Source: Cliona cf. orientalis
Lineage: Eukaryota; Porifera; Demospongiae; Clionaida; Clionaidae
Assembly: GCA_963930775.1 (NCBI GenBank)
Contig: OZ005689.1
Location: 4,836,001-4,900,000 of the forward strand
Direction of reading: 5' to 3'
Length of the DNA stretch: 64,000 bases
Shown: piece by piece, positions 1 through 64,000 of the stretch
Numbering within the stretch: the first letter of the stretch is position 1
How the letters are laid out: each line of letters opens with the position of its first letter
Translations under genes and position numbers: made by a program
The notes under the pieces: generated by a model
What the model saw: only the letters and a program-made list of their open reading frames with translations
What the model was told of the DNA's origin: nothing
The model's database searches: none

Positions 1-1163
1 CTATAGCCATGTTTGTGCTAGTGGTGTCACACCAGCTAACTACCTAAGTTTATGACAATGAAAATATCACCTCTTTACTATAGAGCTTGTTCATCTATAT
101 CTAATAGTATAGCAATGACAATTAAATCACATTAAATCAAGTTTTTCTTCACTGGAGTATATAATGACTGTGAGTAGGAGAGATGTAAATGTTGGAAGCG
201 TGGGTTGATTTTATAGTTTCTGTCGTAAATTCTCTCATCTTGATGTTTGATGACTCAGGCTCTTTGGCCTTTCTCTTGCGTGCAATAGGTTAGATGCATT
301 ATATAATACCCCTTTGCTTAAGAATTATACATTTTTTGTGTGTACATACCTACTAAGAATTTGGATTTGCTTAGTGTAACAGTTTTGGCAAAGTATTAAA
401 TTTGCTCTCACAGAGCGATATACCATCACAGCTTGGGTGGCCAGATTGCATGTTTGTACTTACTGATTTATGATGCATTGTTACTCTGTATTTTATGACA
501 ATACTACAACTGCTAAAGAAATCATTGTAGCTATACGTAGCTACACCCCATTGTGAAAAATGTGAACATAGTGGGGGGCAGAAAACATGGTGTATTTTCA
601 GACTGCCATAGACTTAGTGTGACCACATGCATCTATAGGTGCACATAGCTAGTCTATAATTGTATACCTAATCTCGCTATCACCCAGACCTAACTTCCCG
701 CAGCACGTACCAGATGTATTGCATTACCAGCACGCCACGTCATGTTAGATAAGCCTCGTACCACACTCACCCAGTACAAAAAAATGTTATCTCCATGAAA
801 ATGCATGGACTTTGGAAATAAACATAGCGAGCAATGCATGGCATATGAGAAGCCTGTAGTCAAGAGTATAAAATTATGATGCTATAACAATGACGTGACC
901 TACTCTAATTAACCACTACTGCTTGCTAGTGAATGTTATTATAAGGCCTGGGCCGTCCTGGGACTAACCCTCGTAAGCACCATGCCAGCCACAACCCTTA
1001 AAAAAATGCACCAATATCTGTGGACATTCAAATAGTAATCATGTAACCATACACACATACCACGTAATTTGATTCATGACCCCAGGGCACTGCAACTAAA
1101 ATCTATTAAGCTCAGGGCTCCGCTACCTAACTTTGCTTACGATAGCTTAATAGTTGTGAAGGA
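1..1163. other. 5' flank, no gene recognised
   Basis: AT-rich sequence with no convincing coding frame on either strand. It should contain the promoter and 5' UTR of the beta-helix gene that starts at 1176. I see no clear TATA box or repeat family in it. Confidence 0.5.
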
Positions 1164-1175
1164 GTGTTATATGGA

Positions 1176-3860
1176 ATGGCTCTAAGTTTCAGCTTTTGTC
1201 AGTTGGTGATCCTTCTTCTCTCTGTGGAGTTTTCCACTGTGTCATGTGACACCTTCTACATAGTGACATCACCAAGCAGCCCCTGTCCTGGAGAGTACAT
1301 TGGAGTGCCATGTCTCACTCTACAACAGTATGCTGCAAACCCAGGTAGAGGCGAAAATATAACATTCTTAATTGATCCTGGAGTGTACAATCTCTCAGCA
1401 GTGCTGACAGTTTCTGATGGCTACAACTTCACAATGTCATCCACTGATGTTACAGTGACATGTACATTAGCCACTGCCAGATTTGAGTTTTACAGAGTTG
1501 ACAATATTCACATCGGTGGAGTCACTTTTAAAGGATGTAGAAATGGAGCAGCAATACAAATAATAACTGCTACAAGCACTGCTATTATAGGAAGCGTCTT
1601 CATCAGAAATAGTGCTGGAATACGAATGACAGAAGTTACGAGGGCTATTGTTATGAGAAGTAACTTTACTCAAAACAACGGTAATGTCAGTTTTGAAGCC
1701 AGTAACTCAATGGTCACATTCGATAAAAGTAATTTTTACAATAACAATGACAGGATAAGATACGGTACGAGATTTAGTGGTCAAATCTATTCATTCTACT
1801 CAAACATTTCAATCAAAAACTCTCACTTCAACAACAATGGTGGAATTGGCATAAATGCTCAGTATTCCAGTGTCATAGTTGATGGTACGGAATTTAACCA
1901 CAATGATTTTGGTGCAATATCTGTGTATCAAAGTTCCAATTTTCAAATAAATGATACCATATTCTATGGGAACAGCGCTGCTGACAGTGGAGGGGCAATA
2001 TCTGTGTCTACATCCGGAACGGCTCGTATCCAAATAAATAATACTGCATTTTATCTCAATGCAGCTCGATATCAAGGTGGTGCCATATATTTATCTTATA
2101 ATGACCGTTACTGGTATAATAGCCCCTTTAGACTTCAAGTATGCATACATAACACAACTTTTCACAGCAACATAGCAGCTTATTACAATGGAGGAGCAAT
2201 ATACATACATTTACAATCCAGCACAATAGATCTGTGGCAATTATCAATAGTGGAGAGCTGGTTTATTAATAACACTGCAAGCCTGGGAAATGGAGGGGCA
2301 ATAATATTATCTGAGTCGAGACAAAATTTCAATTATACTAATCCATCAATTATTACTAAATGCCAATTCATCAACAATAGAGCAAGGAATGCAAGTGGGG
2401 GTGCAATATACAAGGAGGGAAAAAACACGAAACTAGTGATAAATCAAAATTCCTATGTTAGTAACACAGCTGATGCATTTGGTGGAGCCATTTACGTTAG
2501 TGGAGAGAACAATTCTATCCAAGTCACTAGTACTACATTCAGAAATAACGCTGCGGTAAGAGAGAGTGGAGGAGCCATATACTCCAATGGGCGATATGCT
2601 AATGTCACACTCACTTCATCAACATTCCATAACAACTCTGCCTCCTACTGTGGTGTGTTAAGTGTGGACAATTACAACCATTTCAGTGTTAACATGACCA
2701 ACAGCATATTCACATACAACACAGCATCTGGACAAACCATCGGAGGAGGTGTGGCCTGCATTGTCAATGCTACTATTAACATCATCGATAACACCTTCAA
2801 ACACAACTTTGCCAACTTCCATGCAGGTGTGTTTTACATAGACGAGAGTCACACCACTGTCGATGGAAGTTTATTCATTAACAACTCAGCAGCTCTGGAT
2901 GGTGGGGTGTTCTACACATACATACACGCATCAGATTACATCATTAGGAGGAGCCAGTTCAGTGAGAATACTGCTGGGCATGACGGAGGAGTGATTCTAA
3001 TTGGACGACTTAACTGCTACGTCAACATTGATGAGACCATCTTTGACTTCAACAGTGCTGGGAATCGAGGAGGAGTGATTTCAATGGTTGCTAGCTCTTT
3101 GTATATGGAAATCAATAGGACCAACATCTTCAACAATACGGCTCAGTTTGGGGGTGTGATTAGTGCTTGTAACAGCGAAGTTACGCTGAGGGGAGACAGT
3201 CTGATTGTCATTGTGGATCCTCTACTACCATTCTGTAAGCTTTACGAAGGAACTGTGCAGCATGCTAATATAACACCACCCCCAGAAACAATCATAACTA
3301 CTGAGCCTATGGTTACAACTGAACCACCAGTCCATACTCAGTCTGAAGGAATCCCCATATCCAGCCCTAATCATATTATACCAGATCAAACAGACATACC
3401 TACTACAAGGTCAACACCAAACGTGGTTCCCCAGACAACCCACAATACTAGCGATTCTGTAACCCCAGCCACAGCTGCCAATGATCACACACACATGCAT
3501 GCAGCTACTGGTCCTCTCAATGAAGGAACTAATAAGTTGCCGACAATCAATCAAAGTCCAACTTCACCGTCAATCTCGAATAATGAAATTCACGCTGCTG
3601 GAGAGGAGGAAACGGACAAAAAAGTGGCTACTAGTATTGCTCTTTCCGCTACATCTCTTATTGTGTCTTTTATTGTAATACTGCTATTAATTGTTCTGAT
3701 ACTCTGTGTGTGCAAGAAAGGATCGCTGAAGAATACGATATCAAAGATGAAGGGATTTAGCATCAACCCATCTCGTACCTTCCGCAGGCTCAAGCCGCAC
3801 ACCTCTCCTATCTATAACCCTAACTCCAGCGAAGATGAAGATGACACTGATGCACTGTAA
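1176..3860 (+). CDS. Pmp-like beta-helix repeat membrane protein
   Basis: Predicted 894-residue single-pass cell-surface protein encoded without introns. The start at 1176 gives a signal peptide (MALSFSFCQLVILLLS..., cleavage probably near VSC/DT); the frame is also open for four codons upstream but without an ATG. Residues of about 100-670 carry repeated short motifs of the form GGAI/GGVI, each followed or preceded by F-x-x-N-x-A, which is the signature of chlamydial polymorphic membrane protein (Pmp) repeats and of right-handed parallel beta-helices. Many N-x-S/T sequons suggest glycosylation. A Thr/Pro/Ser-rich stalk (about 690-800) leads to one hydrophobic segment (about 825-850), a C-V-C-K-K stop-transfer sequence and a short acidic tail ending SSEDEDDTDAL. 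Proteins of this type annotated as 'probable outer membrane protein pmp' are, to my knowledge, common in sponge gene sets. Adhesion or recognition is an inference; the ligand is unknown. No frameshift is seen. Confidence 0.85.
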   Translation: MALSFSFCQLVILLLSVEFSTVSCDTFYIVTSPSSPCPGEYIGVPCLTLQQYAANPGRGENITFLIDPGVYNLSAVLTVSDGYNFTMSSTDVTVTCTLATARFEFYRVDNIHIGGVTFKGCRNGAAIQIITATSTAIIGSVFIRNSAGIRMTEVTRAIVMRSNFTQNNGNVSFEASNSMVTFDKSNFYNNNDRIRYGTRFSGQIYSFYSNISIKNSHFNNNGGIGINAQYSSVIVDGTEFNHNDFGAISVYQSSNFQINDTIFYGNSAADSGGAISVSTSGTARIQINNTAFYLNAARYQGGAIYLSYNDRYWYNSPFRLQVCIHNTTFHSNIAAYYNGGAIYIHLQSSTIDLWQLSIVESWFINNTASLGNGGAIILSESRQNFNYTNPSIITKCQFINNRARNASGGAIYKEGKNTKLVINQNSYVSNTADAFGGAIYVSGENNSIQVTSTTFRNNAAVRESGGAIYSNGRYANVTLTSSTFHNNSASYCGVLSVDNYNHFSVNMTNSIFTYNTASGQTIGGGVACIVNATINIIDNTFKHNFANFHAGVFYIDESHTTVDGSLFINNSAALDGGVFYTYIHASDYIIRRSQFSENTAGHDGGVILIGRLNCYVNIDETIFDFNSAGNRGGVISMVASSLYMEINRTNIFNNTAQFGGVISACNSEVTLRGDSLIVIVDPLLPFCKLYEGTVQHANITPPPETIITTEPMVTTEPPVHTQSEGIPISSPNHIIPDQTDIPTTRSTPNVVPQTTHNTSDSVTPATAANDHTHMHAATGPLNEGTNKLPTINQSPTSPSISNNEIHAAGEEETDKKVATSIALSATSLIVSFIVILLLIVLILCVCKKGSLKNTISKMKGFSINPSRTFRRLKPHTSPIYNPNSSEDEDDTDAL

Positions 3861-4017
3861 CGATGAAGTTATGAGTATGAATGCTTATAACAGTATATTA
3901 GCTATAGATTAATTATCATCTAGTACAGCCATTATAATAATTGTTGAGTAAAGATTAAGTAATTTGCAAAATTCATTGCCACATATAGCTAATAGAATTG
4001 TTTTGAGGCTAGCCAAC

Positions 4018-4023
4018 AATAAA
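4018..4023 (+). promoter_or_regulatory. polyadenylation signal AATAAA
   Basis: Canonical AATAAA 158 bases after the stop codon of the beta-helix gene. It is the first such hexamer downstream and a plausible end of its 3' UTR. Confidence 0.5.
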
Positions 4024-4099
4024 GTGGTAGCTATTCATGGTTTTTTTCTAATTGGGTGACACTATAATATAGATAATGTATTATAGACGGTACTGCAGC

Positions 4100-4920
4100 T
4101 GGAACGTTCAAGGGTGCCAACCTTTGTTGTACATAATACTATATGTATTGTATATGTACATGTAATTTTTCTTGAAAAATTTATTATGCTATAAGATTGC
4201 ATAATAATACGTGCATAAACATGTGACTAAAATAAAAACTAACACATAATTAATATATAAAATGATGTATAATTTTATTATAGCTGGATGTATGGAACTA
4301 ACTGTGAAAATTGCAAGTGTTGGGATGATGGGGCAACACCTAATTAAAGCATTATGTACTACATTACATTGTACATACGTACATCAATCTACAAACATAT
4401 TGTCATAGCTCTATATAGTCACCACTTCCTATTATAATCACCTTAATAGTATCATAATATTATACTTCCCAAACATGATATATAAGTTACATTATAGATA
4501 ACAAACTTGTGTTGCTCATAGTTTGTACAAAATTTATTATATTTACATAATCCAAAAGAGTACAAAAAAATTAAAAGGTGTATTCAGGAGATTACATGTT
4601 CATATTGCATTCCTACGGTGCTAACCTTTGTTGTATGTAGCTGTACGTATACTTATACGTATTGTACTATACATATAATTTCTCTTGAAAACTTTATTGT
4701 ACTATAAGGATGCATAATATGTGCTAAAAAACTAAAACAATATATAACAAAATCAAAGCTAGATGCATGGAGCTAACCATGAAAAATGGAATTGGTTACG
4801 TATTAATATTGCAAGTGTTTGGATGAAGGTTATACAAAATTATAATTACATAACCCAAAAGCAAAATTTAATATTAAAGGTGTATCCAGGAGATTTACAT
4901 GTTCACGTTGCATTCTTATG
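4100..4920. repeat. diverged direct duplication beside the kinase 3' end
   Basis: Two similar blocks lie in tandem. The block from about 4110 (AACCTTTGTTGTA, then TTTCTTGAAAAATTTATTAT, then GCATAATAATACGTGC) is matched by about 4620-4730 (AACCTTTGTTGTATG, CTCTTGAAAACTTTATTGTA, GCATAATATGTGC). The sequence at about 4575-4615 (AAAGGTGTATTCAGGAG, ACATGTTCATATTGCATTC) matches 4879-4918 (AAAGGTGTATCCAGGAG, ACATGTTCACGTTGCATTC), which abuts the kinase stop codon. The unit is therefore about 0.3-0.5 kb and derives from the kinase 3' UTR. Confidence 0.7.
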
Positions 4921-5883
4921 GCCCAGGATTATTTTTGAGTCTCTCTTTTTGTTTATATTCTTCAAGCAAGCTTTTGACACTTTCGTGAATAGTGACGGCT
5001 GCAGGACGCTTGTTCTTTTCCAATTCTGTACACCACATAATGGCACTCCTCAGAATATGTCGTTCGGAAAGCCTTTGAATCAATCCTCTGCGTTCTCTTC
5101 GTGTCACATATGGAATTTCATGTGTAATCTGTAGCATCAGCACGCCAAACATGTAAATATCAATGCTCGAATCGGATGAACCACAATCGTCCTGCAGTTC
5201 TGGTGGATAATACGCCGCTCGATGGCCATCGATAGCCGTCAGTGTAGTGCTCATTCCTTCAAAATCCTTCAGGATTCTAGACATACCAAAGTCAGAAACT
5301 TTCGCTGTTTTAACTGATTGATTGTCCAGTACGAGTAGAATATTATTCCCACATATATCACGATGCACTATTCTGTTTGCATGAAGGTAGTTAAGAGCTG
5401 ATGCTACATCACACGAAATCGATAGTTTAACTAATCGCTCCATGTTTTGATTTGGATGATTCTGGAAGTATTTAGTCAAGCTACAATCTAACCTTTCCAT
5501 AACAAGTATCGGAAAGCCCCCTTTGTGGTAGGATCGAACATCTAATAACCTCACAACATTTGGGTGATTGATGGTCATCAAGCAGCCGCACTCTCTAGTG
5601 AAGCTCTGAATTGCCTTTCTTTGAATGGGGTCATCAATTGGACCAGGGGGTAGGTCAGAAATCAAATGCATTGCAACCTGATTCAAAATCTTTACAGCAC
5701 AACTTTCATCCCTGAATTTTCCTTCATAGACGGTTGCAAAGGCTCCTGTTCCTAGCACCTTGTCAGGATTCGTCCAAAATGAGACGCTTGGTCCAGGGAG
5801 TACTACTTTATCTGGATCATTTGAGCCAGCTATGACTACCGATCCATTGTTCAGCTCATTTTGAGGCAAGTGAATATTGATGC
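4916..5883 (-). CDS. coiled-coil protein kinase, exon 3 (kinase domain)
   Basis: Last exon of a 639-residue protein (residues 319-639, stop at 4916-4918). It holds an essentially complete protein kinase catalytic domain. The glycine loop is L-G-T-G-A-F-A-T-V-Y-E-G (361-372), the ATP lysine lies in AVK (K382), the likely helix-C glutamate is E415, the catalytic loop is H-R-D-I-C-G-N-N (491-498), the metal-binding DFG is 515-517, and the APE equivalent is P-P-E (544-546). All catalytic residues are present, so it is probably active. The style (GxGxFATVYEG, HRDI, DFGMSR) fits the tyrosine kinase-like (TKL) group; I cannot say whether it prefers Ser/Thr or Tyr. The acceptor is TTGCTTGCAG before GCATC; it needs an upstream phase-1 donor, which exon 2 supplies. 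Confidence 0.88.
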
Positions 5884-5968
5884 CTGCAAGCAAGTTGCAT
5901 GATTACACCCACAGACGTAAATTATTTTGCTTGCCCATAATACATTTTTAATTACTACCGTACTTTCC

Positions 5969-6017
5969 TGCTATTAAGTGCATATCTCTACAGGAAGAGA
6001 ACCTGCACTTAATAGCA
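5969..6017. repeat. short perfect inverted repeat
   Basis: TGCTATTAAGTGCA at 5969-5982 is the exact reverse complement of TGCACTTAATAGCA at 6004-6017, with a 21-base loop. It could be the core of a small foldback element or an RNA hairpin in the intron of the kinase transcript. Confidence 0.6.
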
Positions 6018-8512
6018 CCAGCGAGATGCGCTTATACCTGTTAAACAAACCTACATCCAAGTACGTATTCATAGGCATTATTTAAGGGGCGTAGCCAGTC
6101 GCTCAATCAGTCAATGATATGCACATTGCTACACTCCGACCAGCTAGAAATGACGCTCAGTGATTAAAATAGCCTGAGAATCAACTGCAGGACCATAGGA
6201 AGCAATTTGATACTTGCACGGCCATCACCCACAATGTGTGACCACACCCATTTAGAAGATTAAGCATGCAGTAATACTGTATAGGTCATGTTCAGTGATA
6301 CTGCCACACTGCATGTGGGCCGAAATAGCTAGCCTGATAATTATGCCCTCGGTAACAATTACTTTTTTGCGGTTATTAGGTGATTATGAGTAATATAATC
6401 TATGAGATAATCTATGAGATAATTAGGAGAAAATTCAGGGCCTCGATGGAGCCCTTCTGGGACTTGAAATTCAGTGAAATATGTAGAATATCTTGCGCGT
6501 GTATTCAGTGAATACCTTACAAGCAGTGTGCTGCCCTCTCTGACGAGCGGCGACGGCTGAACTTCATGCGTTCTCTATAGGCTGACGTAATCCCGTGGAT
6601 AGATATAGATAGCCTTGTGCTATATATAGCATGCACCATGAGCAGCGTGCCGCCGGACCAATCTATAGCTGTACTGCGCTGTTGAGTTTCTTAACTTTGA
6701 AATTTTCACTATCAAGGTCGAGAGCCACTCTCAGATTTCCGATGATCCGAGGGTAGCCTGCGACTGAGGCACCGGCATCGTATTGTACAGTGAATCCACT
6801 ATATTGACGACCTTTACCAGATACACCATTTCCACTATGCAGCTACTGAGGGTACATTTTTGTTATACTGGTAATTATTATTACAGCCCTATGTTATATT
6901 TTCCGTACTAAATGAAACTACTGAGAGACCTGTTTGTGACACAAATACTCACTTGCTTTCCTCCTACAAATATTGCTACTAGCTAACTTAGTTGCCAAGT
7001 TTACGATAAGAGAGGCCGAGACAAAATTTATCGAAAATAAGTGTAATGCATGGAAAGTGCACACAAAAATTGGACCTCACCCACTTTTGGCCCTAGGCAT
7101 ATTGTGCACTACCATGCCCAGAGATATGTACCGAAATTTAGTAGCATACTAAGTTATGCTTGTGCCATACCCCCATTAGTACAGTCAAAAAATTCAGGGT
7201 ACCATTTTGTGTCAACTGGGGAACAACCGGGACCAAGAGCCTCAATTCCGGCCACTATGTACCCACAAAAGCAGCCAACAAAATTTAATATTAAAACAGG
7301 GCTAAAAAACGGTCACAATTATGCCGCCCACCCCGTTGCGCATAAGCCCATGCACCTTTATCTAAAGTTCCTACATAGGTAATTTTGTCTTGTGTATGTT
7401 AAAGCCCCCCTCTCTGACTATAAAATGTTGTTAGAGTCCATAAACCAGTAGCTATATCTAGTACCCTAGCTAGTATGCCTTACTTTGATGTTTTCATCAA
7501 GTTTTGCCCATCAAATAACTACAGAAAATGAAGAAATTGCTTGCCATGTAGCATTCATTGGTCGGTAATGGTCGTGATGCGGAAGTGTCATGGTCCTGTG
7601 AATAAGCCCCATCCCCAGTTTTGCCCAGTGCTAGCATGCAGAAAGGGGGGGGGGGGGCATAATTGCGGGTGGTATATTTCCTTGGTTGATATTTGGTGCG
7701 AGTAAGTAGTCAACATTGAGGCTTTGATGACTTTGCTAGCCATATGCATAGTAACCTCATCCCCAGGCCACTCCCATGTTTTCAATGTTATACTGTAGTA
7801 TCCAGGCTATGGGCTCTCAACAGTTACTATATTATATAATTATCACTATTCAGACAAACTAGTTGCTTCTTTGTTGAAGACAGAGGCTTAGAAACGATTT
7901 CACTTCAACAGCACCCCCAAAAGGAGGAAAAGGTCTGGTGACGGTTGGTTCTTGCAAGCTCAGCAGTCATGTTTTCGTGCAAGCCAATCAGACTGTAGAT
8001 CTATGACATAATATTATTACATCCAGTTGCAAAGCGACATTGTACTACAAGATCAGCTGTGCTAACCAGTCAGAATACCAGTATTTTTTATACTTGTTAC
8101 AGCACTTTGTGTACCAGCTAGTACACAATGGTCATGCTGACCTTGCCACTAGAGTATAGTGTAAGACCTTGATTACCGACTGAACCTCATTATCAGCAGA
8201 GCACACATCCATTAAAAACAGGGGGAGTGCACATCCCCTTAGCTTATGAATGTATGTCAGATGTCAAGCCACAACTATTACTTGTGGCAAAGATACGTAA
8301 ACAGAAAATACCAGTAAACCCCTATCTATGTTTTTGGTATGTATTGATGCAAATGTGATCTAACGCAAATGCTAACTGCCAACACTTAGATAGGAAAAAA
8401 GTCAAAGTGTACAGCAAGATTTGAGCCCGCTCTATTCCATCCCAAACACAAGGGCCCAAGCACTCCGCCACCATGGTCGTCGCTGCTAGCAGCCATTATT
8501 TCAACTATTTTA

Positions 8513-8690
8513 TAGACAAACCCTACACAACCCAGCCCTTCCAACACTTACCCTGCTAACCATTCACAACCCAGCCCCTCCCATCCATACAGTCCACACA
8601 TAGACAAACCCTAGAGACTTATAACCCTGCTAACCATTCACAACCCATCCACTGACCTCCCAGCCCCTCCCATTTATATCGTCCAGTGAT
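8513..8690. repeat. two-copy diverged tandem repeat
   Basis: AGACAAACCCTA...CCTGCTAACCATTCACAACCCA...CAGCCCCTCCCAT occurs at about 8513-8587 and again, with an insertion, at about 8602-8675. No coding frame accompanies it. Confidence 0.6.
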
Positions 8691-8796
8691 CATGATGGCG
8701 TACGTACCGGCGTATCACGATTGGATCAGGATTGCATTTGCATCGCTACATGTATGACTATATAAACATGCTCAAGTGCATGCAATAAACACTCAC

Positions 8797-9689
8797 CTGT
8801 ATTGCTGGTTGAAGAAATAATCTGACTTTCTGCCCCTTGTACTTGGTGCATTAACGCACTTCTTATCTGTGAGCTCTCAGCAGCCTCATCCTTTGCTTTC
8901 TTAAGCTTCGAAATGGCATCCTTTTTTATCGTTAGCTCTTTTTCCAACTGAGATTTTTCTGTTCGCAATTTTTCAATATGGCTACTTGCTTTGTTGTCTT
9001 TAGCTTTTTGCTGCTCACCAAGTTCAGCGTATTTGGCTTCCAATTTTTCAATCGTGGTACGTAACTGCTTCAACTGTTCATCTTTTTTGCTTAGCTCTTC
9101 ATCTTTGCCTTTCAGCTGTTCCTCCTTTGTACGCACTTCACTCTCCTTTGCTTTTAGTAGATCATCTTTTACACAAAGCTCAGCACCCTTGGCTTTTATA
9201 CGCTCGTCCTTTGCTTTTATATGCTCGTCCTTTGCTTGTAGAAGAATGTCTTTGGCTTTCCCTTGCTCATCTTTCACTTTCATTTGCTCGTCTTTTGCAT
9301 GTAGCTCAGATTGTTTAGCTCTCAGCTGTGCATCCTTCGCGCATCCCTCAGCTTCCTTCGCTCTAAGGCGGTCAGCCATGTTATCCTTATCCCTAGTACT
9401 CTGCTCAAGTTGACTCCTAGCAACATTCAATTCTTGCTCAACTTTAGACATCTCCTGTTTGATAGCCCAAACTTCCTCCATGTGGTTACACTTTTCTTTT
9501 TGAAGGTCCTCCTCTAATATTGAAATCCTCTCTTCTAGATGCTTGATTTCTTCATTCTTACTCACTCCCAATCCAGATGGTAAGTATGCTGGATATTCTG
9601 AGGTAGCTTCCAAGGACGATACTTGCACAGGTTGTGGATGAATGGTACGCTCTTGTTGTGGCAAGTCCTGATTATCGTCGCCTTGTTGA
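8797..9689 (-). CDS. coiled-coil protein kinase, exon 2 (coiled coil)
   Basis: Encodes residues 21-317 of the kinase protein. From about residue 60 the sequence is a long charged helix with regular heptads. In the middle about eleven consecutive seven-residue units follow the pattern hydrophobic-x-A-K-D-E-x (LHAKDEQ, MKVKDEQ, IKAKDER, LKAKESE, LKGKDEE and so on), which predicts a parallel coiled coil for dimerisation upstream of the kinase. The acceptor is TTTCACAG before TCAACAAGG, where exon 1 ends GA and the join makes an Asp codon. The donor is ACAG/GTGAGT. Both junctions keep the frame, which is why I join the three exons. Plus-strand frames in this interval are antisense shadows of the heptads. 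Confidence 0.85.
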
Positions 9690-11668
9690 CTGTGAAATGA
9701 TAACAGGAAATTGATTTCCCTATGATCATATATAAAGTTATATATATACATCAAATACTTCCCCCACATAACCCAGCATGCATGGTATTGGGCACAAGTA
9801 GCTATTAGCCGGAGTAGCTAAGGCATTAACAAAGTTCAGCACAGCTTGAAAAGCTCACACAAAAAATGTCCCACCTGGCTTCGTTTTGTTCCTAATACAA
9901 TGACCAAAGGAATCATAATAATATAGCCGCTGAATTGGGTTATGGCTAGTGCAGGTCTAGCTATTCTTAGCTATACAACTGAGTGCTGACTCTGTATGCA
10001 TATACCTGCAATGTGATTTGCCTATAATTGCCGAGTGCCTTTGTGGGAGGCATCTAGCTAATTATGTTGCGCTCTCAGATTGCGTTTGTTCAACAGTAGC
10101 TATGTATTGTCACAATGTCTCTCATGATTTAGCTAATTATTGTGTGGGTGACATACGTTTTATTAGGGGGTGTAGTGACCATTTCACAAGGCAGCATGAC
10201 TACAAAGCCACCACGTTGTTTTAGGGTCGCAGTCTCAAGATATTGACCCACCAATCCTCACCAACTTCTAGAGCCTCATCATGGAAGCTGCCTTGGTCTC
10301 ATTTCATGGACACTCTCCCACCCCTCCCCCTGGTATTATTATATAATTTTGAGCTATGCTATATGCTGGCCACCTCCCCCCCCTCTGCTGGCATGCTGAC
10401 ATCATAGTACGTCACTACGTATGATACACAAAGGGGTGTGGCACAATCCTAACCTTAGTATACTACGCTGTTTTTGTCCGTATATCTCGAGATTTAGTAG
10501 GCGTGGTAGGTGGTTTTTGTGTGTGGTCGCAGACGTTTGCCGAAATAGTGGGTGTGGCAATGCAAAAAAATGGGCGTGGACCCAAAATTTTCGCGCGCAA
10601 TAGCTCATCTGTCCCACATCCCTTTATTACAAGGTTGGCAACTATGTCTCTGACTGTACTTTGCACTAGCTACTCATTTATACTAAGATGCTGCAAAGGG
10701 CCGTGCCGCAGGCATACACTTAATACCATACATGGAGTGAGCAACCCCCCTTATACCGCTGCTCTCCTTGGAGGATGAGCCCGACCGTGCCGGGGCAGGA
10801 TAATCAATCTGTCAGCTGGGCCTTAGTACATGCACAGGATCAAGCTGTGGCCTAGAAAGTGGTAAATGCTCATTAGCCAACTGACATGTTTATAGGGTAG
10901 CATGCATGCCAGGATTGTAATTATGCTTGGCGGGGGATAAAGAGGGAGGCAAGTCCTGCCGACACGGCCCAGCTGAGTCACGTCAGATGACAGAAGTGTG
11001 TAACCAAAAAAAAGAGGGTAGTCAGGGTGGGAAAACGCACTATCGGGAGCCACCAGCTGCTCAGATGACTGACATTGAAGCATGAGGTAGCTAGCAAAGG
11101 GCAATGAACTGCGCATGACCAGTAAGCTAGGCACGTGAATGCATGTCATAGGCAGGAGGAGGAGCCAGGCGCTCCATTCGCGGTTAATTTAGTTTAACTC
11201 CCTTAAACCACATCGATATAATAATATCCAATGCCAAGTGGCGGTAACATAATATTAGAGTGGCGCCGTAATTAGAACTTTTACGCATAACAATAGTAGA
11301 CTAGCTATAATAATATAAATTTCATGTCCATTTCTGATACTTGCAATGCATGCCTATATGGTTGGTAAGTGTAATCATTAGGTCTGATCAAATCAAATAC
11401 CATGATTATGGTTTTCCATCATAGCTATAGCTTAGCTACAGCCCGGCATCAAATTCCGCAGAAGGCAGACCCCCTGGCGCCCGGCACCCCTCCTTGGATT
11501 CAGCAGATCATATTGCTATACACAAATAAAACTGAGCTAGTAGGGAACTCATAGTATCTGGCATACTCGCGGCTACCACGTACACCACGGCAAGGCTTAA
11601 GCATATACATCCGTTCAATAGATAGCTAGTTTTTAATAACCTAATAGCATACAATATTGAGCACTTAC
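9690..11668 (-). other. intron 1 of the kinase gene
   Basis: A 2.0-kb intron between donor GA/GTAAGT (11668) and acceptor ACAG (9690). It contains copies of dispersed repeats also seen elsewhere: a GTGGGCGTGG/CGCGCGCAA-type segment at about 10415-10680 (compare 37840-37900 and 45860-45900) and a CCAATGCCA...GGCGCCGTAATTA segment at about 11220-11290 (compare 63460-63525). No exon is recognised in it. Confidence 0.7.
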
Positions 11669-11727
11669 TCGCCAGGCTGGACGCGAGGAAGCTGACCTTC
11701 TATATCGTCTTGTACATTGGCTGCCAT
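11669..11727 (-). CDS. coiled-coil protein kinase, exon 1 (start)
   Basis: The first coding exon begins at ATG 11727 and reads MAANVQDDIEGQLPRVQPG, followed by GA, which is completed to Asp by the first base of exon 2. The donor GA/GTAAGTGC is canonical. The three exons total 1920 bases, exactly 640 codons with the stop. The exon is too short to be found by length, so the evidence is the ATG, the perfect donor and the phase match. No signal peptide is visible, so a cytoplasmic protein is likely. Confidence 0.75.
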
Positions 11728-14635
11728 TTGCGGATCGATAATGGTGAAGCGCCCTCTACTTCCAGAGTTTATTATCGCAATCACGTGACGTGAAATCGTG
11801 TGAGAATAGAAACTATTGGTATCACGTATCCACAAATCTTGAGGCCTGCGTACACATTTTATGATATTGTATATTATTTAGTTATTCTATTTCGTTACAT
11901 CTTTTAGTAGTCGTGCCTATAATATATTTATTATACTGTTTATAGGTGGTATATAGGTGTTCATGTAATGTCTCGTGTTTTGCGCATGCGTCCTAACACT
12001 TAAACCGTAATGATTGTGGCGACCACTACCAAACTAGCAGGGGGCTTACAATTTGCATAATAGCTACTAGTATGACAGTACTTCTATGTCCAGCTATGAG
12101 AGTGGTTATTAATCATGCGCGCTAAACATTTTGAAACAGTTTCACAGCAATTACCTCATAGGTTTCATCATCATTTTCATCATCATTTCATCATAATTAC
12201 CTCATCGCGAGGCCGAATCGATTTGTTGATTGGGACTCTGGACGTAATGAACAACTTAGAGACTACATCCCGAGTCCCTCATAAGTATTTTAGTTGATAT
12301 CAATTCAGCACCCTTGACACCTTTTAAGTATTATCGGTATTAATTATAAAGTTTGTATAGCCGTAACAACCGTATTATTCTACTATGCACAAACCTAATA
12401 GCTAGGTCTAGCGTACACTTTACTGAGACAGTTGGTATTATGGGACAGCAATACTGACAAAATTAGCATGGATGTTTCCGCTTTGAGGGTTCACCCTACA
12501 ATTACGCCCCCCCCTTTGTGCATGCTACATACAGTGTAACCAAGCAAGAGAGCAAAACCTTTTTTTATTTCAGAATTTGAGCCTATTTTGGCTCATAAAA
12601 TAAAATCTATTAGAGACAAGAGTTTGAAATTTGGTACCAATCTTCTTCAACATAAATTCTACGTAGAATTTAAATTATGGGATGCAACCAAGATTACTGC
12701 CACTTTTTTGGCTTCATAAGATAACATGGCTCTCCAAAATATGTTAGGCGCATTAAATGCGTATTATTTTCGGTTAAGAGTGTGCACTCTACCCGGTCAT
12801 GCACATCCATAATAATATTATGAAGTTAATTGGACATGAGTGTAGAGGCTGTGCAGTGCATTGCTAACTAGATATTATCCGTAAATCCCTTTCGGAGGGC
12901 CAAATACATGTATATTAGGCACATTTGTTATTCTATTTAGTTCCAGTTAAGAAATTCCACTTGGTGGACTGATAGCACTTGTAATAAAGTTACTAAATCC
13001 CAAATGTGACTTCTTACCACTTCCGAGATATAGCCACTTTTATCCAAAATCAGTGAAAAATCTATGAAAACTGGCCTGCACATATGTGGCTTCTGTATTA
13101 GCTATAACAATATGGGAAATTTGCAATTTTGAACTGGCCTGCACATATGTGGCTTCTGTATTAGCTATAATAATATGGGAAATTTGCAATTTTGTAAAAC
13201 ACAATAAAAATGATTGTTGTAGCCATTTTGATATCAAGTAGGTTTGTCTGTGTAGAAAAATATGGTTTTAAAAAGTTTTACTCTCTTGCTTGCAATTGGT
13301 TGCACTGTTACACAGTAGCATTGGGCAAAAGCTGGGAGGAGGCTGGATCCTAACATTTCCGTGTGACGACCATTACCGACCGTCGAATGGGGTTTAATAC
13401 ACTTTTTCTCCGTTGATTTTGATATGGGGAAGCTTCCCCACATTAATTTTTACATGTGCCCCCCCTTGATTTCTGTGGCTTCCACCAAGCTCTATTACAC
13501 ACTGATTTGATGTGCTGTCGCCTAGACTCAATTAGCTATATACCCCGGGCCAGGTAGTCTTGTGCGCCAGTCCTGCTCCTCCGCCATAGGGATAATGTCA
13601 ACAGTCACTCTAATACCAATATCATATTTACGCCAATTCAAGCTCGGAAGACCCATATATAGCTAGAGAATCGATGACCGGGCCTGCTGCCCGGCCTGTG
13701 GCAAGACATAAAAATTCTATCTGTCCATCTATCTATACTGACCCCCATTGCCAGACAGCCTAGCCCCCCCCCCCCCATTTAGAGCATCCACTGCGCGTAC
13801 GCATGCATACTGCCCTGATGACCATTATATACCTAGAGTGCAACGTTGAATTAATAATTATTATTAACAGATGATCTACATCTGAGCAAAGAAGTCAATA
13901 CACACAGTACAATTTGCAAAAAAAAAATAATAAATTTGAATCTGTCAAAACCATTGTTGAAAGATTGAGTCAGGGGGAACAGATAAAACACAATGACTAT
14001 AATAATAATTATACACACACGTACACAAGAGCACCAAAAAAGGACAAAAAAACATCGAACGACAAAACCTTTCCTGCAAGAGTGTTGTATTAACTTTTAG
14101 TACTTTTGAAGCGTAAGTTTTGAGCATATCTTGTGTAGTTCTAAACAGTGCAGTTGGTTGGTTAGTTACAGATGTATTTAATTTACTGAACATGGATGAT
14201 TCAATGGGATGGTGGTTCTCAAAAAAAATGACGTATAATAATACAATTATCGTAAAAGTACAGAGAGTTTTTGTCACATAAATGTACACAACGCACGTCA
14301 CAAAAATACACAACACGTCGTAGATACAGTAAAGTACAAAGTACAAATAAACAATGAACGATGAAAGTTCTTGAAGAACACAAACATCACACACATACAC
14401 ATGTACATAAAATATAAGTTGTGTTTGAAAAAATTGATCTAGATTATCAGGAAAATAGGTATGTACATAAAGGCGATCTCAGTGTGGCCTTTACAAAAAT
14501 ATTACTTCTAGGTCAAATACATGTAGATACCACAGACAAACTCACACACAAGGAAAGCAAAGACATATACTTACAAACACACAATGCAACACAACATACA
14601 TGTACGTATAGAAGCCGTCACATAAACTTTTCAAA
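11728..14635. other. intergenic region between kinase and ETS exons
   Basis: About 2.9 kb without a convincing gene. The first part should hold the kinase promoter; an E-box-like CACGTGAC lies at about 11783. A 63-base tandem duplication is at 13071-13196. The last part (about 13900-14635) is AT-rich and probably contains the 3' UTR of the minus-strand ETS exon. Frames of 60-150 codons here have no recognisable protein character. Confidence 0.5.
13071..13196. repeat. 63-bp tandem duplication, two copies
   Basis: A unit starting CTGGCCTGCACATATGTGGC and ending GGGAAATTTGCAATTTTG occurs at 13071 and again at 13134 with only a base or two of difference. It is a recent local duplication outside any gene. 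Confidence 0.85.
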
Positions 14636-14976
14636 TTACTCAACTACCACAATTTCTTCGTGACTAGACACCATCTGTGACCGTCGCATTTGGACATAGT
14701 TCCGTATGCTCCCGGCGTATCTGAAGGTCAGCCTCTTCCCGGGCACTTTGCTCATTATACCCTTAGTGTAGTAGTAGCGTAAGCCTATGGCAAGTTTCTC
14801 GTAGTTCATGCTCGGATTGTTTGTCACCTGACCCCACAGTTGGGCCACCTCCGTGGGGCTCTTTATTTGGAATTCAAACTCTCCCTCTGTCCACTGGATG
14901 AGATGGGTGTTGGCTGATATGAGAAGGAGCTCCAGCAAGAACTGCCATAACTGAAGCTGAGAGTGAGGGGCTGGAC
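14636..14976 (-). CDS. ETS DNA-binding domain, last exon (exon D)
   Basis: Encodes 112 residues with an ETS domain in the usual order: LQLWQFLLELL (helix 1), HLIQWT, G-E-F-x-F (sheet), EVAQLWG (helix 2), N-P-S-MNYEKL then GLRYYYTKGIM (recognition helix 3) and VPGKRLTFRY (final strands). ETS proteins bind GGAA/T sites in nuclear DNA. One oddity: most ETS domains have S-R-A-L-R-Y-Y-Y, with two invariant arginines contacting GGA; here the segment reads A-I-G-L-R-Y-Y-Y, so the first arginine is isoleucine. The acceptor ACCATAG/GTCCAG needs an upstream phase-1 exon, because the domain has no start codon of its own. Exon C (donor CAAG/GTGAGA, phase 1) fits and creates a Gly codon. The stop TAA is at 14636-14638. 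Confidence 0.85.
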
Positions 14977-15000
14977 CTATGGTGAAGAGGTAAGAGAAGG

Positions 15001-15015
15001 GAGAGAGAGATAGGG

Positions 15016-15108
<93 letters not shown>
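15001..15108. repeat. (GA)n microsatellite
   Basis: About 108 bases of nearly pure GA on the plus strand, which reads as (CT)n on the coding strand and ends 24 bases upstream of the ETS exon acceptor. It therefore occupies the place of the polypyrimidine tract. Confidence 0.95.
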
Positions 15109-15109
<1 letters not shown>

Positions 15110-15469
15110 ACATGAGTGAGTGATAGGGAGATTACACTTTCTACAACAAAGAAAAGTCCCATACATACACACGAAAACACAATGGGTATGGTGCAATATG
15201 AAAAATGATATCATTCAAAAATCTTCCTTGTGCAATTTGCTACTGGACCTAAGCACACAATATTTATCAAAACATGGTCAAGTTAGGTTGTTTCCTCCAG
15301 AAATGAAATGAAAAGCCCCCCCCTCCTTTATCTGGCCAAGCCCAAATAAAACAGTACTACCACATGACATGTACACATACACCACATTTCCTCCTAAAAT
15401 ATACCCCTGGCAATTACTGATAATTACCACTATATATAGGACTCCCTAGCCTCCGACCCAAAAATCATA

Positions 15470-15990
15470 CCATGAAGTGGGTGGATGTGAGTGAAATAGA
15501 AACTGTTAGTGTATTTCTGGTATCAAAAAACTTTCACAAATCCTATTTGGAAATTTTCATCCACATATATACATGTCTCCATTAAAATACCCCTGCTAAT
15601 GATCACAGCTATTTTTCCACATGGACTCTGTGTATACAGTGAGGGTGGATGTACGTAGTGAAAGGGAAAGTATTCATCAACCTTTTGGCTACATTTAGAC
15701 ATTTTCAATGTTCTGCAACAAAACTTGTAGCAATTCCACTTCCTTCATTCTGGCGTTTGCCTTGAGCTCCCGAAAATACCCCGACATTTGGAATATAGTC
15801 ATTTTGGTGTTCTCCACCAAAACTTGTACGTAGAAATTTCACTTCACGTTAAACTTTTCCACCGCTACTTGCCTCCCTGAAATACCCCGACTATAATATT
15901 TCACAGCAAATGATAGCCACTTTCTCACGAAAAACTGTACACACTTGTGCATTTTTTCACATACACAGTGAGGTGGGAGTAGTGAAATAG
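15470..15990. repeat. diverged tandem repeat
   Basis: Segments resembling GTGGGTGGATGTGAGTGAAATAG / AGTGAGGGTGGATG...GTGAAAGGGAAAGTATT / AGTGAGGTGGGAGTAGTGAAATAG recur, with intervening TTTTCCACATxxACxGTG and AAATACCCC motifs, at about 15480, 15640 and 15965. Copies are strongly diverged. Confidence 0.5.
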
Positions 15991-16849
15991 AAAAAGTATT
16001 TTTCTCCTCTCTCTCTCTCTCTCTCTCTCTGGGCTGGCTATACTACTTTTTAAAAACTTTCAAACTCACATTTTGGCTCTCGGCATAATTTCCCCCATTT
16101 GTTCCCAACTAGCTACAGAAAACCCTCACCATTACCGCAAATTACAAATATCTTCTCATGTGAATATACATAAGATCATACTGCTCTGATGCAAAGAAAA
16201 TGGGAGTATATGAAAGAGAAAATATTTTTGTCTACTTTCTGGAATTTACACAACTGTATACCTCTTATATCTTTCCAGAAAAATCCCACTAGATTCTTGG
16301 TTTTTGTAACTTTCATCTACTTGTCTCCACCGACGTCCATCCCCCTTCCCCCCACACACGGGTAAACAGTGGCAACTAGTGTCAGTAATCACAGGAAAAC
16401 CTCCTTCAATAACATTAACCCAGACACCAAAAAAGTGGCCCCAAAGGAGAACACAATCCCCCTAGTTCTAGACGATATAATAATATGGTATACTTTTAAA
16501 AACAGGCCTAGGGACTAACTTAAGTCTGTCAGAATGTTTCTATATGGAAAAAGTTGTTGATAAATCACCCAATGGTGCATGCCTCCATGCATCCTGCCAG
16601 TAGTGGCTAGTATGTATATCAAGTAATTGAGCTATCCCAAAATAAAATAAGAAATACACGCACATGCATACACACACAAAATACCAACTAAAGCAAATCA
16701 CTGATAATTTCTCAAAGAGAATCACTCAATCAAGCAAGACGACCTCTGACAATTATCGGTATAATCAAGATCATACCCTGTGCCCAAATGTTATCCCAAA
16801 CTAAGTTACACGTATTATTATACAGCCACTATAGCTACAGCCACTAAAT

Positions 16850-17150
16850 ATATTCTCAGATGAACTGTTTGCAACACAAATGAGACCTCCCCTATAATAA
16901 AGCGATAATCAAGAAGCCAAGTTTCCCCAAAGGTTGTTACAAAAGACCTAGCTATAGCTGGCTTCCACTATTGTAGGCCCCATTCACCCAATGCTAGAAA
17001 TACCAGCTAAAAATTTAAAGATAAAACCCACAAAAAAAAATATTCCCAGAGAAAACTGTTTGCAACACAAGCAGACCACCTCCTACAATAATGATAATCA
17101 ATACACCAATACAAGTTGTCCCAAACCCTTTTTTGGTTGCTACACGAAAA
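16850..17150. repeat. two-copy diverged tandem repeat
   Basis: ACTGTTTGCAACACAA...GACC...CCTCC...ATAATGATAATCAA followed by a CCCCAAA...GGTTG(T/C)TAC end occurs at about 16860-16942 and again at about 17050-17143. Confidence 0.6.
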
Positions 17151-17224
17151 TGGCTACTCACCACAAACAAGAAACAGTCAGTTACTTTAGCTGATCTCTC
17201 CCCCATCCCTTCCTCCCTTACAAT

Positions 17225-17770
17225 TTAAGTTAAAAAGTTTCCCAAGGAACGGACACTGTTTCATTGTGAATCTCTCTTTTTTATCCACTACTACGTGCAC
17301 ATGTACACCACAACTAAATGACTATAGTCACCAGAATCACAAACAATGGGTAAGTTCAGAATTTTCCCAATGAATAGACACTGTTTCATTATGGGTTTTT
17401 TTTTTGTCATTACTGCGTGTACACCAAAACTAAATGGCTGGTCACAACCAGTCGCCAGAAAGTCAGAAACAGTTGGTAAATCCAGCTAGGTCAATCCCCC
17501 CTCTCTTCCTCCTCCTCCTCTAAATAATATACTTAAAAATTTTCCCAGTAAATAGACACCGTTTCACTGTGTGCCTCTCTTTTTCTTCATTATATTACTA
17601 CACCAAAACTAAATGGCTCTAGTCACCATAAATAAGAAACAGTAAATCTCCAGCCAATTCCCTCTCCCCCTACAATAATATTTATAATAATATACTTAAG
17701 TAAAAAAAATTCCCAATGAATAGACACTGTTTCACTGTGGGTCGATCTCTCTCTTTCCTTCATACATAAA
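17225..17770. repeat. diverged tandem array, about four copies
   Basis: The motif TTTCCCAATGAATAGACACTG followed by TTTCA(T/C)T(A/G)TGGG recurs near 17235, 17365, 17545 and 17707. In between are CACCAAAACTAAATGGCT and AGTCACCAGAA...AAACAGT. The unit length is about 130-180 bases. Confidence 0.7.
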
Positions 17771-18449
17771 CACAAATAAAAGGCAACCATGCAGATACAG
17801 AAGCTTTACTAGGGGCTGGGGGCACCCATGGAATTACTGAAGTCGGTTAAAAATGAAAGGAAGACGTATAATATAGTGAGTGAAATATCCTTTAATGGAG
17901 AAGTACAGACGTCCCCCCCCCTCCCAGTCCAACTGATAAGGTTATCTTCCTTTCATAGAACACCACCTAACAACGAGAAGCTTTCTAATGAACCAAACTA
18001 GCAGTGAACAATTAAGGCATGTTGTTGTGGCAGTGCTTCTTACAACTATATTATATATAATAACTATTAATAACAATGCATGAAGACCTTCGCTTCGTAC
18101 ATGTACATGCAGCTGGTCCTAATTAAGGGATGTCACGAAAAGGCACAAGTTTGAAACCTTTCATTCCCCTATAGCTAGCTTCCTCTAGACACCCGGCCAG
18201 CACAAATTACTCAACAGAGGCTCTTCAATTGGCCAAGTTACAAACATGTTGCTAAACCAAATAATCACAGGAGTACACACACTCACCTGCATGTGGTTGC
18301 ACGCATGCACTCACACACGCACGAGCCAGGGAGAGGGGCGCCAAAATATTTTAAAATGAGATTAATCATCCACCCCCTCTTTCCTTCTCTGAATACCCAC
18401 TAGCTATGTACATGCATGTATCAGGAAGTCAGTCTCCCCAGAAGCACTC

Positions 18450-18912
18450 CATGGCACCAACAATTGATTCACTACTGATCAAAGGAGCACACACAATGAA
18501 TTAAAGCATGTTGACTCCCAAGGTGATCTCCCCAGATGAGATTATCATGCAGTTCTTATTCCTGCATGGGCACCCCTTCCTTCCTTTCTTTCTTCCTCTA
18601 ACTATACCCAAAGTTGAAATTGGTCATCAGAGAGAGAGGTAGATGTTACACAAGAAGAGGGGAGCTGGCGGACATACTTGTGGATGGTCTTGCCCATCTT
18701 TGGCATAAGAGCCAGCTCCCCGATCTCAGTATGAGTGAGATCATAACCTCTCTCCCAGTCTTTCCAACAATTGATTCACTACTGATCAAAGGAGCATACA
18801 CAATAACTCCCAAGGTGATCTCCCCAGATGAGATTATCATGCAGTTCTTATTCAATTCCTGGCATGGGCCCCGCTTCCTTCCTTCCTCTAAATACCCAAA
18901 GTTGAAATTGGT

Positions 18913-18945
<33 letters not shown>

Positions 18946-19085
18946 CGTTACATGAGAAGAGGGGAGCTGGTAGACATGCTTGTGGATGGTCTTGCCCATC
19001 TTTGGCATACAAACCATGCAGCTCCCTGATCTCAGTGTGAGTGAGTGAGGTCACAAACCCTCTCAACTTCAAAGTCTTTCCAAGG
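18450..19085. repeat. 308-bp tandem duplication
   Basis: CAACAATTGATTCACTACTG at about 18456 recurs at about 18767, followed in both copies by the same order of landmarks: AAGGTGATCTCCCCAGATGA, CAGTTCTTATTC, CCCAAAGTTGAAATTGGT, a GA run, GAAGAGGGGAGCTGG and GATGGTCTTGCCCATCTTTG. The second copy has an expanded GA run (18919-18944). Frames running through it are repeats, not genes. Confidence 0.85.
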
Positions 19086-20117
19086 CACATGCAGCCAATT
19101 TGTAGGAGGATAATGACATTGTATAACACTACTCTTGGTGTAGGCTGAAATTTTCAATTTTTACGTTGTTAAATTCTCTTAGGTACAACCCCCGTAACAT
19201 GTTAACGTTCAGCCTTCTTTTTTTTTTTGTAAAATCAATTTTTAAAGCTGCCGAGGCTGTTGGTCTGGTGTCTCAGTGTCTCAGAGAGCCATCTGATGGC
19301 TTCTTGGTGCTGAAGGGTAATTGGGATATTCTGACAAGGAAAGAGGAGGCAGGAAAATGGAGGTAAAAGTAATCTCATTATAGGCTAGGGGGACAGCGCC
19401 TTGGCGCTGCGGCGGGTGAATTGTATGTGCTCCTTTGATCATTGATTTACCAACTGTTTGAAAACTAAATAACCTTAGAGGAGGATGCAGGTAGTAGTGG
19501 TAGTAGTAGCTAGTACATGTATAGCCTCAAGAAGGCTTCCTAAATATTGTTTATTATGTAATTTGCAATTTTAATAGGAGAGCTGAGGGAAGGAGCTCAA
19601 AAATGCTAATAACTCTGACTCCATCTCCAGCTCAAGCTGAGACCATGCACAAACATTCACACAGTGAGTGTGAGTGTGAGTGGGAGAGAGCATTAATAGC
19701 TAATGAACCAAATCTCCTTTGTGTTGCAGAGAGGAAGGAAGGGGGTGAAATTACATTAGTGGACCAGCTCAGCTAGCTTATATATACACACTCCAGGGGT
19801 ATTTATATAGCATGGAGGGAAAAAGAAGAATAATATTATATTAAGACAAAGTTAGGAAGACATGATTATCCCATACCCACTCATGAATAGCTAAACAACT
19901 ACCTACCTGCCCAACACAAAGCATTCTTCCCCAGCCATTGCTCATGCACAAGCAAGCTGGCATAAAAAATGAATATCAAGCACAGGGTCAAATGTACAAC
20001 CTATAGGTACAATGAACCAATTAAACTGAGATAGGCGGAAAAGTTGATGTAATTAAGGAGGACCGCACAGACGTGACATACCAACAAGGATTTATCATAA
20101 TGGACACTTGGTCTCAC

Positions 20118-22568
20118 CTTGGTGGTCCTGCTGTTGCCCCGACGACCGGATAGCTCCGCCCACAATGTCCTCAATCTCCCTCTCGTCGATCTCCTCTGGG
20201 CTATTCTCCCGTATGATGTAATTGGAGTAGTGCGATGTCGTACTGCCACCGCCTCCCGGGCTGTGGCTCATGGCGTTCGGGCTGTGCACTCCGATCCTTC
20301 TGTGTCTTTCAGAGACTATCCCTCCACTGTTACCACTGCTGCTATTGTTGTGCTGAACTTGATGTACTTTCAGCAGGTGGCTCTGAAAAGCGGTGAGACT
20401 GCTCCCTCTCTGCTCCTGCGGTTGGGGACTGGTGCTCTTGGACTTACTGAGATGGCCGCCTAGCCCTCCACTGCTGGTATTCGGAGGGGAGAGCTGAGAA
20501 AACCTACTGCTATAGGGAGGATAGAGTACAGTCGTGTCGCTTGTCGATCTTTGCTTCTTGACGGACGGAGGTGTGACCGGTTCATCTTCTTCGTACTCAT
20601 CATGTGACACGGGGCTCACATGACCCCTCAGGGGGGAGTGATGTTGAAGGAGGGACGTCAATTTCTCGGGGACCGATTGGTGCCGTTTTCGACTTCCAGG
20701 CGAGACGGGACGATATTCGTAGCTCTCAGTTTCGTCGGACATGTCCTTACTGAGAGAGGAGGAGGATGAGGAGATGCTGTGAAGCGAGTTACGATGTCCG
20801 GTTCTCGAAACGGGAGCCATCAAGCTGCTCAGTTGAGGGAAGTTAGCTAAGGATACGTTACCACCACCAGGTGCCTGCTGCTGAGCGGAATTGGGAGGGG
20901 GAGGGGCATTGCTCGACGAAGATAATGAGTTCTCGGGAGAAGTTGAAGATGTGGTTGAGATGATATGATGGGGAGGTGGGGGAGGCTGGGTGATGATCGA
21001 CGGAGAAGGGGAGCCAGTCAGAGACGAAGTCTGCGAGGAGGGTGAGTTTGTTGAGGAGAGGGTAGAGGCTAGCATTGACGTGGTGGAGGACTGGGTTGGG
21101 GGGTTTAGGTTGGTGACAGAAACGGGGACGCCCGCGGGGGCAGGAGAGACCGTAGCGGCGCCGTTCGTCGACGGCACAAAATAGAGCACCTTCTGAGGGC
21201 TGGTCTGCTGCTGTGGAATGAAGTACGTGGCCGCAGTCGGTTGCCCTAGGGCATTGGTGACCTGTAGAGTAGGGGTATAGGGGTTCACGAAAGTGTACGG
21301 GGTCAGGAATGGGCTGTAGAACATGGAAGATGATCCAGGAGTCATGGTCGTGGCCCCTGCAGCCGTCGTACTAGCCGGGGTGGGGGCTATGACCGGCTGG
21401 GAGAAAATGAAAGGGTTTGCCCCAATTCCGGCAGCAGCGGGATTTTGTCCAAGGAAGCTCGGTGCCAGGAGAGTGGAGGTAGCGGCGGCACCAGGTTGAA
21501 TCCCATTGGCCGCTGCAGAGAGAGGATTGATCAAGCCCTGTTGGGCGGCGAGGGGATTGAAAAATTGAAATTTCAACTGCCCATGGTCCCCTCCGGCAGC
21601 TCCAAACTGCCGCATCAGCATTTCTCTGTGCATTCTCTCCACCCTCTTTCTCTCCCACTTGGCAATCTTTCTGTCGATGACTTTGCCGTAGGCCTGTGAC
21701 CATGACTGGTTCTCGTCTATAAAGAGCTCCTTTCTTCTCTCGAAATCCCTCTGCTTCAGGTAAGAGCCTGGGTCCGACTTTCTCCTCAAACTGACTATCT
21801 CGTTTCTGTTGTCCGAAATCACCAATTTTGTCTGGAGAAGGTTCTTGAGTGTTTTGGGGTCCGTCTGCATGCTCTGCCTCCTCTTGTACTGGTCGCAGAG
21901 AAGAGCCTGCTTGATGGCCGCATAGCTAGGTGGCTCTAAGTGAGGTGGAGTGCTGTGCATGTGTTCAGCCAGCTGATGTAGAGTAGCCTCGGCCTTTTGA
22001 TCATCGGTGAAGGCCACGGCCGGCTTCATGTTGTGAGGAAGGCTGCACCGCCGATTGTACATGTTCTTCGAAAAGCCGGGAGGGGCAAGAAGGCTCGAAT
22101 CATCGATTGAGAGGTGAGGATGTTTAGCGGAGGGCTTCAGAATCGAGGGTGGACAGGGGATACCGTTGATCATGACATTGCTACCTTGCTTGACACGGAA
22201 CTTTGTCACGGTATAGCGAGGAACCTTCTTGTTCATGGCCTTGACGGAGGCAGCTGAAGGAGGAGGAGAGGGGGAGGTAGAGGAGAACTCCTCCTTGATT
22301 TGAGGCACCAAAGTGCTCGACTTGCTTCTCTGTGACTTGGGATGGGGCCTAAAGAGGTGCGGAGGCGCGGAGAGGTTAGGGGTGAGGGAGGAGGAAGAGG
22401 AGGAGGAGGGGGAAGGTGTGTGGTGAATGGTAGGGATGACAATGGGTACAGGTGGTGTCACGGTGGTGGTGTCGGTGTCCATAGCTTCACCGCCCGTCGT
22501 GTCTTCAGCCAGCTGGGGCGCTTCGCTCAGGACTTTGGAGAACTCACCGACTGCAGGGACTTTGGTTC
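20118..22568 (-). CDS. large regulatory exon upstream of ETS domain (exon C)
   Basis: A 2451-base exon, residues 438-1253 of the joined model. The frame is open from acceptor CTCTCCATAG (22569) to donor CAAG/GTGAGA (20117) and phase-compatible at both ends. An internal ATG at 22482 (reading MDTDTTTV) could be the start if exon C begins a separate gene. Most of it is Ser/Pro/Thr/Gln-rich and probably disordered, as in transcription-factor activation regions. A conserved-looking block follows the first 85 residues after that ATG. It contains three basic phosphosite motifs, RRCS, RRQS and RRKS (positions 144, 201 and 233 from the ATG), and ends in a basic helix (residues of about 245-293). The rest contains alanine-, glutamine-, proline- and serine-rich runs. 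I recognise no named domain. Its link to the ETS exon rests on the phase match and on both needing a partner. Confidence 0.75.
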
Positions 22569-23317
22569 CTATGGAGAGAGGAGATGCAAGGAGAGGAGAA
22601 GAGAGAGGGAGGTAGGAAAGAGAGAGAAGAGAGGGAGAGAAAGAGTGAGGGTAGGTAGAGAGAGAGTAAGGGAGAGGGGGAGGGAGGGAATGGGAGAGAG
22701 TGAGAGAGACAGAGAGAGAGCAGGAGCAAGTAAAAGCACGAGTCTAGAGAGAGTGCGTGTGATAGATTAATTAGCTCTAAACAGAGCTACAATGGGAACT
22801 GCGCATTACTTACATACCAACTTAATGGATCAGCTACATACTCAACAGCTACACACACACACACACACACGTACACATATACATACACCTAATAATAATA
22901 ATAATTATCGCATCTAATAGAAAATAAGTTTTTGCCAGCCCAAACCGCAGGACAGGAAGCTGGCACAGTCACAGTCACGTCTCACATAGACTCTATAGAG
23001 AATGGACTGCTGTTTGGAGAACGTGCTAGACGCAACGTCTCGTTCCTCGTATTATTGTAATCAATTACAGCTGTGAGTTATTGTACGCACGTCCGGCCGG
23101 ACCACTGGATAAAAGATGTCAGTCGATACAAGTCAAGGAAGCGGGGTTGACACGAATCGTGGGTGTCAATTAAACTACAATCTAAATCTGCTTTTGCTCG
23201 AGTGCCATACTATAATTGTAACAAAATTAATTTTTAGTTGGTCCAAATACACGTAATATGATATACATGTATATCTGTACAACCACTTGAACAGAAGGGC
23301 TCTACAGGCTTCAAGGG

Positions 23318-23405
23318 GTTCCCTACACACTAGCCAAATTAGCCATTTGCTGCTGTATCCTTCACTTTGCTACTCTCTGGATTAAGTAGCCACTAGCACT
23401 TCTGC
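23318..23405. repeat. dispersed repeat, copy 1
   Basis: TTCCCTACACACTAGCCAAATTAGCCATTTGCT...TATCCTTCACTTT...CTGGATTAAGTAGCC recurs at 28197-28290 in the same orientation, with an insertion in the middle of the second copy. Confidence 0.7.
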
Positions 23406-25849
23406 CATTACAACCTTCTTTTAATGTCAGCAGTACAAGTGATCACCAATATCTTTAAGAAATGGCTACTAGGTTTTGTAAGCTTTGCTAACCACTACAG
23501 GACAGCATACGATAGTATTGAGTGTGCACACATATTATACATGTACACAAGCAAGCTGTAGCAATTTGAGAACATGCTGAAGTGGCAATTTTGCTACACG
23601 TATCAGCAAATTTAACAGTATGCTCTTTGTATCAGCTACAAATAGGAATTACTAAACTTTGCTGACTGGCGATACTGCACATATTATGTCGCAATCTGCC
23701 TGGTTGCCAGGGAAACAGTGTTGGCACACCGAGTGATAGCTACAGTCATGTACATATTAGTCCGATCGCCTGTCACTACAATATACGATACAAATTTGCA
23801 CTAGCACGTGAAGTACAACATGTACAGTGTTCATTGACTGCATATGCATGTGCACTATACTATAGCTATACAATCACACTGGCGTACTCACCATACCCGA
23901 GCTTAATTGGAGCATTTTATTGAACAATGCGCACGCTCGCTCTAGGTACACACATACAGACGGACACACATGACCATGCATACATACATACATACATTCT
24001 TAAGTATTACGCTTAGTGCACATGCATGTAGTACATGTATACACATGTATGCATGCATGTACCCAATTATTATGATGACATGCTCTTGATACACACACGC
24101 ATGCAGACGGACATACATAAAAAGGTAACATGAGAGTATAATATACTAGCAGTGAACTTTTGCACACATAGCCACACTGCTTAGTGTGCACATACCAATT
24201 TTAATATAATATGTGAGGAACCAGGAACTGTGTTGCATGTTTCTAAGAAAAGTTAGTTAGCTATCATAGCCCATCTTTGCTAAGTAAACAGAAAAGAGTT
24301 GAGAGCTTTACATAGGGACATACCACACACTTCACACTCAATTGGCCTCCATATTCCCACCTGAATAGTGATGATGTCATCACATTAATTAATGAGGATG
24401 TCACCAGGTCTCAAAAAGCTTACATGTATACTAATTAGCCATTAAGGACAAAAGTCTAACATTAGGGGCTAATGTTGTGTGGCATCACAAATCCACATCT
24501 TGCCAAAAAAGGATTCTAGGGCAGTTCCATACTCTTTGACCACAACAGCCAGCAAATGCTGTCTAATGAAAAGATCTGAGTATTGCAGAGCCTACAGGTA
24601 TGACATAATTTGGAACTTACCAGTAATTAGGGGATTTGGTGGTAACCTTAGGCCTCCAGGTAAAACCACATGTGGGCCAGGGGAGCCTGACTCAAAAAGC
24701 CACAGTGGACACCACAGGGGAAACCTCAGGGGAGACATGTACAGGGGACACCCACCCCAGTCCAGCCCAGATAACATCATGTCTGGTAATTAATGTAAGT
24801 GAATCCCCCTAGGCCTACCCCCTATAAGCTTACCCAATATCAAACCATTAATTTCATTAGCAAATAAATAAGCAATAATTAAGGAACTTGTAGCCATGCA
24901 GTCTGATGGGTGCTTCAGAGTGGGCCATGGAGGGACCTACACCAGTACCACAGGTCACATCGTATTATCATGTTTAATTTGAATCCCCTTAATTACTCCA
25001 ATATCAAACCGCAAATAAATTAATTGACTTGTAGTGGGTCTGATTGGTGCATGGGTCCGACGGAGTGGTCTAGTCAAGAGTCTGCCCACTGGGTTGTCCC
25101 TTTCCTGACTGAAATGTAAACTTATATTTTCCTCAAAAAAAACACCATACCCATCCAGTGATTAATTCAAATCGGATGTTTTGTGCCATAGTATCTTATG
25201 TATACTTGAGAAATTCTTGGGAGGTCTAGAGGAAATCAACTTTAGGGATTGAAAATACCTGTGCTCCCCCCCCCCCCCAACCACCCCCTAAATAAATCCA
25301 CCCTTTTCTTCCTTCTGTCTAGATTGGGATGTTACCTATAATCTGATGCAATAAACAGCTACAGGAGTGAATACTATAGGCGCCAAAAACAACTACCCCC
25401 ACCTTCCACCCACTCTCTTACTCCCCAATAAAGGGGACTTGTTTCAACTTTAAAGGCATACCTTAATTATTCCCCACCCTCCACCCTACACCCACTCAAT
25501 CTCACAGCTCATTAGGTTAAAGAGGGACTACCTTAACTATAATTATACACATGTTGTATGTTCTCACCTTTAATTCCACCCACTCCTCTCTCTCTCTCTG
25601 AGTAATCACTACTTGTTAGAGAACTGCCAAAACAATTTCCCTCAAACCCACTCACAAACCCTACCCAACTAGTTCCTCTCCATGAGCAACTACTACCTAA
25701 ACTTAACGCAACCCCCTCTAACCCCCCCCCCCCACCCACTTTTCTTCATAGGCTGTTAGAAGGCTAATTCAGTTAACCCCTAAAAAGCACATACACACAA
25801 CATACACTGTCAATGTATAACCAAAAGGTTCTCAGTTGCTATCTGCATA

Positions 25850-25979
25850 GAAACAAACGAAGATTCTCCTGCAGACTGTGGATACCTGGCCTTAGCCATT
25901 AATTTTGGTAAACTTGCCGACATTATTTCAACTAGATGCTCTAGTCAATATTAGTCCAGAAAGAATCTTCGTTTGTTTC
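25850..25979. mobile_element. MITE-like palindromic element
   Basis: GAAACAAACGAAGATTCT at 25850-25867 is inverted as AGAATCTTCGTTTGTTTC at 25962-25979. The interior includes ACTAGATGCTCTAGTC, a motif shared (in inverse orientation) with elements at about 35880 and 36740. There is no room for a transposase, so it would be non-autonomous. Confidence 0.7.
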
Positions 25980-27607
25980 GATTTCTAATACACAACCTCC
26001 CAGTTCGTACCACCAGTTTAAAAATCTGATGGATCTCGGGTGCATTCAAGTTAAGTACATGTATCTATACATTATACGCATGTATATTATGTACATATAC
26101 TCATGTACATACAAGACATGTACATGTATGTTATGCACACATACAAGACAGGTACAATGCATCTGGCTCGAAATGCATGTGAGTACTCTCTCTCTCACTA
26201 AATCACAACATGGCTCGATCTAGCTAGCTACGTAGCTGGCTGGCTGCACCCGGCCGGGACATTAATGTTCATGAACATGACCTTGGGACAGTTAGCAACA
26301 CGACCTACATGTACAGTACATCATGTAGTACATGTACATGTACATTAGCGATTGTGCTCGATCGCTACACTTGACTATAACGCTGCTCCATACACATATA
26401 CATGAACGTAGGGTCCATTAAGAGGACGGTAGTCTAAGGTAGGTAATTTATTATTAGCAGCTAATTACTTGTGACTGGAGGGCAAGAATTCCCCCTCTGA
26501 GTACAGTGCTCCCACACCCACCCACTCACTGCCTGCCCGACTTATTGAGGATCAATGGAAGACCCCATTAAGTAAACCATCTTCAAAAGCCGGCCGATAA
26601 CACCCTCACGCTCACACACACACATACGCACACGCGTGCACACACACAACAGCCAAGAAACCTACGTATATACCCTCAGGGCCGTGCCTAAGCCCTTTTG
26701 ACTAATACACTTACAATTCATGAAAACTCAGTAGGTTTATCTTCTGCTATCGATGTACTCCAAACCTACATGTAAGGGGTAACCATCCCTTTGCCTGCCC
26801 AGGCAAACCTAATCCTAGCAAAATGCAGAGTCACTTACATAGGTAGGTGCCTAGCCTTGAGAATTAGGGGTGGTATGGTTTTACATTAGGCAGATTTTGA
26901 GCCACTAGCTAGCTTGCAGCATGCATGATGCAACACTTACATATATATGTGGGTCTAGGGTTGGGGGCATAGTGTCCTAATTTCTGCTAGGAATGGAATT
27001 TTATGATTTAAACTGAAGAAGCCCCTCATTTGATAAACAGCATGACCTTCCGTGATCAAATAAGCACTCAGTACACAATCGAGATTCAATGTTGTGGCTA
27101 TGAATATCAGGGCCGTATGGCCGTATGTCACCCAATGACATAATGCACCGGATGACAATTAAAGGAATGGAATTTCACGCTGTAGATTTTGGAAATCAGG
27201 GCCATACGAACGATAATTGTATAACAATAGATGATCGCATGGAGTTGGTGTATATGATATCGTATGTTTTCGTTTGTCAGAGGCTAGCTAGGGGGTATTA
27301 ATTAGCAGACACTGATGTATATAGTGTATGAGGCAATCCAGTGACTATTGCGCTATGGGAAGAACTCTCAGTACCTATACACCATGACTACACCAATTCC
27401 AAGTTTGGTGCTTACATGCACTGAACTATAGGATGACTTTTCTTGGACTGAGCAGTCTACGGTATAATTTAATGATTTCATTTCGACTTAGACAAAGCTC
27501 GCCAGGGGATACCAGGAACATGAACAAACATTTTACGGTATCTACGCGTATACGATACATTACATAACCTCACTGAAGTTAACAAAGTACGGAAGTTTCT
27601 TCTCCAG

Positions 27608-27855
27608 TCTAGAAGCAGCAAGGATGACGTTCCTTTAGAGTGAGCAATAACATAACAATGTCACTATATCTACGTAAGTCAACATGCATGGGATAATACT
27701 TCTATCATATCTAGAAGCAGCAAGGATGATCGATGTTCCCGTAGACTGAGCAATAAACAGTATCAATGATGTCACTATCATATCTAGAAGCAGCGAGGAT
27801 GATCGATATTCCCGTAGACTGAGCAATAAACAGTATCAATGATGTCACTATAATA
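27608..27855. repeat. three-copy tandem repeat
   Basis: TCTAGAAGCAGC(A/G)AGGATGA followed by GTTCC...TAGA(C/G)TGAGCAATAA and AATG(A)TGTCACTAT occurs at about 27608, 27712 and 27782. Copies two and three are nearly identical, with a period of about 70 bases. Confidence 0.85.
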
Positions 27856-28196
27856 ATATTATCGAAGTCAATACTCAAACAAAATTAGTAGGACAATACA
27901 AACAACCTTAAGCATGATCTATCACATCATTTGTAGTGGCTGGAGGAGGAGGGGAGGAGGGGGCAGGTGGATACCAGTTGAGGCACTATAGTGCTAAACC
28001 CTCGGTGCAAGTGCACTGAGCAGTATTGCTGCAATGCATGCATGTCCAAAATTGTGACTAGTATTGGTTCTCTAACTATACCCAGAAATGACGATGTTTC
28101 TCTGACTACCCAGTAAATGTTTTTAACGTCATCAATATCACTTCCAAGTCACATAACCTAGAATAAGTATGATCTTTTGGTGTGCTAGCTATATAG

Positions 28197-28290
28197 GGTT
28201 TCCCTACACACTAGCCAAATTAGCCATTTGCTACGTACGTATACTCTAGCTATCCTTCACTTTACTAGTCCCTGGATTGAGTAGCCATTT
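28197..28290. repeat. dispersed repeat, copy 2
   Basis: Second copy of the segment described at 23318-23405, with an insertion after CCATTTGCTA. Confidence 0.7.
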
Positions 28291-29092
28291 TTGTCATTGT
28301 TTCCTTTTGGCTCTACAAGATTTTTAAGCTTCAGAACTCCAGGTTCACTTTTCTACGTATCTAGAAACTTAACGACAAGAGCTAGGGGTCGATTCCTAAC
28401 AGTGACTATTAATTATGGAAATGTGGCTTTACATGAATACTTAGAAGGAAGGTGTGTATGACACCATGAGTAATCTCAACTTAGAATTCTTATCTGGCTA
28501 AGCTTTAAAGGGTGCTACTGATACCATGGGATGGACGCATTGGGTAGTAAAAAAAATAATACATAGTTCCAATGTTTAGTGAAGTCTAGCCTGGAGCTAT
28601 TTCTGGCATTGTGTTACCAGGAACAAGTAATGGGATGCACAAACAATGCCCTATCCAAACGCCCTAGTGGGATATTTACAGAGGACATCACGCCAATTAC
28701 TGTCATGCATCAATGCATGAACATGAGTAGAGATGACGTCATCCATCCCAGGGGATTCCCCCATGCTGGTTTCCCCCTCGCCCTGGCCTCCTCCACCTAA
28801 ACAAATGTAAATTTCCTTCACATGCTCCCCCACCGCCTACCCACGATATGATACCCCGACACATTCTCAAGTCTTGAGGATAGTAAGAATGGGAACAAAA
28901 TGAATTCTGGAAAACGATACTAATTCAAGGAAAATTACACAATACTATACAAAACCACAGAGAGAGTGGAATCACACCTCAACACAAAATTACAGCACTA
29001 TGTTATTACCCTTCTAATGAAAAGCCCAGTCCCTGCTAGTCAGTGTTTCTCTCTCTCTCTCTCTCTCTCTCTGCTAGACTAAGTTTTCTTAC

Positions 29093-29410
29093 CAGATGAT
29101 GGCTTTCCTCGCAGCCAAACAAACGTTCCGCTCTGCATGACAATCGCCAGCAGGCCCTTTCCGAGTAGCATCTCCTTCTCCTCTTCAAAAAGCCACACCC
29201 ACAAGTCACGGATTTTCGACGAGTCGACACGTATGCACACAACGCTGAGAAAGTGGCCCTTGTACATTGCCGAGCTGACGAGTGCAAAGTTCACTCCAGG
29301 GGTATTGTACATCATCCTGGAAATTTCGATGGCCCCCTGTTTCCCGGGAACGAGGAGACCCAGCATCTGGTTGTCTTTCAGCTCATAGGAGGGAAACTCA
29401 ATCTGACGCC
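29093..29410 (-). CDS. exon B, unrecognised 105-residue domain
   Basis: Internal exon of 318 bases (residues 332-436 of the model) between acceptor ACCTACAG/GGCGTC and donor TCTG/GTAAGA, phase 1 at both ends. It joins exon A in frame (T + GG makes Trp) and exon C in frame (G + GA makes Gly). The protein is compact, alternating hydrophobic and polar, with predicted strands (LLVPGKQGAIEI, FALVSSAMYKGHFLSVVCIR, GLLAIVMQSGTFVWLRG) and one amphipathic stretch. It looks like a folded alpha/beta domain, but I do not recognise the family. It is flanked by CT-rich (upstream) and GA-rich (downstream) sequence on the coding strand. Confidence 0.72.
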
Positions 29411-31516
29411 CTGTAGGTGTAGGTGCAGGTGCAGGGGAGGGTGGGGGAGAGAAAGAAGAGAGATAAAGATTTGATGGTGTTGTGTTTGATATGGAGGATG
29501 AAGCTGATTTAGCTTTGTATGGCTCATTAAAGCTATGCTCTCACTCTTTATTGTTCTCAATCTGTCTCTCTCCCCCTCCCTCCCTCCCTCCCTCCCTCTC
29601 TCTTACCCTCTTACAAGCCTATGCATAGGCACACATGAGTAGGAGTATTTCCTCATATCCACAGGCTACCTGACTATGGCAATATCTACTTGCCAAGAGG
29701 GGGAAGAAGGAGGGGGAGGAGGGGGAATTATTGTAACAAAAAAATTGAAATATTAGACTAAGACAGGCTTCCTTCTCTTGCAGCCACTTCCAAGTAATCC
29801 CTTTCATCTCCGAACACCAAGGAAGGACGCAACTCAAAATTGTTACTCCAATATCATTGCCACCCCCCACACATATACAAGCTAAGGCAGAAATCAAATA
29901 TTAACAAACAGCTTAGTACGTAACTCCAGGATAAGCGCCCATGCATGCATGCACCACATTTTAAGGAATCAAGGCAGTGGCTTCCAGGAAACACACCCCG
30001 GTAATTATAGGTAGCCAAAATAGCAAGTCATGTCGAAGCATTCATGGGTGCATGCTCACCTCGCTTACCTGGGACACTAAAGGAAAGCCATTAAATTCTA
30101 ATAAATAAAAGCTCCATAATTGTAATAATAATTACAGCCTTCTACACTTTTAATGAATGAATTCCTCTGTACACTGACACCTGTATATACACCACCTTGC
30201 TGCCGCCATAGTGGGTATTCCCACGGGAGCAGGAAGGGGGAGGGGAGAGAGGGGCTCGACCTAATTGGCAAATAATGAACCTAATTATCCTAATTAACAT
30301 ACTAGTCAAAAGTAGAGTCGGTCGGCAAATCACGTCCGTCCGGCCGCAAAATTACATTCCACGCATTTCAAAGATTGTGGACCACAAGTGGATAATAATT
30401 AGAACAGCCATAGCAATACATTTGTGACGTACGTACATTGTAGATCCACAATCAAGATTAAATTATAAAATGCTAATATCTATTGTACATACACAAACTA
30501 TATAGAACATACCAGAAATACGTATGTGAAGAGTATCTACTATAGTCCGTGACATTCGATCGGATTTTAGATTTTGAAGATAAAACTTGGTGGCGGTTCA
30601 AATATATAGACTACTGAATTTCATGTGCCAGTGCCACGTAAGGGGATATAGACAGAACCATACGTATGGCTTTACAGATTGTACGTCCCCCTCCGATGCT
30701 GATTTTGAAAAAAAATCCACAAAAAACGCCACATTTTCATGATGTGACACATGTACACAACCTTAGTGTAGGAAACCAGGTAACTAGGAGTTATATAACA
30801 CAAATACTGGCGGAAGGTCAGTCAACTTTATACTTCAAAAGGCCGGAGGGAAAGGGGAGGGGAGGGGGGGCTTACGATTCTATTGGTCGTTAGAGATACA
30901 TGTACTATACATGTACTAGCTAGAACTTTGCAATGGCAAAAACAAGTGAAAACTGTTACATCTTTACAACTTTAGATGTCTGAACTACAGTAGTCATGGG
31001 CATGCACGTACATGTAGTACTTAGGATAGTACGTATGGGGTGCCAAGTGGGTCAAAAATTTAATGATCCCCTTCTAATTACATAAACAGATTTAGCTAAA
31101 TATCTGTCAGGTTTATAATATTATTGGCCAGCGGCAAATTGAACATGAGGCAGGCAGGCAGACAGATGAGATGGAAATGAGGTAAAGTGAGGGCACTCCT
31201 TCACCACAAGGCTCTTTGAAGGGAACCTTTCAACTAAAACAAACTCAAAGACCACAAATCAGGCGACACTCAAAAAGCAATTTCAGGACTACCAGGAGGT
31301 AATAGGGTAAGAGGGCCACAAACCTGTATTTTGTAATATTCATGCACTAGCGATAACACAGTGTTGAATATTGGTTACTCCAGAACCCTGATTGAGCACT
31401 GGGCCCATTGTTTGTGCACTTTTGATTGACCTTTCAGTGACCCCTTTTAGAGTAAACAATAACAGTACTATTATCTTTCTCTCTTTATCTACTATCTCCA
31501 CTCAGCGAAGTGCATT

Positions 31517-31557
<41 letters not shown>

Positions 31558-32581
31558 GGTGGGGGGATGTACAGACACTGACAGAGAACACACACACATC
31601 ACATCACACCACATACAAAGAAGGAAGCACTAGAGGGAAAAGGTAAAAAGGGAAAAAGCTTCAATAGAGCTTGGCAACAGAGCTCAGACAAGCCCTATCT
31701 TTTGAGGCCCTCAAGATCTGAGTGTCTGACTGCTGACATGGTACATAAGCCAGTACAAAGGGCTCAGCAGAAGACCAGCCAGAACACTAGCTTTAGGCTA
31801 CACAGCTAATTGCACATAGAGTACTGGTTGCCAGGCGCCGTGGTATGCAAACCAAAACCATCAAAAGAGAGCCCAAGCCATACTGCTTACACTGGGCATA
31901 CCAGTCAGCGCTCAAGTCACGTCGGCAACCCACGCACAATCAATGATTACGTAACCGCCGCGCCCCGCGCGGTGACCTGTTGACCTTTTGAGGGTGCCCT
32001 TTTGCACCCAAATACTAACACTCTGATCTGGCTAATGAGCTGGTGATTTGTAAAAAGCTTTTACACCTTTTGACTTGCTAGCTGGGAAGGGCAGTGTCAG
32101 TTCTTGTCCAACAAAGAGGGGACAGTTGTAGCTTTAGTTGCACCTCTGTGCTTACTGTAGCAGTTTTCTCTTTTCTTTCATGAAAAAAAAATAACTTTGC
32201 TCAATACCCCAAACCACAAAATATACACAAGAGAGGTTGAGATCACTATAGGGATGTTGAACTTCCACAAGGCTTTTCCATATCAAACCCATAACTACAT
32301 CACACAAAATAATAATTATACAGTTCAGTCATTTCATAAACACTAATGAATTAGCTGGCAACAGTCAACCACAGCACCTTCAAAGGATGTCACTAGCATG
32401 CATCTCCTGCTAGCTAAACCAATAGCAAACCACCAATTAGATCCCACAGCACACAGAATAGCAATTTAATCAAAATCCCTAATTCTGAACACATACCCAG
32501 ATCATAGGGTAACTAAAGCATACCTACACACATGTCATACATGTATCATAGGAAACATAATTCCTGACTTTAATCACTTAC
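29411..32581 (-). other. intron between exon A and exon B
   Basis: 3.2-kb intron with donor CTGT/GTAAGTGA (32581) and acceptor CCTACAG (29411), preceded by a CCACCCTCCCCTGCACCTGC pyrimidine-rich tract. It includes a (GA)n tract at 31519-31554 and a copy of the GTGTCCCGGGTAAGCGCCCATG family at about 29925-30080. No exon is recognised. Confidence 0.65.
31519..31554. repeat. (GA)n microsatellite
   Basis: About 36 bases of pure GA on the plus strand inside the A-B intron. Confidence 0.95.
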
Positions 32582-33572
32582 ACAGTGAGATGCTGCTCTC
32601 TGCCATAGGACAGAGCACTGAATGGACTGGTCTGTGAGAACTCTTCTCACTACTGTCTTGCTCAAGGGAAGTCGATGACGATGATAGTGGTATCGAGGAG
32701 ATGAGCGGGAGCCCAGAGTCTAGCTTGGAAGACGATCGAGTGAGCGGGAGGTGGAAGGTGTGCTGCTTGTTCTGATGACGCTGCTCTTCACACATGAACT
32801 CCTTGATGAACTGACTCACGAGCGGGTCGGTTGGGTGCGATTCACACCCTATCACAACTGAGTGTCTCTCTTGGAAAAGCAGCTTGAGACGCTCGGCGGT
32901 TGGTGGTCGGACGTGACTTGGGCTCTCGTAGAATTGGCCATCGATTTTCACAGTATCTGGTTCCCAATAGACACCGTGAACGTGAAGAAATCCTGCTTTC
33001 TCACCTTTCAGCCATTGCTCGAGGCCATCAGAGTCCTCCAGTAGGACTGGTGTGGTTCGTGACACCCTGCTCAGAATGTCGTCACAGTGTACGTAGATTA
33101 GCAGAGCCCCTTTGCTTTGCAGCTCAATGATGCGCCCGAGGCTGACAGAGTGAGGCGCGAGCGCCAGAATATGCGATTCCAGCTCGACTTCAAACGCCCT
33201 CCTCAGCCACTCGGCGTACTTGCCCGCCTGCTGCAGGCTCATGGCGACTTTCTTCAGGGCAAATTGCGGGTCTAGCTCGTAGGCATTCCGATAGAGATGT
33301 TCACACTTCGCTCTCTCCGTGTCGTTGGAGTATTCTTCGGCGTCCAGTAGTACACGTATGCCCTCGTCCACTATGTGCTTGAGCGCAAAAGATGGTGTCC
33401 TTGGCGACTTGCCAGTGCGCCCATCTCCCTGGAAATCGGGGTGGTTGCTGCGGATCGAGAGCTGGTGGGCTTCCGAGAGCTCGTTGATCACGCTGGTGGT
33501 GAAATCGGGACCAATCACCAGTAGAAATTTACTTGGATCGATCTCCAGGCAGAGATCGAGTTTCGAAACCAT
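32582..33572 (-). CDS. FAM118/SIR2-like domain, first exon (exon A)
   Basis: Starts at ATG 33572 (context AGGAGAGATGG) and encodes 330 residues plus one base. About 270 residues match the SIR2-like fold of the FAM118 family: nucleotide-binding start LLVIGPDFTTSV (17-28, where classical SIR2 has GAGIS), GALLIYVHCDDIL (155-167, the TTNYDxLL position), FLHVHGVYWEPD (195-206, with the H-x-H-G motif) and SVVIGC then DPLVSQFI (about 237-255). FAM118 proteins are relatives of bacterial antiphage SIR2 NAD-hydrolysing enzymes. Here the asparagine of TTNYD is not conserved, so NAD cleavage may be lost. A Ser-rich tail follows. The frame stops three codons past the end (TGT AAG TGA), but a consensus donor CTGT/GTAAGTGA lies inside that end, in the phase required by exon B, so I treat it as a splice. 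If unspliced, the protein would be 332 residues, about the usual FAM118 length. Confidence 0.8.
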
Positions 33573-34121
33573 CTCTCCTTTTCGTTCCAGCTTCGTAGGT
33601 AAGTTGCACTACTTGATTATTGAGATACTTGTTAGATTTTTAATAGTTCATATCACACTTGTATATTAAATACTTCACAAATTCACACTGTATCCGCGAT
33701 TCAGAGAGTTTTCGATCGAAACTGTCGAAGCTATATGGCCCGGCTGACTAGCTTTGCATAAACACACGACAAAAATCACAAAGCAAGTCGAGTCAGGTAG
33801 CTAGCGAGAGGATGGCAGTGGTGCACACAAACAATATTTATACACTCAGCCGTGAATCGGAGGCCGATCTCATAATTGCGCGAAGCCACACAATAGGCTA
33901 GGCGGAAGTACCCAGTCACCTCTCGCCATGAATAGCTAAGCCCAGTTGACCTCTCTCGCATCCGCGAGGTCAAGGGTGACCTAATACGCGCCCCCTGGGT
34001 CATTGCGTGGCAAAGGTGAGCCAAAATTAACATTGCGTGCAAACGCCCGCCCCTCGCGCTGAAAGAAAGAGAGAGTTGGATCGCGGCGCGCAGCATTTTG
34101 CGTGCTTGCGAAGGGAGTACT
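33573..34121. promoter_or_regulatory. divergent promoter region
   Basis: 549 bases separate the ATG of the minus-strand SIR2-like gene (33572) from the ATG of the plus-strand WD40 gene (34122). The right half is richer in CG dinucleotides than its surroundings, as expected of a shared promoter. GGCGGAAGTA at 33901-33910 fits an ETS-family binding site. No TATA box is obvious. Confidence 0.6.
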
Positions 34122-34218
34122 ATGGAGAAACGGCTGAATGTCAGGACGTACAGTGGTCCGTCTATCACGGCGTTAGCCTACCAGCCCGTCAGGAGAGAGG
34201 TGATCGTAGGATTTGAAG
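34122..34218 (+). CDS. WD40-repeat protein, exon 1
   Basis: First coding exon, reading MEKRLNVRTYSGP, ITALAYQP, REVIVGFE, plus one base. The donor is GAAG/GTACAA. The pattern (S-I-T-A-L-A-Y-x-P... V-I-V-G-F-E-D-G) is the start of a WD40 blade completed by exon 2 (DGILRCWEV). WD40 proteins form beta-propellers that act as protein-binding platforms; partners here are unknown. The six recognised exons are 34122-34218, 35143-35233, 40692-40779, 42205-42298, 54177-54218 and 62320-62539, and all phases agree. The protein runs past 210 residues with about three to four blades, fewer than a full propeller, so more exons probably lie beyond the window. Confidence 0.82.
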
Positions 34219-35142
34219 GTACAAGAATCAATCGGTAAAATGAACAGCTGCGCCGTGTATCGTGAACGCGCGCGCAAAATTAATTACCATTAATTTTTTT
34301 CGGTGTTTCCAGCCCCTCCCACTTGTACTTATCAAGAACGAGCTTCCCCCCTCGTGCGCAAACGTTTATCTATTCTGCAAGTTTCTAGTGCAAATAAACT
34401 AATCTAGGGAAAAGGGAAACCATGTCAATTCAAACAGTTCCTGCTCAGACACAAATACTCTTGCTGTAAAAGGAAGAGGCATTTTAATAGGTGCATAGCC
34501 TTGACAATCAATTAGAGGTGGTTGGTAGGCGTGTTTATGCGTGTGAATTTATATTTCCAAATAAAATTTTATTGAATGAATACCTTCGAGTATAAATATT
34601 TTGAAGCAGTGTGCACTGAGTTTCCTGCTAAGCGCTCCAGCACCATGGTAGCCAAACCATATTATGGCAGTGTTAGGATGTTTTGCCGATTGAAAATCTG
34701 GAGGCCAGGGGGAGAGGGAGGAAGTTGAATCTCACTACATGGTTGAGGGGAATTTTGGCCTCTCCATATGGGGGGAATGGTTACGTAAGATTGTTGTCCC
34801 TCATGTGGGATTTTCTCGACATAGCAAAGCACTGGGCTTGAAGTAAAAACAGTTCAGTTGGACGTTTTCTAGTTGAAATCAGCATAAAAATACCCATTTA
34901 CATGTCCTGAAAGTGTATTTGTGGTCGATTTTAGTTGTTCCCCTCTCTTTTCTCTCCCCTCTCCTTTCCTCCCTCCCTCTCTCTCTCTCTTCATCTCTCT
35001 CTCACTCCCTCTTTCTGTATTTCTCTTCCCGTCCCCTCCTTCTCTTTTTGTCCCTCTCTTCCTCCTTCCCTCCCTCCCTCCCTCTCCTCTCCTCTCCTCT
35101 CTCTCTCATACTACACCACCCCCTGAACCACCCCTAATTAAG
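34219..35142 (+). other. intron 1 of the WD40 gene
   Basis: 924 bases between GAAG/GTACAA and ...AATTAAG/ACGGG. Its last 200 bases (about 34935-35112) are an impure CT tract. Frames through that tract encode Ser/Leu/Pro runs and are not genes. Confidence 0.8.
34935..35112. repeat. CT-rich tract
   Basis: About 180 bases made almost entirely of C and T with CTCT and CCCT repeats, ending about 30 bases before the exon 2 acceptor at 35142. Confidence 0.9.
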
Positions 35143-35233
35143 ACGGGATCCTGCGGTGCTGGGAGGTTGATACTGAGAAGCCAGCTGGAACCTACCACCA
35201 CCACAAGGGCTGGATCACCGATCTTCTCTACTG
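35143..35233 (+). CDS. WD40-repeat protein, exon 2
   Basis: 91-base exon giving D-G-I-L-R-C-W-E-V-D then KPAG, HKGWITDLLYW across both junctions. It completes one blade (the RCWEV position is the WD strand) and begins the next (HKGWITDL is the GH-like turn). Acceptor TTAAG/AC; donor CTACTG/GTCAGT. A second donor, TCA/GTGAGT, lies three bases downstream; I chose the first because it leaves phase 2, which exon 3 needs to make Trp. Confidence 0.82.
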
Positions 35234-35235
35234 GT

Positions 35236-35335
35236 CAGTGAGTGAGAGAGTGAGTGAGAAAAAGAGAGAGAGAGAGAGAAAGAGAGAGGGAGAGGGAGAG
35301 AGGGAGTGAGAAAGAAAGAAGAGTGAGAAAAGAAT
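35236..35335. repeat. GA-rich tract after exon 2
   Basis: About 100 bases of GTGA/GAGA/AAGA repeats starting immediately downstream of the exon 2 donor. It is complementary in character to the CT tract upstream of the same exon. Confidence 0.9.
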
Positions 35336-35836
35336 TACCTGCCTCCCTTAGTCTATTAATCGAAAATTCGTGCAACTATCAAACATCAATTACGTACGTA
35401 CCATGCACACTGTATGTATGACACACTTAGCTGTTATCAGTCATAGAAATCCTTGGTGGCAGCTGTGACAAATTAGTGGTTCCCATGACACAGCAAAAAT
35501 TCAAAATACTACCTCTCTGTACATCGTGTATTATACATATATATAACATTCGCACACGTGTAGCAATAGAATATATTATTATGCCGTATAACAATTCCCT
35601 GCATAATATAATTTCTGTTGAAATTTGATCCACCTGCCCGCCAAAGTACGCAATGATCACATTTCTACCCAAATCCACTTAAGCTTACAACGACGTGCGT
35701 TAAGCCCAGTAATTGACAACCTCCCTATTTGGACGGAAGGCGGGTATCAAATATATGTACATGTAAGTGCATAAGAATTTCCAATCTCGTACGTACGTAT
35801 GCCCAACCAGCAAAAAGTTTGTAATAGACTAAGACA

Positions 35837-35945
35837 AAATAAATGAAGATTTTCTTAACTGTTCGGTACCTGAAGATGACTAGAGCATCTAGTCGAAAAA
35901 TTTACCGAGCAGTTAAGTTATCTACAGACAATTTATTTCATGTAG
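35837..35945. mobile_element. palindromic element with ACTAGAGCATCTAGT core
   Basis: AAATAAATGAAGATTTTCTTAACTG ends are answered by CAGTTAAG...CAATTTATTT at the right. The core GATGACTAGAGCATCTAGTC recurs near 36735-36755 and, inverted, near 25929-25945. Confidence 0.55.
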
Positions 35946-36024
35946 TCATTATCGTATAATCGAAAAATTAATGATACTATAACGGTGGAGCCTGTCTATA
36001 GCGGTCATCCTTGAGACAACGATC

Positions 36025-36293
36025 AGGCCATACCTATTTGATATGTTGTTGCTCGGACATAGACCAGTGCAAATCAGAGTCGGTCAGTCGGGAAAAAAAA
36101 GAAAAAGAAAGCAATTAACACCTCACTTTACCATGGTAGAGAGCCAAGCAGTTGTCATTGTGCCTGATCAGACAGCATATGACACATAGTGCGCATGCGT
36201 GCGATGTGTTGACACACCCACTTTTTTTTTTACAATGGACAAAATGCAGGGTCGGTCGGGTCCGAGCAACAACACATTGAATAGGTATGGCCT
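36025..36293. mobile_element. MITE with 34-bp terminal inverted repeats
   Basis: AGGCCATACCTATTTGATAT...GTTGTTGCTCGGAC at 36025-36058 is inverted at 36260-36293 (GTCCGAGCAACAAC...AATAGGTATGGCCT) with a few mismatches. The 200-base interior is AT-rich with no frame, so it is non-autonomous. Confidence 0.8.
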
Positions 36294-36319
36294 CAGTGGC
36301 TGCAATAATTATAATAATA

Positions 36320-36915
36320 TATGAGAGGTGGCTGCTTTAAATTTGTGTAATGAAGAGAAACTTGCCACAGGGAACTTGAATTATTAATAAGTGGCTGTAT
36401 TAGTTAAGGATATAAGCTATATTAGGGAGATACCCGCTTTAAAGAGATGAATGATATATAATATTGTTATAATGATGTATAGAGCTGGAGCTTGAACTAT
36501 TAAGTGGGCTATATTAAGGAGGTAGCTGTAGTAGGGAGATGGCTATAGCTGCTTTGAAGAGGCATGCATATGGAGTTTACCACTTTTGAGCTTAAATTAT
36601 TAAATGGCTATTAATAGTGGGGAGATGGCTGCTTTAAGGAGGTGCCTAATGTACGGAATTTTTACTGGCAATTTTTTTACAATCATGTACATAGCTTTAT
36701 AAGCTAGCTATAGCATACCTCGCTTCACTTTTACCCTGAGGATGACTAGAGCATCTAGTTTACCACTTAGAGGTTGAGCTATTATAATATTAAGTGGCTG
36801 TATTAAGGAGGAAGGGAGGTGGCTGCTTTAAAGAGGAGTGTAATGTATGGAGTTTTTTTTCCACCTAGAGCTCGAATCAAGGGGCTGTATATATTAAGGA
36901 GATGGTGGCTGCCTC
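36320..36915. repeat. diverged tandem array
   Basis: The motifs GGTGGCTGCTTTAA(A)GAG, GAGCTTGAA(C/T)TATTAA and AGTGGCTGTATTA(A)GGAG recur at least five times, with a spacing of about 100-130 bases. Confidence 0.75.
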
Positions 36916-37202
36916 ACACATGTACAGTGACTACTAACTATAGTCTCAATTGTAATATTTTTAGAATTTTAGGGGCATCGATATATGCTTAATGGGGAGA
37001 ATTCTCAAGGGACAATGAATGCTTTGTTTCATGCCCACACATGGGGCTAATGATTTTGCGGGAGTTCAAATTTCGAATTCTCATTCTTTCCTCAAATGCT
37101 GGAAATTATTGCTGCACTTGCCGTAGTGCAAGCAAGCACCCATGTACTGCATTTTTAAATTAATGGATCAATGTATACGTAGTAGCTTTTGTAACTTGAA
37201 AA

Positions 37203-37305
37203 CGTATGGAATTTATATCCCGGGTAAGCATCCATGCAGACCAAAATCGTGAATTATGTTTAAGCGCCCATGCATGGACACTTACCTGGGACATCCACTA
37301 CAGTA
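37203..37305. mobile_element. foldback element, GTGTCCCGGGTAAGCGCCCATG family
   Basis: ATGGAATTTATATCCCGGGTAAGC...CCATGCAGACCAAAATCG...TTTAAGCGCCCATGCATGGACACTTACCTGGGACAT. This matches the middle and right half of the complete copies at 46752-46945 and 58373-58518. Confidence 0.65.
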
Positions 37306-37600
37306 TAATTACGCAACTAGCAAATGTGTGCCATACGTATATTATAATCTTTAATTTCAAAATGGCTCGAGAAGCGTACCATGGATTCCATTGCGACTAC
37401 ACGTTTTATCCCATCAGTTCGAGATGACTGTTAGTATCATTAGATTTACATAATCCCATACATACACGTAACTCATGATCAGCGCTTTCCTCGAGCAAAG
37501 TTCGAAGTGTGACAGATAAGACATGGTTTGGGGTCTAAGTTGTGCGAAGCAAACAGCCACATCAAAGGTTTTGGACCCCACATCAAAGGAGAAATGCATC

Positions 37601-37941
37601 AGGGGCGTACCTTAGTTGTTTCCTCGTTGCCCGGAAACCCCCCTTGGCAGTCAGATTCAGCATTATCTTAGTATGACTTAGCTGCTATAGGAAACCCCCT
37701 TAGTTTCCAGATTCCATCTGCAGGCACTAAAATCTCTTAAAACTTAGCTTAGAACTCTCCTCTGGTGTTTTTCCTCGTGTTTCTTTGCTAAAATCTTCGA
37801 GAATCTTGTTGAAACATGCAAAACGGCGATCGTTAATTAGAGGGCGTGGCCCCAAAAGTGGGCGTGGTCGCAAAATTTTTCGCGCGCGCTTCGCGCGCAA
37901 CTACTTAGAAACCCCCTGTATTAAATCCTGGGTACGCCCCT
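37601..37941. mobile_element. MITE-like element with AGGGGCGTACC ends
   Basis: AGGGGCGTACC at 37601-37611 is inverted as GGTACGCCCCT at 37931-37941. The flanks share TGCAT on both sides, which may be a 5-bp target-site duplication. The interior has GTGGGCGTGGTCGCAAAATT and a CGCGCGCTTCGCGCGC palindrome, shared with segments at about 10540-10600 and 45865-45900. Confidence 0.7.
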
Positions 37942-38339
37942 GTGCATGTACATGTAAGATCAGTCTTGTTGGCCCTGGTATGTTTTTGTACACGAGTCTT
38001 TAATTACCAAATTTGAAAGGGGTTGTTGTTCTACAAATGATTCAGAGTATAGCCCGGGTTGCCTTGGTAACGTCACACATGTCGGTTTAGTTTAGTTTTT
38101 TGTTGGTTATTATTAATCGTTATACTAGTAGTTGTTGGCAAGCGCATGCACATGCATGTATAGCTATAGCTTCTATGCCCCTATCTTACACTACACTAGT
38201 TAGCGGTGATTATAGTATTAATGTTATGAAATTAAGGTACTCCTGGCCTTTGAGATGAGATTGCCATAGTGATAGAATGATCCTTAACTACTATTACAGT
38301 AACAACATTACAACTACATCATAATCATATCATAGTTAA

Positions 38340-38440
38340 CATGGTCAGATCTAGAGCTGCAAAAGGGAGAGAGAGCATCCCAGTGGCCAGGAGGAGGGGG
38401 AGAGAGAGAGGGGGGGGGGGGGTGGAGAGAGAGAATTTGA
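38340..38440. repeat. GA/GGGA-rich microsatellite
   Basis: Purine-rich stretch with GAGAGAG and a 12-14 G run at about 38409-38422. Confidence 0.85.
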
Positions 38441-39032
38441 TGAGCAGGTCAGCTAACTACCTATAGCTATGGTCTAAGAACAATTACCAAGTGTACCCAA
38501 GGAGATCTGTAATGGAGTGTTAATTTACATCTCAGTAGCTACGTACATGTACTTCCTCGGTTCATTATGCATTCAAAGGAGATCAAGTCTCTGAACTGTT
38601 ATGTGCATCATTTCAGAAGGTTAGGGATTGGGTATCAAGGTTCTTTCAAACAGTTGATAGGGCGCAGTGAGGTGATTCGAAACACTTCATTACATGCTGT
38701 TTTGCATGTTTGAATTTCGAATTTTTGTAGCGTTTCGTCGAGTATAATATGTAATTAACATAACAGCCATCATCGGCCCCCACTAGCTGCACTGGTGCAT
38801 GTGATTGTGGTACATTTGTGTGCATGGAAGCCAGCCATCACGCATTCCAGGTTTAGTAGCTTCATAATAATAATTATAACCTACTTAAATTCTGATTTAG
38901 GAACATATTAAGTAGTTAATTAATTATTAATAATTACTATTTTTACAAGATTCATGCAGGCTTAGACCAACATGATATTGTGAAGCTAGCATATTGATTT
39001 CAACTGATTGCTCGCTTATATATGTACATGTC

Positions 39033-39108
39033 TAGCCTCGTCCCCAGGCCCCTAGCTCCCAACGTGCCTTCCGAGTCCCCACGTTGGGAGGGGCCTGGGG
39101 ATGAGGCT
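39033..39108. mobile_element. short near-perfect palindrome, AGCCTCRTCCCCAGGCC family
   Basis: AGCCTCGTCCCCAGGCCCCT is inverted as GGGGCCTGGGGATGAGGCT, and the inner CTCCCAACGTG/CACGTTGGGAG also pairs. The element is a 76-base hairpin. Similar ends occur at 45463-45560. Confidence 0.75.
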
Positions 39109-40073
39109 TGTACATGTACAGTACGTATGTATAAATCGGTACCAGTATCTTAAGTGTTGTAGCTAGGTTGTTGCAACATCTGAAATTGGTGCTACCCCGA
39201 TTATTGATGTCCATCGATCGGTTCGTTTAATAATAATTTAAGGAATGGATCAATCCCTCATTCCAGGAAACTCCCTTTTCCAAATGTGCAATTTCATTCG
39301 TGTACACCAGCCATACATGTACATGTATATCTTCCTAGATCGGCTCTTCCTAGAAATATCCAGTGACATCGATAGTAACAGTAGCCTAGCATAAGTATGC
39401 ATGCGTGGGAGAACTAGTCTAAGACTGATTGCAGGTTTGTTCGTTCCTAGAAACCGTCTTCAAGTCCACTGATGAATAATTATCAGTTATTTCCTGTTTT
39501 TTGTATCCAGTGGTATTATCAATCCTTGTGTTTTTCATTTTAATCAGTTAACAGAGGATGTACTATTCTTTTTTGCTTCCTTTCTTGTGTGTGTGTGTAT
39601 TGCATTATTACAGATTTTCTTAAAGTTTTTGTGATTGTGAACGATATCTAGAATAGTTTTAATAAGGAAATGCTGGGCATGTGATGGTTATGAATGCTTC
39701 CCAAATTGTATTCTTGTACTTACCATTCCATGTACTAGCCGGAATAAGCTTGGAAATGTCCATATTATTACCTTATCTCTCAGATACTTATATGACTGGG
39801 CCGTGCATAGTGCTCTGATTGAAAGCTCTATGATATATTATATTCTTTTCTTTCCCAGTATCAGCGAAGTAATCAATTCTGTCAATGTCCAATAAAAAAA
39901 TTGCCAGACGTCTCTCTCTCACTCTCTTTCTCTCTCTCTTTTTTTGCTATGCATGCAGTTTTTTATGGTTTATATTTATGCTAAACTCTGGGCTAGCGTT
40001 TACTAATTGTGAATACCTTGTGCCCAAACACAGTGTGCATGCGTCACCATGTAGCAAACACTACGTAGCTCTC

Positions 40074-40153
40074 ATACACACACTCACTCACACTCACACT
40101 CACTCACACACACTCACTCACACTCACACACTCACACACTCACACACACACAC
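40074..40153. repeat. CACT/CACA microsatellite
   Basis: About 80 bases of ACACACTCACTCACACTC-type simple repeat. Confidence 0.95.
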
Positions 40154-40439
40154 TATAATACTGTATGTTACTGGAAACTAGCCATTTGTATTATTACCAG
40201 ATCTTTGAATGTGCGTATGTATAAGTTGCTGTACGTTACATACTATTTTGACCCCGTGAAATGCGATGCATGGGTGCTTAATATCTGGGAATGGGTGCTT
40301 GCCCAGGATACTATGGTACATACATGATTGTATGTACGTACATAATATTATTGTATACATAGTTACTGTATTACATATATACATACATACATACATACAT
40401 TATCATTATTATGTACAATGTCCTATGTGCATATTAAAT

Positions 40440-40630
40440 ATTTTGTTGGTAGTTGCCTAGCTAGCAACCAAAGTTTTTATAGGCAATTTGCCAGCTATGG
40501 GAAGGGTTGGGTCATCATAATGATGAACAGAGGTCGACTACCAACAAAATAGTTAGTATCTGGCAGTAATTGGGGTGCATTCGACCATGCATCTCATGCA
40601 CCCCAGTTACTGTCAGATAACTATTATGTA
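40440..40630. repeat. dispersed foldback repeat, copy 1
   Basis: Contains GTTTTTATAGGCAATTTGCC and the palindrome TATCTGGCAGTAATTGGGGTGCAT...ATGCACCCCAGTTACTGTCAGATA. A second copy with the same order of landmarks is at 63070-63240; a partial match is at about 43500. Confidence 0.65.
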
Positions 40631-40691
40631 CTGTGACATAATATGTGCTATATGCTTTAATTGATATGTTCATTCACACACTTGTGCGTAG

Positions 40692-40779
40692 GACGGAGGG
40701 CAAAGTCCTATTTTCGTCATCGATTGATTACACGATCGTCCAGTGGTCTTCCTCGTTTATTCCATACCACACTGTCTTG
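40692..40779 (+). CDS. WD40-repeat protein, exon 3
   Basis: 88-base exon reading TEGKVLFSSSIDYTIVQW then SSSFIPYHTVL. The S-S-I-D-Y-T-I-V-Q-W segment is a classical WD strand (S-x-D-x-T-I-x-x-W). The acceptor GTGCGTAG/G supplies the third base of Trp from exon 2; the donor TTG/GTGAGT is phase 0. Confidence 0.85.
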
Positions 40780-40805
40780 GTGAGTGCAGTATACATATTA
40801 TCATG

Positions 40806-41015
40806 TACATACCATATAGCGGGAAATTTTCGAGGGAGAAAAGTTTCGCGGATCGGTAGGAAGGGAGCATTTCATGGAGAAAGCTTTCGCGGAATGTTAA
40901 TTTAAAACTGATTGTATAATGGGTGTGGCACGTCTAAAATTTCATGGAGAAATCTTTCATGGGTGGCTGTAAAATCGCAAATATGAAGGTTTTTTCCCTC
41001 GAAAATTTCCCGCTA
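40806..41015. mobile_element. MITE, AGCGGGAAA family, copy 1
   Basis: TAGCGGGAAATTTTCGAGGG at the left is inverted as CCTCGAAAATTTCCCGCTA at the right, 27 bases after the exon 3 donor. Internal AGCATTTCATGGAGAAAGC and TTTCATGGAGAAATCTTTC segments are repeated sub-motifs. Copy 2 is at 42440-42655. Confidence 0.85.
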
Positions 41016-41325
41016 ATTTATTCCATGATGAAGTGCTCTTAGACTAGCTTATGGGCATGGCACTATAGAATAATATGCGCTAGGGGCATATATGCTTCCC
41101 CAGGAATTAAGATTTTGGATTTTTAGATCCTCGATCTGACTATACCACACTGTCCTGGTGAGTGTGTACGCGTGCGTGAATAAGAGATCGTTAAAAATGT
41201 AGTACCTATGTAGCTTACAAGTTTTTGAATTCTATACTAACACCATTATTAGTGCTAGTTGGACATAGCAACAAGTAGTTGATAATTGAGACTAATTACC
41301 ATTAAGCCCGGTAAAGGCTAGTGTT

Positions 41326-41453
41326 GTTAGAACAGGCAAGAGAGAAGTGAAGTTAGTGGACTAGATATCAGAAGGTCCTGGGTTCAAATCCCGGCTGGAT
41401 CCTGAGATTTTTTCTCCATCCACTAACTTCACTTCTCTCTTGCCTGTTCTAAC
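41326..41453. mobile_element. perfect 35-bp foldback around a tRNA T-arm-like loop
   Basis: 41326-41360 and 41419-41453 are exact reverse complements over 35 bases. The 58-base loop holds GGTCCTGGGTTCAAATCCCG (a T-arm/B-box-like sequence) followed by GATCCTGAGATTTTTTCTCC, which resembles what follows the tRNA-like sequence at 57903-57975 on the minus strand. Probably a tRNA-derived SINE-like or foldback element. Confidence 0.8.
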
Positions 41454-42204
41454 AGCATAGTAGTTGCATTCCTCCACCCAATATCACAGCTACATGCATA
41501 GTTAATCAAATACGCATGATCCAATTTTACGTAAGAAGAACATTATTTTTTACAAATTTTAATACCACATAATAATTATAATTATATTGAGCAATTGACG
41601 AATTTTACCAGGTTGTACACTTTTTTCAAAAATTTGTTCCATATAATATTGGATTAACCAATGATTCCCTAAGTGCATGTACATGTACGTATGTCCAGGT
41701 TTTGGTGGGGTAATAGTCATACTGAGTACGTTCGTTCTTATCTATATCAATGTAATACTGGCTGAATGAGAATTTATTCTTGCCAGTGTTAAAGAATATC
41801 AGAAGAATTGGAAAAAAGGAGAATTGTTATTTTTATTCAACCAGTGTTGATGTATATAGGAATGTACTTGCAAGATTCCACTACTAATGATTAATTATTT
41901 TTCAAGCATAGATGCAATTAAATAATTATGTTTACAGTATCCAATCTATTTGTTTATAATATGTTCAGCATTCACTGCTATTTCCCAGTGAATAGTTTGT
42001 TTGCTTCCATAAAATTTAACGTGACAGTTCTGTACTACGAAATAAAATTAATTTTAAATTTATGTATAGTTTGTTTGCTCATCACTACATAGCTCTGAAT
42101 TAAATTATTCTTTAAAAAGCAACTAGTATGTATATACTGCAAAATAATAAACAATTTAGGATCGATTGTCTTTACCGTATAATTATTCCTATCGATGGCT
42201 GCAG

Positions 42205-42298
42205 TTGAATGGCCCTGTGTACTCTCTGCTCTGGAGCCCGAGAAAGGAGCAGCTGATATGCGGCAGAGACGGCTACGTGGGGGTGCTACAAACAATGG
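42205..42298 (+). CDS. WD40-repeat protein, exon 4
   Basis: 94-base exon reading LNGPVYSLLWSPRKEQL then ICGRDGYVGVLQTM. Acceptor GGCTGCAG/TTG, phase 0; donor ATGG/GTAAGT, phase 1. N-G-P-V-Y-S-L-L-W-S and L-I-C-G-R-D-G-Y-V-G-V are typical propeller strands. Its last 35 bases and donor are repeated in the downstream intron. Confidence 0.85.
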
Positions 42299-43065
42299 GT
42301 AAGTCCCTGGTAATTACGTGGAACTGTGGGGGGTGTTACAAACAATGGGTAAGTCCCTGGCAATTACGTGGAACTGTGGGGGGTGCTACAAACAATGGGT
42401 AAGTCTCTAGCAATTATGTGGAACTGTGGGGGTGCTACAAGTACCATATAGCGGGAAACTTTCGAGGGAGAAAACTTTCGCTGATTGGTAGGAAGGGAGC
42501 ATTTTGCGGAGAAAACTTTCACGGAATGTTAAAGCTGGTCACACAACGGGTGTTGCATGCCTAAAATTTCGTGGAGAAAACTTTCACAGATGGCTGAAAA
42601 ATCACGAAATTCGCGAACATTTTTTCTCCCTCGTAAGCTTCCCGCCATGCGGTAAATCCCTAATAATTGTGTGACTACATAATATGAGTATTACAAACAA
42701 TTGGTAAACCCCTAGTTTAATTATGCGGCAGTTGGAAACGCTACAAACAATTGTAGTATTTATGTGACTACATGTGAGCTAGTGTTAAAAACAATGGGTA
42801 AACCCCTAGTGTAATTATGCGGCAGTTGGAAACGCTACAAACAATTGTAGTAGTTATGTGACTACTACGTAGTGTTACAAACAATGGGTAAACCCCTAGT
42901 AATTATGCGGCAGGGACGGCTACCGTAACACAGGAAAGCTACAAACAACGTACGTAGTAAGTATGCGACTGTGTGGGAGTGTTACAAACAATGTAAGTTG
43001 TAATTATGTGGAATGGTGGAAGTACTACAATTGAACAACGGATAAATCCCCTAGTAATCATACAA
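42299..43065 (+). repeat. intronic array derived from the exon 4 end and its splice donor
   Basis: The exon end GGGGTGCTACAAACAATG and the donor GGGTAAGTCCCTGG recur with a period of exactly 50 bases, giving three intact GTAAGT donors at 42299, 42349 and 42399. More diverged units (CTACAAACAATGGGTAAACCCCTAG, AATTATGCGGCAG) continue to about 43065. One (about 42901-42922) still carries TATGCGGCAGGGACGGCTAC, matching exon 4 at 42256-42278. A MITE (42440-42655) is inserted in the array. Confidence 0.85.
42440..42655. mobile_element. MITE, AGCGGGAAA family, copy 2
   Basis: TAGCGGGAAACTTTCGAGGG at the left, inverted with mismatches at the right (CCCTCGTAAGCTTCCCGCCA). The same internal order as copy 1 at 40806-41015. 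It splits the exon-derived tandem array. Confidence 0.85.
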
Positions 43066-44104
43066 CGGATACAAGCACGAGGCTTGCGCAAGCCATCACT
43101 GTCATATATATAGTATGTAATTACTAAGTGGAATTCTTTTAGTCGAGGATATCGATACCACTAAAATGTATTGCATGACAATGAATACTGTGTAGATGTA
43201 TAGATGGTTTAAATTTGTTGAGGGGGGCAATTAAGAGGCAATAGCTAAATTTCACTCTAGCCTATTCCAGATTTGAAACTGGGGGCATTAGATATAGGGA
43301 GAAATGGGATAATAGTGCAATGTATACATGTGTATGTGGTGATATATGTACGTAGTTGCCCCTTAGATTTGGGATTGGTAATAGAAGATAAACCCACCGA
43401 ATTTTCACGTGAGTACGTTGGTATCTCTTCCTACTGCACTCTTTCATTGGCCTCTCTCTGTAATGTACTATTGGCAGTCTAAGTTACAGTTGCAAGACCT
43501 TAATTGGGGTGCACGAGATGCAACTAGGTTAGTTGTTACCTCGATCTCGTCATTGGCCTATCGTATAGTTAATATATGATCACCCATACCCCTCCGGTAT
43601 CTGGCAGTTCGCCTATAAATTTAAAACTTTGGTTGCTAGGCGACGGCCAACTAATATATACACTGTATCTCTTTCTACTACACTCATGCAATGACCTTTC
43701 ACTTGTACTGTTGGCGGCCCAAGCGATACTGTTTTACTAAAATGTTGGCTGACAGTTGTGTGTGTGCTAGTAGCTGTTTCCCTCTCTACATGTGACTGTG
43801 TAAAGTTTAACGTAAAGTTTATCGTGAAGTTCAAGGTTAGAAGTAGGAAGTGACTGGATTCAGGAAAAATCATTTTTCTGTGTGTGCAATAATTATAAGG
43901 CTATTATAGTAGGAAAAGTACAAATTTAGATGTATACCTGTGCCAATTTTAGCCCACACATGCAGTGTAAAGTTTAACCATCCTGAATGATATTTTAATT
44001 GGGTACCCATGCCCAGAACTTGGCTAGCCTATGTATGTATGTAGGTGTACAATACAATTATTGTAAGTACAATGATGAATAATTATGATGTGCTACTATA
44101 CCCA

Positions 44105-44195
44105 TGAAATCATCCCTGGCCCAGACCCTTCCTCCCAGAAAGGCTGTGAGGGAGGGGCTGGAGGGCCTGGCCAGTGCCATGGGGACAAGGATATG
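44105..44195. repeat. imperfect palindrome
   Basis: ATCCCTGGCCCAGACCC...CTCCC on the left pairs imperfectly with GGGAGGGGCTGGAGGGCCTGG on the right. It resembles the AGCCTCRTCCCCAGGCC hairpins but is more diverged. Confidence 0.4.
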
Positions 44196-45462
44196 CAATA
44201 TCATAAATGAAGTTTCCTTTAATTGGAACATCTATGTACAATCCTAGCTATATATAATATGGTATAATTCTGAAAACTGGAATAATCAGGATGCACCTGA
44301 GATTGAAGAAAGAGCTAGCCTGTATGGATAAGAGACTCTAGCTTATAGGCTGTGTCTGAGGGTCTCAGACTAGAGGTGTGTTGACAGTTATGTAGAGAGA
44401 CACCCACTCACTGTACTGTCAGTGATGTACGCTGTGCATTACAACTGTCGTGTACAAATTTGCATTCAAGTTGAGAACAAAAAAAACAAGTATAAAGTCC
44501 AACCATTACATACATACATACATATGTATATATACATGCTTTGCACGAGTGTAAAATTTAATACATTATGTGAGCACGTGTGTACCTACCTACCTTGTTA
44601 TGTAATTTTACACACTTCAATAGTACAAAGTAGCTATGGGAAGTGGATATACCTTTATAAACGCTCTTATGTTCTTGTCAAACAAGTCTAAGGTCTAATG
44701 CCTTACAAGTTGTCATTGTTTAATTGTTATACACAATAGGTAGCTAATCCTCCTATGCTCTAGCTGTACCCTGCAAGGTCAGCAATTACAAGTGTCCATT
44801 AATCATGGATATGATTGTACATAGTAGGTCAATTATTTCCAAGGTTATGTGGCAGATCCTGGTGGTCCAGGCGTGGGTGCATGTTATAATATAATATGTG
44901 CAGGCCCTAGCTACTAACTGCATGCAGCTGCCTACTCTTATTTGTAACCCATTCATATGATTCAGAAGTAGATATCTCTTTACATGCAAAGACATTTACA
45001 GGGTAACTGTGTACAACAGGAACCTTTCCCAAGGAAAGCAAGGACCTTTTTTGATGAGTCAATTGCAGCTATAGTGCTATACAAAATTATGTTAGTATTG
45101 CCTGCTTTATGCTCAAAAAGTTCGTGGAGAAAAAATATTTTGTATACATACATGCATGTACGTACGTAGCTCATAGACTCATGGATGCTTCAAAATGGCT
45201 ATATACATTAATTTGCTAAACTTTCTCCTAGGAAAAGCTAATTGCCAGCTATATATCAATCAGCAATCATTAGCTGTGTTTACTTCATTATACCCATGCC
45301 TATATGGCACACTCATAATGTGAATTGATATTTGGGTGATGGATTTACAAATTGTCACTATTAAGCAGTATTTCAGGTTTGAAGTTCAGCGGCACAAATT
45401 AATCCTCAAGATGATTCCCTGAAATATCAATTTTTAGCAGCCACAGCTATGTAGCTACGTAT

Positions 45463-45560
45463 TAGCCTCATCCCCCAGGCCCTCTCTCGATCTCCCAGCT
45501 TTTAATGTTGCACACAAAAAGTGGATTGAGAGATGCTAGAGGGCCTGGGGATGAGGCTAG
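45463..45560. mobile_element. hairpin element, AGCCTCRTCCCCAGGCC family
   Basis: TAGCCTCATCCCCCAGGCCC is inverted as GGGCCTGGGGATGAGGCTA, with an inner CTCTCGATCTCCCAGC/ATTGAGAGATGCTAG region that pairs partly. Same family as 39033-39108. Confidence 0.75.
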
Positions 45561-45774
45561 CTATAGCTATAGTGTTTTTGTGGAGTCTAGACCTGAAGTA
45601 ATTAAGCTCACGAAATGCGCAAAGTCATTCCATGAAATGTCGAGAGATAATGTGCTTTATTTATAAGTACATGTACATAATTATGCATCTATATTAATTT
45701 TTTAACTGACAAAAATATTTGATAAGGCATAGTATAATAAGTTACATCTAATGCAAAGATTAACATTTACCAGT

Positions 45775-46113
45775 GTCGGATCTAGGATTTTGTAATAGTT
45801 ATTGACCACAGTGGCGGATCTAGGATTTGTTGAAGGGGGGTTCTAGTTCTGTTGTATTCTTGCACGCGAAGTGCGTGCGAAATTTTAGAAGCCACGCCCA
45901 CTTTCGGCTAAAACTACACCTATTTTCGATGGTTTTGAGAACAATTACCAGCCCAAGCAGTCTAATTGTGAGCCATAGCAGCAGTTTTTTTTAGTTTTGT
46001 AACCAGAGAGGGGGGTTCCATTTAGCCTATCATCAGTACGTACTTCTTAGCACTAGGTGCAGCCCAAAGGGGGGTTCTGTTGAAACCTCCGAAACCCCCC
46101 TAAATCCGCAATG
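45775..46113. mobile_element. element with GGCGGATCTAGGATT ends
   Basis: GTGTCGGATCTAGGATTTTG and again GTGGCGGATCTAGGATTTGT begin at 45775 and 45811; the right end reads AACCCCCCTAAATCCGC, an inverted counterpart. The interior includes GAAGTGCGTGCGAAATT and GCCACGCCCACTTTCGGC. Such ends recall non-autonomous DNA transposons of marine invertebrates; I cannot name the family. Confidence 0.55.
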
Positions 46114-46751
46114 TTATTTGCTATACATGTAAAAATAGATACATGCACTTAAAATTGAAATTTTTAACCAAGGTAGGCTGCTATAGGCAATGTGATGATA
46201 CAGAATGGATTCAAATACACAAGACTGACTGACATATGGCATTGCATAAACTTCTAGAAAAAGCCAATATTATGATGGCTGTACGTACGTAGTTGTCTCT
46301 AGAGAGATTCAGTGTTTATCTGCCAGAGAAAAACATACGCACACAGTGTAAAGTTCAGCTATTACTGGCAAATTGGCCTTTACCTAATAAAGGAGAGAGA
46401 TTGAGCTTGCATAAAGTGTGTTTACTGCTCCATTCAACTGTATAATGTTTCTAGGTTCAAACTCATCTAGTAGATATCGGATTTGATATATATAAATTTA
46501 ATATAAGCAAAGGGATTGTTACAGTAGCATAGTTCAAAGCATGACGAATACATCAAACGGAACTATAGCTCCTTGTGTAGTAACAAATCGTGTTATCGTC
46601 AGTCATAGTTTTAATCCTTTAGCTTGTTTTCTTTTAATATAATATACATACATTTGTCGGAGCTGTGATGCACACACATACGCACAACATACATAAGTGA
46701 ATGCCCTACTTATTCATGCAAGCATTGCAAATACATCAATCAAACAGAATT

Positions 46752-46945
46752 ATACCGTAGTGTCCTGGGTAAGCGCCCATGGGCGCTTAAACATAACTTG
46801 CAATTTTGGCCTGCATGGGTGCTTATTACCCGGGATCAAATTCCATACATTTGTATAGATGCTGCTACTGTAACAGTGACCCCTTGAAATGGGTACATGG
46901 GCGCTTACCCGGGAGTGGGTGCTTGCTCGGGACACTATGGTATGT
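46752..46945. mobile_element. complete foldback element, GTGTCCCGGGTAAGCGCCCATG family
   Basis: TACCGTAGTGTCCTGGGTAA (46752-46771), continuing GCGCCC, at the left is answered by GGGTGCTTGCTCGGGACACTATGGTA at the right, with internal ATGGGTGCTTATTACCCGGG and CATGGGCGCTTACCCGGGAG. About 190 bases with nested inverted repeats. Confidence 0.8.
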
Positions 46946-47428
46946 ACATATAATATACGAACATAGTACACTGGCTGTCATGATGATTTCAACTCTAGAT
47001 CTGACACATACACACATAATAATATAGTGCATCGATTGTGTTACGTATTCATTCAAGCTTATCAGATGCATCAATCAGTAGAGTAACTCTCTCTCCCTGT
47101 GTATCTGTGTATGAACAGCTAGAGCATTAATGTGGGTACCAAGCCACCGCAAACCTAGCATGATTGTTTAGTCACAGCAGACTTGCCCAGTATGTGTGTC
47201 TACTGGCAATCCAGACCTGTGGTTCAAAGGTCGACGATTCAAGCGATAGCTAGTCTACAGAAAATGCTGTGCACACAATAATTATTTTAAAGCTGCACTG
47301 AACCTTAATAATATGACTATACTTATGTGAAAGTTCAGAGGTTCAGTTCATCCATACAATTTTATCTAATCCTATATAATGCCTGCTTTTGTAGCTCTTC
47401 AGCCCATACTGGTGGGATCTGCCCCCCC

Positions 47429-47482
47429 TAGCCTCGAACCAGGTCCCCCCCCCCTCCGAAAGTGAGCCTAGGTTCGAGGCTA
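47429..47482. mobile_element. 54-bp hairpin TAGCCTCGAACC/GGTTCGAGGCTA
   Basis: Twelve-base perfect inverted ends enclose a C-rich segment; an inner AGGT(C)/(GC)CTAGG also pairs partly. Very short element with no coding capacity. Confidence 0.65.
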
Positions 47483-48785
47483 CCCTCCCCCCCCTTTGGA
47501 GATAGATAAACCATTTGAACTTCCTGGATGTACATAGAAGCCAATAATTATTAATACAGCTAACAATTTTAATTTAATTTACTTATATTTAATTTATTAT
47601 CTGGCAATCTAGGGTTATAGGTTGTTATCCCATGCATGATTAGAGGGATCTCCCTACCACATGCAATATTAATGTGCCCTCTGGCTATGACTGTGGTCAT
47701 AGTGTTGCATATCATTTCCTGTGTACATCAATGTTGCTGTGTCTACGACAAAAGCGAGTGTATAGTTGGTGGCACCCACTTCCTTATTACATGATAGTTA
47801 GATATTGATTTCTTCGAAGCGGCGAAGCTGTGAGTAGAATTGCGAAATCAACATCTAACTATTTTGGTAGCAGTCACTACTGATCCGTTAACTTACTTAC
47901 TAATGGCCCTCTATCACCTCTAACTATCCCACAATTTGGGGTTGAAAATTATGTTGCTATGGTAATTAACTGCTACCAAACAAGGATAGAGTAGGGTACA
48001 GATGGACGGGGGGAGGTGGGAGCAGTGTTTGGGAGGGGGGGGCTTCAACTGGTTTTTAGCCCTTAGTGACTGTTATAGAGAGGTTCCATTGTTTAATCGT
48101 TATGTTTATAGCAGTTGTGAGTCAGTTACAGGTGGCATCCAGTGTTTCCCCCAGCATACCTGAATCAGGGTGGGCCACCCTGTTTGACTTTGGACTAATT
48201 GGATAAACATCAAAGAAATGGGTGGAGTTTAAAGCCATAACTTAATTAAAAGCCTGTGAATATCATTAAGCACCCGGTTTGGATTCTGTTCTGGGGGAAT
48301 CCCTGGGCATCCATCCATTGGGTACTCAGAATCCAATGAGTTCAATATACATGTATAGTTGGCTGGATGGTAGTAGGGTAGAGTAGGGTGTGGACAGACG
48401 AAGGCAGGGGGGTAGTGCTTGGGGGCCCGGGGGGGGGGGGGCTTCAATTGGTTTTTAGCCCTTATAATGCAGAGAGGTTCCATTGTTTAATCATATGTTT
48501 ATGACAGATGTAAGATGCATGGCATCCATCTATTGGGTACTCAGAATCCAATGAGCTCAATAATTGGCTGGATGGTAGACTAAAGTGACTCTGCCCCCAT
48601 GTTTATCACAGCTAGCTAGTAATCATATATATGCATGATATGGTGCAAAAAGTTCAGCAATTAATTTATTGCATGCCACTGCTAATCAGCTGCCATGGGA
48701 GTTAGTGCTGATTTTATGAGGTTACTGTTAACGTTATTACAAAATAATTAGTGAGTGTGTGTGTGTGTGTTGTGTTGTGTGTGTG

Positions 48786-48883
48786 AGGGAGAGAGAAAGG
48801 ACAAAAAGAGTGGAGAGAGGGAAAGAGAGAGAGAGAGAGAGACAGAGAGAGAGTGAGAGGAAGCTAGAGAGAGAGAGTGAGAG
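48786..48883. repeat. GA-rich microsatellite
   Basis: Impure GAGA/GAAA tract of about 100 bases, preceded by a GTGTGT run at 48754-48784. Confidence 0.9.
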
Positions 48884-51354
48884 CTTTGGGAATGAGATCA
48901 TATTATCATTGTTTACTACCTAGCTATTGAAAATTGGGCTAAATGGGTTCAAAAGTCCAACCTTAATATTCCTATTACATAATCACCCTGGGTGCTGGGA
49001 AGTTGATACCTCTTCAAATTAAGGTTGCAAAGGTCAAGTATACACATTCTAAGTTCCACATCAGTTGCCTTGGCAACCTTTCCCTCTCCACACATAAAGG
49101 AATGACCTTTGTGTGACCTTCCATTGAGACCTCAATGGCCTGTGAATAGGGCAACACATTATAATTGTGGTATCCCACTTAATGATATTCATATCTCCAC
49201 TAATGATATTCATAATTGTGTTTATTGGCTCATGCTACCAATTGGGTCCAAAGGCTAATCTGTGTGTGCTAGGCATGGCTAAAAATGTCACAAGACAATT
49301 AGTAAATACCTATGTATGTACATGTAAGTGTATGTACCCATACGTACATGTACATAAGTTCAGGCTTCCAATTGGGTACAAAGGTGAATGTGTGTGTGTG
49401 CCATGTGCATGGCAAGTGTGGTATGTCGTTTATGTGTGCCCTGCATATTATGTTAGTGTGTATGTACTGTCAATTCATGTTTATGCATAATATTATAGTA
49501 AGAGGCATTATCTCTCTCTGCTCTGTATATTTGTGTGTGTGTGTGAGCGACTGCATTCTTATGTAATTTTAAATTAGTGCATGTGATATGGTTGCATACT
49601 CATTTTAATTTATGGTGCATGTATACCTACAGTGTACATAGCTATAGGGTGATAGTAATTCGAGATGGCCAACGCCTAGCTATAGCAAATTATAGCAATT
49701 TCAACTCCACTTACCTAATGACTTGTGTGTGTGTCGGTCCGGGATAGTATATCACTCTGGATCGAGTATAATTGTATATCAGCACATGCCAGAGTGCAGC
49801 ACAATTACGGATGTCCCTGGAGTGCGTAATTATTCTGATTGATAGAGCAATGATGATAATGATATTATGTTACCTCATGACCACGTGTCATATGCATACG
49901 TACGTAGCTAGAAATTTGGTGGCCAATTCATTGTTGCGAAGATATAATGGAAGATTTTTAAGTCTGGTGATTCTATAAGGAGTGCCTGCTCAGTGAACCA
50001 TTGCAATAAACAGAGCTAGAGCAACCTCATATTATTATAATCGATAAACCTTTTTTGAACTTGCACAAATACATGTAATTACAAATTGTGATTACATAAA
50101 GGTGTTGGCAGCACTAAGCTTAATTGCCTCTGAAGCCTTGTCACACCTGCCATGGACATGGGTTAGCTGTATCAGAATCTATATATATATAAGCAGCTGA
50201 AGCACGAGTGCATAGGATCCTAATCTGACTTCAGTGTGCCCCCATTTCAAAATTATGTTATACAGTACGGCAGTATGTGCAGGTCAGTGACTTTTAGGTG
50301 CTCATAGCCATAGCAGCATTCCATATGTGATATACGTACGTATATGGTTTGTACAGTGTGAAAGTGAGTGGCTGCATGATGTTTATCACTTCCTGGTGAG
50401 TAACCATGGCAAGGCCAGGCCAGGAAGTCATAAGACCCAGCCACATGCATGGGCAGCAAGATCGATCTCAAGCAGGAAGAAAACAGGCAGTTTTCCCACC
50501 TTTGATTATTAATTTTAGGACATATCTTGTACTCAGTGGATATAAACAAACCTGGAATTAATAACTATCCAAGGAACAAATAAAGAAATTGGAATTAATT
50601 TGATTAAGGGCAGGAAGAAAACAGGCAGTCTTCCCACCTTTAATTATATTAATTTTAGTGCTGGGTCCATTAATATAATTATAACTAGGTCACAACTTGT
50701 ACTCCTCTAGCTAGCAGATATAAATAGACTGAAATTAATAATTAATAACTAACCAAGGAATAGACTGCATTTTTATGTTAATAATAATATTATAGTAATT
50801 ATTTTCTCCTTTAATCATCACTCATTGCTATTGGAGCTTTTAATTTTATCACATGCCAATATGTACATCGATCCATATCAGACTGTCAGATACCAAGGCA
50901 ACCGCTGAGAGTGAACTGGCTCCATTTTGTAATAGAGACCATGTACACTTTGTATGAGCATGAAACTGTAATACAGGATTTCGAATTACTAAAAATAGCA
51001 CACAGGCGTGCCATATACGTAGATCAGCAGCTTCACAGCAGTTAAATTTTGTGTTCATAAGATTTTTTTCTCAACTCACTTAAGGAAAGAGAGAGCTAGA
51101 TGAGATCATCCTGGTTTTTGCAATTGGAGGGATTTCCAAAAAGGGGGAAATTGATTCCACTAGTGAATATTAGGAAAGACATTAAATGCAACTAGTAATG
51201 GAACTGAAATCTGGTATTTGTTGCAATAATGTTTATGTGTTACATTAATTACTCTAATGTTTGCATGAAAAGTTAATACAAGTAGGCTTTCAGTATAAAA
51301 GGGAATTACTATTGTTAGATGATAATTATAGTAATCCCCTTAGAAACTGAAACT

Positions 51355-51416
51355 AAGAGGGGGGAGAGGGAGAGAGAGAGAGAGAAAGAGAGGGAGAGAG
51401 AGGGAGAGAGAGAGAG
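51355..51416. repeat. GA-rich microsatellite
   Basis: GGGAGAGGGAGAGAGAG-type tract of about 60 bases. Confidence 0.9.
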
Positions 51417-51719
51417 ACTGCAAAAGGACATTCATCCAAGTTTTACTGCACTATACAGTATCTCTCTATTCGGAGAGAACCTCTCTAATTAGTGAACCCA
51501 AGACTCAAGGTCACTCACTGCCAAAAAATTAAATTATTTTCTCTCTCTTCTTCTCCCACTTCTTCCTCCTGCTATAATTACATCTCTCCACCCACTCTCT
51601 CCTATTCAGGTATCCCCTCACAACAGATGTAGGTATATGCACACACAGTACACCAACCCAAACGGGCATTCACACATGCATTTACTCACTGCTCAAGCAT
51701 GCAATTGCATAATATTATG

Positions 51720-52640
51720 TGCATCCATCCTCACAACCCAAACACCCACATATCCCTGTTTGTGTATATTATACTCGCAGAGGAAAGGAGGTACGTAGGT
51801 AGTTGCTCAATGCTTGTTGCCCAAAAAGTACAAACCTCAATAGTGTGCAGAATGGTATGCGTTGACCCACGTACACATACATGTACGTAGCTTTACATCA
51901 CACTAATGCCCACATATCTCACAGAGAACTGAACAAGGAAGCAGCTACTTCAAAAGTTGTCCCAAACTAGTACAAACCTCAGTACATAGTGTGCAGATCA
52001 GAATTGACCGACACATGAATGTAGCATCACATCACACTAACACCCACATATCCTACGTAGCTCACAGAGAACTGAACAAGGAAGTAGCTTAGTTCAAAAG
52101 TTGTCCCAAAAAGTACACAAACCTCAACCTATGGCAGATCGTTGCTCCACACGTACATACGTGTAGCATCACGTCACATATATAAACACCCACCTATTAT
52201 CGTATGATCACAGAGAGCTGCATGAGCTGAACAGGGAAAGAGTTCAGCAGTTGGCCCAAAAAGTACAATAAATGTGCAGAATCGTATTCAATTGGTATAC
52301 ACACATAACATCACGATACAAATTAACACCCACACATCCAGTCCCTAGCCTGTTTGTGTATACTCACAGAGACTGAGGTGAGCAAGTTAAGGAAGGAGTT
52401 CAACGCATGGTTGTGGCCCAAAAAAGTATAAATTATAGTGTGCAGAATCGCATGCATTGACCCACACACATACGTACATATACATAGCATCATGATACAT
52501 GAACACCCACAAAATAATAATATTATCTATGATCACTAACAGCTGAGCTGAACATGGAGGGAGTTATGTACATATGCGTAGTTCAACAATTGGCCCAAAA
52601 AGTACACAAACCTCAACCTGCTAACCACGGTGTAGAGAAA
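51720..52640. repeat. diverged minisatellite, about six to seven copies
   Basis: Each unit of about 130-190 bases carries, in order, AACACCCAC(A/C), TCACAGAGA(A/G)CTGA, GAACA(A/G)GGAA, TTCAAAAGTTG(T/G)CCCAAAAAGTACA, AACCTCA, GTGTGCAGAATCG and TAGCATCAC(A/G)TCAC. Copies are visible near 51.72, 51.90, 52.03, 52.18, 52.33 and 52.51 kb. Confidence 0.75.
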
Positions 52641-53634
52641 ATGTGGTGACCTCCACATATGTCATATCCTTTCATCAATAATAGCTATTCAGGGATCACT
52701 GCACCTTGTAAACACATGCATGTACACATACATGTACTAAGTCGTACATGCATGTACATGTTCATGTATGTTTGTATTCCATATATGGGCATTTGGCAGT
52801 CACGGCTACAGAAAGTACATGCAGTGCAAGTGATTGTAGCATATATAGTACATACATGTACATGTGCATCCTGCACTTGTATAGTCTTGTAGGTTACCCC
52901 CTTGGGGCCTGGTACACAGGATGTATCCCAGTGCTGTGTTGATGCTAGCAGCTCACAAGGCTGCCCATATGACATCCTGGAAGTGGCTGCAGTTGGCGTG
53001 TACTTATTTGAAGGGAATACGTGGCTTAGTTTTAGTTTTTCTTTTTCCTGTGTTTAACTTGGCGGTGTTGACAAACACCCCTCTGTATACGGCCTTGCTA
53101 CTTCCTTTTAAGGAAATTACATGTACGTAGCCTGTACATGTATGTTACATACGCAATACATGTATAGTGTACAGAGTTCAGTTACTGTATTATTATACTC
53201 TAACAGTAAGTTATCATAATATTATACGGTGATTTTTTTTTTTTACAGTACGTGTACATAGTTTGAAAAGTACATGTTAGTATGCATAATATGGTTTTGT
53301 ATACATGTATAATGTAACGGTAACTTAGTACATGTATTATTATATATATAGCAGCCGTAGTATAATATACGTCTACTAGCTGTAATCAAGATCGAGTCAT
53401 TATTTTGACATTGTTATTACATTACACTATATTTGTAAAGTTATTCTTTGTCTTCCTTAACTTCACGAGAATGCAAGTTAAGGCTGCCTGATTCTTTTAT
53501 CTGTTCGTGCATGCTTACAATTTCCACACATGTGACGACGCTTTTGTGGGCTCCGGATCCGCTATCTAATCAAATCACATGACTACTGATCATGGGGAAG
53601 CATACGATACAATATACATTAATTATTATCATGG

Positions 53635-54115
53635 AGACATTATCAGTGTATACACTGGAACCCCTCTTTCTGGACAATCATTTCAGGGGTAGTTTTGTAC
53701 ACTGTTCTATGTAGCTGGGACCTTATATATATAGTATCCTGATTAAGGGAGATATTATCAGTGTATACAGTGGAACCCCTTTATTCTGGACACCCTTGGG
53801 ACAGTTTTTAATTAATAAGTGTCCTAATTAAAGGAGGTGTCCTCATTTCAGGGGTAGTTTTGTACACTGTTCTACTATGCTTTGCAAGTCAGTTGGGTAA
53901 CTAGGCAGTGGCTCTCAAGTGGTTAATTCAGTTATACTACAAGTCACAGAGGCTTTCAGTTTACATAGTGACAGACAGATACAGTGCCATTCCCTGACTT
54001 TCCTAGACAACTGACCTGCAAAGCATAGTACGTACATAGCTGGGACCTTGCATAGTGTCCTGATTAAGGGAGATGTCCTCATTTCAGGGGTGTCCTCATA
54101 TTATGCAGAAGGGTT
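53635..54115. mobile_element. repeats with ACAGTGGAACCCCT ends
   Basis: ATTATCAGTGTATACA(C/G)TGGAACCCCT appears at 53641 and 53752. TCATTTCAGGGGTAGTTTTGTACACTGTTCTA appears twice, and GGGACCTT...AGT(A/G)TCCTGATTAAGGGAGAT twice. Nested duplication of a DNA-transposon-like end sequence; no transposase frame. Confidence 0.55.
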
Positions 54116-54176
54116 CTAATTATATTCTGAGAATAATTATTGTGTCCTGTTTATTTTTTCTTTTCTATACTAACAG

Positions 54177-54218
54177 GAAAGGTTGCAAGCAATGGCCTAC
54201 CGATAATGTCTTATAAAG
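54177..54218 (+). CDS. WD40-repeat protein, exon 5
   Basis: 42-base microexon reading (G)KVASNGLPIMSYK plus one base, between acceptor TACTAACAG/GAAAGG (with a good branch-like TACTAAC) and donor AAAG/GTAAGT. Phase 1 at both ends, fitting exon 4 and exon 6. It is found only by splice signals and phase, so confidence is moderate. Confidence 0.65.
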
Positions 54219-54221
54219 GTA

Positions 54222-54435
54222 AGTAAAGTCACTAGTACAGTATATCTGCATTGTCCTATCTTTAATCATTGCATCCTGGAAGATATACACATGTATACAC
54301 ACATCAGTCACATGGTACTACGGTAATAATTAGTAAAGTCACTAGTACAGTATTGCTGCATTGTCTTATCTTTAATTATTGCATCCTGGAAGATATACAC
54401 ATGTATACACACATTAGTCACACGGTAGTAATAAT
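54222..54435. repeat. 110-bp tandem duplication at a splice donor
   Basis: AGTAAAGTCACTAGTACAGTAT at about 54222 recurs at 54332, followed by ATCTTTAAT(C/T)ATTGCATCCTGGAAG in both copies. The second copy lacks the GTAAGT donor (it reads TTAGTAAAG). Confidence 0.85.
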
Positions 54436-54576
54436 TCTTGTAAATGATGTACCTTGTACTACACAGTAGTGCAGGGAGCTTCCGTATGGAAAATGAAAAG
54501 TAAGCTAGAGCGTTGTCTGTATGTATGTCATAATCAATGAACAATTGTGGCAAGAAAAAAAGAAGAGAAGGGAAGA

Positions 54577-54740
<164 letters not shown>

Positions 54741-56129
54741 AATGAAATTAGGAAGTAAACTCTCTTTTAAATTACTTAATCTGGCACCTTCACATGCTTC
54801 AATGTGCTGACAGGACTAAAATATTGATATCTTGATTGACCAGATTAAATAATTAGTGCATGCTTCTGTCTAGACACTAATTAAGGACCCTGATTAAAAC
54901 TTGTCACTTTGACATTAATGTTAATTTCCTAATAATAATAATTATTATTATTCATGTTGGTCATCAATTAGATTTTATGTGCATAAAGTTTTTATGGACT
55001 CTTCCAAGCATTAAAATTCGATATTCTGCATATAATAATAATACCCCTGAGGCTGATCTAGTGGAATTCAAAGCACCATCCATTCTGATTACACTGAAAC
55101 AAAACATTTTTAAAAATGATTTTTTCACTAGTTTCCCTTTTTATGGCACTTTCAAGGTATATATTAATTGCATGGATTTTATTTATTCAAAAGTTTTGGC
55201 TACATTTGCTGACCACTACTGCCTTCTTTGCTTCTTGACGAGTTCTCAATCAAGATACTGTATAACAGTGATCACTTCTTTTCAAGACTAGTGACACGTG
55301 TATAGTTCTTATAACTGAGTAGATTTCAGTGGGAGCGGCTGTTGGGTTAGTTCCACTAGACTAAGTGAGTGTGATGTGGTGTAGAAAAATGCAATTTTAG
55401 CCCAAATAGAACTGTACGTGACCCATTTGACCTACTTGAACTACTACTTATCGGCCATGAATTATGTTATACTTCTAACGTTAGTCGACCACAGTATTAT
55501 TACTATGATCAAGAAGTCACTGTAGTGGCAGATAGTAATATCAATTGACACATTTTTTTCCATATGCATGCATGTGTCATTATGACACTACATGATGCTG
55601 TTTTATAAAACCCCTGCTTGACATAATAATATGTAGCTATTATTCGATCTACGTACTTTCACCAAATTTGAACAAAAGTAGCATTAGATAATCGATGCCC
55701 TAGGCCTGATGCTCTAGGCCTGATGCTCTCTATCACTATGACACTTCATGACTGTCACACTGTATGCAGGGTTTATTTCAGGAGAGGGGGCCAGGGGGTG
55801 CTTACTCCCCCATTGGAAATTGGCCTTCCCTATATGTTATATGGGGATTGCCCCCCTCCCCCCCTTAAAATTTGCTGCTATATATGCGTTTGCATGCCCC
55901 CTCTTGAGTGAAATCCTGAAATAAACCCTAGCTGATACATAATACATACGTAGATAAATCCGCAGTGTATATGAGTAGATGTTGCATCATTGTTACACTC
56001 TCTCTAGAAATGCTCTATCATAGTGATGGTCATTGCATGGCTCAGTGTATATATAATTGTCGCATCTGCAATACTGTATGATATGCTTTCGATCTGACCA
56101 TTTTTATTAAATCATCTCCCTACTACAAT

Positions 56130-57480
56130 GCCTCATGATTATTAGTATGATGCTCTATGACACTTCAGTGTGGTCTGACACTTAATTAAATGATCAAAGC
56201 TAGCTTACTGCATTGTCATTATGATGCACTCTGACACCCTATATGACACTCTATGATGCCATAGAGGCACACTTACCTCTGGCACAATAACTTAAAGGTA
56301 TTCCCCCTGGGACTACCCCTAGTATTATTTAGGTGCAGCTAATCCACAGTTACTGCAGGGTCATTAATTATGACGCTCTCTGACACCCCATGACTCTATG
56401 GTGCTGCATGGAGGAACCCTTACCTGTGGCACAGTATAATAACTTAAAGACACTAAAGCTGTTCCCCCTGGGACTACCCCTAGGGTTATCCATATTTGGG
56501 TGTAGCTAATCTACAGTTACTGCAGGGTCATTAATTATGATGCTCTCTGACACCCCATGACTCTATGGTGATGCATGGAGGAACCCTTACCTGTGGCACA
56601 GTACAATAACTTAAAGACGCTAAAGCTGTTCCCCCGGGACTATCCCTATGATTATCCATATTTGGGTGTGGCTATAATCTACAGTTAAGTTACTGCATGC
56701 GCATGCAGGGTCATTAATATTATGACGCTCTCTGACACCCCATGACTCTGGTGCTGCATGGAGGAACCCTTATTACCTGTGGTACAGCTAGTATTACATG
56801 TATAATTATAAGGTGCAAAATTTTAAACGCTGTTCCCCCTGGGACCCATATAGCCCTATTTTGGTGTGGCTAATTATTAAGCTGCAGTTACTGCAGTGTC
56901 ATTATGATGCTCTATGATACTTAAATACAAAGGAATACCTATGTGGTATAGAATTCAGAAGATGCGTTCCCCCTGGGACTTTCCCTACCTTTATTTGGTG
57001 CATGTGGCTAAGCTACAGTGTCATTATGATGCTCTCTGACATTCTATGACTCTCTGTGATGCTGTATGGAGGACAACCCTTACCAGGTTGCATGCTAAGA
57101 TGTTCCCCCTGGGACTGTCCCTACCTCTATTTGGACGTGGCTAAGCTAGCTACAGTTATTACAGTGTCATTACGATGCTCTCTGACATTCTATGACTCTG
57201 TGTGATGCTGTATGGAGGAGAACCCTTACCTGCAGCAATAACTTACCAGGTGCATGCTGAAGATGTTCCCCCTGGGACCGTCCCTGTAGTAACCCCCTAC
57301 CTCTATTTGGGTGTGGCTAAGCTACAGTTACTTACTAGCGTCATTATGATGCTCTCTGACATTCTATAGCTCTGTGATGCGCAGTATGGAGGAGAACCCT
57401 TACCAGGTGCATGCTGAAGATGTTCCCCCTGGGACCATCCCTATAGTAACCTCTACCTCTATTTGGGTGTGGCAGCTGGT
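56130..57480. repeat. tandem array of about 150-190-bp units, about eight copies
   Basis: Each unit carries GTCATTA(T)TATGA(T/C)GCTCTCTGACA, ATGACTCT, GGAGGA(A)CCCTTACC, GTTCCCCCTGGGAC, CTATTTGGGTGTGGCTAA and CTACAGTTACTGCA. Copies start near 56.22, 56.36, 56.53, 56.71, 56.90, 57.02, 57.17 and 57.34 kb. Confidence 0.9.
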
Positions 57481-57902
57481 TGTTGTAGCTAGTGATAATT
57501 AAGACAGCAATTAACCTTTTGCACCAAATTTTCGCCTACCCTGATCGAAGCTGTATAGGGTAGTAGGGAGTACCTGTGAATTCATTGGGAAACTATCCAA
57601 TGCCAATTGCTCGGTTTAATTACCCTTGTGGAGTCTTGTGATGTTTTTCCGTCGCTTCCTGCCGAATCCAATCAGGGTTCAAAGGTCGTCCACGCCAGCT
57701 AGTGTGAAGTCAGGCATGCATATAAATTACTAGCTCTTGATATTCCATTGCTATCCTGCATGCTGCTATGAGGAATGTGCCCTCAGGCTGTTATTGTAGC
57801 TAATTAAGCTTGCATATACATGCAGATCTGTGTTGCCTAGCATAAGTTGTAGCACTTCTATACAAGGCCTAAGATTTTTTTTTTTTCATAGAAAAAATCC
57901 CA

Positions 57903-57975
57903 GGACTTGAGTGGGGATCGAACCCACACACTCACATTTCCGGTGTGTTGCTCTACCAGTTGAGCTACCAAGCCC
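57903..57975 (-). mobile_element. tRNA-like head of a SINE
   Basis: The minus strand reads GGGCTTGGTAGCTCAACTGG, TAGAGC, ACACACCGGAAATGTGAG, then GTGGGTTCGATCCCCAC and CAAGTCC. Acceptor, D and T stems pair, and A and B box sequences are good. The anticodon loop (CCGGAAA) lacks the nearly universal U33 and its stem has a mismatch, so a functional tRNA is doubtful. The 3' side continues TCCTGGGATTTTTTCTATG and a run of A, as in a tRNA-derived SINE; a similar tail follows the T-arm-like sequence at 41381-41420. Confidence 0.65.
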
Positions 57976-58372
57976 TTGGGAGCAACCTGGTGGGGAGGAA
58001 GGGTATACAAGTGCTGATTCTTGGTGGCCATTACTGTTAGATATTAAACTTCTCTTATGGAACACCCCTGCATGGGTGACGATGCTGTCACCTGTGGCAC
58101 TCAGCTAGATGTTCTAGCTATCAACTCATCAAAATTAATAATCATAAGCTGTAACACTTGCATACAAGCCCGAAGATGCAACTACATTTTTGTGGCCCAG
58201 CATTTCTATATTATTATGCTGCATGCTGAAAAACCAATTCCGAATAGCTGGGAGCTAGTGGGCCTATTTGTTATTTTATGTGTGTGCATGTCTAACCCTC
58301 TGATTTATTACTGCATGATTAAACTGCACTTAGGAACCTCTTATTATAGTTTTCCTATTATATTACCGTAGT

Positions 58373-58518
58373 GTCCCGGGCAAGCGCCCATGTACCTCAT
58401 TTCAAGAGGTTAATGTACGTAGCAGCTTCTATACAAACGTATGGAAATTATGTCCCGGGTAAGCGCACATGCGGGCCAAAATCGCGATGTATGTTTAAGC
58501 ACCCATGAGCGCTTACCC
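58373..58518. mobile_element. complete foldback element, GTGTCCCGGGTAAGCGCCCATG family
   Basis: TACCGTAGTGTCCCGGGCAA at the left and GCGCTTACCCGGGACACTA at the right are inverted; the interior has GTCCCGGGTAAGCGCACATG and GGGCCAAAATCGCG. Confidence 0.8.
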
Positions 58519-58902
58519 GGGACACTATTGTAACAGTAGTCACAGCACATGCATCAATCTCTATGCTGTAATTATAAGTGGGTGGTTGTTTTTCTTCATT
58601 AGGAGTTCAAAATAAATGCATGAGAATCCATCAGCACACTAAAAAGCTGAGATTACTTACCCATTAGTAGGGTTCAAAGGTGAGATTGTATAGTCTAAGT
58701 ATGATGGCAGTTTCCTCCTTCTGTAATGTTATGTTGACCTTTGAGACCTTTTTAATTAATTTCCTCCTACTAATAGTTATTATGCCATTATACTGCCATT
58801 GCTTGCATGCAAACATTAACTGCCCAGGTTCAAAGTCTATCTTTTTGTTGTTTATGGACACCTTATATTTGTTCTTGATAAAATTAAACTTGTGTACACC
58901 AG

Positions 58903-58992
58903 CATAGTGTCCCAGGCAAGCGCCCACTCCTGGGTAATTATAAGCGCCCATGCATGCACGCACCATGAGTGCTTACCCGGGACACATACGGT
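58903..58992. mobile_element. short copy of the GTGTCCCGGGTAAGCGCCCATG family
   Basis: ATAGTGTCCCAGGCAAGCGC at the left and GTGCTTACCCGGGACACATA at the right are inverted around an 80-90-base hairpin. Confidence 0.75.
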
Positions 58993-59103
58993 ATATAGGG
59001 GTAGTAATAGTGGTCACAGAACTAGTGTAAAGCAGCACCTGAAGTTCTAACGTTGTCAGCACTTTATTCCGGTATTCGATTACTCCACGATTGCTTTGAA
59101 TAG

Positions 59104-59282
59104 ACGTGACAGAAGCAGTCATCGCCAACTTCCAACAACCCGACACCGAGTTCGTCAAGTTCACCGTCCCCTACATCAAAGGATCTCAGGAATGGCTGAA
59201 CTTAATTAAGAACTCGCTCATTTGGGGCCAGCCAGTACAATGGGGTCAAGCGGGCCACTTGAGGGGTGCCAAAGTCGATTAG
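59104..59282 (+). CDS. orphan coding-like exon, possible alternative last exon
   Basis: From GAATAG/AC the frame reads (D)VTEAVIANFQQPDTEFVKF, TVPYIKGSQEWLNLIKNS and continues to TAG at 59280-59282 (about 58 residues). The first 38 codons use C-ending codons (GTC ATC GCC AAC TTC, CCC GAC ACC GAG TTC GTC AAG TTC ACC GTC CCC) unlike the AT-rich surroundings, so this was or is coding sequence. The required phase (1) matches the exon 5 donor, so it could be an alternative 3' end of the WD40 gene. The polypyrimidine tract is poor. It could equally be a retroposed or duplicated exon fragment. I recognise no family. Confidence 0.4.
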
Positions 59283-59569
59283 ATCTAGCAAATCTCCTTG
59301 CCCACCCATGTAATGGACAATAATCTGATAAAATCTCTGTTTAACTCGTTAGAATGATCAGTAAAGTTAATTACATGTAAGAGTGCCCCCTCAGGCTACC
59401 ACGTATATACATGTACAGTAGTCTCTACTACATATATCAGGCCGAGAGCACTTTAAAGCGATAAAACAAGCCAGCCTAGTCTGTGAATATAATGTGATGG
59501 GGGTACTGCACTGACGCCATGTGATGCAACTACACTCATCCATTGTGGTGTACTTAATAAGCTTGTGTA

Positions 59570-61130
59570 TACTTTTAATTATTGATCCTTTTGGGGGTCA
59601 AGAGGTTTATAGCAGTTATTGATGTGGTATGCATACACTGCAATAATTTATTGTAGGTAGGTAGAGATAAAATGAATGAATATTTCATAGTGGGGCACAA
59701 GGTGCTACTACCGTATTTTAAGTTCTCTAATTTGGGGGTCAAGAGGTTTATACAAACATATGTATAGTGGAACAGAAGAGTTACTGATGTGGTATGCATG
59801 CCCTGCTTTGTAGGTAGATATACATGTATATTAATTATAACAGTGGGGCACATGGTACTACTATATACACCCACTCTCTACACATACTTTTAGGTCCTTT
59901 AATTTGGGGGTCACTTAATTACGCTAAGCTGAGCAGGTATGTAGTGGAACAGAAGAATTATTGATGTGGTGTGCATGCCCTAAATTCTAGGTAGAGAAAC
60001 CACAGGTAAAACTAATGAATATTTCACAGTAACTAGTGCTAGCTACACCCACTGACTCTACACTAGCGGTGATCCAAGAGCTGGTTCAAACAAGCCAATA
60101 GCTAGCCGAATAGAAGGGTTATTGAATCAGATCTGCCTTATATTCTAGATAGTAGAGATACCACAGGTAGAACTAATGAATGACACAACTGCACCCACTC
60201 CATACTGTGTATAGTGTACATACATACTTGTGTGTACTTTAGGGGAGAGATACTGTGACTATAATAGTGCTAGCTACATGCACCCACTCTACACTGGGGT
60301 GTACATACTTTATTAAGGGTCCAAGAGGTTCAAACAAGCCGATAGCAGAACAGGAGGGTTATTGAACAGATGTACGTACTTTATATTCTACCACAGGTAA
60401 AAATGAATATTTCACAGTAACTAGTGCTAGCTACACCCACTGATCGATTCTACACTAGCGGTGATCCCAGAGGTTCAGTCAAACCGAAAGCTAGCAGAAC
60501 GGGAGGGTTACTGAATCAGATGTGCCTTATAATATTATTCTAGGCAAATTAAGATACCACAGGTAGAACTAACACAACTGCACCCACTCTATACTGTATA
60601 GTGTACATACATACTTGTGTGTACTTTAGGGGAGAGATACTGTGACTATAATAGTGCTAGCTACATGCACCCACTCTACACTGGGGTGTACATACTTTAT
60701 TAAGGGTCCAAGAGGTTCAAACAAGCCGATAGCAGAATAGGAGGGTTATTGAATCAGATGTACTTTAGAGATACCACAGGTAAAAGTGAATATTTCACAG
60801 TAACTGGTGCTAGCTGCACCCACTGACTCTACACTAGCGGTGATCCAAGAGGTTCAAACAAGCCAATAGCAGAATAGGAGGGTTATTGAATCAGATGTGC
60901 CTTATATTCTAGGTAAATTAAGATACCACAAGTAGAACTAACACAACTGCACCCACTCTATACTGTGGTGTACATACTTGTACTTCAGGGTAGAGAGATA
61001 ATGCGTGCGGTAAATTAAACTGATGAATATTCACAGTGCCAGCACATGACACAATTAGCTACAACCAATCTACACTGCGGTGTGCATACTTTTGGGGTTC
61101 AAGAGTTTCAAATAAGCCGCTAAGGGAACG
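59570..61130. repeat. complex tandem array with higher-order units
   Basis: Units carry TTTGGGGGTCAAGAGGTT(T/C)A, CAAACAAGCC(A/G)ATAGCAGAA, AGGAGGGTTATTGAATCAGA, GGTAGA(G)ATACCACAGGTA, GAATATTTCACAGTAACTAG and CACCCACTCTACACTG(G/C)GGTG. At least ten diverged copies are visible, and blocks near 60.24-60.54 and 60.62-60.91 kb repeat as a larger unit of about 375 bases. Confidence 0.9.
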
Positions 61131-61388
61131 AGACAATGCTAGCATGTTGTGTGCATGCTCACGGTCCGGTCGGGTAATCTAGGGACAAGGGTTAATTGAA
61201 CGATGCTTGGGAAGTTCAAGCGTGTTAAAAAGAATACTATGACGGTCTTGTAAACATGCCACAATTGTATATTCATTTTGTGGTCAATGTTGTTGTGCAT
61301 ATGCAAGGCTTAGGTCCTTATGTTCCTTGAATTTCATATACATATCTGTATAATTGATAGCACCCGAGCTGTAGTAAGGGAAATGGCA

Positions 61389-61464
<76 letters not shown>

Positions 61465-61545
61465 GGGAGAGAGAGGGAGGGAGAGGGAGAGAGAGAGAGA
61501 GAGGGAGGGAGAGAGAGAGAGAGAGAGAGGGAGGGAGGGAGGGAG
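61389..61545. repeat. (GA)n/GGGA microsatellite
   Basis: About 155 bases of GA with GGGA interruptions on the plus strand. Confidence 0.95.
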
Positions 61546-62151
61546 TGATCACTGCCACAAGGATATTAAATTTTAACCCTGCCTGCTGCCGATTATGGGG
61601 TAATTGTGAAACGATATATCCACCTGATGTTTGCCGAGGTTGGAATGTGGAATGGAACGAAAAACAGCCAGCCAGCTAGCTAGGCCACCCACCTCGCTCA
61701 AGAACGGCAAAGATTAAAAAAAAACACAATATTAATAAAGAGGAAGATTCATAGTTGATAGCCGCAGCTACAGAAGTGGGTTTAAATTTTGTGTTGGGGT
61801 TAGCCAGAGTACAGACTGCCTTATCTAGCTACTAGGCTGTGTTGACACTCAACTACAAGACAGAGTATGATAATATTATAGTGAATTAGCCATTTTGCTC
61901 CCTAGGGTAAGGAGTGTAGGTGTGTTTGTTTGGTGAGGGCTTGCCATACACAGCAGCCTTACTGGCTAATGGGCTGTGTTTAGATGAATTAGGCAGTGTT
62001 TACAACGTAACTAGGGGCCGTGGGTGCAAAGGAGAGACGAGTTTAAATTGGATATTAGCAAACTGAAAGTTCAAAAAATATTACAGATTGATGTGTAAGA
62101 ATAAGCTGAGAATTCACTTATTGCGTAAAAATAGTGATGAGGATCGATACC

Positions 62152-62295
<144 letters not shown>

Positions 62296-62319
62296 ACTGC
62301 TTCCCTCCCTCCCACTCAG

Positions 62320-62539
62320 AGATTCGAATAGAAGGACACACTGGTATTGTCAAGTGCCTAGCCTCTTCTGGTAACAAAGTCTATTCCGGAGGATTCGACC
62401 AAAAACTCATTGTCTATGAAGCCTCATCAATGCCTGTTGGCCACACCCCTCCACTCCGCTGTCTCCATATCAACCACCGTGCTCATGATGCAGGCATCAC
62501 TTGCATCGTCGTCGCTAAGGACGATGACAGCAGCACATG
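62320..62539 (+). CDS. WD40-repeat protein, exon 6
   Basis: After acceptor CCCACTCAG the frame reads (E)[35 protein letters not shown] and continues to [15 protein letters not shown] and [12 protein letters not shown] are a classic GH...WD-type blade, and [10 protein letters not shown] begins another. It joins exon 5 in frame (G + AG makes Glu). A donor CATG/GTATTA lies at 62539. If unspliced, the frame stops at TAA three codons on (62547-62549). Since the propeller is incomplete, splicing to exons beyond the window is more likely. Confidence 0.8.
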
Positions 62540-62549
62540 GTATTACTAA

Positions 62550-64000
62550 GCATGTGCACAATTTATATGTATGCATCACATCCTATGTACTTTCCTCAAG
62601 TGTTTATAAAGATTCTCCAAGCTCTTTGACTCATGCATGGCATTAATAATTGCATTCCCCCTCAACAAGTATTCTAATGGCTATTGCCAAAATATTATGG
62701 AATTATTAGGTACAAAAAGCACTTTTTCTGCGGATCGAAGTATTCTAAGACTTGCATGTGTATTTGCCTCACATACCACAGTGTAGTGTAATGAGAATTG
62801 GAATAATCATTTATCGGGCCTGACTAGAACATCTTGTCTGATGCCAGCAATAAGAACCAAACTATTTTCTTTGACATTTCTCTTCTCTGTGACCTACTCT
62901 TTGTAGAAATGTTCAATACAACGTACAAAACAACGCGACGATTGATGGATGTGTTCTTGCACAATACAGTGACATGTTTTGAAGTCTAGATCTGGTGCAC
63001 GCTCCATTGTCAGTGATGTTTTGGGCAGTGATCCATAAATTTTGCAAAGTGAATGCTTGATAATAGCAGTTGTCCGTTGCCTAGCAACCATTGTTTTTAT
63101 AGGCAATTTGCCGGCTACCATGGGTGATCATAGGGTATGACGAGAGGGGATCATGGGCCAATAAACTTGTTGTATAACGTTCCTTAATTGGGGTGCATTC
63201 AACCTTGCATCTCGTGTACCCCAATTAAGATCTTTTAAAATCATACAGGAGAGCAAGATAAGATCAGTGGCTACCTAGCAACGATATACCACATGCTATA
63301 ACATTGACATTAACATCAAACAAGGGTTGAAAACGTGTGGTGCACAGCGCCAAAAAAAGTAATTCAGAATCGCGCTTGGCGCTCCCATTAGAACATTTAA
63401 GAATTATTTAAGGCATAAGTTTTCATATCTCTGACTGTACTTTGCGCTATAATTAAAATGATAATCCAATGCCAGCCAGGTGGCCGGCGCTAACATTAGA
63501 GCGGCGCTGTAATTGAAGTTTTTACGGTATCCATCTCTACCCACCCGGCCGGCCCCTGGACTCTAGCAGCTATGCTACGGCCTACATATTATATAGTACT
63601 CCATAGAGAAATCAACAAAACAAAATAGCACAATGACGATGGGAAGTGTTCTTACGTGGCTGCCTTGTATATAAGTGACATGTTTTGAAGTAGTTACAAT
63701 TATTAGCTAGGGTGCACAAGCGCACCCTTTGTACAAGAAGTCGGGTACATGCTTGCCGGGTACAGAACAGCGTGAGATTCTGTTTTGTCATCAAGAATTC
63801 TTTGACGCCTTTGAACTTCAAAGTCTTGTGCTGCCATTGTTGTCGTGCGTATTGGCTTCTTGTTGCAGAGAGTGTTTGGTACAGTGAACAAGATTGTGTG
63901 GGGTAGCTAGCTATAGCTAGCTATAGGAATCCACAGCAACCCACAGGTCTAGGGACACTAAATGCACTTCTGTCTACTAACTCTGTACTGAGTCACTGTT
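62550..64000. other. 3' end of window, no gene recognised
   Basis: Presumably intron of the WD40 gene. It holds copy 2 of the foldback repeat seen at 40440-40630 (63070-63240) and a CCAATGCCAGCCAGGTGGCCGG-type segment (about 63460-63525) related to 11225-11290. No convincing exon is seen. Confidence 0.5.
63070..63240. repeat. dispersed foldback repeat, copy 2
   Basis: GTTGCCTAGCAACCA, GTTTTTATAGGCAATTTGCC and the palindrome CTTAATTGGGGTGCAT...GTACCCCAATTAAG occur in the same order as at 40440-40630. Confidence 0.65.

What the first reader, a model, noticed from the sequence alone, without database searches (positions are those of the whole stretch)
14636..33572. Possible SIR2-like/ETS chimeric protein from four phase-1 exons
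Seen: four minus-strand exons (A 32582-33572, B 29093-29410, C 20118-22568, D 14636-14976) have consensus splice signals; every junction is phase 1 and the total is exactly 1367 codons. Exon A is FAM118/SIR2-like and D is an ETS domain. Known: ETS domains pair with PNT or disordered regions, and I know of none joined to a SIR2-like fold. Inference: one gene would tie an NAD-binding or immune-type fold to a DNA-binding domain. The weak joint is B to C, because exon C has an internal ATG (22482) and could start a separate ETS gene.
Basis: partly seen in the sequence, partly recalled or inferred. Interest (0 to 1): 0.85.

Follow-up and report, generated by a model that had tools for sequence, protein, structure and literature searches.

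The report
Sponge SIR2-like/ETS fusion gene family
This animal genome, probably a sponge's, seems to carry three related genes that each join an immune-type NAD-enzyme fold to a classic animal DNA-binding domain, a pairing that suggests gene switches controlled by that fold, although no RNA yet proves that each set of pieces is one gene.

Summary
New: the arrangement occurs three times. Two other places on the same contig carry, in the same order and strand, a SIR2_2/FAM118-related exon, a ~100-residue exon B, a long low-complexity exon C and an ETS exon, with open frames of 1396 and 1434 residues; all 10 junctions can be read as phase 1. Exons A are homologous (tblastn 6e-24, 3e-8, 1.5e-13), exons B too (0 of 5000 shuffles); exon C is matched only by place, length and phase. 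None of four PNT exons found lies in these loci.

I read this as a new ETS transcription-factor architecture (one gene ~0.75). The SIR2-type domain keeps FAM118B's His and Asp but lacks its Asn in all three, so regulated assembly or ligand binding is likelier than strong NAD cleavage. The window copy's ETS lacks one recognition-helix Arg. Against: no RNA; in two of three loci an unspliced exon B would stop 2-4 codons past its donor, so two co-duplicated genes remain possible.

The parts
32582..33572 (-). Exon A: start codon plus SIR2_2/FAM118-related domain, ends in a phase-1 donor (TGT|GTAAGT)
   Evidence: paralogues at C1:5944838-5945699 (+) and C1:5784850-5783647 (-)
32976..32978 (-). Codon of His199, equivalent of FAM118B H206; kept in 3 of 3 paralogues
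   Evidence: codon checked; alignment A1, FAM118B alignment, residue role from PMC12700824 section 21
33087..33089 (-). Codon of His162, which stands where FAM118B has the active-site Asn (N163); Gln and Tyr in the other two
   Evidence: codon checked
32826..32828 (-). Codon of Asp249, equivalent of FAM118B D255; kept in 3 of 3
   Evidence: codon checked
29093..29410 (-). Exon B: ~100-residue domain without a known family; phase-1 acceptor and phase-1 donor; unspliced it would stop 4 codons past the donor
   Evidence: low-confidence model, pLDDT 57.8
20118..22568 (-). Exon C: 817-residue low-complexity stretch with basic clusters; phase-1 acceptor and donor; first in-frame ATG at 22482
   Evidence: homology with the exon C of the other loci not shown by sequence
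14636..14976 (-). Exon D: ETS domain and stop codon
14786..14788 (-). Codon of the Ile that replaces the first Arg of the ETS recognition helix (KLSRxLRYYY reads KLAIGLRYYY); Arg in the other 9 of the 10 ETS domains found in the genome
   Evidence: codon checked

Best explanation
Exons A-D form one gene, one of three paralogues, that encodes an ETS transcription factor of a new architecture: an N-terminal SIR2_2 (FAM118/SIRal-related) domain, a ~100-residue domain of its own, a 775-817-residue low-complexity stretch, and a C-terminal ETS DNA-binding domain. Shown here: the exons, frames and phases, the threefold recurrence, the family matches, the kept and lost residues. Inferred: that they are spliced into one mRNA. 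Most likely mechanism (inference): the SIR2-type domain controls the ETS factor by self-assembly or by binding NAD or an ADP-ribose-type ligand, as ETV6 uses its polymerising PNT domain (recalled) and as FAM118B forms filaments, so that many ETS domains are gathered on DNA when the fold assembles. With the active-site Asn gone in all three, strong NAD cleavage is unlikely. The window paralogue, which lost one recognition-helix Arg, may bind DNA weakly or differently and act as a partner or brake for the other two.
For: Three loci with A-B-C-D in the same order and strand. Open frames of 1366, 1396 and 1434 residues, 10 of 10 junctions readable as phase 1. Exon A homology 6e-24, 3e-8 and 1.5e-13; exon B 0 of 5000 shuffles in each of three pairs. 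Of the SIR2-type exons found in the genome, 3 of 3 full ones have an ETS exon 17-36 kb downstream (end of A to start of D) on the same strand; chance per exon about 0.07 within 38 kb even inside the ETS-rich part of C1, limits chosen after seeing the loci. In a comparison of open stretches of the three loci (E <= 0.01), the window locus shares A, B and D with the others and nothing outside these exons. No PNT exon in any of the three loci, 4 found elsewhere. The three ETS domains lie on one side of a branch (92/93) when the long-branch ETS of contig C2 is left out. 3 of 3 exons A match SIR2_2 at E <= 0.1; profile to FAM118B 1.9e-9.
Against: No RNA evidence. A pair of neighbouring genes duplicated together would give the same linkage. 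Unspliced, exon B would stop 4 codons past its donor in the window and 2 codons past it in locus 2 (55 in locus 3), so B could be a last coding exon in two of three loci. The comparison did not detect exon C either, so it cannot rule out further low-complexity or short exons; it also gave short matches (at most 34 residues) between loci 2 and 3 outside the exons, on both strands. With all ten ETS domains in the tree the three are not one group (10% of bootstraps; AU p 0.24, neither shown nor rejected). Exon C is not shown to be homologous by sequence (131, 42 and 1 of 500 shuffles reach the real score). 7 of 20 splice sites rank only in the top 5-20% by the recalled weights, 6 of them in loci 2 and 3, and I chose the boundaries there in knowledge of phase 1. 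Two of the three genome searches for SIR2-type exons missed locus 2, so further copies may exist. Nothing tests assembly, ligand binding or DNA binding; the model of exon A is unusable (pLDDT 39).
Confidence: 0.67

Rival explanations
1. Two neighbouring same-strand genes, a SIR2-like gene (A and B, ending in the stop just past B's donor or in an unseen last exon) and an ETS gene (an unseen first exon, C, D), duplicated together. The proteins act separately.
For: Unspliced, exon B would stop 4 codons past its donor in the window and 2 codons past it in locus 2. Exon C has an in-frame ATG near its start in each locus (residues 29, 16 and 17). B-C distances vary widely (about 6.5, 3.4 and 20.7 kb). 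7 of the 10 ETS exons found are on C1, so local duplication is common there.
Against: In locus 3 exon B stays open 55 codons past the donor. The donors of B in loci 1 and 2 rank in the top 0.7% of GT sites, which a last exon would not need. C can be entered in frame with B at phase 1 in 3 of 3 and is open from acceptor to first ATG in each. No shared first or last coding exon was seen between B and C, within the limits.
Confidence: 0.22
2. One gene by alternative splicing: A-B-C-D is one of several products, with B and C skippable because all junctions are phase 1, and with short SIR2-B or ETS-only products. Not exclusive with the best explanation.
For: All inner exons are symmetrical 1-1 and can be skipped without loss of frame; exon C has its own ATG; stops lie just past the B donor in two loci.
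Against: No transcript evidence either way.
Confidence: 0.3
3. The window copy is a decaying paralogue: its ETS domain has lost DNA-contact residues and it does little. Not exclusive with the best explanation.
For: Long branch of its ETS (0.78 and 0.74); Ile for the first recognition-helix Arg and changes in the loop before it.
Against: 1366 codons open, including 2451 nt of exon C, with splice sites in the top 0.4-5.5%; SIR2 and B domains recognisably conserved.
Confidence: 0.12

Closest known systems
Human FAM118B/FAM118A (SIR2_2 sirtuins, 'SIRal'; PMC12700824, PDB 9r3e, 9r0p)
   Same: Same SIR2_2 fold by profile (E 1.9e-9); His206 and Asp255 equivalents kept in 3 of 3.
   Different: Human proteins carry no ETS (recalled); the paper calls the FAM118 clade vertebrate-specific and names N163 as an active-site residue, which is H, Q or Y here; here the domain is joined to exon B, a low-complexity stretch and ETS.
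PNT-ETS factors such as ETV6/TEL and ETS1 (architecture recalled; ETS1 and ETV6 chains listed)
   Same: An N-terminal domain, a disordered middle and an ETS domain; in ETV6 the N-terminal domain polymerises (recalled).
   Different: A SIR2_2 fold stands where PNT would be; no PNT exon found in the three loci.
Bacterial antiphage SIR2 proteins (ThsA, Dsr1/2)
   Same: Same SIR2_2 subfamily according to PMC12700824; weak PADLOC matches of one of three paralogues to LmuA (7.7e-4) and one to Dsr1 (0.078).
   Different: The window copy has no PADLOC match up to E 1; active-site Asn lost; DNA-binding domain attached.
YAP1::FAM118B fusions in tumours (PMC12700824 discussion)
   Same: A FAM118-type fold attached to a regulator of transcription, proposed there to concentrate it.
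   Different: A tumour rearrangement, not an inherited three-gene family; YAP1 is a co-activator without a DNA-binding domain (recalled).

Membership tests
ETS transcription factors | Full ETS domain (PF00178) | tested here: met
   1.4e-29, positions 1-80 of 81
ETS transcription factors | Two Arg in the recognition helix that read GGA (role recalled) | tested here: not met
   Window copy has one of two (KLAIGLRYYY); loci 2 and 3 have both
ETS transcription factors | Binds GGA-core DNA | not testable with these tools
   no assay
PNT-ETS subfamily | PNT domain upstream of ETS | tested here: not met
   4 SAM_PNT exons found in the genome at E <= 0.001, none inside the three loci
SIR2_2 (SIRal/FAM118-related) sirtuins | Match to the SIR2_2 profile | tested here: met
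   3 of 3 paralogues at E <= 0.1, best 2.8e-5; window copy 23.0 bits vs cut-off 24.5, 24.4 or 24.7 with its neighbours in the genome scan (which missed locus 2); FAM118B profile hit 1.9e-9
SIR2_2 (SIRal/FAM118-related) sirtuins | Active-site Asn, His (and Asp in FAM118s) | tested here: not met
   His and Asp kept, Asn replaced in 3 of 3
FAM118 clade | At least 41% identity to human FAM118s, vertebrates | not tested
   Definition from a passage of PMC12700824; identity over the whole domain was not computed; the single-sequence match is weak
SIR2_2 (SIRal/FAM118-related) sirtuins | NAD processing or filament formation | not testable with these tools
   no assay

The most novel reading that the evidence does not exclude
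Sponges own a family of at least three transcription factors in which an immune-type SIR2 fold, stripped of its enzyme Asn, senses NAD or an ADP-ribose signal, or assembles on it, and thereby switches an ETS domain: a direct metabolite- or infection-to-gene relay in one protein.
Probability: 0.25. Interest if true: 0.88.

Novelty: new variant of a known kind. Interest (0 to 1): 0.74.

Why it matters
ETS factors are an old animal family whose usual partner domain is PNT (recalled), and SIR2_2 domains are known from antiphage defence and, in vertebrates, from Toll-like-receptor signalling (as told in the discussion of PMC12700824). A conserved join of the two would show a route by which an immune effector fold became a controller of gene expression early in animal evolution, in an animal that is not a vertebrate if the host is a sponge. 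The three paralogues make the idea directly testable: two have an intact ETS recognition helix, one has lost a contact residue, and all three share a changed SIR2 site.

Tried and rejected
Structure: single-sequence AlphaFold of exon A was unusable (pLDDT 39.2) and was not searched. Exon B gave pLDDT 57.8; Foldseek against the PDB found nothing at E <= 0.001; the best is at 0.027, and many of the 50 rows shown are small ferredoxin-like or PII-like folds, with unrelated ones among them. Kept only as a hint. Exon B as a profile had no PDB match up to E 10 and no Pfam match better than 0.065.

Relatives elsewhere: pattern scans of genome contigs and of IMG/VR with the exon A alignment, and of IMG/VR with exon D, confirmed no relative among 35, 38 and 2 matched stretches. 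These scans rest on a few short peptide patterns. No eukaryote collection is at hand, so other sponges could not be tested.

Literature: FAM118+SIR2+sponge gave 0 papers; 'ETS domain' with 'SIR2 domain' 0; at least three of SIR2, ETS domain, fusion protein, Amphimedon gave 2, unrelated by their listing; at least three of ETS transcription factor, sponge, Amphimedon queenslandica, domain architecture gave 154, of which 20 were listed and none opened. Searches (4 papers; 43, of which 20 listed; 2) led to PMC12700824, of which I saw the abstract and outline, passages, and sections 21 and 23. 'Not in print' therefore holds only for these searches of one open-licence library.

Species: of 52 papers on sponge or related genomes (15 listed) I opened one, Eunapius fragilis (passages of PMC12616128), and rejected that species because its longest scaffold is 24.99 Mb while C1 here is 37.5 Mb. 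Two searches by assembly size gave nothing usable.

It left out the stops just past the B donors and the failure to see exon C. For the stops I lowered one gene from about 0.8 to about 0.75, the best explanation from 0.70 to 0.67, and raised the two-gene rival from 0.18 to 0.22. Claim of a shared exon C: dropped for lack of sequence support. Claim that the three ETS form a clade: kept only as conditional.
Full report
What was checked. The window is G000:C1:4836001-4900000 of a 216.8-Mb assembly in 149 contigs. The four minus-strand exons are present as described: 991, 318, 2451 and 341 nt, total 4101 nt, 1366 residues and a stop, no internal stop, each junction phase 1. Exon D is an ETS domain (1.4e-29). 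Exon A is SIR2_2/FAM118-related: 23.0 bits against a Pfam cut-off of 24.5 by itself, FAM118B at E 0.0035 by itself and 1.9e-9 as a profile of three paralogues.

The arrangement occurs three times. A genome search with exon A found itself and C1:5944964 (+), and PF13289 found the same two; a search with the second copy found both, the third copy in two pieces between C1:5783753 and 5784340 (-), and a 42-residue fragment at C19:2608173. The third copy was first seen by tblastn on fetched pieces. Since two of the three genome searches missed it, and only the best candidates are scored, further distant copies cannot be excluded. The genome search shows 10 ETS exons at E <= 0.001, 7 of them on C1. 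Each of the three full SIR2-type exons has an ETS exon downstream on its own strand: the window pair; locus 2, A 5784850-5783647 to D 5766953-5766637 (-); locus 3, A 5944838-5945699 to D 5982047-5982690 (+); the gaps from the end of A to the start of D are 17.6, 16.7 and 36.3 kb. Between them lie an exon B and a long exon C, which in locus 3 is split in two. Spliced by hand the genes give 1396 and 1434 residues with no internal stop.

How strong is it. Exon A: tblastn 5.9e-24 (loci 1-3), 3.3e-8 (1-2), 1.5e-13 (2-3). Exon B: each of three pairwise scores exceeded all of 5000 shuffles. Exon D: 54, 58 and 66% identity between the three. Exon C: 131, 42 and 1 of 500 shuffles reach the real score, so its equivalence rests on position, length (817, 775 and 805 residues) and phase. 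All 10 junctions can be read at phase 1, but I chose the boundaries of loci 2 and 3 with that in mind; by consensus weights recalled from memory 12 of 20 sites rank in the top 2%, one at 2.6% and seven between 5% and 20%. The chance that a random point in C1:4.3-6.0 Mb has an ETS exon within 38 kb downstream on its strand is about 0.07, so about 3e-4 for three (limits set after seeing the loci). This speaks for common descent of the pair and does not by itself separate one gene from two co-duplicated genes.

One gene or two. For one gene: in 3 of 3 loci exon B has a phase-1 donor near the end of its conserved part and exon C a phase-1 acceptor in the matching frame, open to its first ATG (residues 29, 16 and 17); the B donors of loci 1 and 2 rank in the top 0.7% of GT sites. 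An all-against-all comparison of open stretches of at least 20 codons (E <= 0.01, low-complexity filter on) shows that the window locus shares A, B and D with the others and nothing outside these exons; between loci 2 and 3 it also shows short matches (at most 34 residues), many on opposite strands or repeated, which look like interspersed repeats. That comparison did not see exon C, so it could also miss another low-complexity or very short exon. Of four PNT exons found, three lie upstream of other ETS exons on the same strand and none inside the three loci. Against: no RNA; a non-coding first exon before C would not be seen; and read on without splicing, exon B stops 4 codons past its donor in the window and 2 codons past it in locus 2, but 55 in locus 3, so B could be a last coding exon in two of the three. 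I put one gene at about 0.75.

The SIR2-type domain. PMC12700824 (section 21 read) gives H206, D255 and N163 as active-site residues of FAM118B. From the printed alignments H206 and D255 match window H199 and D249 and are the same in all three paralogues; N163 matches H162, Gln and Tyr. I counted chain positions of 9r0p with an offset of 20 residues, inferred from the chain length of 371 and a recalled protein length of 351, which puts N163, H206 and D255 on the expected letters. The first Gly motif reads VIGPD, VIGPQ and VLGPQ in the three; that it normally reads GxG is recalled. Loss of the Asn in all three suggests that strong NAD cleavage is not what was kept. The paper's view that the FAM118 clade is vertebrate-specific is not contradicted: these look like more distant SIR2_2 relatives.

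The ETS domain. In the window copy the recognition helix reads KLAIGLRYYY where FEV, ETS1 and the other nine of the ten ETS domains of the genome have Arg at the Ile position. That the two Arg read GGA is recalled. Its end branch is the longest of the nine rows when the C2 row is left out (0.74). In the tree of all ten the fusion group is not one side of a branch (10% of bootstraps; AU p 0.24); without the very long C2 row it is (92/93, 89% of bootstraps).

The host. A pattern for a silicatein-like active site (recalled) hit five places, control 0. Two of them, on C12 (3671715 and 3674578), have Ser in place of the catalytic Cys and lie inside Peptidase_C1 matches; two on C19 lie inside Peptidase_C1 matches but do not have Ser there, and one on C17 lies in none of the matches listed. 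Two such exons speak for a demosponge. The species was not identified.

Mechanism. Shown: anatomy, recurrence, family matches, residues. Inferred: one mRNA. Proposed: control of an ETS factor by assembly or ligand binding of a SIR2-type domain, by analogy with FAM118B filaments (PMC12700824, abstract and sections 21 and 23 read) and with ETV6 (recalled). Nothing here tests assembly, ligand or DNA binding.

Noticed in passing
G000:C19:2608173-2608298: A 42-residue stretch 74% identical to the start of the locus 3 exon A; the search with the whole exon matched no more of it there: probably a partial copy.
   Followed up: partly
window 1146-3860 (+): Open frame of 904 residues with right-handed beta-helix and Chlam_PMP repeats and, by eye, a membrane span near its end.
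   Followed up: no
window 4916-5902 (-): Protein kinase domain in one 328-residue open frame (PF07714 3.6e-32).
   Followed up: no
G000:C12:3671715 and C12:3674578: Two Peptidase_C1 exons with Ser for the catalytic Cys (silicatein type); two C19 hits of the looser pattern lack the Ser.
   Followed up: partly
G000:C1:4373204-5164305: Four PNT exons, three of them upstream of ETS exons on the same strand: ordinary PNT-ETS genes of this genome.
   Followed up: partly
window 29094-29408 (-): Exon B is an unnamed ~100-residue domain, seen so far only in these three genes; a low-confidence model suggests a ferredoxin-like order of elements.
   Followed up: partly
window 57902-57975 (-): tRNA-Phe gene, anticodon GAA.
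   Followed up: no
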